A DNA stretch of 64,000 nt from the NCBI GenBank assembly GCA_029582155.1, contig CM055902.1, positions 15,202,086 through 15,266,085 on the forward strand, in the 5' to 3' direction. The stretch is from Panopea generosa. Its lineage: Eukaryota > Mollusca > Bivalvia > Adapedonta > Hiatellidae. Shown one piece after another: positions 1 through 64,000 of this stretch. The position numbers were made by a program, and so were the translations under genes. The notes beneath the pieces were generated by a model. The model had not been told where the DNA came from. It saw only the letters and a program-made list of their open reading frames with translations, and made no database searches. The first letter of the stretch is position 1; each line of letters opens with the position of its first letter.

Positions 1-590
1 AGATACAATGTTTTGCTCTATAGCATGCATTATTTGATAATTTTTTTTTTTTTTTTTTATGTTTATCGAGTGTGTAACTGTTATTTTGAAAGATGTCTAT
101 GAAAAAAATGAGCGAAATTATGATAGAATATTTAAATTATAGAAATTGTTGCTATTTTAATATTTTGGCAGCTATCTTGGATTTCCCGCTATTTGTAAAG
201 CGGGTCTCGGTGTTAAAATTATCAATAAAACTTGTTCAATGTTTGTACCATGTTTGACTCCACTGTCTTGCTTGATTATACTGAAACGTCAGTATTTTGA
301 ATAATTTACACTTTCACAGGGGCGTGTTACACAAATTTGATATTGGTGCGGCTAAATATTTTACAAAACTTAATTTGTTCGAAAACAAATCAACAATGAA
401 ATGCGATCATCATCCGAATTAAAGATACATGTAATTATAAATCAAGAAAAAAAATGGAAAATTATTGGTGCGGCATTCAAAATAAATGTATAAAGATGGA
501 AAATTAGCTAAATGATATAGAAAAGTTTTGAAAATTGCCTACGCCCATAATTTAATAATCTTAATAGAAATAATAACACTAAATACTTAC
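1..590. other. AT-rich intergenic DNA, no gene seen
   Basis: No open frame with coding character is visible on either strand. The only structure is a poly-T run near 41-58. If the minus-strand exon candidate at 591-706 is real, this stretch would be its downstream intron. Confidence 0.5.
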
Positions 591-706
591 CTGAGCTATT
601 TCTCTTTGTACTTCCGACACGGATGTAAAATGAATACAATTAATAAAATGATGTAGCATTTCATAATTCAACTTTAATTCAGCTAGTGTCGTGTTACACA
701 TTGATA
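591..706 (-). CDS. Possible internal coding exon, minus strand, product not recognised
   Basis: Read on the minus strand, a stop-free 116-nt segment is bounded by a TTCAG acceptor and a perfect CAG|GTAAGT donor (the donor lies at 586-590 in plus coordinates). It encodes about 38 residues, including ELKLNYEMLHHFINCIHF and ending in EVQREIAQ. The phase would be 1 at entry and 0 at exit. The composition looks like a helical protein segment, but I do not recognise the family and no partner exon was found. It could be a chance splice-like arrangement in AT-rich DNA. Confidence 0.22.
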
Positions 707-1655
707 CTGAAGGAGGCTATTATTTTCACTAGCTAGTACGGAATGATATCACTTGAATGGTGGGCGATACCAGGTGATAATATAATATGTCGCTGTTGAA
801 CAAGGCATGTGAAGATTGCGATTATTCATTTAGTTGATAAGTGCATTCATAAGCATTTATATCTTTAATGTATATATAAACAATCCTCTCTAAAATGCAG
901 TTGTACCCATCCTTACACACCTAACACACATAACCTCCTATCGAACAATCCATACGCCGTCATCTAACTACTGATCTCAGATCTGTTATCCGACTCATAA
1001 TCTTTTCAACAATTTAAAATTGATTAAAAACATTTCCCCTTAATATATCATGCTTATATATACTCACTGAACTCGTTATCTATTTAAACATTGACTCTCA
1101 TTATTTAGCTAATTTTAAACATATTACAATGTTTAAACGTTCAATAAAAGTAAATATGGTAAAATATAAAAGCAAATGACGTTCGTCATTCCAAGGATTC
1201 GTACGTGTGTGTGCAGTTATGTACAGAAACGTAGAAATCCGCTAAATGTATGAATTAAATATTAGTTCGATAAACCAGCCTTATATCCAAATAACATGTA
1301 CTGGTAGTATGAACTGTTCTATAATAAATATACTTTATTGTTGTCATTAATTAATTTCATTCGATATTGTAATAGCTGCAATGAGCTATTTCTTATTCGT
1401 CACATTTGAAACAATTACAATTCAATTATGAATACAAACTTATCGCAGAGATAAATAGACAAGAACTATACATTAATTAATACAAACTATTTATTGATCA
1501 ATTATATCAGAAAAGAATTTCGGGTACGGAGGACATTAAAATAAACTCAAACGCAAAATTGATTAAAGAGAGAGAAAAATGTCGATATATGTTTATAACA
1601 TAGAAAATAAAAAGGTAATTCAAAATACATGACGGTTATAATTGTTTTATATTGA
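707..1655. other. Intergenic DNA with one dispersed-repeat fragment
   Basis: No gene is seen. Positions about 1000-1080 (containing TGCTTATATATACTCACTGA) match a segment at 41840-41985 and, less fully, segments at 12590-12735 and 13735-13930. This marks a dispersed repeat family of unknown type. Confidence 0.45.
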
Positions 1656-1661
1656 GATACT

Positions 1662-3830
1662 TGTGTGAGACCTTAAGAACAATGACTTGAGTCATTGACC
1701 TCTACTGCGCTTTAGGTTTAGGGAATGCTTTCTGTAACCTTGATATACGTATACTTATGAATTATTAATAAGGAATCAGTTGTGCTTTAGCAGACATCTA
1801 GTAATGTTGTTCATTCAACCCAAAATATAACATTCTGGCGACGAGAATTATTAGGAACTTAGTTTATATTAAAGCAGTTTTTCATGGAAAATTATATTAT
1901 GACTTAATGATAATAGATTTGTTAAAATAGTTCGAATTGGCAAATTGGAAGAATTTGATGACCAAGTAGAGACATTTGTAAATTATGAAGAAAGAACCGA
2001 ACAGTAGTTTGAGGCTAATAAAGTTAATAAAAACGAAAATAATGTATCCGTGTTTTATCGGTTATAGGATCGTCGGCACACGGAACATTGAAAAATCTTG
2101 TTCAATCAGACTTGCAAAAGGACAAATCGTGTAATGAATTTGAATGTGTCAATATTGCGAGCCATTTTATGGCAAAACTTTTGGTAATATCAGAAAGGTT
2201 TAAGTTTGATAAAAGGAACCAAAAGGAAGCGAAAGTATCAATTCAAATGTGATGGAGTTAAGGAGATTGGCAACACACTGTGAATTTGGAGGGTTTCTTA
2301 AGGAAGTTCTCAGGGACAGATTTGTATGTGGGCTCAAATCTGAGGAAATACGGAAGCATCTGTTATCTCTCAGGCAGATTTGAATTATGACAAAGCAGTT
2401 TAAATGTCACTCGGTGTGGAAACTGCTGCAATAGACACACGGTCATTCAGTGGCAGTCAAGTAAAGGAAGGGCACGCGGTGCCAGTGCACGGGGTGCATA
2501 TTCTCATTCAGGACGAGCTGCTTCACTACTTTTGCTTGCACTATCATAAACGAAGACATGTACAATACAAACTTGAGAAACTTTAAATTACGATTAAAAT
2601 CTTATACAGGAGATACAACTGAATTGAAAATTTTATTGTGGCTACACGAAACACACCAAATTTACTTGGCAGAAACTGGCTACACAATATTACGTTAAAT
2701 TGGATTAACATGTTTGCAGTGGAAAAAAACTAATGCTCTCGAGAAAATTAAGAATCGGTATTTGCACTAGTTTGAAAAGTAACAGCATGGCCAACCACTA
2801 AATGGATTCAAAGCAAATATTCGAGTTAAGGACAAAGCCTAGCCAATATATAGCCAAGCAAGACCAGTGCCGTATGATTAAATAGAAAATATTGAAAAGG
2901 ATTTTAGTATGTTGCAAGAACAAGGCATAATTTACCCCGTTAAGACAAGTGAGTGGGCTGCACACATCGGGGTTGTTCCAAAAAACGACGAAAGTTTGCG
3001 CATATGTTGGGACTATCAAGTAAAAATGAATAGTTGTATACACAAGAAACAATGTCCATTGCCTAATACGGAAGATATGTTTACAAAGTTAGATTTGGCA
3101 TAGGCCTATAGCCAACTCGAACTAGAGACTGGTTCAGAGAAATATTTGACAATCAATACACACCATGGTCGATATAATAGTTAAGCTTACGGGGTAAACT
3201 CCGCGCCAGTAATATTTCAATCGGTAATGAATCGAATCCTAACAGGATTTTCCAATGTTATGTGAGTAAAGGTCGTATTTAGAACTGATTAACTATTATG
3301 GGGCATTCTTGGAAAATATATCAACAGTGTTGTTTCACCAGTATGAACTGCTAAAGAAAGGATCAAACTGGTATTGGACTCGATAATGTGAACATTCTTT
3401 CAAAATCTAGTAACAAATGGCAATTTACTAGTTCATTATGATTTGAAAATTACTATAAAGTTAGCATTTGATGGTAGTTCGAACAGATTATGCTGCGTCA
3501 TATCGCATGCAACGTCGGGTGGAACCGAGAGACCACTTGCATTCGCATTAAGGACATTAGGTAACGCTGAAAGGGACTAGTCCGAACTGAAACAGAGTAT
3601 CCCCGGCCGAGTTATATGTGAAAAGACAGTTAATAACAACCAAGTTGACATAATTAACTAGAAGTCAGAAGACCACACCAACTGCGGAGCTTTATCGATA
3701 TTGCATGTTAGAGATGAGAATGAAATTGTTTCGTATATAAACGAAATTCCAATTGACAACAAAGCAACAGCGAATGTCAGGCGAAACGACAAAATATTAA
3801 GTAGTTCTTGTCTGTCCCAACACAATTTTG
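1662..3830 (+). mobile_element. Degenerate Ty3/Gypsy LTR retrotransposon remnant (5' LTR, gag, partial pol)
   Basis: A putative 5' LTR (about 1662-1832, starting TG and ending CA) is followed two bases later by TGGCGACGAG, which fits a primer-binding site. Next come gag-like sequence (about 1950-2420, with several stops and frameshifts) and reverse transcriptase. RT similarity is clearest at 2909-3103 (WAAHIGVVPK, CPLPNTEDMFTKLDLA) and 3110-3260 (YLTINTHHGRY, SAPVIFQSVMNRIL). An RNase H/connection segment lies at about 3420-3580 (GGTERPLAFALRTLG). The spacer before integrase (3700-3800) is the last recognisable part. Integrase and the 3' LTR are absent. In-frame stops throughout show an old, dead copy. 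Confidence 0.85.
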
Positions 3831-4039
3831 CTGCTTATCTCAAAATGCTTTTACTTTTAAAAAAAACAACAAAAAAACAACATGGAGCGTTTTAACTGTA
3901 CCATAGCACACGGTATCATGAGTAAGTACTATTTATTAATATTTCTCTAATATAAACGCTGGATAGCGATATTTCTTCAGAATCAGATCTTAGTCATTGT
4001 GTATGGTGAAAACTTATTTATTTCTATTCAGACAAGAAA

Positions 4040-4350
4040 GACCGCGTCGTGGTCTAGTGGTAGAGCGTCCGTCTCGCATGCGGAAGGTCGTTGGTTGAAT
4101 CTCCGGCCGGTTATACCAAAGACTTTAAAAATGGTACTAGAAGCTTTCTCGCTTGACGCTCAGCATTTAGAGGAAAGTTCTATGTCTGGTCGGCCCGGTG
4201 TCAGTATAATGTGACTGGGTGGGGTATCATACCATGTGTCTGCGGCATGATACTCCAGTGTGACAGCGCTTAGAATACTGTCTCAAGTAGACACCGTCGC
4301 GATATGACTGAAAAATTGTTGAAAGCGACGCTAAAAAAACATACAACAAC
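4040..4350 (+). repeat. tRNA-derived SINE
   Basis: The head is tRNA-like: an A-box-like GTGGTCTAGTGGTAGAGCG and a B-box-like GGTTGAATCTC about 40 bases later. The body contains GGTCGGCCCGGTGTCAGT and GGGTGGGGTATCAT. This body resembles a SINE domain I have seen in mollusc genomes, but that is recollection and not a search. The tail is A-rich and ends in CAACAACAAC. The 71-codon frame here is incidental. Confidence 0.8.
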
Positions 4351-4963
4351 AACATCAGACGAGAAAGCTGTTGATTTAATTTCATATCCGTTTGTATAAT
4401 GTAATTGTGATGATTTATTGAAAATCAGCATTTTAGAATTATATGATATATATATATATAATTGATTTGTGTTACAGAGTGTTAGTCCGCCAGTTATATA
4501 ACAAATTGTGGTGTTATGTTAAGTGGAAAGCAAATGTTGTAATTCAAATAATTATAGCACTGGGGAGATGTATTTAGCTACCATTAAGTTTATAGACGGT
4601 GATAAATGAATGTACTGTTACTACATGTATATCAATAATAAAACTTCCAGTAAACTGATATATGGTAAGAATTGAATGCACTGTTACTTCCTATTGATTA
4701 AACATACATGGAACTGATAGATTGTAGGAATAAATGTAATGTTATTACATATTGGGTAAATTGTAAATATGAGTTTGTATAACATATATATTTGAAGCCG
4801 TTTACACGCATGTGTGCCGTGGGTCCAGAACGTTAACGTTGTAACAGGAAGTCAGCAGGTTGTAGTGACGTGATTTGGACACGTAACCCACACATCGTCA
4901 TATGGGCGACTTGACGATCCTGACGTCATAGTGACAACGTAAAACTGCAGTACTTAGCTAAGT
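4351..4963. other. AT-rich intergenic DNA, no gene seen
   Basis: Short AT microsatellite at 4448-4460. From about 4795 the composition becomes more GC-rich, with CpG and several GACGT(C) words (TGACGTCATAGTGAC at 4921), as expected of a promoter-like region just before the small frame at 4964. Confidence 0.35.
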
Positions 4964-5122
4964 ATGGCGTCACGTAGATCATGGGAAAACAACCCTTTTG
5001 ATACAGCCGTCTACATTAGGGACGGTTGGAAATCTACAAATCCGGACGCGGAAGTAGTATATAACTTGATATGTAGATCATATACCATAAAAACAGTACA
5101 GAACATTTTATATAAAGTTTAG
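4964..5122 (+). CDS. Small hypothetical ORF, 52 codons, possibly a first coding exon
   Basis: ATG at 4964 opens a frame that begins MASRRSWENNPFDTAVYIRD and ends at TAG 5120-5122. The first 30 residues are polar, charged and codon-diverse, unlike the AT-driven frames nearby. The second half is less convincing and could be intron read-through after a weak GT at about 5054. The upstream 170 bases are GC- and CpG-rich with CRE-like TGACGTCA. No family is recognised and no downstream exon was found. Confidence 0.25.
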   Translation: MASRRSWENNPFDTAVYIRDGWKSTNPDAEVVYNLICRSYTIKTVQNILYKV

Positions 5123-5233
5123 CAAATAGACTGATGTCAAGGAAGGTGGACACGTGAAAAAGTTTGTTGATTAGTTTCAACAACATTCTTTGCGTTGCGT
5201 AAAGACATTCTTAAAAAGTTGTTTTTTTGTTTT

Positions 5234-5304
<71 letters not shown>

Positions 5305-5305
5305 G
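5234..5305 (+). repeat. (TTG)n microsatellite
   Basis: About 23 uninterrupted TTG/GTT units. Confidence 0.98.
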
Positions 5306-5479
5306 AGTGAAATTTTTTTGTTTGTATATATTGTTTAAATGTATTTTCGTAATATTATTATTGTAAAAATAAAATTATAAAATAATATATTATTTCGAGT
5401 ATAATTATATTGTGTTATACCCTAATGAGTTGTGGTACCTTGGTCATTTTTGTTACATTGAGCAATCGTGAGCATGTTG

Positions 5480-5580
5480 TCAGAGAAAATCAACCTGTTT
5501 TAAGCAACAACCTGTCATAAAGGCCACCTTTGTTTCTTCCATAGACTGGCTGCTTTAAACAGATTTGACTGTATGTATAT
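5480..5580 (-). repeat. Fragment of a dispersed repeat shared with 55.3-55.6 and 62.3 kb
   Basis: Contains AACCTGTTTTAAGCAACAACCTGTC and GGCCACCTTTGTTTCTTCC then GACTGGCTGC, which align with 55540-55610 and with the reverse complement of 55260-55415 and 62290-62415. Confidence 0.7.
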
Positions 5581-7030
5581 GTATATGATTATATGTAAGA
5601 TTGTAAATGACATGGGTAGCCTCATCCCATTGAGAGTGCGTGTATCAGCATTTTATTTGGTCATAATCCATTGGGTATAATATTGTATTATAAACCTTAT
5701 TTATCAAAACTTACATGAAACGTAACATGATACATATTTTGAAAGAAATAGATGCGTTCAATACCAAAACATCACTTGGTTTCTCAGCACTAGCCTGGTA
5801 CTGATGTAAAAAAACAAGTCAATATTGGAAATTAAAGACGATGTCTATAGTTTTTGTCACTTTTTTTCCAATAGATAGAACTTCCTGGTATTTAAATTTA
5901 ATGAATGTTCATGCAATACCGTACAGATTTATGGTATTACCTTCTCATAAACATACTCGCCATTGAAAGTCGGCGAAATAATGTATATTTAACAGCTATT
6001 GCGAAAAATATAATTTAAATTGTTTACATCTAGTAATTAAAACTATAAAATACATGAATGCATATAATATTAATTTTAACGGTTATTATAAGCTTAAATT
6101 TAACTGTTTAAGGTTTTAAAAAACAAATGTATTTCGGTAGAGTGTCAACTGATTTTCAATTTTGTAATAAAACAATAGCGTATTTTTATATCTTGATATA
6201 GTGTAGGGATAACATTTGCTTAAATCCTCACAAAATCTGCTCTAATACCTATTCTACTGGCATTCAAAATAAATATATGCACTTAACCGCGTAATTTGAG
6301 AAAGGAAAAAGCTGTTAAAGTATGCCAAAATTAAAGTAATTGCAGTTGGAAAAATAACGTTTTTATTCTTAATTAGCATTTCTGTGTGAATATTAATATT
6401 ACGTTTCATATTTAGGTTAAATTGCTATAAACAATTATTTTATATTTCATATATTGAACACAATATAAGAAACCAATTTTAGGCGTATCCGTAAATGATT
6501 GTGACATATGAAATAGAACCAGTTGTAGTATAGTAGTATAGAGTGGATCTGGCAGGTCTAGACAAAATTGCTTCCCTTTGTGCGCATGAAACACTTTAGC
6601 AATCATCCTTAACCCTTATGTAGAATACCAGTATTTTAACATGTGGCTATGTTTTATTTGGGTTATAAAAATGTCAAATATGTTCTTGAGGTATAACTGT
6701 GTTCAATGTAATAATTCAGTAGGAGTTTATGTTCTTTAAACATTATTGGACTTACAATTGAGCCAAATTTAGTTTGAACATATTTTATTACTTATGTTAC
6801 AGATTTTAACATCACATAATAATACATATTTATATATAACACGCAAATGGATTGAACTACAAATTATAACAACATTAGTTACAGTTCTCTCCATTCAATT
6901 CTTCCATGTGTCGCATTTTGTTTTACTTCTAAATGTCATTTGAGACCACTGTGAATATCTGTATGCATTCGAACATTTCTAGCTTTCGATAAGAAATACT
7001 CCCAAAAAATAAAGTGTATTGATATATTCA
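5581..7030. other. AT-rich intergenic DNA, nothing recognised
   Basis: No coding frame, RNA gene or clear repeat boundary is visible. A TTAACCC word at 6611 is not matched by a second terminus. Confidence 0.5.
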
Positions 7031-7039
7031 ATACAATCG

Positions 7040-8250
7040 AACCTTCTTTACTGTACAATTTGGCTGACTTTTATAAAAATAGAAATTTTTCATTGTGTTG
7101 GTTTATCAGTTTGACATTACCAATGTGACGATACCTCGTAATCTAATTTAATATCACCGTTATGCATTAGATAACTAATTTTGCCTCCTTAAAAGAGAAC
7201 GACAAACCCTTTTTATTTTGTTTCTTTTCAATGTAGTCAATACATCGAGATTCCAGCTAGCTTGTCCATAAATTAAGCGTTAGTATTTAATAAAGTATTA
7301 TTCGTGTACTTATAAAAACACGTATTGCATGTACGTCATCTGTTGACAATTGATTACTTAAGGGCTATACACTTTATCGGCATACACCTTATCGGCAAAG
7401 CTCGTCACATGACCGCTCGTGGGTCAACATATTGCTCTGATAGTATTGTTCAGTTTAAGTTCAATCGATACACTATCGGTAACATAATGGAAATAATATG
7501 TCATGGTGTTTTAATAATTTGTATATCATATACAGATTATACAGAATGTGTTTATTTGTAAAACTAATACAGAGATCAGAAGAAATCTAACATAAGTAAA
7601 TTAAGTTAAACCTTTCATAGATAAATTCAAGCTACAATAAATAACCCAATAAAATTTAAATGAACACTGTATTACAAATAGACCATAGGTCACACAAAAA
7701 TGGTATATGGGCATAATCGTGTGAAAAGTGTGGATTTCAGATACGTCCGAGACTTTTAAGTCATTATATAGAGATATAGAAGGAGTTGCTAATCACTGGT
7801 TGTGTTATTTTATTTCCACATCTATTGACGTAATCATTCAGAAATACCTATCTGCATAGCCTAGTTATTCGCAAGTCTGTTTACGCATCTGCTTTTCGAC
7901 ACGGTCGCAATGTGCATATCTGCACTTGGTAATTTCCTGTTGAATTTCCCCAGTGCTATAAATATATTTCGATCGATAAATGCCTGCTTAGTCAGACTGA
8001 TAAAACAGTTGCAATATTATTATGTTATGTGCATAAGTATATGTTTTGGATGAATATGTATAGCGCCAATGAGTGTGTAAAGTGCTATGAGCACGTTTGT
8101 GCGGATTAAGACCATTCATCGGATACATACGTGTGAGTATAACCTATATACGTAACATGAAATCATATCAAAGACGAACGGTTGCATAGGTTAACGTCCA
8201 AAATGGTGTCTTAAAAATATGTGAAGTTTTTAAAATATTTTGTCGTAACA
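7040..8250 (+). repeat. Segment paralogous to 21960-22500, with promoter-like core
   Basis: Two blocks match the 22-kb segment. About 7040-7205 matches 21970-22150, and about 7925-8250 matches 22190-22500. They share CCCCAGTGCTAT, GAGTGTGTAAAGTGCTATG, CACGTTTGTGCGGATTAAGA and CAAAATGGTGTCTTAAAAATAT. About 700 bases separate the two blocks here; they are nearly adjacent at 22 kb. A TATAAATA lies at about 7957 and a donor-like GTGAGT at about 8132, so a duplicated promoter plus non-coding first exon is possible. The alternative is a dispersed mobile element. Confidence 0.6.
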
Positions 8251-9890
8251 AAGCTAATTCCCTTTCATGAGAAAACTAGTTTATATAAAGCACAATCCCC
8301 TTCATGGGGTAAATATTTCATATATAAGTTAGAATTGTACATGTTCTTTACAGTTTCATTTCTCGTGAAATGATCAGCTTAACTGAATGAAACGTATCCT
8401 GAGTGACAGTGATTGAAAAACACAAATTCTAGGTATTTTAAACCGTTTCATATTTAACTGACCGCTGGACTCGGCAGGTAGTTCAATTACTAATGACGAC
8501 CTGTGAAACGAGTCCACCGTCAAATAATCAGCGAAAAAGAGTCGTAAACAAGCCCATATATGACTTCATTGACACCCAACATATAGTTTCTAGGCACTCA
8601 ACTTACAGTGTATTATGATAAATATAATCTAGGAAAAAAGCAAATTTTCATATTCCTAAGCATGTCAATAAATCAGAACAACACCTTCTTGAACTACTGT
8701 TTGAATGTATCAACACACAACTATATCTTGGTTTCAGATTAATAAACCTGTAGCCAATTTTTATTATAAATGGAGATAATGAAACTCAAGGCCTATGGTT
8801 TGGATCTTTCAATTTCGACATTGTCTCGTTGAACCGGCGTAAATGCTCAACTGGACCCAATGACTGTCCCAAAGTCTTTAACATGACTACCACTGATTCA
8901 AATTCTTCTAGAATAACGTTCCTTCGTTCAAAACATTATCAGACTAGTTTTAAGTACATCTACTACAATGTGTCAAGGAATTCAGTTAAACATACCAGCA
9001 CAGTTGAGCTCAAATGAATAAAATCTTGAAGGTTTGATGTACAAATTCTTTCCTCATCTGCTGGAATATTCAAACTACCACATACTTAATGAGACCCTTA
9101 ATCCAATTCTTAATTAAGAGCTATGTTTTGGGCATCAAATATGTCACCTTAGAAATGAAACAGGCTTTTAATACGGTTGTGAATGCTATCATCCAGTGAA
9201 TACATGCGTAAAATGTTAGATAGAAATTGCAGGACATGTACATCCCATTGTAAAGCATTTACCAATATATTATTGCCGTCCAAGCCGAAATCACAAAGAG
9301 TAAAAAAAAACTAGATATGAAGGTAATAACCTTGGAAACCACTCCTATAGGAGAAAGTCATCGATTTGAAATAGGTTGAGGCTCAAATGGGTCGACAATT
9401 CTGCTTAGCTAAATCATATTTTGTACCTTTCTTTAATACTTTAATACTTTCTGTATTTACCAAAGCTTATTTTGAATAATTTGAAGCCTGATCCACACTT
9501 TAAATATTGTATCAACAACTGCAACTTCTTAATCGATGTAGCAGACTAAAAGCACCTTAAATACTTGATAATTGCATAAAAATATAACTTTAGAGTGCGT
9601 GAGGGGGTGGGCCACACACCTGAAGTTGACATGAATAAAAAAAACTACCCTTGGCCACATCGAACTGTCAAATTTAACCCCACATACAGAGATGTTAATC
9701 CGTTATCTTATAACAAATGGACTGCAAGTGTATATCGCCCATTTATACCTAACAGTTTATACTGACAGGTCGCCTTTTAGCCTATGCCCTTAAAATTGAC
9801 GTATTATTATTTCCCATTGGCAATTTGCTCCCAACTTCCCCTGCCTTTTTCTCTGGCGAAGCAATATAAATAAATGATAGCTATGACAGG
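8251..9890. other. Intergenic DNA, nothing recognised
   Basis: A 62-codon frame at 8829-9017 has no recognisable similarity. No splice-bounded exon or repeat boundary was identified. Confidence 0.45.
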
Positions 9891-10639
9891 GTCTGAATTA
9901 AAATATGTTTTGTTTCCCCTCCCAAGACCGACCTAAAAAAATATGCCCGACCCAAAAATTATTGCCGAAATTGAAATGATTTTTTTTTATTTAGTATAGT
10001 ACGAACTGGGACGAAACTGCTTCGTTTCGAGTCCGCTTGAGTACGAAACTGATCAGAATCGCCTTCGACGCTTATTGGTTTTCTATTGCCTCTCATAGAC
10101 GACTATCGATAGCCTCATGATCACGACAATTCACGCCCGTGTATTTTAATCGCAAAAATAACACACATAAACTTCATTTTCAGCGACAGGAAGTTTACAT
10201 TTGTGCGTGATCAAGAGAGGTCATCGCCCAGTCGCATTATGCAAAGTGCTGGAATTTTCCATGATTTGCGCGGGAATCTAAAAATAAATCGGGATCAAAT
10301 ATAATTTTCTTAAAGCAGTCTATTTTTGTGTTTTTGGAAATGTGCATCCCGCGTGACCTTTGACAGGAGTAATAAAACTGTGTTTACACGCCAGCTGACT
10401 TTCGGCACACTTTTGAAGTTGTTGTATTTTCACAGCTGACACAAATTATATCACGGTGTCGTACTGACCAAACAGAAGTCTTAATGTTGGAAATATGTGT
10501 TAAAGTAGCAAGGTGTCAAATTATCAACATGTTCCTAATACCTTCATGCGGACAGTGTAATCTGACTATCATTACCTGAGCGTGACAGACACTGAGAAAA
10601 GGAGTACACAGTATTGGTTAGCATGGTTGATATGATAAT

Positions 10640-10665
10640 ACCTATATGAAGCAAAGGGTTAAGTG
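10640..10665 (-). repeat. Possible solo terminus of the piggyBac-type MITE family
   Basis: CCTATATGAAGCAAAGGGTTAA matches the 3' terminus of the element at 57176-57385 (TATATGAAGTAAAGGGTTAA). No matching left terminus was found nearby, so this is a fragment or a chance match. Confidence 0.3.
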
Positions 10666-10843
10666 AATTATTAAATGATTCCAATGGAAATGTTGTTATT
10701 GTTTGTACCATAAGTTTATTTATGACAGACATTGTGTATGTTGGTATTCTCCTTCGAGTTAAACTATATATACTATATATCTTGACCATTATTTTGAAAA
10801 AAAACACAAAAAAAAACAAGAAATGTCACTGTTAAGTGTCACA

Positions 10844-10845
<2 letters not shown>

Positions 10846-10874
<29 letters not shown>
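10846..10874 (+). repeat. Poly-C tract
   Basis: Uninterrupted run of 29 C following ACATG. The far end of the tandem-repeat block has the complementary GGGGGGCATA at about 12231, so the tract may be an expanded terminal inverted repeat. Confidence 0.95.
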
Positions 10875-10875
<1 letters not shown>

Positions 10876-11039
10876 TTAAAACATGACCTCGACCTTGACA
10901 TCTGATGTAATGGTTTGGGTATTTCAACAGTTAAATGCAGGTGAAACATTATCATTACATGCTGATCACTTGTGTCAAGCTATTTTAAAATCCCTAAATG
11001 TAAGTAACAGATCAATTGATAAATCGAGCCAGGTGTTTT

Positions 11040-12215
11040 TGAAATCAATCCATGTATGATAAAGTTAAAGGACAGACTTGAAATCTCAAACAGATTCAAA
11101 GTGTTGTCATACATACTCAAATTTTGACCGTGTCTAGGTTTTACTTATGACACGTCGTCATGTCATCTTGATAAATTGAGTTAAAGACAAAGTCACAGAC
11201 CAGACACGCAATATCAAACAAATTGAAAGTGTGACATTGACCTTTGTGGAAAGGTTCTGGGTCTTTCATGCGACACTTAATTATGCCATGTTTATCAACT
11301 AAGCCAAGTGTTTTAAAATATATCCATAGATGATAAAGTTATAGATCGGACAAGAAATCTCACACAGACTGAAAGTGTTGTCAAACAAACTCAAAGTGTG
11401 ACCTTAACCTTTGAGGCATGTGGGTCTTACACTTGACACTTTGTTATGTCATGATGATGAATTGAGCCAAGTGTTTTTGAAATTTATCCATAGGTGACAA
11501 AGTTTCAGACCGGACACGCAATCTCAATCAGACTAAAAGTGTCATCAACCAAAGTTAAATTGTTACCTTGACCTTTGAAGTGGGATTCTGGGTGTAACGT
11601 GCGACACATCGTCATGTTATGTTGGTCATTTGTAGCTAGTATTAACAAAATCCATCTATGCATGACAAAGTTACAGGCCAGACACGAAATCTCAAACAAA
11701 CTCAAAGTGTTATCAAACAAACACAAATTGTGACCTTGACCTTTGAGGTACGGGTGTGGGTCTTACACGTGACATGTCATGATGTTATGTTGATCATTTG
11801 TAGCACGTATCATTAAAATTCATCTATGCATGACAAAGTTACAGGCCGGACACAAAATCTCACACAAACTCAAAGTGTTGTCAAACAAACTCAAATTATG
11901 ACCTTGACCTTTGAGGTACGGGTGTGGGTCTTACTCGCAACATGTCATAATGTTATGTTGATCATTTGTAGCAAGTATCAACAAAATCCATCTATGCATG
12001 ACAAAGTTACAGGCCGGAAACGAAATCTCACACAAACTCAAAGCGTTGTCAAACAAACTCAAATTGTGACCTTGACCTTTGAGGTACGGATGTGGATCTT
12101 ACTCGCGACACGTCATAATGTTATGTTGATCATTTGTAGCAAGTATAAACAAAATCCATCTTTGTATGCCAGGCACGAAACGAAATACCGGACGGAAGGA
12201 CGGACGTAAGCTTCG
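11040..12215 (+). repeat. About 168-bp tandem repeat array (CCTTGACCTTTGA type)
   Basis: About seven units. The phrase GACAAAGTTACAGGCCGGAC recurs, with variation, at about 11330, 11496, 11663, 11831 and 12000, giving a spacing of 166-169. Each unit carries GTGACCTTGACCTTTGAGG and a GTTATGTTGATCATTTGTAG stretch. Similarity is highest in the last three units. Because 168 is a multiple of 3, the array creates a false 127-codon frame with a 56-residue repeat at 11826-12209. The array ends in GGACGGAAGGACGGACG followed by a G-rich GGGGGGCATA. Confidence 0.9.
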
Positions 12216-12589
12216 ATTACTATATGCCACGGGGGGCATAAAAAAATATTCTACCTAGCTACCTACCTGGGTCGCGGGAGGGGAAACAAAAATATTTTTA
12301 GTCTGGCCCAGTATATTTTCCAACCATTTGGCTGTCGGATTCATATTCATTTTGAGCCTTAATCACTCATCATACTTTCTACAGCATAGGCCCTCATTTG
12401 TCGTTTAACCTAGCCGAATAAGGCTCATGTATGTTATCTGCTATTGTTTACGGTCAGCGTGTGCTACCGAATATACTCTCATGACAAACAGCATCATACA
12501 AACAGCATCATACCACGTAAAACTTTCCACCATGTCAGCATATGAATAGTTCTTAGTCTGTAGTAAGCAAGCTAGGTCTAAGTGCCATT

Positions 12590-12735
12590 TTGTGAATAGT
12601 CACTGACCCCGTATTGCAAAAGAATATCTGTTTAAATATGCCAAAATACTTCGTGCCAAGGTTAGACCAATATAGATTTGCCGCTTAAAGTTTAACATAT
12701 TTTGTGAGTCACATGATTTTATTTTTATTATTATT
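12590..12735 (+). repeat. Dispersed repeat, copy 1
   Basis: Starts CACTGACCCCGTATTGC and includes ATATGCCAAAATA, AGGTTAGA and CATATTTTGTGA. The same order of words occurs at 13735-13930 and partly at 41840-41985 and 1000-1080. Confidence 0.65.
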
Positions 12736-12924
12736 GATCCTTTATACAGGTTTACACGTTGTAAAAATAGTTCTAATGCCGATGCAAAGGTCGTCAAGAA
12801 GTATTTAGGTGATAATTTTGTTTCTTTTATTTTGCTGAGTAAACTTTGCATTTTGAGTACATTTATATCTCATCGATTGAGGAATGTGCAACCCAAATTC
12901 GGAGTCAACACTCGCCAATTGACA

Positions 12925-13130
12925 CAAAGTGTGGAGCGCGTGGTCCAGTGATAGAGCACCGAACCCATGATCGGAGGGTCGTGGGTTCGATTCCCGCCAC
13001 GGATATGTGTGGTGCTCTTGAGCAAAACACCTTTTCCGCATATACTTAGTACTGGTTCTAACCAGGGAGACTTCGAGCGTGAGTGTTGTAAGAACTTGTT
13101 TCACAATCGAAGTAAAATAAACTAATTGAC
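12925..13130 (+). repeat. tRNA-derived SINE, family A
   Basis: The tRNA-like head GCGCGTGGTCCAGTGATAGAG ... GTCGTGGGTTCGATTCCCGCC supplies A and B boxes. The body runs through GAGCAAAACACCTTTTCCGCATAT and ACTGGTTCTAACCAGG to TTTCACAATCGAAGTAAAATAAA. A second copy lies inverted at 36865-37055 and a rearranged one at 54325-54645. It is not a functional tRNA gene because the acceptor strands do not pair. Confidence 0.85.
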
Positions 13131-13734
13131 ACATCAGTATACTCCACCAATTTAAATATCCTGGCCGACTCGAACCGTATATAACGTGTTCTTCTACAGT
13201 CGCTGTTGTAGACGTTGCAATGAAGACATTGCAGATGTCACTGTAATCACATTGGATAGCAACGGCTGATCTTCACCATACGTCACTGGCCACTTCCTCT
13301 TTCTGTTTTACTGTATTCGACTCAATACAGATGTGTGCCCTTTTGACACAATAAACCATCTGTATCATTTATCCAGGTATAAAGTTATATATACACCGGT
13401 GGATGGGAGATCGTTGACACCATTGTTTTGGTGTAAATCGTTTAATTTGTGCAATTGTAACGTTCGTTGACTTCTGCTTCAAACGAACTAACGGTAAACA
13501 ACATAACTACCGCCTAACAGCCATTTTAAAGATTTATTTACTAGACAGCTCTTCCCATTTAAAGGTCATATATATAACTGTTCACACATCAAGCAAAATC
13601 TAACAAAATCTCGGTATGCCACGAACAACCGAAGCCATACGACTTCAAAACATACTGATTAAAGAAGATAAACAAATAAAATTTTTGCCGGCATGTAATT
13701 TCTTACTACATTACCTTAATTCAGATTGTAATGC
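13131..13734. other. Intergenic DNA, nothing recognised
   Basis: No frame, repeat or RNA gene could be supported. Confidence 0.45.
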
Positions 13735-13930
13735 CTATATATACTCACTGACCCCGTATTGCTAAAAGGATATATGATTAGATATGCCAAAATAATATAT
13801 TGAAAAGGGATTTCCTAACTTGGTCTTGGTGCCTAGGTTAGATTATAATATATTTCCCGCTTGAAATTGCAACATATTTTGTGACGTATTAAATACGTCT
13901 CATGATTTCATTTGATGTGATTTTTTTTTA
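13735..13930 (+). repeat. Dispersed repeat, copy 2
   Basis: Matches 12590-12735: CACTGACCCCGTATTGC, GATATGCCAAAATAATAT, TAGGTTAGA, CATATTTTGTGA, CATGATTTCAT. It also matches 41880-41985, including AAAGGGATTTCCTA. Confidence 0.7.
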
Positions 13931-14389
13931 ACACGTAATAAAGATTGTTTATTTCAGAAAAAGTCCGAATTACGACGCGAATGTAGTTAATCAGTATTGA
14001 GAACTTTCTTTTTATAGAATGGGAAGCTTACCACTCTAATTTAAATATCGATTTTGTTTCGTTTAGATGGAGTTGACATACTAAACCATATTAATGATAA
14101 TGAGATGCTTTTATCCAATTTTAAAATAAGTATAATTTTTTAGACATTATTAGTGTTTTTCCTGATGTACTCCCTTTATATGCACACAATGGTTGATGTT
14201 TACATTATCATTTATCTCTACATACACTGGTAAATAATACGGGCCCGCTCTAGATGTGCAATCATAATATCACTTATCTCTGACTTGAGCGTTGGTATAG
14301 CGATGTGTTATGTTTGCTTGCAAGTAGAGTAGGTGTAGATTTTCAGCAAGGTTTCAATAGCTGGTGGTGGTTGTAAACTTAGATTGTGC

Positions 14390-14487
14390 AATATACACTA
14401 TCTTATGGGACTTATCATATTTGGCCTGTTAGAGTGATCACCGATTTTACTTCCGTTTTTTATCAGGAAATTTAAATGAATGTGTGC

Positions 14488-14547
<60 letters not shown>

Positions 14548-15200
14548 GGAGAGAGAGAGAGAGAGAAAGACGATGATCCTAGTATCCTACTCTGCCTATA
14601 TTCTACTAACAGCTTTGTAAAGGAAGACATGACTCTGATATCTTCCTTTACAAAGCCGTTTGTATAACCTGTAACATATTGATAATGGCCGTCGTCCGTC
14701 CGAGAACTAAGTTTGATACCGTGTTACAAAACCGTTGTAATTATCACGGCACTAGCGTGTACGTCATAAGCTCATCTGTGCCAAAGTTAAATTTTCACTA
14801 AACTTGGTACATGAAGCTCCCTCAAGTTTGTTCAAATTATGTAGCTGGGCAGTCAAATTCGATTCCGCCGTAGTGACATCCATTTGTTTAAATAAAAATA
14901 TTAAATATTTTTCTCCGAAACTACAAAGCTTAAAGTGTCGATATTTTGCATGCAATAATTGTCTCTCAGATTGTTCAAATAAAAGACTAAGGTTCATTGC
15001 GGCCCATTAAGGAATTAAATATTTACATAGGAATACAATGGGATAACAGAAAATTCTTTGTTTCTTATCTATTTAATGACATTTCGAAAATCTTCTTCCC
15101 AAGAATTGAGTATACAAATTTGTCCATATATTGTATAAATGATCCATCCGTCCGTTCATCCATCCGAAAAATTGTTTCCGATCAGTAACATTCACGAATG
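14390..15200 (+). repeat. Repeat segment paralogous to 23375-24430
   Basis: Shared landmarks in the same order: TTGGCCTGTTAGAGTGATC at about 14420 (CCCATTAGAGTGATCGCC at 23400); a microsatellite; GGATCCTAGTATCCTACTC; CTCTGATATCTTC; TATAACCTGTAACAT; then GGCCCATTAAGGAATTAAATATTTACATAGG at about 15001 (24236 in the other copy) and CCGTCCGTTCATCCATCC. The microsatellite is (GA)n here and (GT)n in the other copy. Between 14700 and 14990 lies a segment with ACATGAAGCTCCCTCAAGTTTGTTCAAA that also recurs at 41105. Confidence 0.8.
14490..14568 (+). repeat. (GA)n microsatellite
   Basis: About 24 AG units, a short G run, then a further GA block. It creates a meaningless poly-Arg-Glu frame. Confidence 0.98.
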
Positions 15201-15780
15201 GCCAAATATGGCCCTGTCTCAGAATTAAATGAAACTGGTACACCATATTACCCATTGTTTGCAGTAAATAAAATGAAAAATATTTAATTGATTTAAACAT
15301 TTATTTTATTGCCATGGCAACTATTTGTAAATTAAATGACTTTATAATAATTTCTATATATACGCAATATTTATAGAATTAAACGTGTTTAATGTATAAT
15401 TACTAGGATTTGTAAACCATAAGGTGATTGTCAATATACTCGACATACAAAATAATGTTTAATGTATAAATGACTCATTTTTTAATAATAACCCATTTTT
15501 AATGTTTGGTGGCATAGTTGTTGTTATAATCATTTGACTAAGTGACTTACTAAAGATGATTATACATGTAGTTACATAAATGTGTCTTATAAGAATGCAT
15601 ATATCACGCTATGTTTCATTTAGTTTTCTATCACTTGTTAAAGGGTCTACTCCGCCACAAAACCCTCCTCAGAGTCACAACTTTCAACAGTCTGTGGAAC
15701 ACCAAAAGCATCCTCCAAATAATAATCTCAATCTCTGATTCCATATTTCTCATTTGGACATTCATGTATGGACAGTCCCT
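15201..15780. other. Intergenic DNA with a short inverted match to 19.7 kb
   Basis: CATTCACGAATGGCCAAATATGGCC at about 15190 reappears as its reverse complement at about 19725-19750. No gene is seen otherwise. The 3' part (15630-15780) is probably the decayed end of the adjacent transposase. Confidence 0.4.
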
Positions 15781-15789
15781 AGTACCAGA

Positions 15790-17727
15790 GAATGTCGGCT
15801 ATGTGTGAGCATACACCAACTGTCCTTGCACTGGCCTACACTTACAGTATCAAGCCTGTATATCGGTAACTGTTGCCGTGTACTGTATCCATACAAGATA
15901 TGTCTTGGCTGATACATGTCTGCTCTGAAGCCGGACACGAATTAGATTTTCTGACTCCTTGTGAATCTGAATGTGGCAGTTACTTCCAACATATTCTTGT
16001 ATATAGCTCGAACTCAACTTTAGTTGATATGTCTCAAGAGTTATTGAGCGTAGTTTGGTTTCATCAAGTTTAGGAAAGTTGATACTACAGTTCTCAACTG
16101 ACACTCACATGGTAGATCTTCTTTCCATGTTATTACATTCAACATAATCCTGTAATGGATTGCTTCCGTTTGACAGATCTAATGCAACACCTTCGCAGCA
16201 AGAGCTTTATCATCTTCACTATCTTTGATTGGTCTGAAATTTTCATTTGATATTGCAAACAATACGCAAATGGTCTCCGATAAAAAGGCCTTGGTTGGTT
16301 AATAGAATATGATCCAAGTACTTCCATCTTTTGATCCTAGAATTGAGTGCTTCTACTACCAATCGTACCTATAAATAAATATGGACAATCATAATAGCAT
16401 ACCAATGTGAGCACATCAATTTAGGGTATCATATAGTTGTGTAAAATAACGTTTGTGTATTAAATATATAAGTACACATGTATACTGTTTATATATTTAT
16501 ATATAAATATAAAGTATTTATGTATAATGATATGTATCCATTGGTAGAACATTGGTATATAACGCCGTCAGACGTAGATGTAATGCATATGATATGCATG
16601 TAGAATGCTTACCTTCGTTACCAGTCTGCTAGTATTACCATCCTCGGTCGACATCCGACGTTGACCACGTACCATAAATGCGGGCATTATAGTCTGTATA
16701 CCGAGATCTTCTAAGAGTTGGATTGAATCCCTAAAACCTCCGTCAAAATGAATATATCGCTTGGCTTAACCCAACCTTTGATTTGTTCTTCGTTGTTGTT
16801 TATTATATGCTTTAAAATGGAAGCATCATTATTTTTGGTATCAGCAAAGTATGGTCCTTAAACAGTTAGAAAAAAGCCAGTAGTAGTGACTATCACTATT
16901 GGTTTGTCAAGTGATTGTCCTTTATGTACATTAGGATCGCCTTTGGAAGTGGAAGTTGTTACTTTTATTAATGTAAATATAAGTACCTTCTAGAACTAAT
17001 ATTACTTAATCTTCACTTTCACTATACAGAGATTTTGCCTGGGTCCTTCATGAGATACGTGTGTGTGAATCCAAAGTATGTAGGAACAAAGTCATGCATC
17101 AGTGCTTTTCTTGGTGTATGTACTGCTCTCCTGATACTTGACTTGGACGTTAAGAAAAGTATCGAAAGTAATTAATTTGACATGTCGGATTTCTTTTTAA
17201 GCAGAAAGATTTCTAGTGTTGTCAATGAACATCTAGAAGGTGTACTCCGAATGATAGATTTCACTTGTCGAAAAAGGTCTAGAATTTGGTCCCTGGTCAG
17301 TCCTGTGATATGTCAAAATGTACAGGGCAACATCTACTTTCAGCTGCAATTAAAATATTTTGCTTCAAAAATACATCTAAACGAATGGTATGAGAAACAA
17401 CCATTAATTTGGGTCCAGACCATTAGCAGATAAAACAGTAGGTGTGGGTTTTTGGAGCACCTTTAATCTTAAGATTGACTTACGATGGACTGAAACATTG
17501 TGTTTTATCTTCACCATTAGATACTTGTACTTGGTCATGATGCTTTGTTTTGCAGGCGTGTCTTCTCTGTAAGCAGGTTGGCTACATTTATCACATATCC
17601 AGTCTTTGCCTGTTGTTTCTAGAAGTAATTTTTCCCTAAAGTATTTACCGGTAGTTAAATGTTTATTGACTTGGCGCGACTGATGTATTTTCAGTCGCTT
17701 CGCACACAATACACAGCTAGCAGGCAT
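15790..17727 (-). pseudogene. Decayed DDE transposase (DDE_Tnp_4-like) with C-terminal SWIM finger
   Basis: On the minus strand from ATG 17727 the N terminus carries two CxxC pairs (CVLC near the start, ICDKC later), probably a zinc-binding domain. A DDE catalytic core follows: FVPTYFGFTHTYLMKDPGK at about 17090-17030, a GTYIYINKSNNFHFQRR block at about 16990-16930, HFDGGFRDSIQLLEDLGIQ at about 16755-16690, and RLVVEALNSRIKRWKYLDH at about 16370-16300. After that come a helical region (LRSITLETYQLKLSSSYIQ), IRVRLQSRHVSAKTYLVW at about 15940-15890, and a YCKC SWIM-like half at about 15835. ACGAAG|GTAAGC at about 16612 and TTATAG|GTACGATTG at about 16373 would splice the DDE segments in frame. 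Stops and frameshifts (for example after AKVLH and before YCKC) make this a pseudogene. The DDE_Tnp_4 (PIF/Harbinger-like) assignment is from memory of the family. Confidence 0.75.
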
Positions 17728-18010
17728 TCTGAAAAGTATGCCAGCGATTTAGGTAATTAATTCCTGTGCGTAGAATTGACAAATAGTACATTATATTAAT
17801 GGTGGATCTACTCTTTAAAGACACCGGCGTAAACTGACCCCTTTCCGCCCTAAACTGAAAGTCTGGATCTGCCCCTGTATATGATACTATATTAATCATT
17901 CTCTAAAATATAAATAATGTACAGTGGACATCTCATTAGAGAGAACCTGAAAATGTTATAATTATAATTTCAAAGAGTATTGCATTAATTTTTGGTTACA
18001 ATTTTAAAAA
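17728..18010 (-). other. Short spacer with repeat-like fragment
   Basis: On the minus strand, GGGGCAGATCCAGACTTTCAG at about 17875-17855 resembles ends of dispersed repeats. No gene is supported. Confidence 0.3.
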
Positions 18011-18013
18011 ATG

Positions 18014-18090
18014 CTGTCAAGTAGGATTGAACTCGCGTTCTCGCGATTAAAAGACCAACGCGCTAACCACTATACCACGGAGAACGTTGA
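18014..18090 (-). repeat. tRNA-like relic
   Basis: On the minus strand: TCTCCGTGGTATAGTGGTTAGCGCG (A-box-like), an anticodon-loop-like TCTTTTAAT, and GCGAGTTCAATCC (B-box-like). The acceptor stem does not pair, so it is a tRNA pseudogene or SINE head and not a working tRNA. Confidence 0.7.
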
Positions 18091-19720
18091 AACAATTTCG
18101 TTTAAGTTAATACTTAAATGTAACAGTTCAAATGTATTTTACTTGCACTTGTCTTTTTTGTACTTTCATTTTTTAAAAAAAAAACAGCTTAAAATACTCT
18201 CCCAATTATCTGATAAACAACTTGTTCAATAAAGATATATATATAGATCTATTTATATGTCTATTCAGCATGATATTATAAACAGGCTACTGTTTACTGA
18301 ATGCAGTATCGCTATTTCCGTCTGCAGGCACGGTTGATCTGCTGAAAGGCTTTGCATATATAGATATATAGATATCGAGATCTAAAATGTTTTTCAGTCC
18401 ACACTTTTATACATACTGGTTAAACCATGTCATGTTTAAATATAACTTGTCTTCAGAAAAATCTTCACAATCGTAATACGCCTATAACGCTACACTTTGT
18501 TCTGTTCAGATCATCACAGTCGCTGTTCTTTAAAATAATAGCCAACGGCCATAGTCAAATAATTCCATGGCAAGAAATAACAAAGTAAAAAACATCAGAG
18601 AGATTTAGTAATCGTACCTTTACTTAGCCTGTAGGTGTAACCCCATCTTTGATTTTTGTTCTTTATTCTATAGTAAATAATAAAAGTTTGAAGGCTTGTC
18701 ATTCATAGAAAATCCCAAATGAAAGAAGTGAAACCTACATTTTACTGTTTGTCAACCTCTGCACTATCAAAATATGATGAGAAAAGTAGGGGTCATGTGT
18801 CATATAAGAGATTTTTTTTTCTGCTCAGTATGTGCACTGGTTACAAAGTGAAAGTAGACTTAAGAAATCATGTATTCATACCCCAATTTCCAAGCATCAT
18901 TTTTTTTTTCTAAATTCACAATTCAAACATGACACTGCTATCAAAATGTTCAAAATACATCAATAATGCCATTCAAATAAAAAAATGAGCATTAAAATAA
19001 GGAAAATGCATTTTTAAAAAAGAAGAAATGGGGATTATTTATAACCGCCATCATGCGACTACCCCACGGAAGCACTTCCTTTTTGCAATGGTGGTACTAT
19101 GCCTGTAAATGCATCTCGGTTTGACTGTTGTTGTTATGATTCGACTTCGTTTACTCCCGCATCATTAGATAAGGCATATATTTCGAATATGTTTAGTACG
19201 CGGATACGCTCGAGTGGTATGTCGAATGTCTGTATCTTTTGGTTAAACGATCGCAGGGCAAAATATGTATTTTTTAGAATAAAAACTTACCAATTACAAA
19301 CAAAACATATTTTAAGTTGTTGTATGACACAGCAAGACGTGACAATTGCAGGTCAGGTCATCAACTAGTATCTACTAGCGTATTTGGGAAATTTTCATGT
19401 TTTAAAACATTTTTTTAATAGTGAAGGCATGCATGCGACACCTCAAAATTACCAGTGGTGATTCATTTTAACATAGAAAAACACATGTTAAATTTTCAAT
19501 ATGTCGCATAAGTGTCTTCATATTAAATTATAAAATTTATTTCCTGAAATATGATGAAAATGCAAAATACACTCGACCATACTCTCTTTAGTGATGCTTT
19601 ATTCACAGAATGACGTTTATTTAGATTACAAACCATATACAGTATAAAAGATAAATGTTAATTACAATCAATATTACGAAAGCTGAAAAGAAAATAAAGA
19701 TTTTATTTTTTTTAAAAAAA
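18091..19720. other. AT-rich intergenic DNA, nothing recognised
   Basis: Frames at 18719-18913 and 19099-19368 lack any recognisable domain, and the flanking sequence is repeat-like. ACGAAAGCTGAAAAGAAAATA at 19677-19697 recurs at 21007-21028, on the far side of the minisatellite. Confidence 0.45.
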
Positions 19721-19811
19721 GCAAGGCCATATTTGGTCATTCGTGAACCTTGCCCTTTATTCTAAAGGAAAGGCAATGAAACATTGAAAGTTATAATTTT
19801 GGGGCCTTAAA

Positions 19812-21008
19812 CTTAACCTGACATACAGTAGCCAGTCTACGTATCTTAGCTGTGACTCCTGTAACCTGCATACAGTAATCAGTCTACGTATCTTGGCTGT
19901 GACTCATGTAACCTGACATACAATAGCTAGTCTACGTATCTTGACTGTGACGCCTGTAACCCGACATACAGTAGCCAGTCTACTTATCTTGGCTGTGTCT
20001 CCTGTAACCTGCATACAATAGCCAGTCTACGTATCATGGCTGCGACTCCTCTAACCTGCATACAGTAATCAGTCTACGTATCTTGGCTGTGACTCATGTA
20101 ACCTGACATACAGTGGCTAGTCTACGTATCTTGACTGTGACGCCTGTAACCCGACATACAGTAGTCAGTCTACTTATCTTGGCTGTGTCTCCTGTAACCT
20201 GCATACAGTAGCCAGTCTACGTATCATGGCTGCGACTCCTCTAACCTGCATACAGTAGCCAGTCTATGTATTTTGGTTGTGACTCATGTAACCTGCATAC
20301 AGTAGCCGATCTACGTATATTGGCTGTGACTCCTGTAACCTGACATGCAGTAGCCAGTCTATATATCTTGGCTGTGACTCCAATAACCTGCATACAGTAA
20401 CCAAACTACTTATTATGGCTGTGACTCATGTAGCCTGACATGCAGTAGCCAGTCTACATATTCTTGGCTGTGACTCCTGTAACTTGCATACAGTAGCCAG
20501 TCTACGTATCTTGGCTGTGACTTATGTAACCTGACATACAGTAGCCAGTCTACGTATCTTGGCTGTGACTTATGTAACCTGACATACAGTAACCAGTCTA
20601 CGTATCTTAGCTGTGACTCCTGTAGCCTGACATAAAGTAGCCAGTCTACGTATCTTGGTTGTGACTTATGTAACCTGCATACAGTAGTCAGTCTACGTAT
20701 CTTGGCTGTGACACATGTAACCTGCATGCAGTAGCCAGTCTACGTATGTTGGCTGTGACTCCTGTAACCTGACACACAGTGGCCAGTCTACGTATCTTGG
20801 CTGGGACTCCTGTAACCTGACATACAGTGGCCAGTCTACGTTTCTTGGCTGTGACTCATGTAACCTGCATACAGTAGCCGGTCTACGTATATATTGGCTG
20901 CGACTCCTGTAAACTGACATACAGTGGCCAGTCTACGTTTCTTGGCTGTGACGCACGTAACCTGACATACAGTAGCCAGTCTACGTATATCGGCTGTGAC
21001 TAATGTAA
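19812..21008 (+). repeat. 48-bp minisatellite, about 25 units
   Basis: The unit contains CAGTAGCCAGTCTACGTATC then TTGGCTGTGACTCCTGTAACC. Lengths vary from 46 to 49 by loss or gain of GA in CTGACATAC/CTGCATAC. There are no spacers. Because 48 is a multiple of 3, the minus strand shows false frames with a 16-residue repeat (YVDWLLYVRLHESQPR). A single unit of the same sequence sits at the equivalent place of the paralogous copy (about 25020-25070). Confidence 0.95.
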
Positions 21009-21960
21009 CGAAAGCTGAAAAGAAAATAACTATTTTTATAACTATGTTTAGTTTGAATCAAAAACTATTATTTCTGTTTGATGTGCTTTTATACACTGTA
21101 AAATGATTCATTCACGTGGCACCATAAAGTATACCTATTTTAATAAAGAAGAGGAAAAATTATATAATTTAATTAAAGATGGAGATATACACGTATATAC
21201 TGTTGGTGGTTAAAAAAGGATAATAGAAGGAATCATTGAAAAGTTTGGTATTAAAGTCTTGCATGATTTGTAGTTTGTATTTAACTATTATAACTTGAAT
21301 ACAGACATGTGAGCTACATCATGACAGTTTATTTACAAATATTGGCCACATGACAAATATTGACTAGTTTGTTCCTCCCCAAAACTTCAAATTTCTCTGT
21401 AACTGATTGTCTGTTGAAAAGCAATAAGTAATAAATTATTGTAGATTTTATTCTGAACTTTTCAGGAACTGTGAGTAATATTATGACTATGTTGCATGAC
21501 AAATTACAAATTTTTGAATCCATGAATTTATTATAGATTTGAAAATTATTCTCCCAGATCTGAATGTGTTTTGAAAAATGATGGAAAACACTCCCACCGC
21601 CATTACCTACTTTTTATACCCAGGTTGGGTCTTTAAGTTGGGCATAAAATAATATGTCATGCATGCATTTTTCTTTTAGCACGTTTTTTTTAATTCTAAA
21701 GTTTATTTTGGATTTAGGAATACTTAGATAACAACATATAGTTTGAAAAAATGGCAATATTTAGACCGGGAATTCATTAGAAGTTCATGTGACATTATTG
21801 GACTTGTGTCAGAGTTATATTTAATGTAAATCAAATTATTTTACATGCCGCGTTTCATTCACTACTAAAAGTACATGTTTAGACAATTGTGATGAGCTTG
21901 ATCAATTGGAATATTACTAGTTTTCAATATTAATTAATACCTATTGCAATTTATTCTATG
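21009..21960 (+). repeat. Right part of the repeat paralogous to 25080-25235, plus plain intergenic DNA
   Basis: About 21630-21785 (GGCATAAAATAATATG, GCATGCAT, TTTTAGCACGTTTTT, ACATATAGTTTGAA, TGGCAATATT, GACCGGGAATTCA) matches 25100-25225 in order. The rest shows no gene. Confidence 0.7.
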
Positions 21961-22500
21961 CAAAATACTTAATTGAACTATTTAGCTGACATTTATAGAC
22001 GTAGGTATTGATATAAAGTTTGAGATGGATTGGAGTGTGTGTGCTTATAGGGTTGACATGACAGATGTGATGATATATCATACATCATACTCTAATATAA
22101 CACCATCGTTAGCATTAAACAAATAATGTTGCCACCTCAAAAGAGGAAGAGACACAGTAAGGGGTATTGAATCGTATTGTTCATATCTGCCCACGGTAAT
22201 TCCCCAGTGCTATTAATAGACTTTAATCGATACACGTCGCTTAGTCAGTCAGATAAAACAGTGCTACGTGTACGTTTAAGAAGGCTGTTGTAACGTTCGA
22301 TGACTATGTGTAGCGTCAGTGAGTGTGTAAAGTGCTATGGGCACGTTTGTGCGGATTAAGAATTTGTCCGGAAACATATGTGTGAGTATATCATGTAAAC
22401 GCAACATGGAAATCACATCAAAGACGAACGATTGCATATGGGTTGACGTTCAAAATGGTGTCTTAAAAATATTTGAAAATGTTAAATATATTTTGTAGTA
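21960..22500 (+). promoter_or_regulatory. Promoter-like segment paralogous to 7040-8250; possible first non-coding exon
   Basis: High similarity to the 8-kb copy over about 300 bases, including CCCCAGTGCTAT, GATAAAACAG, GAGTGTGTAAAGTGCTATG and GCACGTTTGTGCGGATTAAG. The TATAAATA of the other copy reads TATTAATA here. A GTGAGT donor-like word follows at about 22382. It lies 3.3 kb upstream of the SAMD9-like gene in the same orientation, so it could hold the transcription start and first exon; that link is inference. It could equally be a dispersed repeat. Confidence 0.35.
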
Positions 22501-23374
22501 AAAATACTTCGTGCACCGTGAATATATATTTAAGTTGTTATTTAAAAAAAAAGACAAAAAAACATGCACTTTTCATTACGTATTTTCAGAAAAGGTGTTC
22601 ATTTGTGCAGTAGTCAAAATTGTACCGCTCGATTTTATTACTCGTACCCTAATGTACGAACATATATCGAACACGTTAGGATATTTCATGCTATATACAT
22701 TTTAATATAATAAAACAACACTTAACTCATGCGATACTTAATGTTATTATCAGTATTGATATAACTGTTTCTAGTGATACAAAACTTGCGAATGACTGCA
22801 TTGTGTTGCATTTTTAGGTTTAATATAACAGAGGTTATCAAAGGTCATATTACAACTTCACATGATCTTTAGGGTTAAACACATATTTCTGTTTCCTATA
22901 AAGGAAAACGAGATTCCCATTTCTCTTGATTTACATTATCGACTTACTCCTAGCTTCTATACCCTTATTTGAAGCGTTAAACACAGTATTTGTGTGACAT
23001 GACTTGGTGGTTCATATTTTAAATATACTTTATACAAACAATGGTTGTGAGTATCATTATTACGACCTCTCTTTAGTTGTGCAACGTGTATAAAGAAGAA
23101 TGCCTTTGTATAAAGTAACGTTAACAATGCCTTTGTTTCAAGTTACGTTCACCAAATTCTCTCTACAGAGTGTAACTCCTGTTGATTTCCACATATCACT
23201 AATATTTATATGAATAAGTTAAACCTTTCAGGTGTTCGCAGATGTATAACTAATAATAAGTCATAAATGCCAATATAATCTTTGCAATTATTAAAAATCA
23301 TTTCAAATCTGTATAACGTACATGAATTTTGATAAAATGAAGTAGGACTAATATACCGATGGTTTAATACTGTC
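22501..23374. other. Intergenic DNA, nothing recognised
   Basis: A 64-codon frame (22511-22705) has no recognisable similarity. Confidence 0.4.
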
Positions 23375-23454
23375 ATAAGATGACATTAATTATATTTGGC
23401 CCATTAGAGTGATCGCCCACCGATTCTGCTTCTGTGTTTTCAGACAATTTAACT

Positions 23455-23498
<44 letters not shown>

Positions 23499-23547
23499 GT
23501 TGTGCGTGCATGTGTGCGTGCGTGCGTTATGTGTGCGTGTGAGTGTG

Positions 23548-23602
<55 letters not shown>

Positions 23603-25240
23603 AGGAGGATCGCCTGACGAGGATCCCAGTATCCTACCCTACCTAATAATGTATATTGCTCTGATATCTTCTTCACACAGCTGTTTATATAACCTGTAAC
23701 ATTGAAAACGGCCTAGTGCATCATTTTAATCAGGCACATACAGGTAAATTGTAATGGATATGGTAAAGTGTACACAATCTGTGTAGGAGTATTATTTACG
23801 GAAAATAAATCGACCTTATTTATACCGGCTATGTCAAAATAATCGATTGCGTAGCTAGATTGTTTTGGATGTATGCGCGGATTAAGTTATTCAATTTAGA
23901 GCACATTATGATAAGAGCATTTATGACCAATCTATCTTTTTATACTGCTACACCCTCTCGCGAGATTATGTTCTTCCGAGAGTTAACTACAAGACCTGAA
24001 GATTTAATTTTATGCATGTAGTAATTTTCTCCTCTCAGTTAGTTCAAGCCAAGACACTAGGGTCACAATTGGTCATAATCTTGAGGTGGGGTTGGGGTGT
24101 TATGGTGGTTTTATTTGTTTAATAGAAGGAAATCTTCTCAATATACATTCGGTAATATTTGCTGATATTTGAAATAAATAGTTCACATCGGTATAGGTTT
24201 CGAATGTTTTCAAATAAAGGGACTACCATTCATAAGGGCCCATTAATGGAATTGGATATTTACATAGAAATACAATGCTAAAACTGATAAGTCTGTGTTT
24301 CTCATCTATTTAATGCATTTCAAAAATCCTGTTCCCAAGATTTGTTGAGCCAAATTTGTCTATATTTTATATATCCCTCCGTTCATTCGTCTATCCAGAA
24401 AATTGGTTTACAATCAGTAACTATTATTTTGCGTGTACCTGTATACTTATAAAGTATCGGTCAAGCTCGATATTTGTCGACGTCTGTCAAATTTTACAGG
24501 AGTTATGCCACTCTTCGACTTAATCTTCAAAGGAATAACTTTGTTTTCTGATCAGTAGCGGGGACATTTGTGCCGACAGACATGTTTCTAGACTTATCTA
24601 ATTTAGTAATATTATAATCGTCTTGAGATCCATAAGAGATCAACAATGGCCCAAAATAGGTTTGTTCTCATTTCTGTTATGATTTTATTCAATTTGAGAT
24701 TTGAAGCATCGTTTAATCATAACGGTTGAGATTTGGTTTTTAAGGGGCTTAATATCTACATGTACAGGTAATCAACAGGGACCAAACAAAAGATAAATTT
24801 CAAAATTTCAAAATTCTCTCAATAACTGGTCGACAAATATATTCATTGTTTGCCTAAATTATGCTTATTATAATTAGTTTCAAATTTATTCAGATAAAGA
24901 GGTCATGAACCATTGGAATTCAGTATGGGAAAAAAACATTTTCTCACCCATTTCTGCAATGAGATCTGAAGCATTATCAAGCTATGGCAGCTGCTTTATA
25001 TTTTATGGGGCCTTAAAGGGTTAAATTAAACCTACGTATAGTAGCTAGCCTACGTATTTGTGACTCCTGCTGCAAACGGCGTTCATTTAAGTTGTGCATA
25101 AAATAATATGGCATGCATGTATTAATCATTTAGCACGTTTTTAAAAAGTTCTGGTTATTTTATTTAAAAAAAAATGCTTCAATAAAACATATAGTTTGAA
25201 TGGCAATATTAAGGCCGGGAATTCAGCCCGTATGATTTTC
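23375..25240 (+). repeat. Second copy of the large repeat (paralogous to 14390-15200 plus 19740-21785)
   Basis: Order of landmarks: microsatellite block, GGATCCCAGTATCCTACCC, TATAACCTGTAACATTG, GGGCCCATTAATGGAATTGG, CCGTTCATTCGTCTATCC, GGGGCCTTAAA, a single minisatellite unit (GTAGCTAGCCTACGTATTTGTGACTCC), GTGCATAAAATAATATGGCATGCATG and GGCCGGGAATTCAG. In the first copy the same order is split by the transposase pseudogene region and by expansion of the minisatellite. Confidence 0.75.
23459..23599 (+). repeat. (GT)n microsatellite, interrupted
   Basis: Two long GT blocks separated by GCGTGCATGTGTGCGTGCGTGC-type variants. It creates spurious Cys-Val frames. Confidence 0.98.
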
Positions 25241-25376
25241 ATTGGTTACAATCGGCGTTCAAAATAGAGGTTAGCGCAACCTTGAGAAAACACTTTCCAT
25301 TCATAAATAAAGCTGAAACCTGAACAGCATTATTGTACTATATATATGTTTAATCTGATGCAGGAAATACCTGCAG

Positions 25377-25708
25377 AATGGGACTGGGTGTGAGTGTCTT
25401 CGCGTTGATAATCAATCGGAAATCCTCTATAATGTTGGCCGTTTTGCAGCGGAGTTGGAGATGGTTGAGGGCTGCGAATTATACCCCGCACTCAATGTAA
25501 GATTGACACGTAGCTGGCAACAAGCATTTCATTAATCTTGATATCTTGGTTAGTGTTGCACCCTTGTACCCTTTGGGATTAACTTACTAAATGCATGTGA
25601 CACTCGGCACATGAACGTTGAATAGATAAAATGCATTCCTTATTAATATATTTTTGTTTATTTAAACAGGTTGGTGATATTTTATTCCAACGCTGCTATG
25701 ACTTTTAA
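25377..25708 (+). other. Possible leader exon with short upstream ORF
   Basis: Segment 25377-25496 is stop-free, preceded by CTGCAG and followed by AAT|GTAAGA. It encodes NGTGCECLRVDNQSEILYNV and continues with FAAELEMVEGCELYPALN. Joining it in phase 0 to an acceptor at 25668-25669 (TTTAAACAG) extends the frame by GDILFQRCYDF to a stop at 25706-25708, 63 bases before the HEPN start codon. If real, it would be a 5' leader with an upstream ORF, or the end of another gene. The family is not recognised. Confidence 0.22.
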
Positions 25709-25771
25709 ATAGGATATTGAATAGTTCGAAAGGTAGAACAACGCACTGTTCGGTGTTTGTCAAACGTTATA

Positions 25772-26363
25772 ATGGCAAGCAATACATCAGAAACACTGAG
25801 TGAGTTGAGGAAGTCGGACAATTTCCATAGGGTGATGACTCTTCATTTTGACTTTGGAGCACAAACAGTTCGACACTTAATTGATGACAAACTAACTTCA
25901 ATGGGAATGTCTCTGAAAGATCACTTAAAAAGCTACCAATCTAAATTACGAGATCTCTTTAGTAAGCAAGTAATCAATAAGCATCAATGGCAGATTTTGT
26001 GGACAAAAGAGCCAACTCTATCTGCAATGGATGTGTCGTTGTTGACCATTCTTGTTGTAAACACTTTCACATCATTATCCGACGTGGAAAAAAAGGGAGT
26101 ATTAAACTTGAGGAAAAAAAGAAATTCTATGGCACACATTGTGAAAGGAGAGCTCAATGACAATACTGTTTATAGCGAAACTAGCAGGGTCATCCTTGAA
26201 GTTGCAAAGAGTATAAGCATCACATTTTACGAACATATCAAACAGTGCGTCTTCGAGCTAGAGAAACGGGAATTAATCATTTGTCGAAGCAATTTAGAAC
26301 TAGTCCAAAACAAGAACGAGGAACTCATGGTTAAATTGGTTGAAACGTCCAGCACAGAGCAAG
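25772..26363 (+). CDS. Exon 1 of SAMD9-like gene: HEPN domain (DZIP3-like)
   Basis: The start is the ATG at 25772. An in-frame TTG lies 15 bases upstream, but ATGGCA is the plausible initiator. This exon encodes aa 1-197 plus one base. The helical domain ends in LRKKRNSMAHIVKGEL; R117-N118 and H122 form the RNxxxH signature of HEPN RNases, and the arrangement matches the DZIP3/hRUL138-type HEPN seen in many invertebrate immune-like proteins. A Glu/Lys-rich helix follows (aa 155-195), possibly a coiled coil. The donor is CAAG|GTGGGA. If unspliced, the frame would run on to a stop at 26483-26485. HEPN domains of this kind can cleave RNA or mediate dimerisation; catalysis here is inferred from the motif only. 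Confidence 0.88.
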
Positions 26364-29300
26364 GTGGGAAATTCATTTTACAGTTTTGTAAATTCAATGT
26401 GTATGATTTGCTATTGTCTATTGACGTTATAAGTTTAGTACGTAATGACTCCATGTTGATAAATACTTTTGTGGAGTTGATTTGAATGCCATTTTCACGC
26501 ATTTTAGATTATATATGCATTATGCAGTTTTACTGGTGAAGGAAAATCGCAAAATGAATCTGAGTAGAACGACCGTCCTTCCGCAAGTGACAGACATACT
26601 TTCTCTTATAAAGTTTTTAGAGAGAGCGGGACACGAACGTACGACCTTATCAGTGAGAGGTAAGTGATATTGAGAGGATAGCGCCTTGAGTGATTCGGAG
26701 GACCCCATTGATCAATACTGCTTCTTGAATATCAAGTAAGAGTTTCACAGTTCCGACATTTTTGTTTTGATAGTTCACACTTAGAGTTAGTCTCATGTCA
26801 TGATATAAGTAAATAAATCATGCTATTAACTGGTTTGAAAAAAATATATTTTACTGTCAATAAATCATTTGAAGCAGTTTCCATTACATTACATGTTCTT
26901 TATTATTTCTTCTATTAATCTCCATCTACCAATCACCTGGGAGGATAAGAAAAAATGTTTTGCTGTCGTCTGTAATGTGCAACATGTTCACAGAATAAAT
27001 TAGAACATATACGTTATTGTTCACATTTCTCTTTGGTACAAGAGTTGTTTGGTGTAAAATAAAATAGAAATTTTCTAATCTTAATGTCGTTTTGTTTGTG
27101 CAGTTAACAGCACGTCTCAAATTCGCCTTGGCATGACAAAATGGGTTCGACAACTATCCAGAAAACTGGAATTTGGGAACTTTCTCAGGAATTTGAAAGA
27201 TAGAAGCGTGATAACATACACGAAGATGAAAGAGATAGAACATATGTATAACTACGAAGAGCAGGCCAACCTATTAGTGCTGCGAATGGTCAACGAACCG
27301 GATGAAAGTGTTTTGCAGTTTTGTAAGTGTTTGAGAGAATGCAACCCAGACTTGGCGGATTTGATTGAAAACAACCCAACGGATGGAAAAGAAACCGGTG
27401 AATGTATTTATTTGTTTACATAAATGCTAATTGAATTGTACAAAATATAGTGAATCTACTATGTTTACAAAGGTTGTTTTGCAGTACGTATTTTAATATT
27501 GAACATTCAAGTCTCACTACACAGTTTTGAATTTTGTTCCTTCTTCTATATAAAATATTTTCAATTATTTTTTTTTCATAGCAGGAAGTATTCCCACATA
27601 AAATGCACAGCAACTGATAGGTTTACCAGCTTGCTGTTGTTGTTTTATCATAAAAATAAAAATTGGTGCAGTAACACCCTAATATATTTTTAAAAAAAAG
27701 AAGTCCTCAAATACTCATAAATACATGCATCTGTTAAAATCCTATGTCATTTTTTTTCTACCAGTCAAAACCTGGTTTACTGGTGTACCAAACTTTACTC
27801 TTTCCGCGTCGTTACAGTTTTATGAAGTACTGCAGCCTTGAGACGAGAACCATTAATGTAGAAAGTGACTTTCGTAAACAGTATATTCGTGCTGCAATTA
27901 TATTTATACATTTTACAGACAATGCCCTGCAAGTTGTTTTGATAGAAAAGATTCAGGCATTACTTGAGGCAAACATCCAAGTTGATGGAAAGACAAGCAT
28001 TGCGTGTGAAGATGTTCACATTTTTATAGAGGAACGTATGGGATGGTCTCTAAAATTTACTGCAGTTGAGAAATGTGTCATTGATACATTTCACTGTCCA
28101 AAACTGGAAAAGGGAGCTAGCAGGTAGTTTTTTTCATTTCATATGCAGAAGCACAACTATCTGTATACTGAAATATCTTTCTATTGACTTTAATGTTAGA
28201 TTATAATAACATCGGATAACTACAGTGATGTGGTGGCCAGTGCGCATATAGTATGGTGCGCTTATAATACTGCCTCGCCTCAAACAGATATCATTATGAT
28301 ATCATTCTATTGATGAGATCGACGCAGAACTATATTAAGTACAACAGAATACATGTCACTTTGTTGCTAAAGTAACGCTGGGAATGCATTATTTTTATCC
28401 TTATTGTCGCTCCTAAAATTGTAACTTACAAGTACGCCATATTCGTTAGCTACTTCTTAAACTAAAACCCATATATATAGTTTCATATTTTATATACACT
28501 TATCTCTTTCTTTCGAACTTACTTATTGAAGTGAGTCCCATGTTTGGATTACAAATAGTTGGTGTATTAATCACGAGACGTTTTTCTTCGAATACTTTTC
28601 GGTGATCAGTTTATTTATTGGCTTGCCATAGCTTGATCGATGAAGGGTTAATTCGGTCACCATTATAAGTAGTCATTTACCGTAAACAAATGTCATACAT
28701 GTATACCTTTTTAATATGTACTATATATTACTAGTATACAAAATAAATATGCGAAATAAACGGCCCTGGTATATAAACTTGTTTTTACCATATGCAAAGA
28801 CGTATGCTCGTTTTGTGTGATGTTTTTCTCATGAACTCTCATTAAATCAAGTCGGTATTACTTAACTAAGGAGTATTTCTGCAGAACCGGACTCAAAACT
28901 CAAAACGTTTAGGTCTCACTTCACAGTTGAATTTTGTTCTTTGTTCTATACAAAATAAGGTCTAGGATTTCCATGGTAAAAAATGAATTCCGCATAGCAT
29001 TTTTTGTCAGTTTTAGTTCATAGCAGAAATGTAGCCCCATACACAAATGCACAATAACTGGTAGGTTGACCAAGTTAAGTTTTTTTTAAAGTGCAGTGAC
29101 ACCCTGAGATTTTTTGAAAAAGAGGTCGTCAAATGCTCATAAATACATGTTTATATTGAAATCCTATAAAAGTCACTTTTTAGCACCCGTGATGTCCCGT
29201 GTAGTATATGCTATAACAACTTTTGCTCTACTCATCTGCAGCAAGAAATCACAGCTACTATGAATCATTTTGAAAATATTTTAGGCCTCGTTTTTAAGCG

Positions 29301-32300
29301 TAAGAATCATGTTACCGTGCGGAGAAAGGAGGCGTAACTGTATAGTGAAACGTTATATTGCATTTATTGCAGATTTGAAGGTCTGTCTTGGAAAATAGAA
29401 AGGCCAGCTTTGAGTGCAGCAATATCAAATACGCGTAAGTTTGTTTTAAAATGTGGCTTATATTTTGTTGATTGATTGAAGACTTAGCGTCATTTTCCTG
29501 CCATCGAATGCTAACAGACGATCAGTTAACCTAACTGTTTCCTGTGATCCTGAAAGGCTAACCAGTACTCGAGCACACCCCATCTCCGCAAGTAACTGAT
29601 AGCTTTCCCACTTGTATTAGCGGTGAGAAACGAATGATAATGAGACACAATGTCGTATACCAATCAGCACGGAGAATGTTGCCGAGAGGGGATTCGAACT
29701 CGCAACCCTCGATTGATAGTCAGACGCGTAACCGACTGAGCTAATCGGGCCAGGCTTTTTATTTCGTTATTTGTTATTGTAGCTTAGACTTGTCGTAATG
29801 ATTATAACGTATCAGCATCTATTTTTTAAAAGATACTGGCAGCGTTATTCACATATATATTTGTTGACACATGTATCTTACATACAGCTTCAGAGAACCA
29901 TTTTTAAGGAAAACAGGCTATATAATTTCTCTGCAACTCAGTGAAAAGGGTTGGAAAAATGTCATTGTCCATTTATTATGCTCCCCAAAAGGGGGGGGGG
30001 GGAGCAAACAATCGCCGCTTCGTCCTTGCGTCCGTCCGTCCGTGCATCCCGAAGTTCTTGTCCTGGCTATTTCTCTACACCCTCTGGTTACAATTTTATG
30101 AAACTTGCTAGGATGCATCATTACAAAGTGCAGATGTGCATATTGTCTTTGTTCTCCGGTTCGATGATTTTTCATGGAGTTACGGCCCTTTAATTTAGTC
30201 TGTGACCAAATTCTTGTCCGCGCTATTTCACTTGGGGAGCATCCATCCGTTCCACCGATATTTTCTTGTTTGAATAAAAATTCCATGCTGTTTCATAATT
30301 CAAAAAAAGACAACGACTTCTTGTTAATTTGTTGTATACGTTTAACAATACAAACACATTGGAAATGCGTAATAAACTCGTAATTAAAACGTAGTGTTCA
30401 AAAGTAGTAAAACATGTACCAAAGAACGGAATGTGCTTATTGCATATATTTTGGAATATTTAGATACTATTTGTTAATTCTATCTTATTGTAATGATAAT
30501 AGCTAAAGAAGAAATAAAAGCAGACATGCCATGTGAAGAATTTGCGGATTATGTTTGTAAAGAGATGGAAAAGCTGAGGTTGGGACTGGGAGAAAAAATT
30601 CAAACAGCACTGATATCTGAAAGTATATCATCAAAGGTATTCATTAAAATGACAGATATAGAAATGAAAGAGACATTTAGCGAATACCTTGGAGATATCA
30701 AATATGGAATTGGTATTTCAAAAGCTATGTTAGAAGTTCAAGGCAAATTCAGACAAATTCAAAATAAACTCTCAAATGCAGAAAACGAATTAATTCTACG
30801 ACCGTTTGACTCTCCCACGGGAAATATAGTATATTCAAAGTGCAATGTTCGGCCTTTAACAGGCAATTTCCTTGTTCCAGCCCACGAATATGTAGCATTA
30901 CCTGGACACAAACTCGATGTTCCTTGTTTAGTGAAAGAGGTTACAAAATTTGTTGCTGCATGTTTAAATGGGAGGAAAAATGGAACCATTCATTTTGGCA
31001 TAAAAGCCACAGGTAAGGGTTCGGGAACAATAGTTGGCATAGAAACTGACCAGCATGTTGACACACGGTGTCTTAATTGCCAAATTGTGAAGGGAATTGA
31101 AGATTGTTTTGATCAGCCACATGTATGCATTGCCAAACGTTGTGTACGTCCAATACAGGAAATCAGAATTGATGATCATAATATCATTTTGGAGGTTGAT
31201 GTTGTGCCCTTTTCAGGACATATTGGGGATGAGATGTTCGAAATACTTTATCCTCCGAAAGGTCTACAAAGACGGGAATTCTTTGTTTATGAAGCAAGTC
31301 CTAGTTGTGATATATTACGAATTCTACCAGCTAAAGTAGACGAAGTCAAGCGATCGTATTCGACTTTGATTGAACAAAGGTGCAACTTGGAGAAGGAATC
31401 AAATCACTCTTTTGACAAAAACATCAACCTCCACAAACAGCTAGTGAAGCTTCTTACCTGCGGAAACGAATATGTAACAGATGAATTCATTCCTATTATA
31501 TGTTCGGGTAATATATCTGGCTGTCCGAATGAAAATCAGATAAGAAAACAAGTTGAAATGCATGCAGCGTTTACCTCATCAATAGCTGTTTTTGACTTTG
31601 ATTCGTCGATATCACTTCGGAATTCTATTGAGAAAGACAAAACCTCGTTTCACGTAAAGAAAGCGGAGGATTTCGAGAAGGATAGTGAATTGACATCGGA
31701 TGAAAGGATATGGGTGTATTGCAATGGGAATGACGAGCTTAGCCTTGAGAGAATGGATAGCGAAAATTGGTACAATAAAAGATTAGAGAAGGTAAAGAAC
31801 GCAATGTATCGATGCAGGAAGCTAATTCCCGATAAGAGAGCTCTCGTTATTTTCCTTGTGTTTGAAAAATCCGTTGAAAGGGACCCGATGTTTGAAATAG
31901 CCAGAGAGTGTATGCTGTTCACGTTTAAAGGTGAATGCGTCATTATAGCAGAAAATGACGAACAGCTGAGACACTGGAAAAAGGAAATGACAGGTCTTTT
32001 AGGGCATGCCAATGTCGATAGATACTTTCATACGGGGTTGACATGGAGTAGAATAACTCGTATCATGGGCACAGTCTTTAGAATAAATCCAGATGTAGTA
32101 TGTAAGCTTCCAAACTCTATGGGTCATTTTGTAGAAATGACAAGTAAAGAGAGGGACGAGCAAGCATTTGATGACATAGAAATACTTAGTGGCGACCAAT
32201 GTAAACCAGAAGAAGAAAAAATGAGTCACGCTGAAACTAAAGAAAACAATTCCGACCACGAGAAGAAATTTTACAAAGGCAATGCCGTTTCATGGTGGAA

Positions 32301-35300
32301 TTTTTACTACAAAACACATGTAGGGGAAAGAAAACAATTCCGTGACCATAGAAACGATATAGAAAGTAAACTATCATCAAACAAGGGGGAATCACTTTTA
32401 GAAATTCATGAAATACAGCATCGCCCGGGAGCAGGCGGAAGTACACTAGGAATGCACCTCCTGTGGTATTTTAGTCAATTTGCCTCAAGAGATACAAGCA
32501 AAGCATACAGATGCTGTGTGGTACACACTATAACAGAAAATACCATTACAGAAATGGAACGATTTCAAAGCTTTAAAGATGAGGACGCCAAACCGTTTCT
32601 GATTCTGGTAGACAACAAATCTGAAGAAAGCGTGTGTCTGCTAAAGTTCAAACTAAATGAGCTAGCCTATAAAACAGGTTCTCCAGGAAAACTGTTTTGT
32701 CTGATTATCGTGATCAAAAGAGTATCGATGTCCCATGATCCTCCACGGGGAAAACACATACTGGAACACAATCTGACAAAACAAGAGCAAGTGTGGTTTG
32801 AGAAAAAATACGAGGAATTAGAAGAAAAGGGTGACGTAGATGTTAAAACACTAATAGCTTTTAACGTAATGAGAAAGTCGTTTGATGAAACTTACATTAG
32901 TGACATAACTCGGAGAATCTTGAAAGATGTTGAAAAACACGAAATGCAACTTTTGAAATGTCTTGCTCTCATCAATACTTATGAAAATGATAACCCAGTT
33001 CCTCAGAGTGTATTTGACTCCATTATGACAGGATCGGATCCAAATTCATCGGAGATTAATATCGCACTTTGTATTGGTAAAGCGCCATTTGGGATCATGC
33101 ATGCAATGAGAGAAAGACAGCAATTGGTGTCACGAGAAAGAGAAACATGGAATGTGTACATGACAGAATCTCTGAGGTTACTGATAACAAAGCGCAAAGA
33201 TGATTTTTACAACAGTGGTGTATGCATAATTTCTCGACTAATGGCTCAGGCTATTCTGAAGTATATCATGAACGAAGATTGTCTGAATTTAGAAGAGATT
33301 GTCCAATATGTTCTACGTATCGTGAGAAAACACACAAAAGCAGTCGATGCCATGTCAAAACAATTCGTAAAGGTTGTCAACAGTCTTTTTAAGACACGAC
33401 AGTTGTTGGACGGAGAAAAGGGAGAAACAAAAACAAAGAAGTTTTCAGATTTGGTTCTAGAACTCGAACGACCAGTTGATGGAGAGACGGAGGTAAATGC
33501 GTATCAAAGAGTTGTACGCGTAATGAAGACATGTTTCGATTACACCAAAGATGCGATGGTCGGCCAACAACTCGCTCGATTTAATATCCATATTAAGGAG
33601 TATGGTCCCGCAGAGGAGGCTATTAAGCTATCTTTAGAGCAAAAACCACGCAGTTCATACCTCTTGGACACATATGGACAGATCCACAAGGCAAACATGG
33701 AAACATCGATTGAACAGAAAAATAAACTTCACGGAAAAATAAAAGACGAAGATGCTGCAGAGATAGTTAATCTTGCATTTTGCGCCCTTGACAAATTCAA
33801 AGATGCTCAGAAATTGGCTCAAACCGAAGAAGATATTAACTTAGGCTGTTTTCATATGGAAGTCAAAACGGCGTTAACTCTTCTTGAAAAATTTGACCGA
33901 TTCCGTTGCTACAGTGACCGTGGACATTTTCTTAAGTTTCTCAACGACACTGGATATAGTGAAGAAACATCTGATCTAAAAGCGCTCGCACACAAAACAA
34001 AATTCAAAGAATTTCAATATGGAAGTAGAACACAACATCATCTTCAAACATCTCTTCGATATTGTGAGGAAAGAAACTATCAAGTCAAAGATCACCTCTA
34101 CACCATACACACGGAATCGAACGAAGTACTTCTATTAAAACTGAGAGAAAGATTTGAAAGTTTTTACGGAAACTCACACCAAACGTCAAAGCTTCAATTT
34201 TCATACGGTATTGGACTGAAGCCATTGATGATTGCTAAAGTGAAAGACAATGCCAAGCTACTACGAAGAGTGGATGAGGCTCGTATCAATCTTGAAGACA
34301 GATATTCATTGAGGCAAGCAGACCAAAGGGATTTACTTGTATACTTAGGGTATACAATAATAAACATATCATCAAAGGGAAACGGACATGTGAACAATGG
34401 GGAGATACAACCGGATGCCTATAAACGGCTACTGCAGTACAGTGACAGGCTGGTTGAAATTCAGTTAGCCGCACCAAGACCATATCTGGAAGCTTTTTTG
34501 TACCAGGCGATTCTACACTGGCCTGCAAAATCAAGATCACACATACCAAGTTTGTGCCACCCTAAAGGATACGAAAATATGCTCAATGAATGGAACAAAG
34601 CATATAAAAATAATTTTGGTATAGAAGGTACAGATGAAATATCAAAGAATAAACCAAAAAACTATTTCGCACTAGGAAAAGGGCCAGCAGGCAATGATAT
34701 CGTTGACCTTGAGTCAATTAGAAGGCAGTGGCGAAATATGAAAAAGGAAGAAGGCAGAATGAGAAGGCCAGTATATAGAGACAATTTCTGGAGGGAACCG
34801 TTTGTTAAAGAAAAACTGCAAAGACTAGATGGTATAGTGGATGTTGCAGGGCGTATCATTTTACACAAGGTAATTGATAATATAAATCAGTCCTACCAAA
34901 GCTATATATTTGAACATTATTTGAAAGCAATCTTATGAATTTATGCAACAACAACGAGACAATTATGCAGCCAATCCGAGATTCGAATTAAGAACCTTTC
35001 ACTTAAGGGGTTATTGCTCTACCGACTGCGCTAGCCGAACTGCTTACATACGTTTGTCTCATAACATGCTGTGACATATTTTGTCTACACATGTCCACAG
35101 AGACCGCATAATCCTGTGAATGTTTCACGGAATATATATATAAGTTACAGTCTCTCTTGGGCACCAATGTAACAGGACGAGAGTAAGATGAAGCCAGTCT
35201 GGGACGTTCCGCTTACAAGGTGAATGCTCTACCGACTGAGATAACCGGACTGCTTACATACGTTTCTGTTCTACAGGTTATGTTAACATTCAGACATTTA

Positions 35301-38300
35301 CATATGTAATATTTCATGATTTATTGTAACATAGACCTACAGTACGCATTTTATTGAACTGAGGTATGTTTCTCTAAGGTTATGTGATCAATTTATTAGC
35401 TCACAGATGAGCCTTGTGATCGCCCCGTGTCAGTAAACCATTAGTTGTAAACTTTTCCTTAAAACTATTTATTCTCTGAAACATCACGGCAAATATTTTT
35501 ATTAAAGCTCAAATTTGACCCCGTCAAATCGGCTTATGGGTTGTTTAATTTTGTATTTAAAACAAAAACATTCGACACTACAATGCTGGAGCTTTGATAT
35601 TTCACATGTAGTATAACATTAGTTTGTCAGGTTTGTTCAAGCCATGACCTCGATACCAGACGTTACACCACCCTAGGACCTTATCATGAATTAAACACCT
35701 TTATGTCTGGAGCATTGTTTGGTCATAAATGTTTAGACTGGGTTTTCTTAAAAGAGATTAAATATCCATAAGGGACAAGCAGGGGATACAATTTCCAATG
35801 ATCTACTTCTCAATGACTGATATGCTAAATGTGCGTATATTTAGTATATATAATCCACATGAGTAGGGGTTTAAAGAATTGGATAATGGATCTATGCATG
35901 ATTAGGGTCTAATAAAGGGAATTTTACATAGGAGTACTATCCAATCTATTTTAAGAAATTTGTTAATAATTTTCATATATGGATTATTGTTTAGTCATAA
36001 CAGTTGAGACTGTATCTTTAAAGGGGAATTTTATATCTATAAAAGGTATAAAATTATGAAATTTCATAAATTTTCCCAAGAACCGATCAGCAAAATATTT
36101 TAAATTTGCTAAAAGTGATCCCTGTAAATAGGATTTTACATTTGTTCAATAAAAGGTCTAGGATCAATCAGGGGGCAGTAAGTAGACTTCTCCGTGTAAA
36201 TGCTAATTAAAAATTAAAAAGTCGAAGAGAAGTTACAATTGATAGCAGGTGAACAACGTAGGTCCTCTTGATCGATATTGCCTCTTTAGGTGTTTTATTG
36301 CAGGCAATATTGTCGCTTTCTGAAAATGCTATTAATTTATTTAAATATTTAACATTTTCCAGGCAGAGTGTGATCAAAACGTTCACGAATTTCGGATAAA
36401 AACGTACTATCCGTGCCCGGCTTTAAGTAATAGAGCGGTTACATTTGTGCTTGGCTTTAGCTGGAGAGGTCTTACAGCGTTTGATGTGGATGATAAAGGT
36501 ATCTAGTTAGCCTTGTAGTGTCTTGATTCTTGTGTTTTTTAACACCCAGCACTTTGGGTATATCCTTTGCAATATTAACAATGACCAACCGGTTGCCGTA
36601 TTAATCCAAAGTTAATTGTAAAATGAACGAGAACGTTGCAATTATGCTGTAACTAATTAATTCATTCTTGTGACTTGTGGCAAACCCCATTTGCTTTTAT
36701 TTAAAAGTAATAAACTGCATTTTAACCAACAGGTGAATGTACTTACAGCTTGTAAAAGGTTCATGAATAATGTCCTGTCAATATGTGTATATATATTTTA
36801 CCATATTCCATATTCGCTGCAGCATTTTAGTACTAAGGATTTTATTTTAAACTTATTTATTTTACTTCGATTGTGAAACAAGTTATTACAACTTAAGCAA
36901 ATCACGCTCGAAGTCTTCCTGGTTAGAACCAGTACTAAGCATATGCGGAAAAGTGTCTTGCTCAAGGACATCACACATAGCCGTGGCGGAGGATCGGACC
37001 CACGACCCTCCGATCATGGGTTCGGTGCCCTACCACTGGACCACGCGCTCCACTAAGGATTTTGGAACCTTTATTGCATATTATTTAAACAAAAACATCC
37101 AAGTACATACTATTATGTAAGCATTTTATTGCTGTAACATTTATATATAGTTTGATAACCATTTAATCTTTTTGGGAAATGTTTGAAGTGGATATGTAAT
37201 GACTGAGTAGTGAACAATGCCTATTCAATCCAGATAACGTACTATGTGCAGAAAATTTGCGTTGTAACTTAGCCCATAGATCTTCATAAGTCAAGGCATA
37301 GCGTCTCAATGACCAACACAAATATGCTTTAATGAACATGTTAATTAATATCAATTTACATCAGTAACCACAATTTCAATTGAATGAGTTCAATATAATG
37401 ACATATCATTTACCTTTGACAGGTTAAATGTTTGTGCATGTATCATTAAAGTATATGAATACAGGTTTAAGTTTTGCCAACATTCACCAAGCCAAATAAA
37501 CACTAAAAAACCATTCAAAATGTCACACACTGCACTGCTGTCAATCATTTAAATAACATTGAGTTTAACAAAAAAAAATGGAGTTTACTTTCGGATGTTT
37601 CATTTAATATTATATGAGAAGAAAGAACCATATACACCAAATGTCTTGGGTAAACCTAAGTTTATATATACTTTATATACAGGGAGCGAAAGCAATTCAC
37701 CAAGATTGGAACCTCAGTCTGAGAACTTTCCCAGTTTGGACGAAGATTTGAATGACCCGGTCATGCAGGAAAATGCTTCAAATCAAATCTCTCCTGAAAT
37801 ACTGGACGGTGCACAAGGTAAGGTTATCGTGACAATAAACACAAACTATAATAGATGTATTTATTGAAAGACATGTATTTATTTTTTTATCTCAGAATGC
37901 GGATTAACGTCATTTTATTACAAAAAAGTAGGGATATGAGATATCCAGTTTTATTAAATTTTATTAAATTCGGCAAAAATAACCAAAAGAGTAATGTTCA
38001 TATAAAACGTGATACAAAGGACGTTATATATCATGTACTTTTTTGTCGCGAATTACTGGCAAACTCTCTCACATGATGCTTTTGGACCACGCTGGGCTCC
38101 AATTCTAGACCTCAGCGGGGAAAAAAATATAATGTAACACGAGTCATATAGCCATGTGATACCATGCAAACGGGTATGTAAACAAATAAATATGTAATAC
38201 AAAATATACTTACTCTAATAGGTTTGAAATATATACATAACATATTCAAATACGTGACTCTTTTATTGAAGTTTTGCATACCCATGTTATTAACTTACCG

Positions 38301-40879
38301 TGAACGCAAAACCACGATGGTTACACTACGGTAAGTCCGAGCTTCGGATGTACTTAGTGACAACTCGCTAGAGTTTTTGATAGCTTATTACGCCAGTAAA
38401 TGAATGTAAAACACGTGACACGTTTACAATAGTAAATATTAAATATCTACAACAAATGTTTTATCGAGGTATTTCTTCTCTCCTGAGTCATATCAAATTA
38501 TGTAAAAGTATTCTCATTTTGTAGAAGCGTAAACTAATTTAGACACACTTATTTCCGCCATTGATTATTTAAACGAATTTATAAAAAAAATGTGTTCGTT
38601 TATATTTTTGTTTTGCCCATCAGACACTGAAATACCACACTGCTGTTGACGATGCAAGATATTCGTGTGTCTTTGGCGGGTATATTTTGCTACCATTCTT
38701 TCAATGGGGCTCGAAATATAATTTAATTTTTTATTGCTATTTACATATAAATATGAAAGTGTGCGATTCATTACTTTACTAGTGCAACGCTCTCTCATAC
38801 ATTTGTTAGTTGTATCATCAGATGCACAACAAACAAAGCTGTGTGCCTGTGAAATTTTACGATTTACATGTTCACGGTTCATATATAATGGGACGAATAG
38901 CTTACTTATCAAACGTCCCTCGTAGAATATATTTCTATAACAGTAAAGTTAAATAAATGATATTGTTTTTGTATAAACTTATATATTTAAATTATTGAAC
39001 GGAATAAGTTTATGTATTGTTTCTGAATAAAGCTATTGATTTTAATCATTATTTCCGAATAATATAACCCATACAATGATAAATTATTGATTTCAAACAT
39101 TATTTCTGAATAATATAACCCACACAATGATAAATTATTGATTTCAAACATTATTTCTGAATAATATAACCTACACAATGATAAGTATATTTGTTTCTGG
39201 AGGGAATGGTTACTGAACAAAATTAACGATTTTAAACATTATTTCTGAATTACACAACCTATTTAAGTATTATTTCTGAAAGGCATACAGTAGTTTTATA
39301 ACTGTTGTATCTGAACGAAATATCTACTTTAAATATTTATTCTGAAAGAAATAATCTATCTTAAATAATGATTCTAAATGAATAATCTATCTTATTATTG
39401 TATCTGAGTGCTCCCCATGCTAAGGTATGTATCGTTCATTTAAACATAGTATTAAAAACAATTTTGAATATTGTTATCTATTAAAAGAAACTCCAAATGG
39501 TTCACTGTCGAGTGGGTTTCAACTAGTAACCCATACTGCGATAACTATCATCTTTTTTTGAAAATAGACATAAGACACAATATATTCTCTGGCAAAAATT
39601 AATGCAACACCTAACTGCAATAAATGTGTAGGGGAGATAATTCCTTTGTTCAGCGGAGCTTATGTTACATTTATCTATTGTTTTGAACTAAACCATTTGT
39701 TTGTGTTAATTCAATAGTTATTGATATAGTATGCTCATATTGACCAGTTTTTCTGAACTCGTTACCAATTAAATAAAGGCATGCGTAATAAAATTACTAG
39801 TCTACAACGAATGTCGGAACATCTTAATTTGGAACTGCAATTGTTTTGTTTGTTTGTTTTGTGAAATTAGTTCAACGTATATATGTTCTTGTTAGTATGA
39901 CATTTCTTATCAAAACAGCAAACCTGTTTACAATGTCGTTAAATATGTTCGTTTTAAGGACGTGAGGATATATATAGACCAAGCAGGTCATCATGTGACT
40001 GTATGACTACATCAGCAGTTATCCCAGACACTGCGAAAGACGTTTCTCCAATGTCAGAATTGGCCTCCAGACAAGGTTAAGGGAATATATTTGTTAAAAC
40101 AATTGTCAGTCGTTGATATAAATGTTTATTTTTAAACATGATACATTAGGCTTAAACAGGGTATAGACCTAGTTGGTTATTGATTCTAATTTGATTAAAA
40201 AAATGAGGAGATAATTGAATACACTTACATATATAGGTACTTTTTAATATTCAAAAAATCTTAGAGGTGTCAGGACCCTTTGTCACTCTCTAAATCAGTC
40301 AGTGGAATTTTACTGAACATTTGATGAGAGAATACTTTATTTCACGGGGATTGACATGGTTAGTTCACTCGGAAACGCATCTGACCTTATATACAGGTAA
40401 GTTCGAATCCCCGCCCGGCAACAGTCTCTGTGGTGATTGATATAAAACATTGCGTCTCAATGTCTTTCGTCTCTCACCGCTATTTCAAGTGAAAAGTTTT
40501 CAGTTACTTGCGGAGATATGTGTACTCCAGCACTGGCTAACATTCCAGGATCCCAGGAAAAAAGTGAACGTCTATAAGCTCTCGAAGGCATAAAATGACG
40601 CTAAATATTCAAAAAAGCGAACGTGATTTGCAGATTTTAAAGATATAGTATACGTAATTAAGCCATATTATATGATTTATTGAGTATTTATATCTGATTA
40701 TTACAGAAACTGGACTCGCTGAAGCATGTGGCAGTAACACAAATGTTGAAGCAAACGTTGAAGCATGTGGCAGTAACACAAACGTTGAAGCATGTGGCAG
40801 TAACACAAACGTTGAAGCAAGCTCGTCGGCGAAGAAAAAGAAACGGAAGAAAAGAAATAGGAAGAAGACAAAAGAATAG
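25772..40879 (+). CDS. SAMD9L: SAMD9/SAMD9L-like protein with N-terminal HEPN and CARD (9 coding exons, 2026 aa)
   Basis: Joined coding exons: 25772-26363, 27104-27397, 27919-28123, 29373-29434, 30503-34869, 36363-36498, 37683-37817, 39959-40075, 40707-40879. All introns are GT-AG. Exit phases are 1, 1, 2, 1, 0, 1, 1, 1, and the sum (6081 nt) is divisible by 3 with no internal stop. Domain order: HEPN (aa about 20-170), CARD (about 210-287), unrecognised module (296-385), SAM (about 392-463), AlbA_2/Schlafen-like (about 520-660), SAMD9 central region, P-loop NTPase (Walker A about 1027), TPR-like helices (about 1400-1600), OB-like end (about 1810-1886), tail (1887-2026). Vertebrate SAMD9/SAMD9L are interferon-induced antiviral and growth-restraining proteins whose AlbA domain is reported to cleave tRNA-Phe. 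A defence or translation-control role here is inferred. The exact 5' UTR and poly(A) site were not found. The symbol denotes family membership, not proven orthology. Confidence 0.88.
26364..27103 (+). other. Intron 1 of SAMD9-like gene
   Basis: 740-base intron. It contains a possible tRNA-like fragment near 26620-26705 (on the minus strand, a B-box-like GGTCGTACGTTCGTGTCCCG). Nothing else was recognised. Confidence 0.6.
27104..27397 (+). CDS. Exon 2 of SAMD9-like gene: CARD
   Basis: Encodes aa 198-295. After a short linker, six helices fit a caspase-recruitment domain: KWVRQLSRKLEFGNFLRNLK (helices 1-2), a VITYTKMKEIEHMYNYEEQA helix 3-4 block, LLVLRMV, and VLQFCKCLRECNPDLADLIE (helices 5-6), the last being a typical CARD ending. 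CARDs form homotypic filaments with adaptor or caspase CARDs in the cytosol. The exon is 294 nt and flanked by phase-1 introns on both sides, so it is a symmetrical module that could be gained or skipped without shifting frame. Acceptor TTTGTGCAG, donor ACCG|GTGAAT. Confidence 0.88.
27495..27760 (+). repeat. Intronic repeat, copy 1 (intron 2)
   Basis: Words shared in order with 28905-29185: GTCTCACTACACAGTT, GAATTTTGTTC, CATAGCAG, CAACTGATAGGTTTACCA, CAGTAACACCCT, GTCCTCAAATACTCATAAATACATG, AAATCCTAT. It is either a dispersed repeat or a local intron duplication. It lies about 160 bases before exon 3. Confidence 0.75.
27919..28123 (+). CDS. Exon 3 of SAMD9-like gene: unrecognised module, first part
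   Basis: Encodes aa 296-363 plus two bases. An amphipathic helix (LIEKIQALLEANIQVDGKT) is followed by EDVHIFIEERMGWSLKFTAV and a Cys/His-containing EKCVIDTFHCPKLEKG. The pattern of short helices and a strand-like end could be a small winged-helix fold, but I do not recognise a named family. Acceptor TTTTACAG, donor AGCAG|GTAGTT (phase 2). The frame would terminate at the codon immediately after the donor if unspliced, which supports the junction. Confidence 0.75.
28124..29372 (+). other. Intron 3 of SAMD9-like gene
   Basis: 1249 bases. It contains the second intronic repeat copy (28905-29185); the rest is unrecognised AT-rich DNA. Confidence 0.6.
28905..29185 (+). repeat. Intronic repeat, copy 2 (intron 3)
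   Basis: Parallels 27495-27760 with an extra insertion around 28960-29010. It lies about 190 bases before exon 4, much as the first copy lies before exon 3. Confidence 0.75.
29373..29434 (+). CDS. Exon 4 of SAMD9-like gene: unrecognised module, end
   Basis: A 62-nt micro-exon encoding aa 364-385 (RFEGLSWKIERPALSAAISN then T and the first base of Pro). It was found because it restores phase from 2 to 1 between exons 3 and 5, with a good acceptor (TTTATTGCAG) and a consensus donor (GC|GTAAGT). The EGLSWKIERP run probably completes the exon 3 fold. Confidence 0.7.
29535..29758 (-). repeat. tRNA-derived SINE, family B, in intron 4
   Basis: The minus-strand head GCCCGATTAGCTCAGTCGGTTAC with GCGAGTTCGAATCCCC (A and B boxes) is followed by a body with GTGAGAAACGA-type and CAAGTAACTGATAG words in reverse orientation. 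Related copies lie at 40340-40590 and 58998-59255, both plus strand. Confidence 0.85.
29978..30241 (+). mobile_element. Small element with CTCCCC/GGGGAG ends in intron 4
   Basis: Begins ATGCTCCCC followed by AAAAG and a G12 run, and ends CTTGGGGAGCAT, giving short terminal inverted repeats. The interior has GTCCGTCCGTCCGTGCATCC, CAATTTTATGAAACTTGCTAGG and GGAGTTACGGCCC. These words fit a common bivalve dispersed element (recollection, not a search). No transposase is present. Confidence 0.6.
30503..34869 (+). CDS. Exon 5 of SAMD9-like gene: SAM, AlbA_2, NTPase and TPR core
   Basis: A 4367-nt exon (aa 386-1840) holding almost the whole SAMD9 core, as in vertebrates, where the coding region is essentially one exon. 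SAM at aa about 392-463 (VFIKMTDIEMKETFSEYLGD). AlbA_2 at about 520-660 (FVAACLNGRKNGTIHFGIKA, then EILYPPKGLQRREFFVYEA). The SAMD9 middle follows (LVIFLVFEKSVERDPMFEIA and ECVIIAENDEQLRHWKKE). The P-loop is RPGAGGSTLGMHLLW with G1027-T1032, lacking the usual Walker A lysine; FLILVDN supplies a Walker B-like Asp at about 1088. TPR-like helices (AEEAIKLSLEQKPRSSYLLD) start at about aa 1420. The upstream ATG at 30493 lies in the intron. The exon ends CACAAG|GTAATT in phase 0; unspliced, the frame runs to 34938. Confidence 0.93.
34960..35275 (-). repeat. Pair of tRNA-like SINE fragments
   Basis: On the minus strand, GTTCGGCTAGCGCAGTCGGTAGAGC (34990-35050 region) and GTCCGGTTATCTCAGTCGGTAGAGC (35210-35265 region) are A-box heads. 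The first has a B-box-like AATTCGAATCTCGG. Both are flanked by TGCTTACATACGTTT on the plus strand, so this looks like a tandem duplication or two insertions of one family. Confidence 0.7.
35395..36270 (+). repeat. Dispersed bivalve-type repeat
   Basis: Several degenerate paragraphs share phrases such as AGCTCACAGATGAGCCTTGTGATCG, CTACAATGCTGGAGCTTTGATAT, GGGAATTTTACATAGGA and GTTACAATTGATAGCAGGTGAACAACG. The related segment 40985-41490 contains ACTACAAGGTCTGGAGCTTTTATATT and ends CAGGTGAGCGACTTG. No coding capacity. Confidence 0.65.
36363..36498 (+). CDS. Exon 6 of SAMD9-like gene: OB-like C-terminal segment
   Basis: Encodes aa 1841-1885 plus one base. The segment AVTFVLGFSWRGLTAFDVDD matches the conserved last beta-strand region of SAMD9 family members (an FxLGF..xGxxAxD pattern), which ends the family's OB-fold-like domain. 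Acceptor TTTTCCAG, donor AAAG|GTATCT. This exon shows that the frame at the end of exon 5 must be spliced; it would otherwise end in 23 unrelated residues. Confidence 0.88.
36865..37056 (-). repeat. tRNA-derived SINE, family A, in intron 6
   Basis: Inverted copy of the 12925-13130 SINE: the minus strand reads GGAGCGCGTGGTCCAGTGGTAGGGCACC ... GTCGTGGGTCCGATCCTCCGCC and ends at TTCGATTGTGAAACAAG-type sequence at its plus-strand left edge. Confidence 0.9.
37683..37817 (+). CDS. Exon 7 of SAMD9-like gene: disordered linker
   Basis: Encodes aa 1887-1930 with shared Gly at both junctions. Rich in Ser, Glu, Asp, Asn and Pro (ESNSPRLEPQSENFPSLDED, then NQISPEILDGAQ), so probably disordered. Phase 1 on both sides. 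Acceptor TATATACAG, donor CAAG|GTAAGG. Confidence 0.75.
37818..39958 (+). other. Intron 7 of SAMD9-like gene
   Basis: 2.1 kb. It contains a tandem repeat at 39010-39240. Fragments near 38040-38120 (CTGGCAAACTCTCTCACATGATG, CCAATTCTAGACCTCAGC) resemble the SINE-like piece at 55750-55860. The 115-codon minus-strand frame at 38565-38912 has no recognisable domain. Confidence 0.55.
39010..39240 (+). repeat. 51-bp tandem repeat, about 3.5 units
   Basis: The unit contains ATTATTTCTGAATAATATAA then CCCACACAATGATAAATTATTGATTTCAAAC. Copies start near 39041, 39096 and 39150 with drift. It causes a false 77-codon frame with a 17-residue repeat on the minus strand. Confidence 0.85.
39959..40075 (+). CDS. 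Exon 8 of SAMD9-like gene: disordered linker
   Basis: Encodes aa 1932-1969 (REDIYRPSRSSCDCMTTSAV, then IPDTAKDVSPMSELASRQ). Phase 1 on both sides, acceptor TTTTAAG, donor CAAG|GTTAAG, the same AAG|GT context as exon 7. No domain is recognised. It is shorter than other exons and could be alternatively spliced without a frame change. Confidence 0.65.
40340..40595 (+). repeat. tRNA-derived SINE, family B, in intron 8
   Basis: Head TTAGTTCACTCGGAAACGC with GTAAGTTCGAATCCCCG. Body: GTGATTGATATAAAACATT, CTTTCGTCTCTCACCGC, CAGTTACTTGCGGAGATATGTG, ACTCCAGCACTGGCTAACATT. It closely parallels 58998-59255. Confidence 0.85.
40707..40879 (+). CDS. Exon 9 of SAMD9-like gene: nine-residue repeat and polybasic C terminus
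   Basis: Encodes aa 1971-2026 and the stop TAG 40877-40879. After ETGLA comes the 9-residue unit EACGSNTNV, once followed by EAN and V and then twice more in tandem, underlain by a 27-bp DNA repeat. The protein ends with ASSSA and a strongly basic KKKKRKKRNRKKTKE tail, which looks like a nuclear/nucleolar localisation signal or an RNA-binding patch. Acceptor TTATTACAG. The fit of phase and immediate stop after the basic tail support this as the terminal exon. Confidence 0.75.
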
Positions 40880-40984
40880 AACAAACTGTATTGATAACTA
40901 TTGGAATATGGAGGGTTGTTTGATCAGATGGCATAACCTTACTTGGGCGTGTTGCTTAACTCAAACCTTAAATGAACTATTTTG

Positions 40985-40994
40985 ATCGTTTTCC

Positions 40995-41039
<45 letters not shown>

Positions 41040-41490
41040 GCAATTTCTTTAAACGACATATCTGAAACCACTTTTTTCATAAATCTTAGTGTGAAGAAGT
41101 GTAACATGAAGCTCTCTCAAGTTTGTTTAAATATTAAACCTGAGGTCAAACAGGGTTAATTTCAAAATACAAATCTCCGAAACTACAAGGTCTGGAGCTT
41201 TTATATTTTGAATGTAATATCACCTAATTCTACTCGGGTTTCTTCAAGCAGTGAACCTAGGGTCAAAATGGCGCCTGTCTTGGGGACTTCTACGTATTTG
41301 GCTTAAATGATACATATAAGTAGGTTTTCAAGTTTGTTCAAATAAAGAAGTAGGGCTCATTGGGGCGCAATAAGGGGACTGAGGAAAACAGATACTTTTT
41401 AATTTTTTCGCAGTTCTTTATAGGATTAGTCCATTCAAAATTTTAAAAGAAGTGACAGGTGAAATCAGGTGAGCGACTTGTTTCTTTACT
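40985..41490 (+). repeat. Dispersed bivalve-type repeat with (GTCT)n microsatellite
   Basis: (CTGT)n at 40993-41040, followed by AACATGAAGCTCTCTCAAGTTTGTT (shared with 14805), CTCCGAAACTACAAGGTCTGG, TTGTTCAAATAAAGAAGTAGGG and CAGGTGAGCGACTTG at the end. It is just downstream of the SAMD9-like stop codon, so that gene's 3' UTR may run into it. Confidence 0.75.
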
Positions 41491-41633
41491 GATTTTAATC
41501 AATAGTACGCTTATCAGGTTGATTGTAGCATTATATCTTTACAATGTTGGTAAGATGGCCAATAATAATTGTATATTGTTTGTCTAACATGCTCATTAGA
41601 GGAAGATATATAGAAGAGCAAAAAAGAGGACAT

Positions 41634-41634
<1 letters not shown>

Positions 41635-41665
<31 letters not shown>
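41635..41665 (+). repeat. (GA)n microsatellite
   Basis: About 15 AG units. Confidence 0.95.
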
Positions 41666-41667
<2 letters not shown>

Positions 41668-41829
41668 CTGTACATTGTTTTAAGTGTAAGCGGTGATATG
41701 TGTATTTTATGAGATCGAATATGTCATGTCATTAGGTATTGTATTTATAATATCACATGTAAAATAGTCATCGTCAAATGTCAAAGTAGCAACGCTAAAA
41801 TACCATAGCTTTAATAGTTCATTCTTAAC

Positions 41830-41985
41830 GGGAATACAGCATGATTTTTCAAACCTTTAAAATTGACTAAAAACATATTTCCAACATAACATGCTTATAT
41901 ATACTCACTGATCCCATACTGCCAAAAGTATATATATTTAAACATGCCAAAATAATATAGTAAAAAGGGATTTCCTATCTTTATA
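41830..41985 (+). repeat. Dispersed repeat, copy 3
   Basis: Matches 1000-1080 (TTTAAAATTGACTAAAAACAT, TGCTTATATATACTCACTGA) and 13735-13930 (CCAAAATAATATAGTAAAAAGGGATTTCCTA). Confidence 0.75.
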
Positions 41986-44030
41986 TATTACTGCACTCAC
42001 CAATTCTGAAACAGTAAATGTTTTTTTGGATGTGACTGTAACTGAACTCCCTTTTACATATCACCCCATGTCAACTATGGTACATGGTAAGACATTTTGT
42101 GCCGGTTGGGTACCCAGTATTTAACTGCATACACTATAAGAGTCATGACTGCAGATAAAAGTGAGTACAGTTTATTTCGGTTATGGTAATAGTTTCAAGG
42201 CATGTAAATGTTTGCTCAGGAGACGAGGGGATCATCCCTTTCAGATTTATTTTTCAAAATACAAATATATAATCAATGAATGACTTAACAAAAATCAATT
42301 TTGGATAAAACATCTAGCCAAAGGGAAAGAAACTGTCTCAGCCATTACTACCACACACTCATTCGCCAGTCAATCAAAAAGTAAAAAGACATTAGAGTAA
42401 ATCAAATAAGATTAGTCTACGCAAACAATATATGTCGGGGGTGGGGGCATGTCTGGGCATTGTCCCCAAGTACTGAAGTGAGATAGAAATGGCTGTTGCC
42501 CATTCCATTTAACCCTTGATCCCCTACCCATATTTCCAATAGTCCGTGACAATTCCCTGACATTGTTTTTAAATTTCAAATGTCCCCGATACTTTCAAAA
42601 ATTCCCTGACAATTCACTGACCTTGAACAAATTAAAATTGTCCCTGACTTTCCTCTGATGCGTGGCAACGCTCTATACTCCTTCGTAATGCCTTATTTAA
42701 AATACGGTTAATCGAAGTTGAGCATATAGTTTTTACTTTTACACATCGTACACTTTGTTATTCGTTTTGAAAACTAATATTCAGTATTGCATCATAGACA
42801 AGAGATGCGATCACACTTCACATACGTGATATAGAAGATGGTATGGTAAGTGCAGATGCACTTATAATGACAGAGTGAAAATAAGACAATGCAATCTTTA
42901 GTTATAGGTCGCATGTAATGTTACAGCCTATTTAATGTAGGCATTGTGTTTATATATTCAGTTGCAATGCGGGCAAAGCCCGTCCATTGATCAAAAGGCC
43001 ACGTGTCGTGCGGATTCTGACTGTCAGTAAAACATATAAGATCATTTTTATTTTCATCATTATTTACAGAAATATCATCATAGTATACTAGATTATTATA
43101 TATGTAACGGCGTTCATCGCCATCTTGGATCTCGTTATAATTTTGAAAAAGCGTTATCTGTTGAGATGGACAACTAGTTATATATTTTATTCATTTTATT
43201 TTGCAATTTGTTTGAATGGGTGTAATTTTAGTTTTAAATAACTGCTTGTTAAGTTTTTGTATTGACTGAAACAAGAGAACTACTTTAACGCAATGCGCTC
43301 ATTTATGATTTAGTACATAGTTAAGCTTCTAATGAATCGGATTGTGCAGACGGGGCTAAAATAATAAATAAATCGTAAAGTGTGGAATGGAGTTCAATTG
43401 ACAGTTTATGACGGAATCCTTATTTTATGCTTTTTGTACCTCTCTCGCTGTTAATAGGACTTGATTCCGTATAAACATAAACGCAATTAATTGAAACTTT
43501 TATTCTATGATATGATGTATTTTAAAATGGGCATTTTGATTTGTTTATTGTATTTTCTGTCATACAAATTAACAAAGATATTTGTATATAATGATAAAGG
43601 TATATAAAGTGTTAATGAAATTACCAATCAAAATTAACGTCTGATCCCTCCTGCCCTTGGTGTGCATTATCCGTTTACTATACTGAACGGAACAGCTAAC
43701 CCGCCACTTTTGTATTTTCAATATCTTTTCAAAATGTTGAGTTTTGTATATGACATAAACAGACAAGTGTGTATTTTACATAGCCTAAATTTCAAGGACA
43801 TTGCTTAAAATACATAAAATGCCAACGACATTAAATGTCAGGTGGCGTTCAGTATATATTGTAATATATTGTAACGTATTGCAATGTTAACATTTTCACT
43901 CGTATTTATAGTTTTCTTATGTACAATTTGATAGAATGGTTTATGTACTGTGCACGTTATTAAGATGACATATTTCATATTGTAAATTTTATAAAGTTAA
44001 CATTGAATAAGATAGAAGGCGACTAACATT
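41986..44030. other. Intergenic DNA with a CCCTGACAATTCCCTGAC-type repeat
   Basis: At about 42540-42670 the words TCCCTGACATTG, TCCCTGACAATTCACTGACC and GTCCCTGACTTTCC recur, with GTGGCAACGCTC at the end. I recall GTCAGGGAATTT-type dispersed repeats in invertebrates, but the family is not certain. No gene is seen elsewhere in the stretch. Confidence 0.45.
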
Positions 44031-44037
44031 ACAAATC

Positions 44038-44101
44038 ATTTGTATTATATCAACTCAATTTGTATTATATCAATTCAATTTGTATTATATCAATTCAATT
44101 A
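44038..44101 (+). repeat. 21-bp tandem repeat, three units
   Basis: TTTGTATTATATCAATTCAA repeated three times with one substitution. Confidence 0.9.
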
Positions 44102-44217
44102 GACAAAACATTAGCTTCATAGATTTCTCCTCTGTTTTTGTCATTCGTGATTCGTGATTTAAATAGAGGATGGTGTATTGGTTACTGCTTCCCCTCAGAT
44201 AAGTCTGACTGACTTAC

Positions 44218-44285
44218 CTTGCCCTTGGACGAGGCTCCTTGTCTTTTTTCATGCCGAACCTGATGAAGTTGATAATATTAGACAT
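44218..44285 (-). CDS. Possible first coding exon, minus strand, product not recognised
   Basis: Minus-strand ATG at 44285 opens MSNIINFIRFGMKKDKEPRP then RA and ends at a perfect AAG|GTAAGT donor (44217-44212 in plus coordinates), phase 2. Short, basic and with a consensus donor, but no downstream exon was identified. The strand agrees with the other exon candidate at 591-706, but the distance and phases give no link. Confidence 0.2.
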
Positions 44286-44404
44286 TTACATGGTATTCTA
44301 TTTATCATGTCAATATTTCTAGTTCGTTTTTTATTCATTTCAAGTAAAGTTAAAAATAGTTCCGTCCAGGTCAAAATGTATAAGTATACATAACGACGTC
44401 ATGA

Positions 44405-45130
44405 AGTATACATAATGACGTCATGTGCCTGATAAACTTACAATGACGTGATAAACATATGTTTATCAGGCAGGCAGTTTATCAATAGAAATGAATGCAT
44501 TGACATGATAAAATTTGGGTTACATAACATATTCTTTATACCTGTCAATTCTGTTTTAAGAGCAAAATTATCCAAATGTCTGTATACCATGATTATGTAG
44601 ACTGGTGTCAAATATGCGTAATAATAAATATTCTGTGTTCCGAGTGACATTGTTTCAAATTTGACTGTAGGTTTCATAAAAAACATAAGATTATAAAACT
44701 AAAACATATATACTAAAAGGATAAAGAAACACCGGGTGAACTGCTGACCAACTTTATCAAACTATTGCACGCAATATTTCCAGTTATAGAATATGTATGT
44801 AAAGGTATCTCGGTAAATATGTTGTCAAATTGATAATTATTATTGACAAAATCACTAATGTAATACCGTTACATGCATCTGTACATGTCGCTTACAATGG
44901 TTATAATAATGTGGCACTGAACTCGACGTTTCTTTATCCATTCAATACGCTATACGCCTATATTTTCCAAAATATATTATTAGATAAATAAAAATTATTA
45001 TAATTTACGTCACCAGTCAATATAAATATGAATAAAAATTACATCTGGAAATAATGTATTTAATCATCGTTCATTCCGTTTTGTCTGATTGGAAATATTT
45101 TATATTTTTCATAATTAACATGTATGTATG
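44405..45130. other. Intergenic DNA, nothing recognised
   Basis: A short inverted repeat around 44450-44465 (AACATATGTTTATC) is the only structure seen. Confidence 0.4.
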
Positions 45131-46977
45131 TAGCGTATCAATAATTGGTGCGAACGCAACAATATTATTTCTGATGCTCAGTTTGGGTTCAGAAAAGGAA
45201 AATCAACAGTTGACGCTGCCTTTATACTGCAAAATATCGTGGAACAATTTCTAAATGATAAAAAACGTTTGTATTGTGCATTTATAGACTTAAAAAAAGC
45301 TTTTGATTCAGTTAATAGAAATGCATTATGGTTAAAGAGATATAGGCTGGGTATCAATGGTAAAATGTTAAGAATTATTCGAGCAATGTACAACATCGTG
45401 AAATCTTTTATCAAACACTGTGGAAGGTTCTCAGACATATTTGATATTGCGATTGGCCTTAAACAAGGGGGGATAATCTCGCCGATAATGTTTGCACTAT
45501 TTATTGAAGACCTGGAGCTTTATTTGCAAAATAGTTCAGAAAATGTGTTAATATTGAATGATATAACTCTTATCCTTTTACTTTTTGCCGATGATATGGT
45601 TCTTGTAGGTTCGAGTCCAGACAGCTTACCAAAAAAACTAAATTATGTCAATAATTACTGTGAAGAATGGGGTCTAGAGGTGAATACATATAAAACTAAA
45701 GTTGTCGTTTTTAGAAAAAGGGGTAAAGTAAAGGAAAATGAGAAATGGTATTATAATGGTTACTTACTTGAAGAAGTTGATGACTTTAATTATTTGGGTA
45801 TTATTTTTAATTATACGGGGTCTTTTTGTCTAAACCAGCAGGCTATTTATGGCAAAGCTCTTAAAGCGATGAATGTATTAATATCCAATATCAAAAAGTA
45901 TGAGTTAAGCCCTAAATCATCGCTTCAATTGTTTGACGCATTTGTAGCCTCAATTCTAAATTATGGTTGCGAAGTGTGGGGTGTAACTAAATCTAAAGAA
46001 ATAGAAAGAATCCGCTTACGCTTCTGCAAACACATCCTGGGGGTAAAAACAACTACAAGTAATGCAGGTGTTTACGGAGAATTAGGACGATACCCATTAT
46101 ATATTGGCGGATTTGTTAGGATTATTAACTATTGGCTGAAAATAATTAACACTGACAATATCATTTTGAGGACTGTTTACGAACGCGCTCTTGCAGATAG
46201 TGAAAAGGGATTAAAAAACTGGGTGACAAATATTAAATATTTGTTGAACACACATGGTTTTATGTACATATGGAATGAACCGTTAAATATCAACAATCAC
46301 GGTGCATTTTTGTCTTTGTTCAGACAACACGTGGTGGACGAATTTACTCAAAATTGGATGGCTGACCTTCATAGTAACAGAGTACTGATTTTATATAAAG
46401 AAGTTAAGTTACAGTTTGGTTACGCAAACTATCTTAATTTATTTAGTACAAGACGTCTTCGTATTGCATTTGCTAGGTTACGGTTGTCATCACATAGCTT
46501 AAGGATTGAAACCGGCAGATACGCAAGAACACGAGTAGATGAACGTTTTTGTCAAATATGTAATTCTGGTGATATAGAAGACGAATTTCATTTTATTCTA
46601 ATTTGTTCTGCATATAATGGCATAAGAGCCAAATTTATTCGCAGTTTTTATATACGTCATCCAAGTATGTTTAAATTTCTAGCACTGCTGCAGACAATAA
46701 ATAAATTTGAACTTGTTAAGTTAAGTAAATTCATTGTGGAAGCGTTTGCTATTAGACGTGGCATTACTAATAATATAAACATATAATAAAATACCAATAT
46801 ATTTTATTTGTCTGGCGACTAGGTAATATTTTAATACTCATTAATGATTGAGTAACTCATAGTTTGAAGTTCATCCTCAGTATATTTAATACATCTAATA
46901 ACATATAACATACAAAAATATACAATCTGAAATAATATTATATATGTTATTTATATTCTGATAACTGGCATGTGAAT

Positions 46978-47008
<31 letters not shown>

Positions 47009-47065
47009 GTTTTTGTAACGAGAAACTGTAACAGTTTAAGTTAATAAAATATTCTTCTTCTTCTA
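45131..47065 (+). mobile_element. 5'-truncated non-LTR retrotransposon (LINE) with intact RT frame
   Basis: An uninterrupted frame runs from about 45134 (RINNWCERNNIISDAQFGFR) to TAA 46784-46786, about 550 codons. Reverse transcriptase blocks are visible: FRKGKSTVDAAF, IDLKKAFDSVNR, GLKQGGIISPIMFALFIEDL, the catalytic FADDMVL, WGLEVNTYKTKVV, and the thumb region with LNYGCEVWG. The C-terminal part ends in a zinc-knuckle-like CQICNSGDIEDEFHFILIC (C-x2-C ... H-x4-C). The endonuclease and the RT N-terminus are missing, so the copy is 5' truncated. The 3' UTR contains (TA)n at about 46987-47008 and ends near the TTCTTCTTCTTC repeat at about 47053-47064. An unbroken frame suggests a fairly recent insertion. 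Confidence 0.88.
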
Positions 47066-47600
47066 TGTCCTTTTGGAGATACATAAAACACATTTTGTAA
47101 AATCTTTATGCATGTTGATTAATTGTTTTTCGGTCACATGCGCCTAACATTGCTTTATTTGTAAAGTGTCAATACAAAATAATTATCTTGTAATAACTGA
47201 TCAGTCTTTGGGTTGAACTTCAAAGGGTAAATGTTATAATTATAGTATATTTGTGATTTGTTTGTATCAGAATCCTTTTGAATAAATGCACTATTGTTTC
47301 GGCTCAGTTAAAATAAATATATTGAGGACAATATTGTATTGTTTTGTGTATTTTGTTTAAATTTACTCCATTAGTAAGTATCTGTAACAACAACTTTAAA
47401 AATTTAAACGCTGATATACTAATAAAAAAGACGTTTTTCGTTAAGCTTAATGTATTTATGCCTTAATAAAACAACTATGGATGGGCAATACTGATCTCTG
47501 GATGATCCGATTACCTCTGTCTGGTTAGGAATGGCAACATCCATTCACCACGAAGCTAACAGTGGTGGTGTGTGGTTTTATTTTAAGTTTGTATTAAAAC
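47066..47600. other. Intergenic DNA, nothing recognised
   Basis: No gene or clear repeat seen. Confidence 0.45.
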
Positions 47601-47604
47601 AACT

Positions 47605-48540
47605 CAATACAACCCACGTGGTGAGTAGGGTACATGCATGTACATGGTGAGTAGGATATGCATATGTACAAGGTGAGTATGGTACATGTTAATACAAGAT
47701 GAGTAGGGTACATGTGAATACAAGGTGAGTAGAAAACATGTATATACAAGGTGAGTAGGGTACATGTTTATACAAGAAGAGTAGGGTACATTATAATACA
47801 AGGTGAGTATGGTACATGTATATACAAGGTGAGTAGAGTACATGTAAAAACAATGTGAGTAGGGTACATGTATATACAAGGTGAGTAGGGTACATGTAAA
47901 AACAAGGTGAGTAAGGTACATGTAAATACAAGGTGAGTAGGTTACATGTAAAAACAATGTGAGTAGGGTACATGTAAATACAAGGTGAGTAGGGTACATG
48001 TATAGGGTACATGTATATACAAGGTGAGTAGGGTACATGTAAAAACAAGGTGAGTAGGGTACATGTCTATACAAGGTAAGTAGGGTACATGTAAATACAA
48101 GGTGAGTAAGGTATATGTAAATACAAGGCGAGTAGGGTACATGTATATACATGGTGAATAGGGTTCATGTAAATACAAGCTGAGTAGGGTACATATTTAT
48201 ACAAGGTGAGTAGGGTACATGTAAATACAAGCTGAGTAGGGTACATGTTGTACAAGGTGAGTAGGGTATACGTATATACAAGGTGAGTAATGTACACGTA
48301 TATACAAGGTGAGTAGGGTACACGTATATACAAGCTCAGTAGAGTACACGTATATACAAGGTGAGTAGGGTACACGTATATATATGGTGAGTAGGGTATG
48401 TATGTTTATCCATGGTGAGTAGGGTACACGTATATACAAGGTGAGTAGGATACATGTAAATACAAGGTGAGTAGGGTATACGTATATATAAGCTGAGTAC
48501 GGTACACGTATATACAAGGTGAGTAGGGTACATGTATATC
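47605..48540 (+). repeat. 26-bp minisatellite, about 35 units
   Basis: Consensus unit ACAAGGTGAGTAGGGTACAT then GTATAT, with variation in ATAT/AAAA and ATG/ACG. Because 26 is not a multiple of 3, each minus-strand frame reads all three phases of the unit in turn and repeats every 26 residues. All minus-strand frames stay open, giving several overlapping false frames of up to 182 codons. Confidence 0.97.
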
Positions 48541-49135
48541 ACACTTTTTATTTGAAACAGTATCTGATGAAATAGTTTTTCTTCATTTATGCATCAGATC
48601 AATGTTTACATGCATGAACGTATATCCATAATTTCCGCCCTGTATTAGTTGAAACTTCAGAAACCACTAATATCTTTCATAAAACTAGTAGTCACGCATG
48701 TTAACTTTGAAAACAATGATTAAAATAAATACAAATTGAGCATTCCTTGGCATGTTTATCATATATGATAAAACAAATATGTAATAAGATATATTTTACA
48801 CCTTTTGTCAAAGATGTCAAAAATGCATTTCATCAAATACGAGAGTTATGTCCCTTTACAAAATAAGAAACATGCATACTAATTTGCCAGACGCGGGCTG
48901 TCAATCAAACAAGTCGATATTCCAATCAGCGATATGCTGGTTCATTCGCCGCCATTTTTCTTAGACAAGCTAACAATGTCTACAATGTAAACACTACATT
49001 GTATTTACTTGAGCAAACAATTAAGCATGAACAGTGGATAGTCGTTCTCGCGTCAGGTCATTTAATATATCTTTATTTCTTATTTTGATAGTTTGATATA
49101 AAATTTAACAAACAAGTGTAAAAAGAAAAAAAAAT
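48541..49135. other. Intergenic DNA, nothing recognised
   Basis: No frame or repeat could be supported. Confidence 0.45.
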
Positions 49136-49144
49136 CGAAAGATA

Positions 49145-49300
49145 AGTAACCACAGCCGAATGACATGTTGCACTGCCGAATGACGTGTTACTTCTGCCAT
49201 ATAACATGTTACTACTGCCGAATGACAAGTTGTACTGCCGAATGACATGTAACTATTGCTGAATGACAAGTTACCACTGCTGAATGACAAGTAACACCAT
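49145..49300 (+). repeat. 21-bp minisatellite, short array
   Basis: About seven units of a CTGCCGAATGACATGTTAC-type sequence with variable length. Same unit as the long array at 50755-51550, 1.4 kb away. Confidence 0.92.
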
Positions 49301-49504
49301 CGGAGTGAAAACGAACCATCAAGTCGTGTTTGGCGTTCCATATAAAATCAAAAAAAATTTCTTCTTTCTTTGTGAATTTAATATTCAGTATAAACAGATG
49401 ATATAACACACAATGTTGTCAGAAACGATCTTATAGGGACACACGACAATTTTGAAAACTATTCACTTCAAACTAATTCTGAAAATCACACATCTGAAAT
49501 CTAC

Positions 49505-49620
49505 AGTGAGGGCTGCACGGTGGATAGAGTATTGACCGCTCACGATATAAGTCGTAGGTTCGATCTCACGCTCGATGGAATCTAAAAACAACACTCAGTA
49601 CTAGTTCTACACAGGAAATT
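49505..49620 (+). repeat. tRNA-like SINE fragment
   Basis: GCTGCACGGTGGATAGAGTA (A-box-like) and GTCGTAGGTTCGATCTCAC (B box), followed by CACTCAGTACTAGTTCTACAC. The last phrase parallels ACTGAGTGTTG/GTAGAACCGG in the inverted fragment at 63500. Confidence 0.7.
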
Positions 49621-49897
49621 GAATCGAGAGCGATACAGTTTTTATAATGCCATTTATGGAAGGAAGAGTTATGGGATAGAGCGAAGAGCAGAAAGCTGGA
49701 AATCTACATTAAGAGATAGAGTTAACCGATGTCCACGAACAAGAAGGAGAAACATGGTGGAAACACGAAAAGTGCTTATGTCAAGCATATCTATCTTTAG
49801 GAAAGATATAGCAAGACGTAAGAGAAAGATGATTAATCCTCCACGACCGGTTATTAAAGGTAAAGTCAAACAGCCACATTTAACTGAGATGGGTTGA
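49619..49897 (+). CDS. Uncharacterised basic ORF, about 92 codons
   Basis: The frame ends at TGA 49895-49897; the first in-frame codon is TTG (the upstream SINE adjoins it) and the next ATG is at about 49758. It is very rich in Arg and Lys (SWKSTLRDRVNRCPRTRRRN, then FRKDIARRKRKMINPPRPVI). No family is recognised. It may be a fragment of a repeat-encoded protein or a chance purine-rich frame; the antisense frame is also open. Confidence 0.2.
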   Translation: MNRERYSFYNAIYGRKSYGIERRAESWKSTLRDRVNRCPRTRRRNMVETRKVLMSSISIFRKDIARRKRKMINPPRPVIKGKVKQPHLTEMG

Positions 49898-50750
49898 CCT
49901 CACGTTAATGAGGATTTCAAATTAAGGCACTTCGCTATACTAGCAATTTGCCTAATAAAATCAAGGATACTAACGATTGATTTTCGAGATATTTTAAATA
50001 CACCAGTAAAAACTTTAAGTTGGCCACTAACATTTGCATATACGAATGTACAATGTTTAAATTAATTGTATTTCCGGTCAACTAGAATGACGCCCCTTTC
50101 CCTACTAACACCCTTTAGAAGGTGTTGAAATAGTGTATATAAGTGGGTCCAGCTTAGTCCAGTTATCTAAGCATTGAATGGTCAACCCAGAATTCGTGTG
50201 TTCAAACCGCAGTCAGGACAAAAAAAAATAAAAAAATATAATTCATTTTATAAATTTTTTTATTTAAAATTGATCCAATTTACATGTATTAAAACAATTT
50301 GATAAGTATAATATTATATATATATATATATGTGTTTGGTATATTATGATCTTGTTCACTCAAAATATTTTCTTTTACGGCATGTAATAGAAAAGATAAA
50401 AATTCGTTCCTGTTTGGTGATTCTCAAGAGGTTCATATTTCTTCGTACGAATTTTGCAATGATCTGTGACTTAATTACATGTTTATATGTCTCTGCAATG
50501 ACGGGCCGTTTCAGATAGTTACGAAAGGATCTGTAGTTGACATTGTATGCCCGCTTTTTTAAAGAATGGGGTCACATTTGCACGACGACAATCTTCGGAA
50601 ACAGACCCCAGACGGACGAATATTTAAGTTGGGTAGCCTGATTATATCAGACATGGATGGCCACTGTCACAGCTGTTTTGTTACTTGGATGTCCGACCTT
50701 TTGTCTCGTTAGAAGGTGCCGTAAGTTAAAGTTGTCAGGACATGCGGCTT
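49898..50750. other. Intergenic DNA, nothing firmly recognised
   Basis: A possible tRNA-like head at 50155-50220 (TCCAGTTATCTAAGCATTGA ... GTGTGTTCAAACCGC). A TA microsatellite at about 50313-50330. Confidence 0.4.
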
Positions 50751-50754
50751 GGTC

Positions 50755-51550
50755 ACTGCAAAAGACATGTAAGCACTGCCGAATGACAAGTAACCAGTAA
50801 CCACTGCCGAATAACAAGTAACCACTGCCGAATGACACGTAACCACTGCCCAATGTTATGTAACCACTGCCAAAAGACATGTAATCACTGCCGAATGACA
50901 TGTAACAACTGCCGAATGACAAGTTACCACTGTCCAGTGACATATAACCACTGCCAAAAGACATGTAACCACTGCCGAATGACAAATAACCATTGTCGAA
51001 TAACAAGTAACCACTGCCGAATGACACGTAACCACTGCCCAATGATATGTAACCACTGCCAAAAGACATGTAACCACTGCCGAATGACATGTAACAACTG
51101 CCGAATGACAAGTTACCACTGTCCAGTGATATGTAACCACTGCCAAAAGACATGTAACCACTGCCGAATGACAAATAACCATTGTCGAATAACAAGTAAC
51201 CACTGCCGAACGACATGTAACCACTGCCGAAAAACATGCAACCACTGCCAAATAGTCTGCAATGTCGAATGACATGTTACTACTGCCGAATGACAAGTTA
51301 CCACTTCCGAATGGCATGTAATCACTGCCGAATTACAAGTTACCACTGCCAAAAGGCATGTAACCACTGCCGAATGACAAGTTACCACTTGTAATCACTG
51401 CCGAATGACAAGTTACCACTGCCGAAAGGCATGTCACCACTGCCGAATGACAGGTTACCACTTGTAACCACTGCCGAATGACAAGTTACCGCTTGTAATC
51501 ACTACCGAATGACAAGTTACCACTGCCGAAAGGCATGAAACTACTTCCGA
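50755..51550 (+). repeat. 21-bp minisatellite with 189-bp higher-order unit
   Basis: Basic unit TAACCACTGCCGAATGACATG with many variants (AAAAGACATG, CAATGATATG, CAAATAACCATTGTCG, and so on). The variant pattern from about 50840 repeats from about 51029, so nine variant units form a 189-bp higher-order repeat. Because 21 is a multiple of 3, both strands show false frames (FGSGYMS on minus, NHCRMTC on plus). From about 51270 the array decays, with TTACCACTTGTAATCACTG inserts. Confidence 0.95.
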
Positions 51551-51614
51551 ATTATTGTATGGCGCCGTTCCAGCTGTAGTTCCCTAAATCAAAATCTTTT
51601 TTTTCCCATAAAAT

Positions 51615-51890
51615 ATGGTTCAATCTCCTCTGTGCTCGTGTGGTGATAGAGAAAACAAATGGCACTTCGTTTCCAATTGTAATAACTATGGAATCGCGAG
51701 ATACGTGTTTTTCAACGCACAGTCTGACTTGGGCGTTTTAATTATGCTTTAATTATCTTCTCTTTAGAGAACAATATTTTGACTTTGAGACAAATATTCG
51801 AATTTTCGATGCAGTACATACTTTTATAATTACAAAGAACACAGAAGGGTTCTTGAAATATATCTAAATAAGTTGTTGTTGCAAGCTTTT
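51615..51890 (+). mobile_element. 3' end remnant of a LINE
   Basis: PLCSCGDRENKWHFVSNC at about 51632-51685 is the C-x-C ... H-x4-C knuckle found at LINE C termini, followed after a frameshift by FETNIRIFDAVHTFIITKNT. No RT remains. Same strand as the next remnant. Confidence 0.6.
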
Positions 51891-51944
51891 TGAGAGAATT
51901 TATTTTAAAAATATGTATAATTTCCTGTATGATAATAATTTAAT

Positions 51945-53420
51945 GTATAAATATTAATCAGGCTTTTTACCTTAACATTCAACAACATACCAACTCATTG
52001 ACATTTACCATCATATTTAAAAAAAACTTTGATAATAAACAATTTGCATGCATGGTATTCTGTGATATATCTAAAGCTTTTGACCGAGTGTGGCATGGAG
52101 GACTACTGTTTAAAGAAAATAGTATAAATGGAAATCTTCTTATGTGGATTTCTCATTATTTAAATAACAGATCTCAACGTGTCGTCATCAAACTTTGAAA
52201 AACTGACTGTAGGTGTACCTCAAGGCTCTGTCCATGGTCCTTTATTGTTCCTTATTTATGTCAATGATATAGATGAAAATCTCCTTAGTTTGACCAAGCT
52301 CTATGCAGATGATAGTTCATTATACTACTCTGCTTCTTCAGCTGAAGATATTGAAGGTATTATCAATCATGATATTACATGTATCGTGCTGGGCCGAACA
52401 AGACAAGAGCTGTGTTTTTTTTCCTTAAGAAATTGTGACTCACTTCCTAAATTGCTTTTTAATGACCCTCCTCTTGAATTTGTTCAGTCGCATAAACACT
52501 TTAGTGTAACATTTAATAACGATGGAAAGTGGAGAACACATATTGAAAACATTCTTTCTTCAGCCTCAAGGGCAATAGAAGTCATGAGAAAACTAAAATT
52601 TAAAGTCGGTAGAAATACTCTTATTCAAATGTATTTATCTTATGTGCGTCCGATTTTAGAATATTCATCTGAAGTTTGGGACGGTTGCATTGTGCACCTC
52701 TCAGACTCCATGGAAAAAATTCAGAATGAGGCAGTGCGAATTACAACTGGTCTCACACGATCTGCACCATTGGAAAAGTTAAACCAGGAATGTGGAAAGG
52801 AGAAACTTAAAAGGAGACGAAAGAATTAGTCTATGTTTAAAGTTAGTAATAATAATGTCCCTTCCTATATTATTGATCTAATTCCATCATATGTTGGTGA
52901 GACAACACAATACCCACTTAGAAAAAGAAACAATTTTACTATCCAACATTGTAGAACAAATATAATGAAAAGATAATGTATACAATCATCCAATTCTTTA
53001 TGGAATTCTTTAGTTAAAGAAATTCGATCCTCGCCTTCACTAATAGTTTTTAAAAAACAAATCATTAAAAATCACAATAACAGTAATATACCTTTACATT
53101 TCTCCCATGGCAAGCGGCATTTGTCTGTTTTAAATGCTAGGTTAAGAAATAACTGCAGTAATTTAAATAATTACCTATATATAAACAATCTAAAATTCAG
53201 CCCATTCTGTAAATGCAGCGATACAATTGAGGACGCAGAACACTTTTTCTTTAAATGTTCCATTTATAGAAATCAAAGACTCTTTCAATCAACTAGATAG
53301 TTTCATCCTCTTAATGTTAAAAAAAACTATTATTTGGCGATAGGAGTTTATCTTTAAACGAAAATAAGAAAATTGCTGAATCAGTACATAATTTTATTAA
53401 AACAACAAAAATATTTAACG
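51945..53420 (+). mobile_element. Decayed LINE reverse transcriptase
   Basis: RT similarity in two main frames. The first, 51960-52198, has FCDISKAFDRVWHGGLL and WISHYLNNRSQRVVI. The second, 52190-52829, has LTVGVPQGSVHGPLLFLIYV, catalytic LYADDSSLY, and YLSYVRPILEYSSEVWDGC. Beyond 52829 come SLWNSLVKEIRSSPSLIVFK and a zinc-knuckle tail FSPFCKCSDTIEDAEHFFFK at about 53200-53250. Frameshifts at about 52190 and 52830 and stops after that make it a pseudogene. The style (VPQGSxxGPLLFL, YADD) fits a Jockey/CR1-type clade and differs from the 45-kb LINE. Confidence 0.88.
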
Positions 53421-54320
53421 ATTAATAATGATTTAGTTCTACATATTTGTTTTCATTACGTTCACAGAATAATAAAACCTGTCAATGCAGGTTGACTGCT
53501 GCTTCTGTTGAAATTACTTATCACGGGCTGCTGGCAATTAGTGGGAGGTACCAAACAGATGAGAAGTGAACTATCAAAATAACTGTATATAAACTTTGTT
53601 ATAAACTTTGCCAATCTAATGTTGGCAGAACTGGTGGCTCAAGCCCATTTCATGTAAAAATTATGAAATAAAATATCTTTAAAATTCACGTGTTTGTTAT
53701 TTTTAAAGAAACTATCACTCAGTAAACACCATTGTAATTATATATTTCTCTTTTCATTATCGCTAATTTATATATTCATATACCCATGTATAAAATAGTT
53801 TACTTTTTGCAACAAATGTTTAATTTATATATGACTAGAAGAATAGTTCCATAAGCATTATGCTTTCGTTCATACCCTTTTTCTACTATTGTTTACCAAT
53901 GTTTTGTTTACTAATTGTATTATATAATATTCAGAAATAAAATATGTTACAACAATAGTGGCATTTTGTTCATTATGAATTCAGTACTATCCTTTGTGGA
54001 TTTATCGCAATCGCAATGTTTCCGTTCAAAACACAATCGGATACCCTCTAATACGATAGAGAGTAATCCGATTGTGTGTTGACAAAAAAATACACGTGTG
54101 TTGTGTAATTATCAGATTCTTTTGGATATCTACAAAATAGAAGGTTATATTGCTTTATAAATGTATGTAATTTGCTCTCGAGTTTAAGGTTTATTTTCTT
54201 GTGAGAATAGACGGTGTCGTTTTCGTTTGAAATCCTTCTAAAATATAGATCTAGTTACACATACATTTGGTTGATAAATAATTCCAAATTTCAGATTTAG
54301 CCTATTGATATATAGTTTCA
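53421..54320. other. Intergenic DNA with one strong hairpin
   Basis: AACACAATCGGAT (about 54029-54041) and ATCCGATTGTGT (about 54066-54077) form an inverted repeat with a partly paired loop (CCCTCT/AGAGAG). No gene is seen. Confidence 0.55.
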
Positions 54321-54324
54321 ATCC

Positions 54325-54650
54325 TATTTATTTTACTTCATTTGTAAGACATGTTTACAATTTAGGGCGCGATGTCTTCCTGGGTAGGACCGATACTAAG
54401 TGTGGAGCGCGTGGTCTAGTGGTAGATCATCAAACCCATGATCTGACGGTCGTGAGTTCGATCCTCTCCCACAGCAATATGTGGTGTCCTTTAGCAAGAC
54501 ATTTTTATTACATGTGCTTGATACTGGTTCTACTGAGGAAGACTTTGAGTGTAAATAAGTTTAAGTTACTTCAGTGTATTGCTCAAAGACACCACTCGTA
54601 GTCGTAGTGGAGGATTGAACCCACAACCCTTATATTCTGGTCCAAGTGCT
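54325..54650 (+). repeat. tRNA-derived SINE, family A, rearranged double copy
   Basis: The head GCGCGTGGTCTAGTGGTAGAT ... GTCGTGAGTTCGATCC and body match 12925-13130. Upstream (54325-54400) lies an inverted body end (TTTGTAAGACATG ... CTTCCTGGGTAGGACC), and downstream (54575-54650) an inverted head remnant (GGAGGATTGAACCCACAACC). The copy is therefore sandwiched between inverted pieces of the same family. Confidence 0.8.
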
Positions 54651-55240
54651 CCTTGTAGAGCAAGTATTTTAACCAAATATATATGTAAGTAACTAGATAT
54701 ACCTTGCATCAAAGCTGCATAACCAGTATCTGAAGAAGAAAGATGCAATTTGATTATGAATGACACATTTTTGTGAATTCTCGTTGCCTTCCATGCATTT
54801 ATAACAGATCTTATGATAACTCTCTTTCTTGTGAATAAATCGTGTTTTAAATCTAAATTACTGATCTGTAATTCTAATATGCAAATTAGCTGCTTCACTA
54901 ATGGAAGTTGTGAAATTTCCAATTCCATCGGATATTCTCAGTCAATTCTGTAATCCTTCAATATTTATTACAACAGTTGCTAGATATGTGCAAAGATAAA
55001 AATGTATATGTGGACAACAAAAAATGTTTTTCATTTTGTTGGAATCTGATTCTTTTATTAGAAGCCGTTTATGGAGCACAAAGCATGTTGGACATTTGCT
55101 GTCCAAAATTACGGAAGTGAAGGAAAAATGTGAAACAAATTGATTTTATTTGGTGACAAAGGTGCATCTTGGTGCCCTGGTTTCCGAGGACATTGAGAGA
55201 AACATATCTATAGACAAGTTAAAATGTAAACAACAAGAGT
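54651..55240. other. Intergenic DNA, nothing recognised
   Basis: A 120-codon minus-strand frame (54566-54928) overlaps the SINE and has no domain. The LLPH 5' UTR exon and promoter may lie in this region or up to 56 kb, but no junction could be fixed. Confidence 0.4.
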
Positions 55241-55259
55241 TTGGTGCACTTTTAAGAAA

Positions 55260-55600
55260 AGGAAGGAGAAAAAAGGGCATTTAAGACAGGTTGTTGTTTA
55301 ATGCAGGTTAATTTTCTTTGAAAGCAATATAAATAGGTAATAGCAAATGTGACTGCTTAAGACAAGTGGCTGTTTAGAAGAGGTGACTGCTTATACAGGT
55401 TAGACAAGTTTTAAGTAAAATGTACAAATTTTAAGCATAAATGTACAGTCGAACCTGAGTAAGCGGTCATCTCTATTAAGCAGCCAGTTGTCTTAAGCAG
55501 CCACATTTGCTATAACAATTTGTATGCTTTCAGTGCATATTAACCTGTCTTAAGCAACAAATTGTCTTAAAAGGCCACTTTTCTCCATCTATTGACTGGC
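55260..55600. repeat. Inverted pair of a dispersed repeat (palindrome)
   Basis: The left arm 55260-55415 and the reverse complement of the right arm 55447-55600 share GGAGAAAA, TTAAGACAGGTTGTTG-type, AGCAAATGTG(A/G)CTGCTTAAGACAA and CTGCTTA...CAGGTT sequence over about 150 bases, separated by about 30 bases. A third copy is at 62290-62415 and a fragment at 5480-5580. Confidence 0.85.
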
Positions 55601-55739
55601 TGCATAAGACAGATTAGACGGTATATAATTAAATATAAAGATTTTTTGGAATGGGTTTAATGCCATTTTCAACACAGGACATTACCTGAGGTATATCTAG
55701 TTTTATTGGTGGATGAGGACCTAAGAATTAATTAGAGTA

Positions 55740-55865
55740 GAAATACTTTCCTTCCAAGTTACTAGCAAACTTTCTCAAATAAAGTTGTTGAGCTTGGCTT
55801 GAACCCAAGACTTCAGCAGTGAGTGCATCTTAGACTGATCGGCTAGCCACCATGGAGGACCCAAA
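55740..55865 (-). repeat. SINE-like fragment
   Basis: Plus strand: AGTTACTAGCAAACTTTCTCA, GGCTTGAACCCAAGACTTC (inverted B-box-like) and CTGATCGGCTAGCCACCATGGAGGACC. Resembles the pieces at 38055-38115 and 58815-58995. Confidence 0.6.
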
Positions 55866-56043
55866 GAAATTTTATATTTATGTACGATTTGGATATCTTC
55901 TGATAGTGATTAAGAAAACAGTATGTGTGCATTGTATTTGATTATTATATGAAACTGCCAATTGCTATATACTTGCTGTAAATTTTATTCATGACATCGC
56001 ATGTTGTAATTATATAAATAAATATTTGAAATAAAAATTTTAG

Positions 56044-59000
56044 ATGGCAAAAAGTATCCGCAGTAAGAGGCGCAGGAAGATGAGGAGTGTGAAGAGAGAA
56101 AAGTATGGAAAGAAAGAATTGGAGCGTCTAAAAGGTGTGCTGGACAAAGCCGAAAAATCTGATGTGGAGATGAAGGAATTGTATACAGGTATGTAACGAT
56201 TGTCAATAATCCGACAGTCTGTGTATAGATGCATAGTTAATGACTTATTAATGTTTGCAGTCTTAAAGAGGTCTATACATTTTATGTCTACGAAATGATC
56301 CATAGTCAGAATGAAATCCAACATGTAGAAATCAGATTTTCTACAACACTTGTTACTTTTTGAAAATAAGTGTTCAAAAAGGTCGTCTATAAACATTTGT
56401 ATTCAAGATTGTTTTTAGTGGAGCCAAATCAGAAGATTTGTTGGGTTTTTTTTGTAGAATCCAATATTTTCACTTCAAATACGCTATTGTGAAACTCATC
56501 TTTCTATTTTTAGATGGAACCTACCGTATAAGGGGTGTTTTTTTTTTAAGTAAGATGGCAGGTTTATCTAGTCACTTTTATGCCCAGTAAGTGCACTACT
56601 TGTACAGGGAAACTCATGTTTCTTTAAAAATACAAAACATCTCTTATATAGTAGGCTCTTAGTAATCTATCTAAACAAAAATGACGTAATTTCACAATAG
56701 CATATTGGATTTATAGGAGAACTTGTTTCAACATTTTTGTTGTTTTGAAATATGCACAGGTCTTTGGGCATTCATTTCGGTCAATTCAGGTGGGAATTAT
56801 CCGATTAAGGATAGTTGTTGTAGCATTTGGATCGGGAAGCTATTTATTCCACAAAAACACTACATATTCCGACCACAAAATCCGTATTATAGAAGCAGAA
56901 AATAACATATGTTTCTGAACAAAATGTTCATGAAATAGCTTTATTTGTATTATAACAACCTTTAACTAATCAGTGTCACTGCTCCAGATAGGCTGCTTAT
57001 CAGCATTTATTACACAAAGAAAATCGACAAATATGTATAAGTTTTTTAATATGTGCTTTTTAAAAATGCAGATATTTTTCATTTCACGCATTTTTCTTGA
57101 TTTCCTTTACGTATTCCTGCGAGTGCAGATTCCAATTTAGTTCATTTAAAAACACAAAAAAACATGTATACTTAACCCTTTACTCCATAGATACGCATTT
57201 TCCTGCACAAATCACAGAAGGCCTTTGAAAACAGTGTAGGAAGAGTTAAGATTGCTCGTAACGAGCAATCTGAACACTTCCTGCACTGTTTTCCACTCTG
57301 TCAGTTAATATAAACATAATTCACCTAATAATTCAAAAGCCTTCTATATCAGAGGTGTCCAAATGGGTCTATATGAAGTAAAGGGTTAAAAATAGCTGTT
57401 ATGTATTTCCGTTTGACTGTATCATCATTTTGTTGTCAATAAAATATGACTGAAAATGCTTACATGAAATAAGAAGATAAAAATATTGAGCTTAACCCGT
57501 CTACTTTTGTCCTCGCAGTGAATTAATAAACTAGAGGCTATTGACTTTCTTGGAGCAAGTGTTTATTGATGTTGAGACAAATGTCGTTCAGGTAAAGAAA
57601 AAGCAATTCTGAACTATGGAATCGATAAAAAGTGATATACAATACATTAATAATGCAAATGTTATCTGTAAAGTTTGGATCTTTCTAAAATTCTTGCAAA
57701 CCTTTAAAATATTTTGCTGGATGGTCTCGGACCTTCATGTAAAATCTACTATTTGAAGCCCCTGTATAGGCTATTTGACATTTATTTATTACTCTATATT
57801 ATATATATGTAATTATAAAGTTTCTTAGATAATTATATAATTCTTTAACAAAGTCATTGATAAATTAAGTAGTTCTTGCCAATTTCCAATCTAAATGTAA
57901 ATAAAATGAGAAATTCTGTGAATGGAGATTTGAATTGAAGAGTTCATGTGAACAAATTGCATGGAATATGACACAATACATTGTTTATTATATAAATTAT
58001 GGAGCGTTAAAATTTGACTTGGTTACCAGAGGAAGCAAAGATCCATCGCCACTCTCCCCATCATTAAATAATTTGAAGAGCATTGTCTCATGACTACATC
58101 TCACTGTGGTGAAATTTTTATTCTTTTTTTAAAAGAAAAGGCTGAAAATAATATTTAAAACAGCTGTGACATTGTAAAGGAAATCTATATTTAATCATGT
58201 TTATTTTATAAAAGTTTGCCGCTACAGGGTGTAAATACAAACTCAAAATGGTTACTAAGCCATATAAAATCTCTGCCAACCTTCTAAATTGTTCATTTTA
58301 TCATTTGACTATTTTATTTATATTACTGAATATCTGCAATTAAAGTCTTTATATATATAATTTTGTTTTTGCATCTTGTTCTTTGTGTTTTTTAAACGTG
58401 ACATTATTTTCTTTCAGTGAAAACTGGGACAGATCTCAAGAAAGAAAAAGACACAGAAGGTAAGCGTATAAAGATATATTTATTTATCTGAAAATTTGTC
58501 AACAGTATCGAGTTCAAGTTTCTAGATCTGTTTTAAATGAGTCAAATGGTGTTATGCAGTTGTTGAGCGAAGAGCTTTAAGATCAGGGTATTCGTCCTCA
58601 GAACTATATTTAGGCAGCTTATGACATGTCGGGGTTCCAGCTCGTCAGTGGGAAATCTGGCAAATTGATTATTTTTCATGATTATTTTTAGCAGTTGTAC
58701 ACATTTAGTAATAAATTTGTTCCTGGCATGACACACTTTTCTCAGAAATAAATCTATTCTGTTTTCATTTATATGAAAGTTCTGTCTTTCTGTAAGAGAT
58801 TGTCATTGTCCTCAGTGGCCAAGTGATCCAAGGCGTTGTCTCAAATATCAATCACTATTTAAACTACCTCTCACCACTAAGGCCATGGGTTTGAGCCTAG
58901 TTTGGTTTAAAGTATTTATGTGAGGAAGATTACCAGTTACCAGCAAAAGAACAATGGTACTACTCGGATTCATTTTGAGGTCTTCCTCCACTGTTGCCAG

Positions 59001-60609
59001 GCCCAGTTCGCTCAGTTGGTAGCATGTCTGACTATCACTCCAGGAGTCAAGAGTCTGAATCCCCGTCTCCTTGAGGATTGATATAGAATTTTGTCGTTTG
59101 TCTCTCACCACTGATTCAAGTAGCAAAGTTATCAGTTACTTGTGGGGATGGGTGTGCTTGAGTACTGGTTAACCTTGCATGATCCCAGAAACGAGTGGTA
59201 AGATGAATTAATGGTCTGCACACCCTCGATGGTATAAAGGTTAACGAAGGTTAACAGATATCTTTAATATATTCATCATAATATAGACACCTTCATAAGA
59301 AAATTTTTCAAACTTTTATGACATAGATCTACAAGCTGTGTTAAAAAAATGCATGGACTTCGTAATATTTTCAACCTTTAATATAGCACATGAATAAAAA
59401 TTATATAACCATAAAAAGTAATATTGCCTTAATGCAATTGCCAAATTTTGTATCTATACTGAAATAGGTTATGTAGCAACAGGACTAGAAAATATGCATG
59501 TAATGGCTACCCGGAGCAGTTTGATGACGTCAACATCAAATGTTTGCAAAACATTCAACAGGCCAAATCACATCTTGTTAGAGTATTCACAGTGATCTTG
59601 GTTGCACTTCATACATATTTTTGCACCCATTTATCATACACATCTCTATAACACTCTTCTTTGAACTGTGTAATGATGCAATGAGTTTAAAACTGAAGTT
59701 CATGTAGATTTGACTGGTTAAAATTTTCAAATTGATGACGTCGTCGGACTGCTCTGGTTAGACATTACATGCATATTTTCTAGCGCTGTTGCTACGTTAC
59801 GGTATTTGATATCAATATGAAATTTGGCAGTTGCATTTATATGAACTGTCATTTTTATGGCAATGTATTTTTTATTAATGAGTTAAATGTTGAAAATATT
59901 ACAAAAGGCCACATATTTTTTAGCACAGCTCATACATCGGTTTAATTAACATTAAATTCATGATAATTTTAATATAAATACTATTTTTGTTCTTATACTG
60001 ATCAATGCTAGTGGAACACTGAAAGTATATTTATGACTTTTTTGTACAATTAACCCTTTACTCAATAGATACGCGTTTTCCCCCACCAATCACAGAAGCT
60101 CTTTGAAAACAGTGCAGGAAGAGTTAAGATTACTCGTAACGAGAATCTGAACACTTCCTGCACTGTTTTCCACTCTGTCAGTTAATATAAACATAATTCA
60201 CCCAATAATTCAAAAGCCTTCTATATTAGGTTTCCAAAGGCGTCTAAATGAAGTAAAGAGTTAAATGTTACATTTCAGTAACAGGTCCCAAATCCAGTGC
60301 TCCTTTTGAATGGCACTTAATAAGGATGACCATGTTCTGTTGAGTAAACAATTTACTTTGCTGTATCACTGATGAATCTTCAATTATCGAAGCAACTGTT
60401 TAATCTGTCTTATGTGCTAATGGTAACAATGATGTTATTTATTCTTAGACACCATGGACACAGCAAAGCCTAAACAGAAAGTCAACTTAAAGACTTTAAA
60501 GAACGAGCACGGTAACTATCCAGTGTGGATGAACCAGAGAAAAGTGAAGAATTTTAAAAAACAGCAAAAAAAGACAAAAGAAAGGTCAAATAAGGGCAAG
60601 AAAAAATGA
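56044..60609 (+). CDS. LLPH: LLPH, LLP homologue (LAPS18-like nucleolar protein), 115 aa, 3 coding exons
   Basis: Exons 56044-56188, 58418-58459 and 60449-60609 (stop TGA 60607-60609) join in phases 1 and 1; 348 nt, no internal stop. The N terminus MAKSIRSKRRRKMRSVKREK and the C-terminal NLKTLKNEHGNYPVWMNQRK are the two conserved blocks of the family. It ends in a Lys-rich tail (KKQQKKTKERSNKGKKK). The length is close to the roughly 130 residues of human LLPH. Family members are small, very basic nucleolar proteins linked to 60S ribosomal subunit maturation. The Aplysia member (ApLLP/LAPS18) was described in learning-related synaptic facilitation. The ATG directly follows an acceptor (TTTTTAG|ATG), so a 5' UTR exon must lie upstream. 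The middle exon is only 42 nt. Confidence 0.93.
56189..58417 (+). other. LLPH intron 1 of the coding region
   Basis: 2.2 kb, GT-AG, phase 1. It holds the first piggyBac-type MITE (57176-57385); otherwise unrecognised AT-rich DNA. Confidence 0.85.
57176..57385 (+). mobile_element. piggyBac-type MITE, copy 1
   Basis: 210 bp, bounded by TTAA target duplications at 57172-57175 and 57386-57389. Termini CCCTTTACT and AGTAAAGGG are near-perfect inverted repeats (plus-strand right end GAAGTAAAGGG). An internal hairpin has nested arms: GAAAACAGTG..AGGAAG / CTTCCTGCACTGTTTTC outside and GATTGCTCG / CGAGCAATC at the apex. No transposase. TTAA duplication and CCC-type ends are hallmarks of piggyBac elements. 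Confidence 0.9.
58418..58459 (+). CDS. LLPH: LLPH micro-exon (middle coding exon)
   Basis: 42 nt encoding KTGTDLKKEKDTE with shared Val and Asp codons at the junctions. Acceptor TTTCTTTCAG, donor GAAG|GTAAGC. Poorly conserved acidic/basic linker of the family; symmetrical phase 1-1, so skipping would keep the frame. Confidence 0.85.
58815..58997 (+). repeat. tRNA-like SINE, family C
   Basis: CAGTGGCCAAGTGATCCAAGGCG, ACCTCTCACCACTAAGGCCATGGGTTTGAGCC (B-box-like), GTGAGGAAGATTACCAGTTACC and GGTCTTCCTCCACTGTTG. Parallels 62495-62660. Confidence 0.75.
58998..59255 (+). repeat. tRNA-derived SINE, family B
   Basis: Head GCCCAGTTCGCTCAGTTGGTAG ... GAGTCTGAATCCCCG. Body: GATTGATATAGAATTTTG, TGTCTCTCACCACTGATTCAAG, CAGTTACTTGTGGGGATGGGTGTG, ATGATCCCAGAAACGAG. 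Same family as 40340-40595 and 29535-29758. Confidence 0.85.
59290..59990. mobile_element. Long foldback (inverted-repeat) element
   Basis: The left arm about 59290-59560 and right arm about 59700-59990 are inverted copies. Examples: GTAGCAAC..GGACTAGAAAATATGCATGTAATG (59472) against CATTACATGCATATTTTCTAG (59765), and GCAATTGCCAAATTT (59437) against AAATTTGGCAGTTGC (59821). TGATGACGTC sits near the inner end of both arms. The central spacer is about 140 bp. Non-coding; a MITE or foldback element. Confidence 0.85.
60054..60260 (+). mobile_element. piggyBac-type MITE, copy 2
   Basis: 207 bp, flanked by TTAA at 60050-60053 and 60261-60264, left end CCCTTTACT. The right end reads GTAAAGAG, with the terminal GGG mutated to GAG. 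Strongly similar to copy 1 throughout, including the GAAAACAGTGCAGGAAGAG ... CACTTCCTGCACTGTTTTCC hairpin. The apex has lost bases (ATTACTCGTAACGAGAATC). Same orientation as copy 1. Confidence 0.9.
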
Positions 60610-60659
60610 AGGGAAGAATGATGTAGTAACTGACCAAAAAAATGGACATGAGAATAGTT

Positions 60660-60747
60660 GAGTTACTTGAGTATTAGTCACTTATCTACAGTGACTATTA
60701 GTCACTTATCTACAGTGACTATTAGTCACTTATCTACAGTGACTATG
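60660..60747 (+). repeat. 24-bp tandem repeat, three units
   Basis: ATTAGTCACTTATCTACAGT then GACT repeated three times, 50 bases after the LLPH stop codon, so probably within the 3' UTR. Confidence 0.9.
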
Positions 60748-61339
60748 TATGCAAAATTGCAAATTATGTTTAATCTAAAATTTCTAAACGAACATATCAG
60801 TAATTAGCAATTGGGTACATGCATGATTCGTGATTTGTCTCCAGTGGGAGCCTTCATTGTGATTTGTCTACATCGTGATTTGTCTCCTTCAAAATAATGT
60901 AAAGAGTTTTTTTGTTGACATTAATGATTGATGTCCTCTGTATTTGCCTACATATACCGGTATTTAAATGAACGGGTGAAAAAATTAAAATGGGGAATTC
61001 TTTCAAATTGATTCTCATGAAAATTAGCAGAATTACTTATATAGATCGATTGATTTTGGAAATATGATTTGACATATATATGTTTAAGATTTTACATAAA
61101 CTGTATATGATTTGACATATATGTGTTTAAGATTTGATATATATGTGTATATTTTACATATACGAGTATATGTATGTGTCAAGCTGCGTAATCAGTGATG
61201 TAAATTTGTAAATACTCTATTAAAAAAACAAATTATACCAATGTGTTTGTATCATTTCAATATATCTTATCCATTGAACTGTTCTTATGCAAGTGTGTTA
61301 CTGTTGTAATTGTATTTTATTTAGTTTATACTATTTTAT
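60748..61339. other. Probable LLPH 3' flank, nothing recognised
   Basis: A GATTTGACATATATRTGTTTAA phrase is repeated three times around 61063-61140. No clear poly(A) signal could be assigned to LLPH. Confidence 0.4.
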
Positions 61340-61510
61340 TTAGGATTGATTGCAAAGAAAGCTTAGAGCTTTATATAAATCACTCTCAAGTCCGTGTTTT
61401 GTATACAATCAGTCATTTTACGAGGTCGTCAAAACGAGCATGGGATATCAAACTTTCAACCCATAGCATGAGCAGCCAGCACTCTATCCACTGAACTACC
61501 ATTCCACTTG
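61340..61510 (-). repeat. SINE fragment, inverted
   Basis: Plus strand: TTGATTGCAAAGAAAGCTTAGAGCTTTATATAAATCACTCTCAAGTC, then CAACCCATAGCATGAGC and AGCACTCTATCCACTGAACTACC (inverted A-box-like). The same TTGATTGCGAAGAAAGCTC...CACTCTCAAGTC opening occurs at 63452. Confidence 0.7.
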
Positions 61511-62289
61511 TCTACTGTTCGGGATGCTTATTTCAGCAAAATGTTTTTAGCATATATTAAGACAACAGTGACAATGTGGCAATTTTAGTTACCGGTAATA
61601 TCATTTTAACTATTATTTCAGAAATTTATATATCTACACGATGCAGATATGAAATATGCATAATCCAGTATATGTGCAAACCCGTAATTTCTATTTTGAA
61701 AAACTGATGTAACGCATTATACCTTGCATACTCACATAATTATTTTGACCAAAAAAAAATTTGGCATCAATTTAAGAATTTTTATTTTAAATACTAAAAT
61801 ATATAAATGATTTTTTTATCATAAAGTGTCAGACAGGATATAAATTCCAACCTGTCTTAAGCAGTCGGTCAAGGGAAGGAGATCTTGGATAGTAAGAAAC
61901 AATGGTTAATGAATGGATTGGATTGATAAACATAAACTTGCAAAATACCTATCCCCTGTATCGGAATGAACTGATAAAGAAAATAAAATCAGTGGAGTCT
62001 CTTTCTTTCTTTCCTTCTCTTCAACCAATACTCTCTTTTTTATTTTTTGAAATATTCTGAATAAACCATTATTTCTTTAATCAATTTTTGCATATTTGGC
62101 CAAATTGAAATTATTTCGGAATAATATGATAAAGTCTATAAGAAATGTAAAATAACTGTTATGGAAGCAGGTTTACACAAGCTTCTAAAGCTTCTTTCTG
62201 TACCTTTTCCATGTAATTCGTTAAACGTATGACTTTATTGTGAAATGTATGCTAAATATATGTACTTATGTGAATAAAATATTGTTTAA
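61511..62289. other. Intergenic DNA, nothing firmly recognised
   Basis: 61850-61885 (CCAACCTGTCTTAAGCAGTC) is probably a fragment of the 55.3-kb dispersed repeat. Confidence 0.4.
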
Positions 62290-62415
62290 ACTAAGGGAAG
62301 GAGAAAAAGTGGCCTTTTAAGCAGGTTGTTGCTCTGAAAGAATAGAAATAGGAAATGTGCATAGTTGTGGCTGCTTAATAGAGAAGACTGCTGACACAGG
62401 TTTTACTGTATAATA
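62290..62415 (+). repeat. Dispersed repeat, same family as the 55.3-kb palindrome arms
   Basis: GGAAGGAGAAAAAGTGGCCTTTTAAGCAGGTTGTTG, GAATAGAAATAGGAAATGTG, TGGCTGCTTAATAGAGAAGACTGC and CACAGGTTTTACTGTA follow the same order as 55260-55420. Confidence 0.8.
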
Positions 62416-62494
62416 CTTGGAAATCAATATCGTCAAATGGCTATACTGTACCGCCAAAGATGTGCATATTGATTTGATGTGTGGAGAGTTCTCT

Positions 62495-62665
62495 GTGGTC
62501 TAAGGTGCCATCACAAGATCATTTACCTCACACCACTTAGGTTGTAGGTTCGAGTCCAACTCGGTACAATAAAGGTTGTGAGAAAGTTTGCCAGTTACTT
62601 GCGGAAGGACACTGGCTCTATGTGGATACATTGAGGTATTCCTCCACCATTAAAACTGGATATGT
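62495..62665 (+). repeat. tRNA-like SINE, family C
   Basis: GGTCTAAGGTGCCATCACAAG, CACCACTTAGGTTGTAGGTTCGAGTCC (B box), GTGAGAAAGTTTGCCAGTTACTTGC and GAGGTATTCCTCCACCATTA. Parallels 58815-58997. Confidence 0.8.
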
Positions 62666-62914
62666 CATTTATAACCTGAAATGTGTTGATAATGTGTTGT
62701 TAAACCCCATTCAACTTAAAAGAAACTGATGCACGATCAGGAGTTAAATTAGATTTCTTCATAGCTGCAAGTCCCTTTAATTGTTCTTTCTATTGGAAGT
62801 AAAGAAAAGTGGTTTTCATTAGAAAATTGGTTGAGAGAAGGATATTTCAAGATGACCCTGTGTGTTTATGAACAGTAAACATCAACCAAACAGAGGTTAT
62901 AACAGACGTGCAAT

Positions 62915-63105
62915 ATTTTGATTTATGTGGCAATATTTTGACATTATGTGGCAATATTTTGGCATTGTGGCAACATTTTGGCATTATGTGGCAGCATCTT
63001 GACATCATGTGGCAACATTTTGACATTATGTGGCAGCATCTTGACATCATGTGGCAACATTTTGACATTATGTGGCAACATTTTGACATTATGTGACAAC
63101 ATTAT
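62915..63105 (+). repeat. 21-bp minisatellite, about nine units
   Basis: Unit ATGTGGCAACATTTTGACATT with variants CAATATTTTGGCATT and CAGCATCTTGACATC; the last variant alternates in the middle. It gives false 7-residue-repeat frames on both strands (MWQHFDI and its antisense). Unrelated in sequence to the 21-bp array at 50.8 kb. Confidence 0.95.
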
Positions 63106-63435
63106 AAAGTAACAAACACCCAACCTCTCATATTTAAAAATTTATTTGGATGGACAATTTGTTATCACAATATTATAAATAAACCTTAAAAGCATTCCCT
63201 GTGAATTGGTAAGACAAAACAAATAAAAAATAATCAAACTATAAAATATACATGTAAAGAATTCACAGACAGTCACATTACCGTAACTGATTATATAAAT
63301 TTTATCTTGATCATTGTGCACTCCAATAAACTGCCAAATGTTCACATTCACATATATAGTACCTAATATATGCCTTCTTGCAACATTCTTGATTCACAGC
63401 GATCCTTTTCTTGCCATCGCCTGTGTATTAGTTTT
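63106..63435. other. Intergenic DNA, nothing recognised
   Basis: The overlapping frames here have no recognisable domain. Confidence 0.4.
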
Positions 63436-63439
63436 TACT

Positions 63440-63610
63440 AATCTATTTAGCTTGATTGCGAAGAAAGCTCAAAGCTTATATGAACCACTCTCAAGTCTGC
63501 TTCCTGAGTAGAACCGGCACTGAGTGTTGTTTTTGAGGGGCATTGGGTGGAGCTGGGAATCAAACATGCAACCTCTGGCACAAGCGGAAAATACTCTTAA
63601 GAACTATTCT
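63440..63610 (-). repeat. SINE fragment, inverted
   Basis: TTGATTGCGAAGAAAGCTCAAAGC, CACTCTCAAGTCTGCTTCC, GTAGAACCGGCACTGAGTGTTG and GGGAATCAAACATGCAACC (inverted B-box-like). Same family as 61340-61510. Confidence 0.7.
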
Positions 63611-64000
63611 ACATTCCCACTTGATTGATACACTACCGTACATGTGTATTGAATGTGGGGGAGATAACAAATAAATGGGACGACAATCATTTAAAGGACT
63701 TGTCTTCAACAGAGATCGTAACCAAGATTCCATTCCCAAAACTTGTTTATTATTAGAGAGAATTATATGGAACCTTAAAGTAGATGAAAATGATCAACCT
63801 CTGTGTTATTTCGGTGGTGCCAAATGAGTGATGGCAAGAATAGGATCACAGTAACTTGTGCATGTCACAGGAGATGAAATACAGTATTGAATAGAAATTG
63901 CTAAAACTTTGAAATATCTGCTGCAGGTTCCAGGTTCATTCTGCATATTCATTTGCTAATGTGACGTTTCTTCAATCTGCTGTATGTTAATTTGAGCCAG
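63611..64000. other. Intergenic DNA, nothing recognised
   Basis: No gene, RNA or repeat boundary could be supported before the window ends. Confidence 0.4.

Follow-up and report, generated by a model that had tools for sequence, protein, structure and literature searches.

The 64,000-nucleotide stretch of Panopea generosa DNA analysed here (the window, C9:15202086-15266085) contains a gene predicted to encode a SAMD9-family protein in which a DZIP3-type HEPN domain and a CARD stand in front of the family core. Judged from the arrangement of the exons and of their copies in the genome, this HEPN-CARD-SAMD9-core fusion is very probably real. On balance, we favour a STAND-like immune protein whose main cutter would be the HEPN domain and not the AlbA_2-like part of the core.

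Eight exons with GT/AG sites and matching phases join into a single open frame of 1987 residues (Table 1), a predicted model with hand-chosen splice sites. A sequence-only reading of the same DNA had joined nine exons cleanly into 2026 codons; the eight-exon frame stands, whereas the additional 117-nt candidate exon, which restores the length of 2026 residues, has a poor acceptor. Because exon 7 is weakly conserved and exon 8 matched itself alone among the loci compared (the sequence of the near-identical copy used in the comparison stopped short of exon 8), the tail of the protein is uncertain. At the other end, an acceptor-like sequence is seen by eye at about 25660-25710 of the window and likewise just 5′ of the start codon in the inverted and C11 copies; its position before the start codon in three distinct copies suggests an upstream 5′ UTR exon.

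Table 1. Features of the predicted gene, in window coordinates.
Feature	Position	Strand	Evidence and remarks
Exon 1	25772..26363	+	MAS start and HEPN; PF18738 above cut-off; MAS and R-N-x3-H invariant in 4/4 copies
Exon 1, HEPN details	Pfam match 25910-26263; R117 26120-26122; H122 26135-26137	+	
Exon 2, CARD	27104..27397; Pfam match about 27148-27372	+	PF00619 below cut-off here, above cut-off in 1/3 distinct copies
Exon 3, conserved module without recognised fold	27919..28123	+	Matches at the same four loci genome-wide
Exon 4, short	29373..29434	+	Shared with the 99% copy; no counterpart found in the diverged copies (inverted, C11)
Exon 5, SAMD9-family core, 4.4 kb	30503..34869	+	PDB SAMD9, E about 1e-51; paralogs
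Exon 5, conserved helical-looking segment (read earlier as SAM)	30505..30789	+	SAM not supported
Exon 5, AlbA_2-like part	30841..31389	+	Aligned with the human SAMD9 tRNase domain; E184 and D241 replaced, E196 and E218 kept
Exon 5, P-loop HRPGAGGST, without lysine	32419..32445	+	
Exon 6, conserved core end, OB region by position	36363..36498	+	Present in all three other copies
Exon 7, weakly conserved	37683..37817	+	99% copy identical; inverted copy matched at E 0.017; C11 copy without a match
Candidate ninth exon, uncertain	39959..40075	+	In-frame, poor acceptor
Exon 8, lysine-rich tail and stop, uncertain	40707..40879	+	Open frame and acceptor; stop at 40879

The whole genome (1.47 Gb, 39 contigs) was searched with the exons separately. 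The big exon (exon 5) gives six matches: the window itself, a copy at 99%, two pieces of an inverted copy, one at 48% on C11 and a weak one on C10. The HEPN exon gives six, with four strong matches (E 8e-122 to 3e-31) at the window, 99%, inverted and C11 loci and the next two at 3.6e-5 and 3.5e-4. The CARD exon has exactly four matches, all at these HEPN/SAMD9-core loci, and the six matches of the exon 3-4 peptide likewise fall at these loci, weakly on C11 (E 0.0016). The coincidence of HEPN, CARD and SAMD9-like exons at four loci in a 1.47-Gb genome is more than chance.

The 99% copy lies 61.6 kb downstream, with window positions about 21040-40385 corresponding to C9:15284546-15304192; identity is 99.0% over 17 kb including non-coding sequence, and the copy may be a recent duplication or an assembly duplicate. 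About 60 kb upstream, on the minus strand (C9:15163000-15182999), is the inverted copy. As assembled it carries a stop and a frame shift within the big exon and, given these, looks like a decaying or null copy. When the 20 kb around it were compared with the window at the DNA level, two stretches longer than 150 bases aligned, both of them coding. Being near-identical to the window, the 99% copy enters alignment A1 but not A2, A3, A4, A5 or A6; the inverted copy is absent from A6, and its big exon is represented by open pieces alone.

Over exons 1-3 the three other copies are 99% (duplicate), 52% (inverted) and 39% (C11) identical to the window copy, and exon order and strand agree in all four. 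Exon 1 measures 592, 601 and 565 nt in the window, inverted and C11 copies, respectively, exon 2 measures 294, 294 and 303 nt, and exon 3 a uniform 205 nt; the phases of exons 1-3 are identical in these three. The 99% copy agrees with the window in the lengths of exons 1 and 2 and shows 100% protein identity in exon 3. The HEPN exon gives a dN/dS of 0.16 (NG86) or 0.25 (YN00) between the window and inverted copies, values to be read with a high dS, and between the window and 99% copies dN is 0.009 and dS is 0, too few changes for a ratio. For most pairs, dN/dS is unobtainable because synonymous sites are saturated. The pattern as a whole looks like that of a functional, long-kept fusion, and not like that of a faulty gene model or of genes that lie side by side by chance. 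An artefact of the assembly or of the gene model is very improbable: one copy is a 99.0% duplicate that could itself be an assembly duplicate and another is broken, but three clearly distinct copies (window, inverted and C11) share exon order and phases, which already contradicts an artefact.

The exon data bear also on whether the HEPN-CARD part and the SAMD9-like part could be adjacent but separate genes, the second of them starting in or just before the big exon. In the window the big exon does have in-frame ATGs near the start of its open frame. Exon 4, sought by script in the inverted and C11 copies, was not found in these diverged copies, and in C11 the reading frame runs on into the big exon only if a poor acceptor is used. 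Against this, exon 3 ends in a phase-2 donor with no stop in the three distinct copies, the big exon of C11 lacks an in-frame ATG from the last upstream stop to the conserved segment, and the pair has been kept together in four copies on two chromosomes. We consider two genes unlikely.

Exon 1 matches HEPN_DZIP3 (PF18738) with an E value of 1e-7 and 32.2 bits against a cut-off of 27. It contains the motif R117-N-S-M-A-H122, as the sequence-only reading had stated (R117-x4-H122). The HEPN RNase motif R-x4-6-H is present in all four copies, with R117, N118, A121 and H122 invariant. The PF18738 cut-off is reached in two of the four (the window and its 99% duplicate); the HEPN exons of the inverted and C11 copies fall below it and give weak sub-cut-off matches to other HEPN models. 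In pearl oyster, R-x4-6-H is reported for 194 of 202 DZIP3-type HEPN proteins, with N the usual residue after R (PMC9646362). The whole Panopea genome has at least 126 HEPN_DZIP3 matches, a large expansion.

CARD is the best Pfam match of exon 2, and the Pfam CARD model is matched at some score in all four copies (three of three distinct ones). The window copy scores 18.8 bits against a cut-off of 23.9, and the two other distinct copies score 28.0 and 20.0 bits. With E values up to 10 admitted, a profile built from the three distinct copies matched 15 PDB sequences, all weakly (best E 0.032), and 12 of the 15 are death-fold proteins, seven of them APAF1, if the BIRC2 and FADD chains are counted as death fold, which we presume. 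The CARD proposed earlier is probably right, being the best Pfam match and above the cut-off in one of three distinct copies, although it is below in the other two, the window included. The module in exon 3 has no Pfam match and no convincing PDB match, and its structure model is of low confidence (mean pLDDT 51.0).

The segment at the start of exon 5 had been read as a SAM domain, and here the reading found no support. SAM is absent from the Pfam matches of the copies scanned (0/3) and from a PDB profile search with the segment, and the 51 Pfam SAM_1 matches in the genome all lie outside the window. Compared by hhalign with 14 SAM domains taken from this genome, the segment reaches a probability of 1.6%, and 6 of 200 column shuffles score as high. 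In the same profile comparison a CARD alignment scored above the segment, and three real SAM domains left out of the set scored 96.7-97.3%. A single-sequence structure model of the segment has low confidence (mean pLDDT 55.5). The assignment was dropped on the Pfam, PDB profile and profile-profile results and the low-confidence model, although the segment could conceivably be a very diverged SAM domain. According to PMC5445408, SAM is limited to vertebrate members of the SAMD9 family.

Exon 5, 1455 residues long, matches the solved human SAMD9 in PDB with E of about 1e-51. The alignment covers exon residues 100 or 113 to 835, with a second stretch at 904-1108, and the region where the family has its SIR2-like domain falls inside it. 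The P-loop reads GGTT in the C11 copy and GGST in the other three; GG[ST] replacing GK[ST] is described as a hallmark of the SAMD9 family (PMC5445408). The PDB match and the lysine-free P-loop bear out a SAMD9-like protein, and its likeness to STAND-type immune proteins is supported as well. For the proposed OB-like end, exon 6 is indeed conserved in all other copies, but a PDB search with it gave five weak matches, none an OB protein.

In human SAMD9, E184, E196, E218 and D241 form the putative catalytic site of the tRNase and K198, K214 and R221 are binding residues (PMC13245274; for the roles of these residues, also PMC12331169). In the alignment of this region (A5), the copies are 29-32% identical to human SAMD9. 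The human numbers were transferred to the PDB chain with an offset of 155, for which we assumed the full length of the protein, and all seven fall on the stated residue types. At E184/E196/E218/D241 the window copy has L, E, E and A (two of four kept), as does the 99% copy; the C11 copy has A, V, E and D (two of four) and the inverted copy V, L, N and R (none). E184 is therefore missing from all four copies, and two of the four acids are the most that any copy has. Of the binding residues, K198 gives way to another residue in every copy (V, V, I, E), K214 lies opposite a gap in the alignment, and R221 has a basic counterpart throughout (K, K, R, R). The first three acids are well anchored by flanking residues; the gap near D241 is less certain, and the window has no acid there. 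The simplest reading of these replacements is that the AlbA_2-like part no longer cuts tRNA in the human manner. It may still bind nucleic acid, as the position of R221 is basic in all copies.

These residues weaken the earlier proposal of two RNA-cleaving modules in one polypeptide: the HEPN motif is intact in all four copies, but both modules working is probably wrong, since E184 is absent throughout and at most half of the reported acids are kept. A protein in which both nucleases are active would be consistent with the 45 and 41% identity of the AlbA_2-like part between the window and C11 copies (big-exon residues 101-300), with E196 and E218 in the window and with the basic residue at R221; the missing E184, the incomplete acids and the replaced K198 position make it improbable. 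The intact HEPN motif together with the incomplete tRNase site makes HEPN the predicted cutter of the protein, and from its motif the HEPN domain may be a working nuclease. More tentatively, the branch may have undergone a nuclease swap, in which the tRNA-cutting site of AlbA_2 was lost while a HEPN RNase and a CARD are carried, so that the same sensor and switch would serve another RNA-cutting weapon and a death-fold signal.

HEPN might instead bind RNA or partners without cutting, with the protein signalling through its CARD in an apoptosome-like particle, as PMC5445408 proposes for SAMD9. The published family model agrees with this, as does the lead of ICEBERG, APAF1 and CARD8 among the CARD profile matches. 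Against it stands the R-N-x3-H motif, invariant in four of four copies although the diverged ones are only 39-52% identical, and we rate signalling by CARD without cutting as doubtful.

In the protein that we favour, with HEPN as the main cutter, the C-terminal half would keep the molecule off until infection or damage is sensed, and the P-loop part would drive oligomerisation. HEPN RNases act as dimers, and oligomerisation would join HEPN domains into active RNase dimers. The CARD would recruit a partner, for example an adaptor or a caspase, and the AlbA_2-like part would be a structural or RNA-binding piece rather than the main cutter. The sensor, the P-loop switch and the oligomerisation steps are taken over from the SAMD9/STAND model described in PMC13245274.

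The predicted protein resembles human SAMD9 and SAMD9L in its core sequence (E about 1e-51) and lysine-free P-loop. The vertebrate proteins begin with SAM, and their tRNase is active and has E184, E196, E218 and D241, whereas here HEPN and CARD come first, SAM is unsupported and the acids are incomplete. Fish and invertebrate SAMD9-family proteins with CARD, Death, Pyrin or FIIND heads were described in 2017, with Mollusca among the carriers (PMC5445408). They are alike in having a death-superfamily domain before the core, and differ in that HEPN, present on the SAMD9 core here, is absent from the main text of that paper. The domain family of the HEPN head, DZIP3/hRUL138, was described in 2013 with fusions to TPR, CARD, NACHT, Death and others and with an expansion in oyster; the main text of that description does not mention SAMD9 (PMC3710099). 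Fusions with CARD, Death and NACHT in animals are reported in both PMC3710099 and PMC9646362, and in bivalves HEPN is reported fused with death-family and TRADD-N domains (PMC8195603). Closest in combining a DZIP3-type HEPN with a STAND-type NTPase switch are the HEPN-NACHT proteins, of which pearl oyster is reported to have more than 50 (PMC9646362) and cnidarians many (PMC8260672); these, as described there, have NACHT with LRR, WD40 or TPR ends, in place of which the present protein has the SAMD9 core.

The architecture as a whole had been put forward as undescribed. CARD heads on SAMD9 and HEPN-CARD/NACHT fusions are already published, as above, but the open-licence literature, judged by titles and the starts of abstracts, yielded no report of HEPN joined to a SAMD9 core. 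An earlier description of a HEPN-SAMD9 protein may exist beyond the texts covered. In layout, the protein would resemble prokaryotic Avs (antiviral STAND) proteins, with a nuclease in front, an NTPase switch and a C-terminal sensor, a likeness drawn for SAMD9 in PMC13245274. That source states that mammalian SAMD9 and SAMD9L restrict viruses by cutting a tRNA and that how they are switched on is still open. In a relative that has a different RNase predicted at its front and lacks part of the tRNase site, one could examine which parts serve as sensor, switch and weapon; such a protein would also connect the SAMD9 proteins of animals with the mix-and-match logic seen in STAND defence proteins of bacteria.

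The weak big-exon match on C10 belongs to a distant SAMD9-like gene on the minus strand, with a best E of 2.6e-12 to SAMD9 and a lysine-free APGSGGT P-loop. It has no HEPN or CARD match within 20 kb and no Pfam match, and its N-terminal part is different; by eye, we take its front to resemble a LOTUS/OST-HTH domain. As this SAMD9-like gene shows no HEPN or CARD match, the HEPN-CARD arrangement is not universal. Elsewhere in the window, reverse-transcriptase open frames of retroelements (RVT_1) lie at 45134-46786 and 52164-52829, the second below its cut-off, and large tandem-repeat arrays occupy 11212-12168 (168-base unit), 19814-21009 (48), 47620-48539 (26) and 50764-51552 (21).
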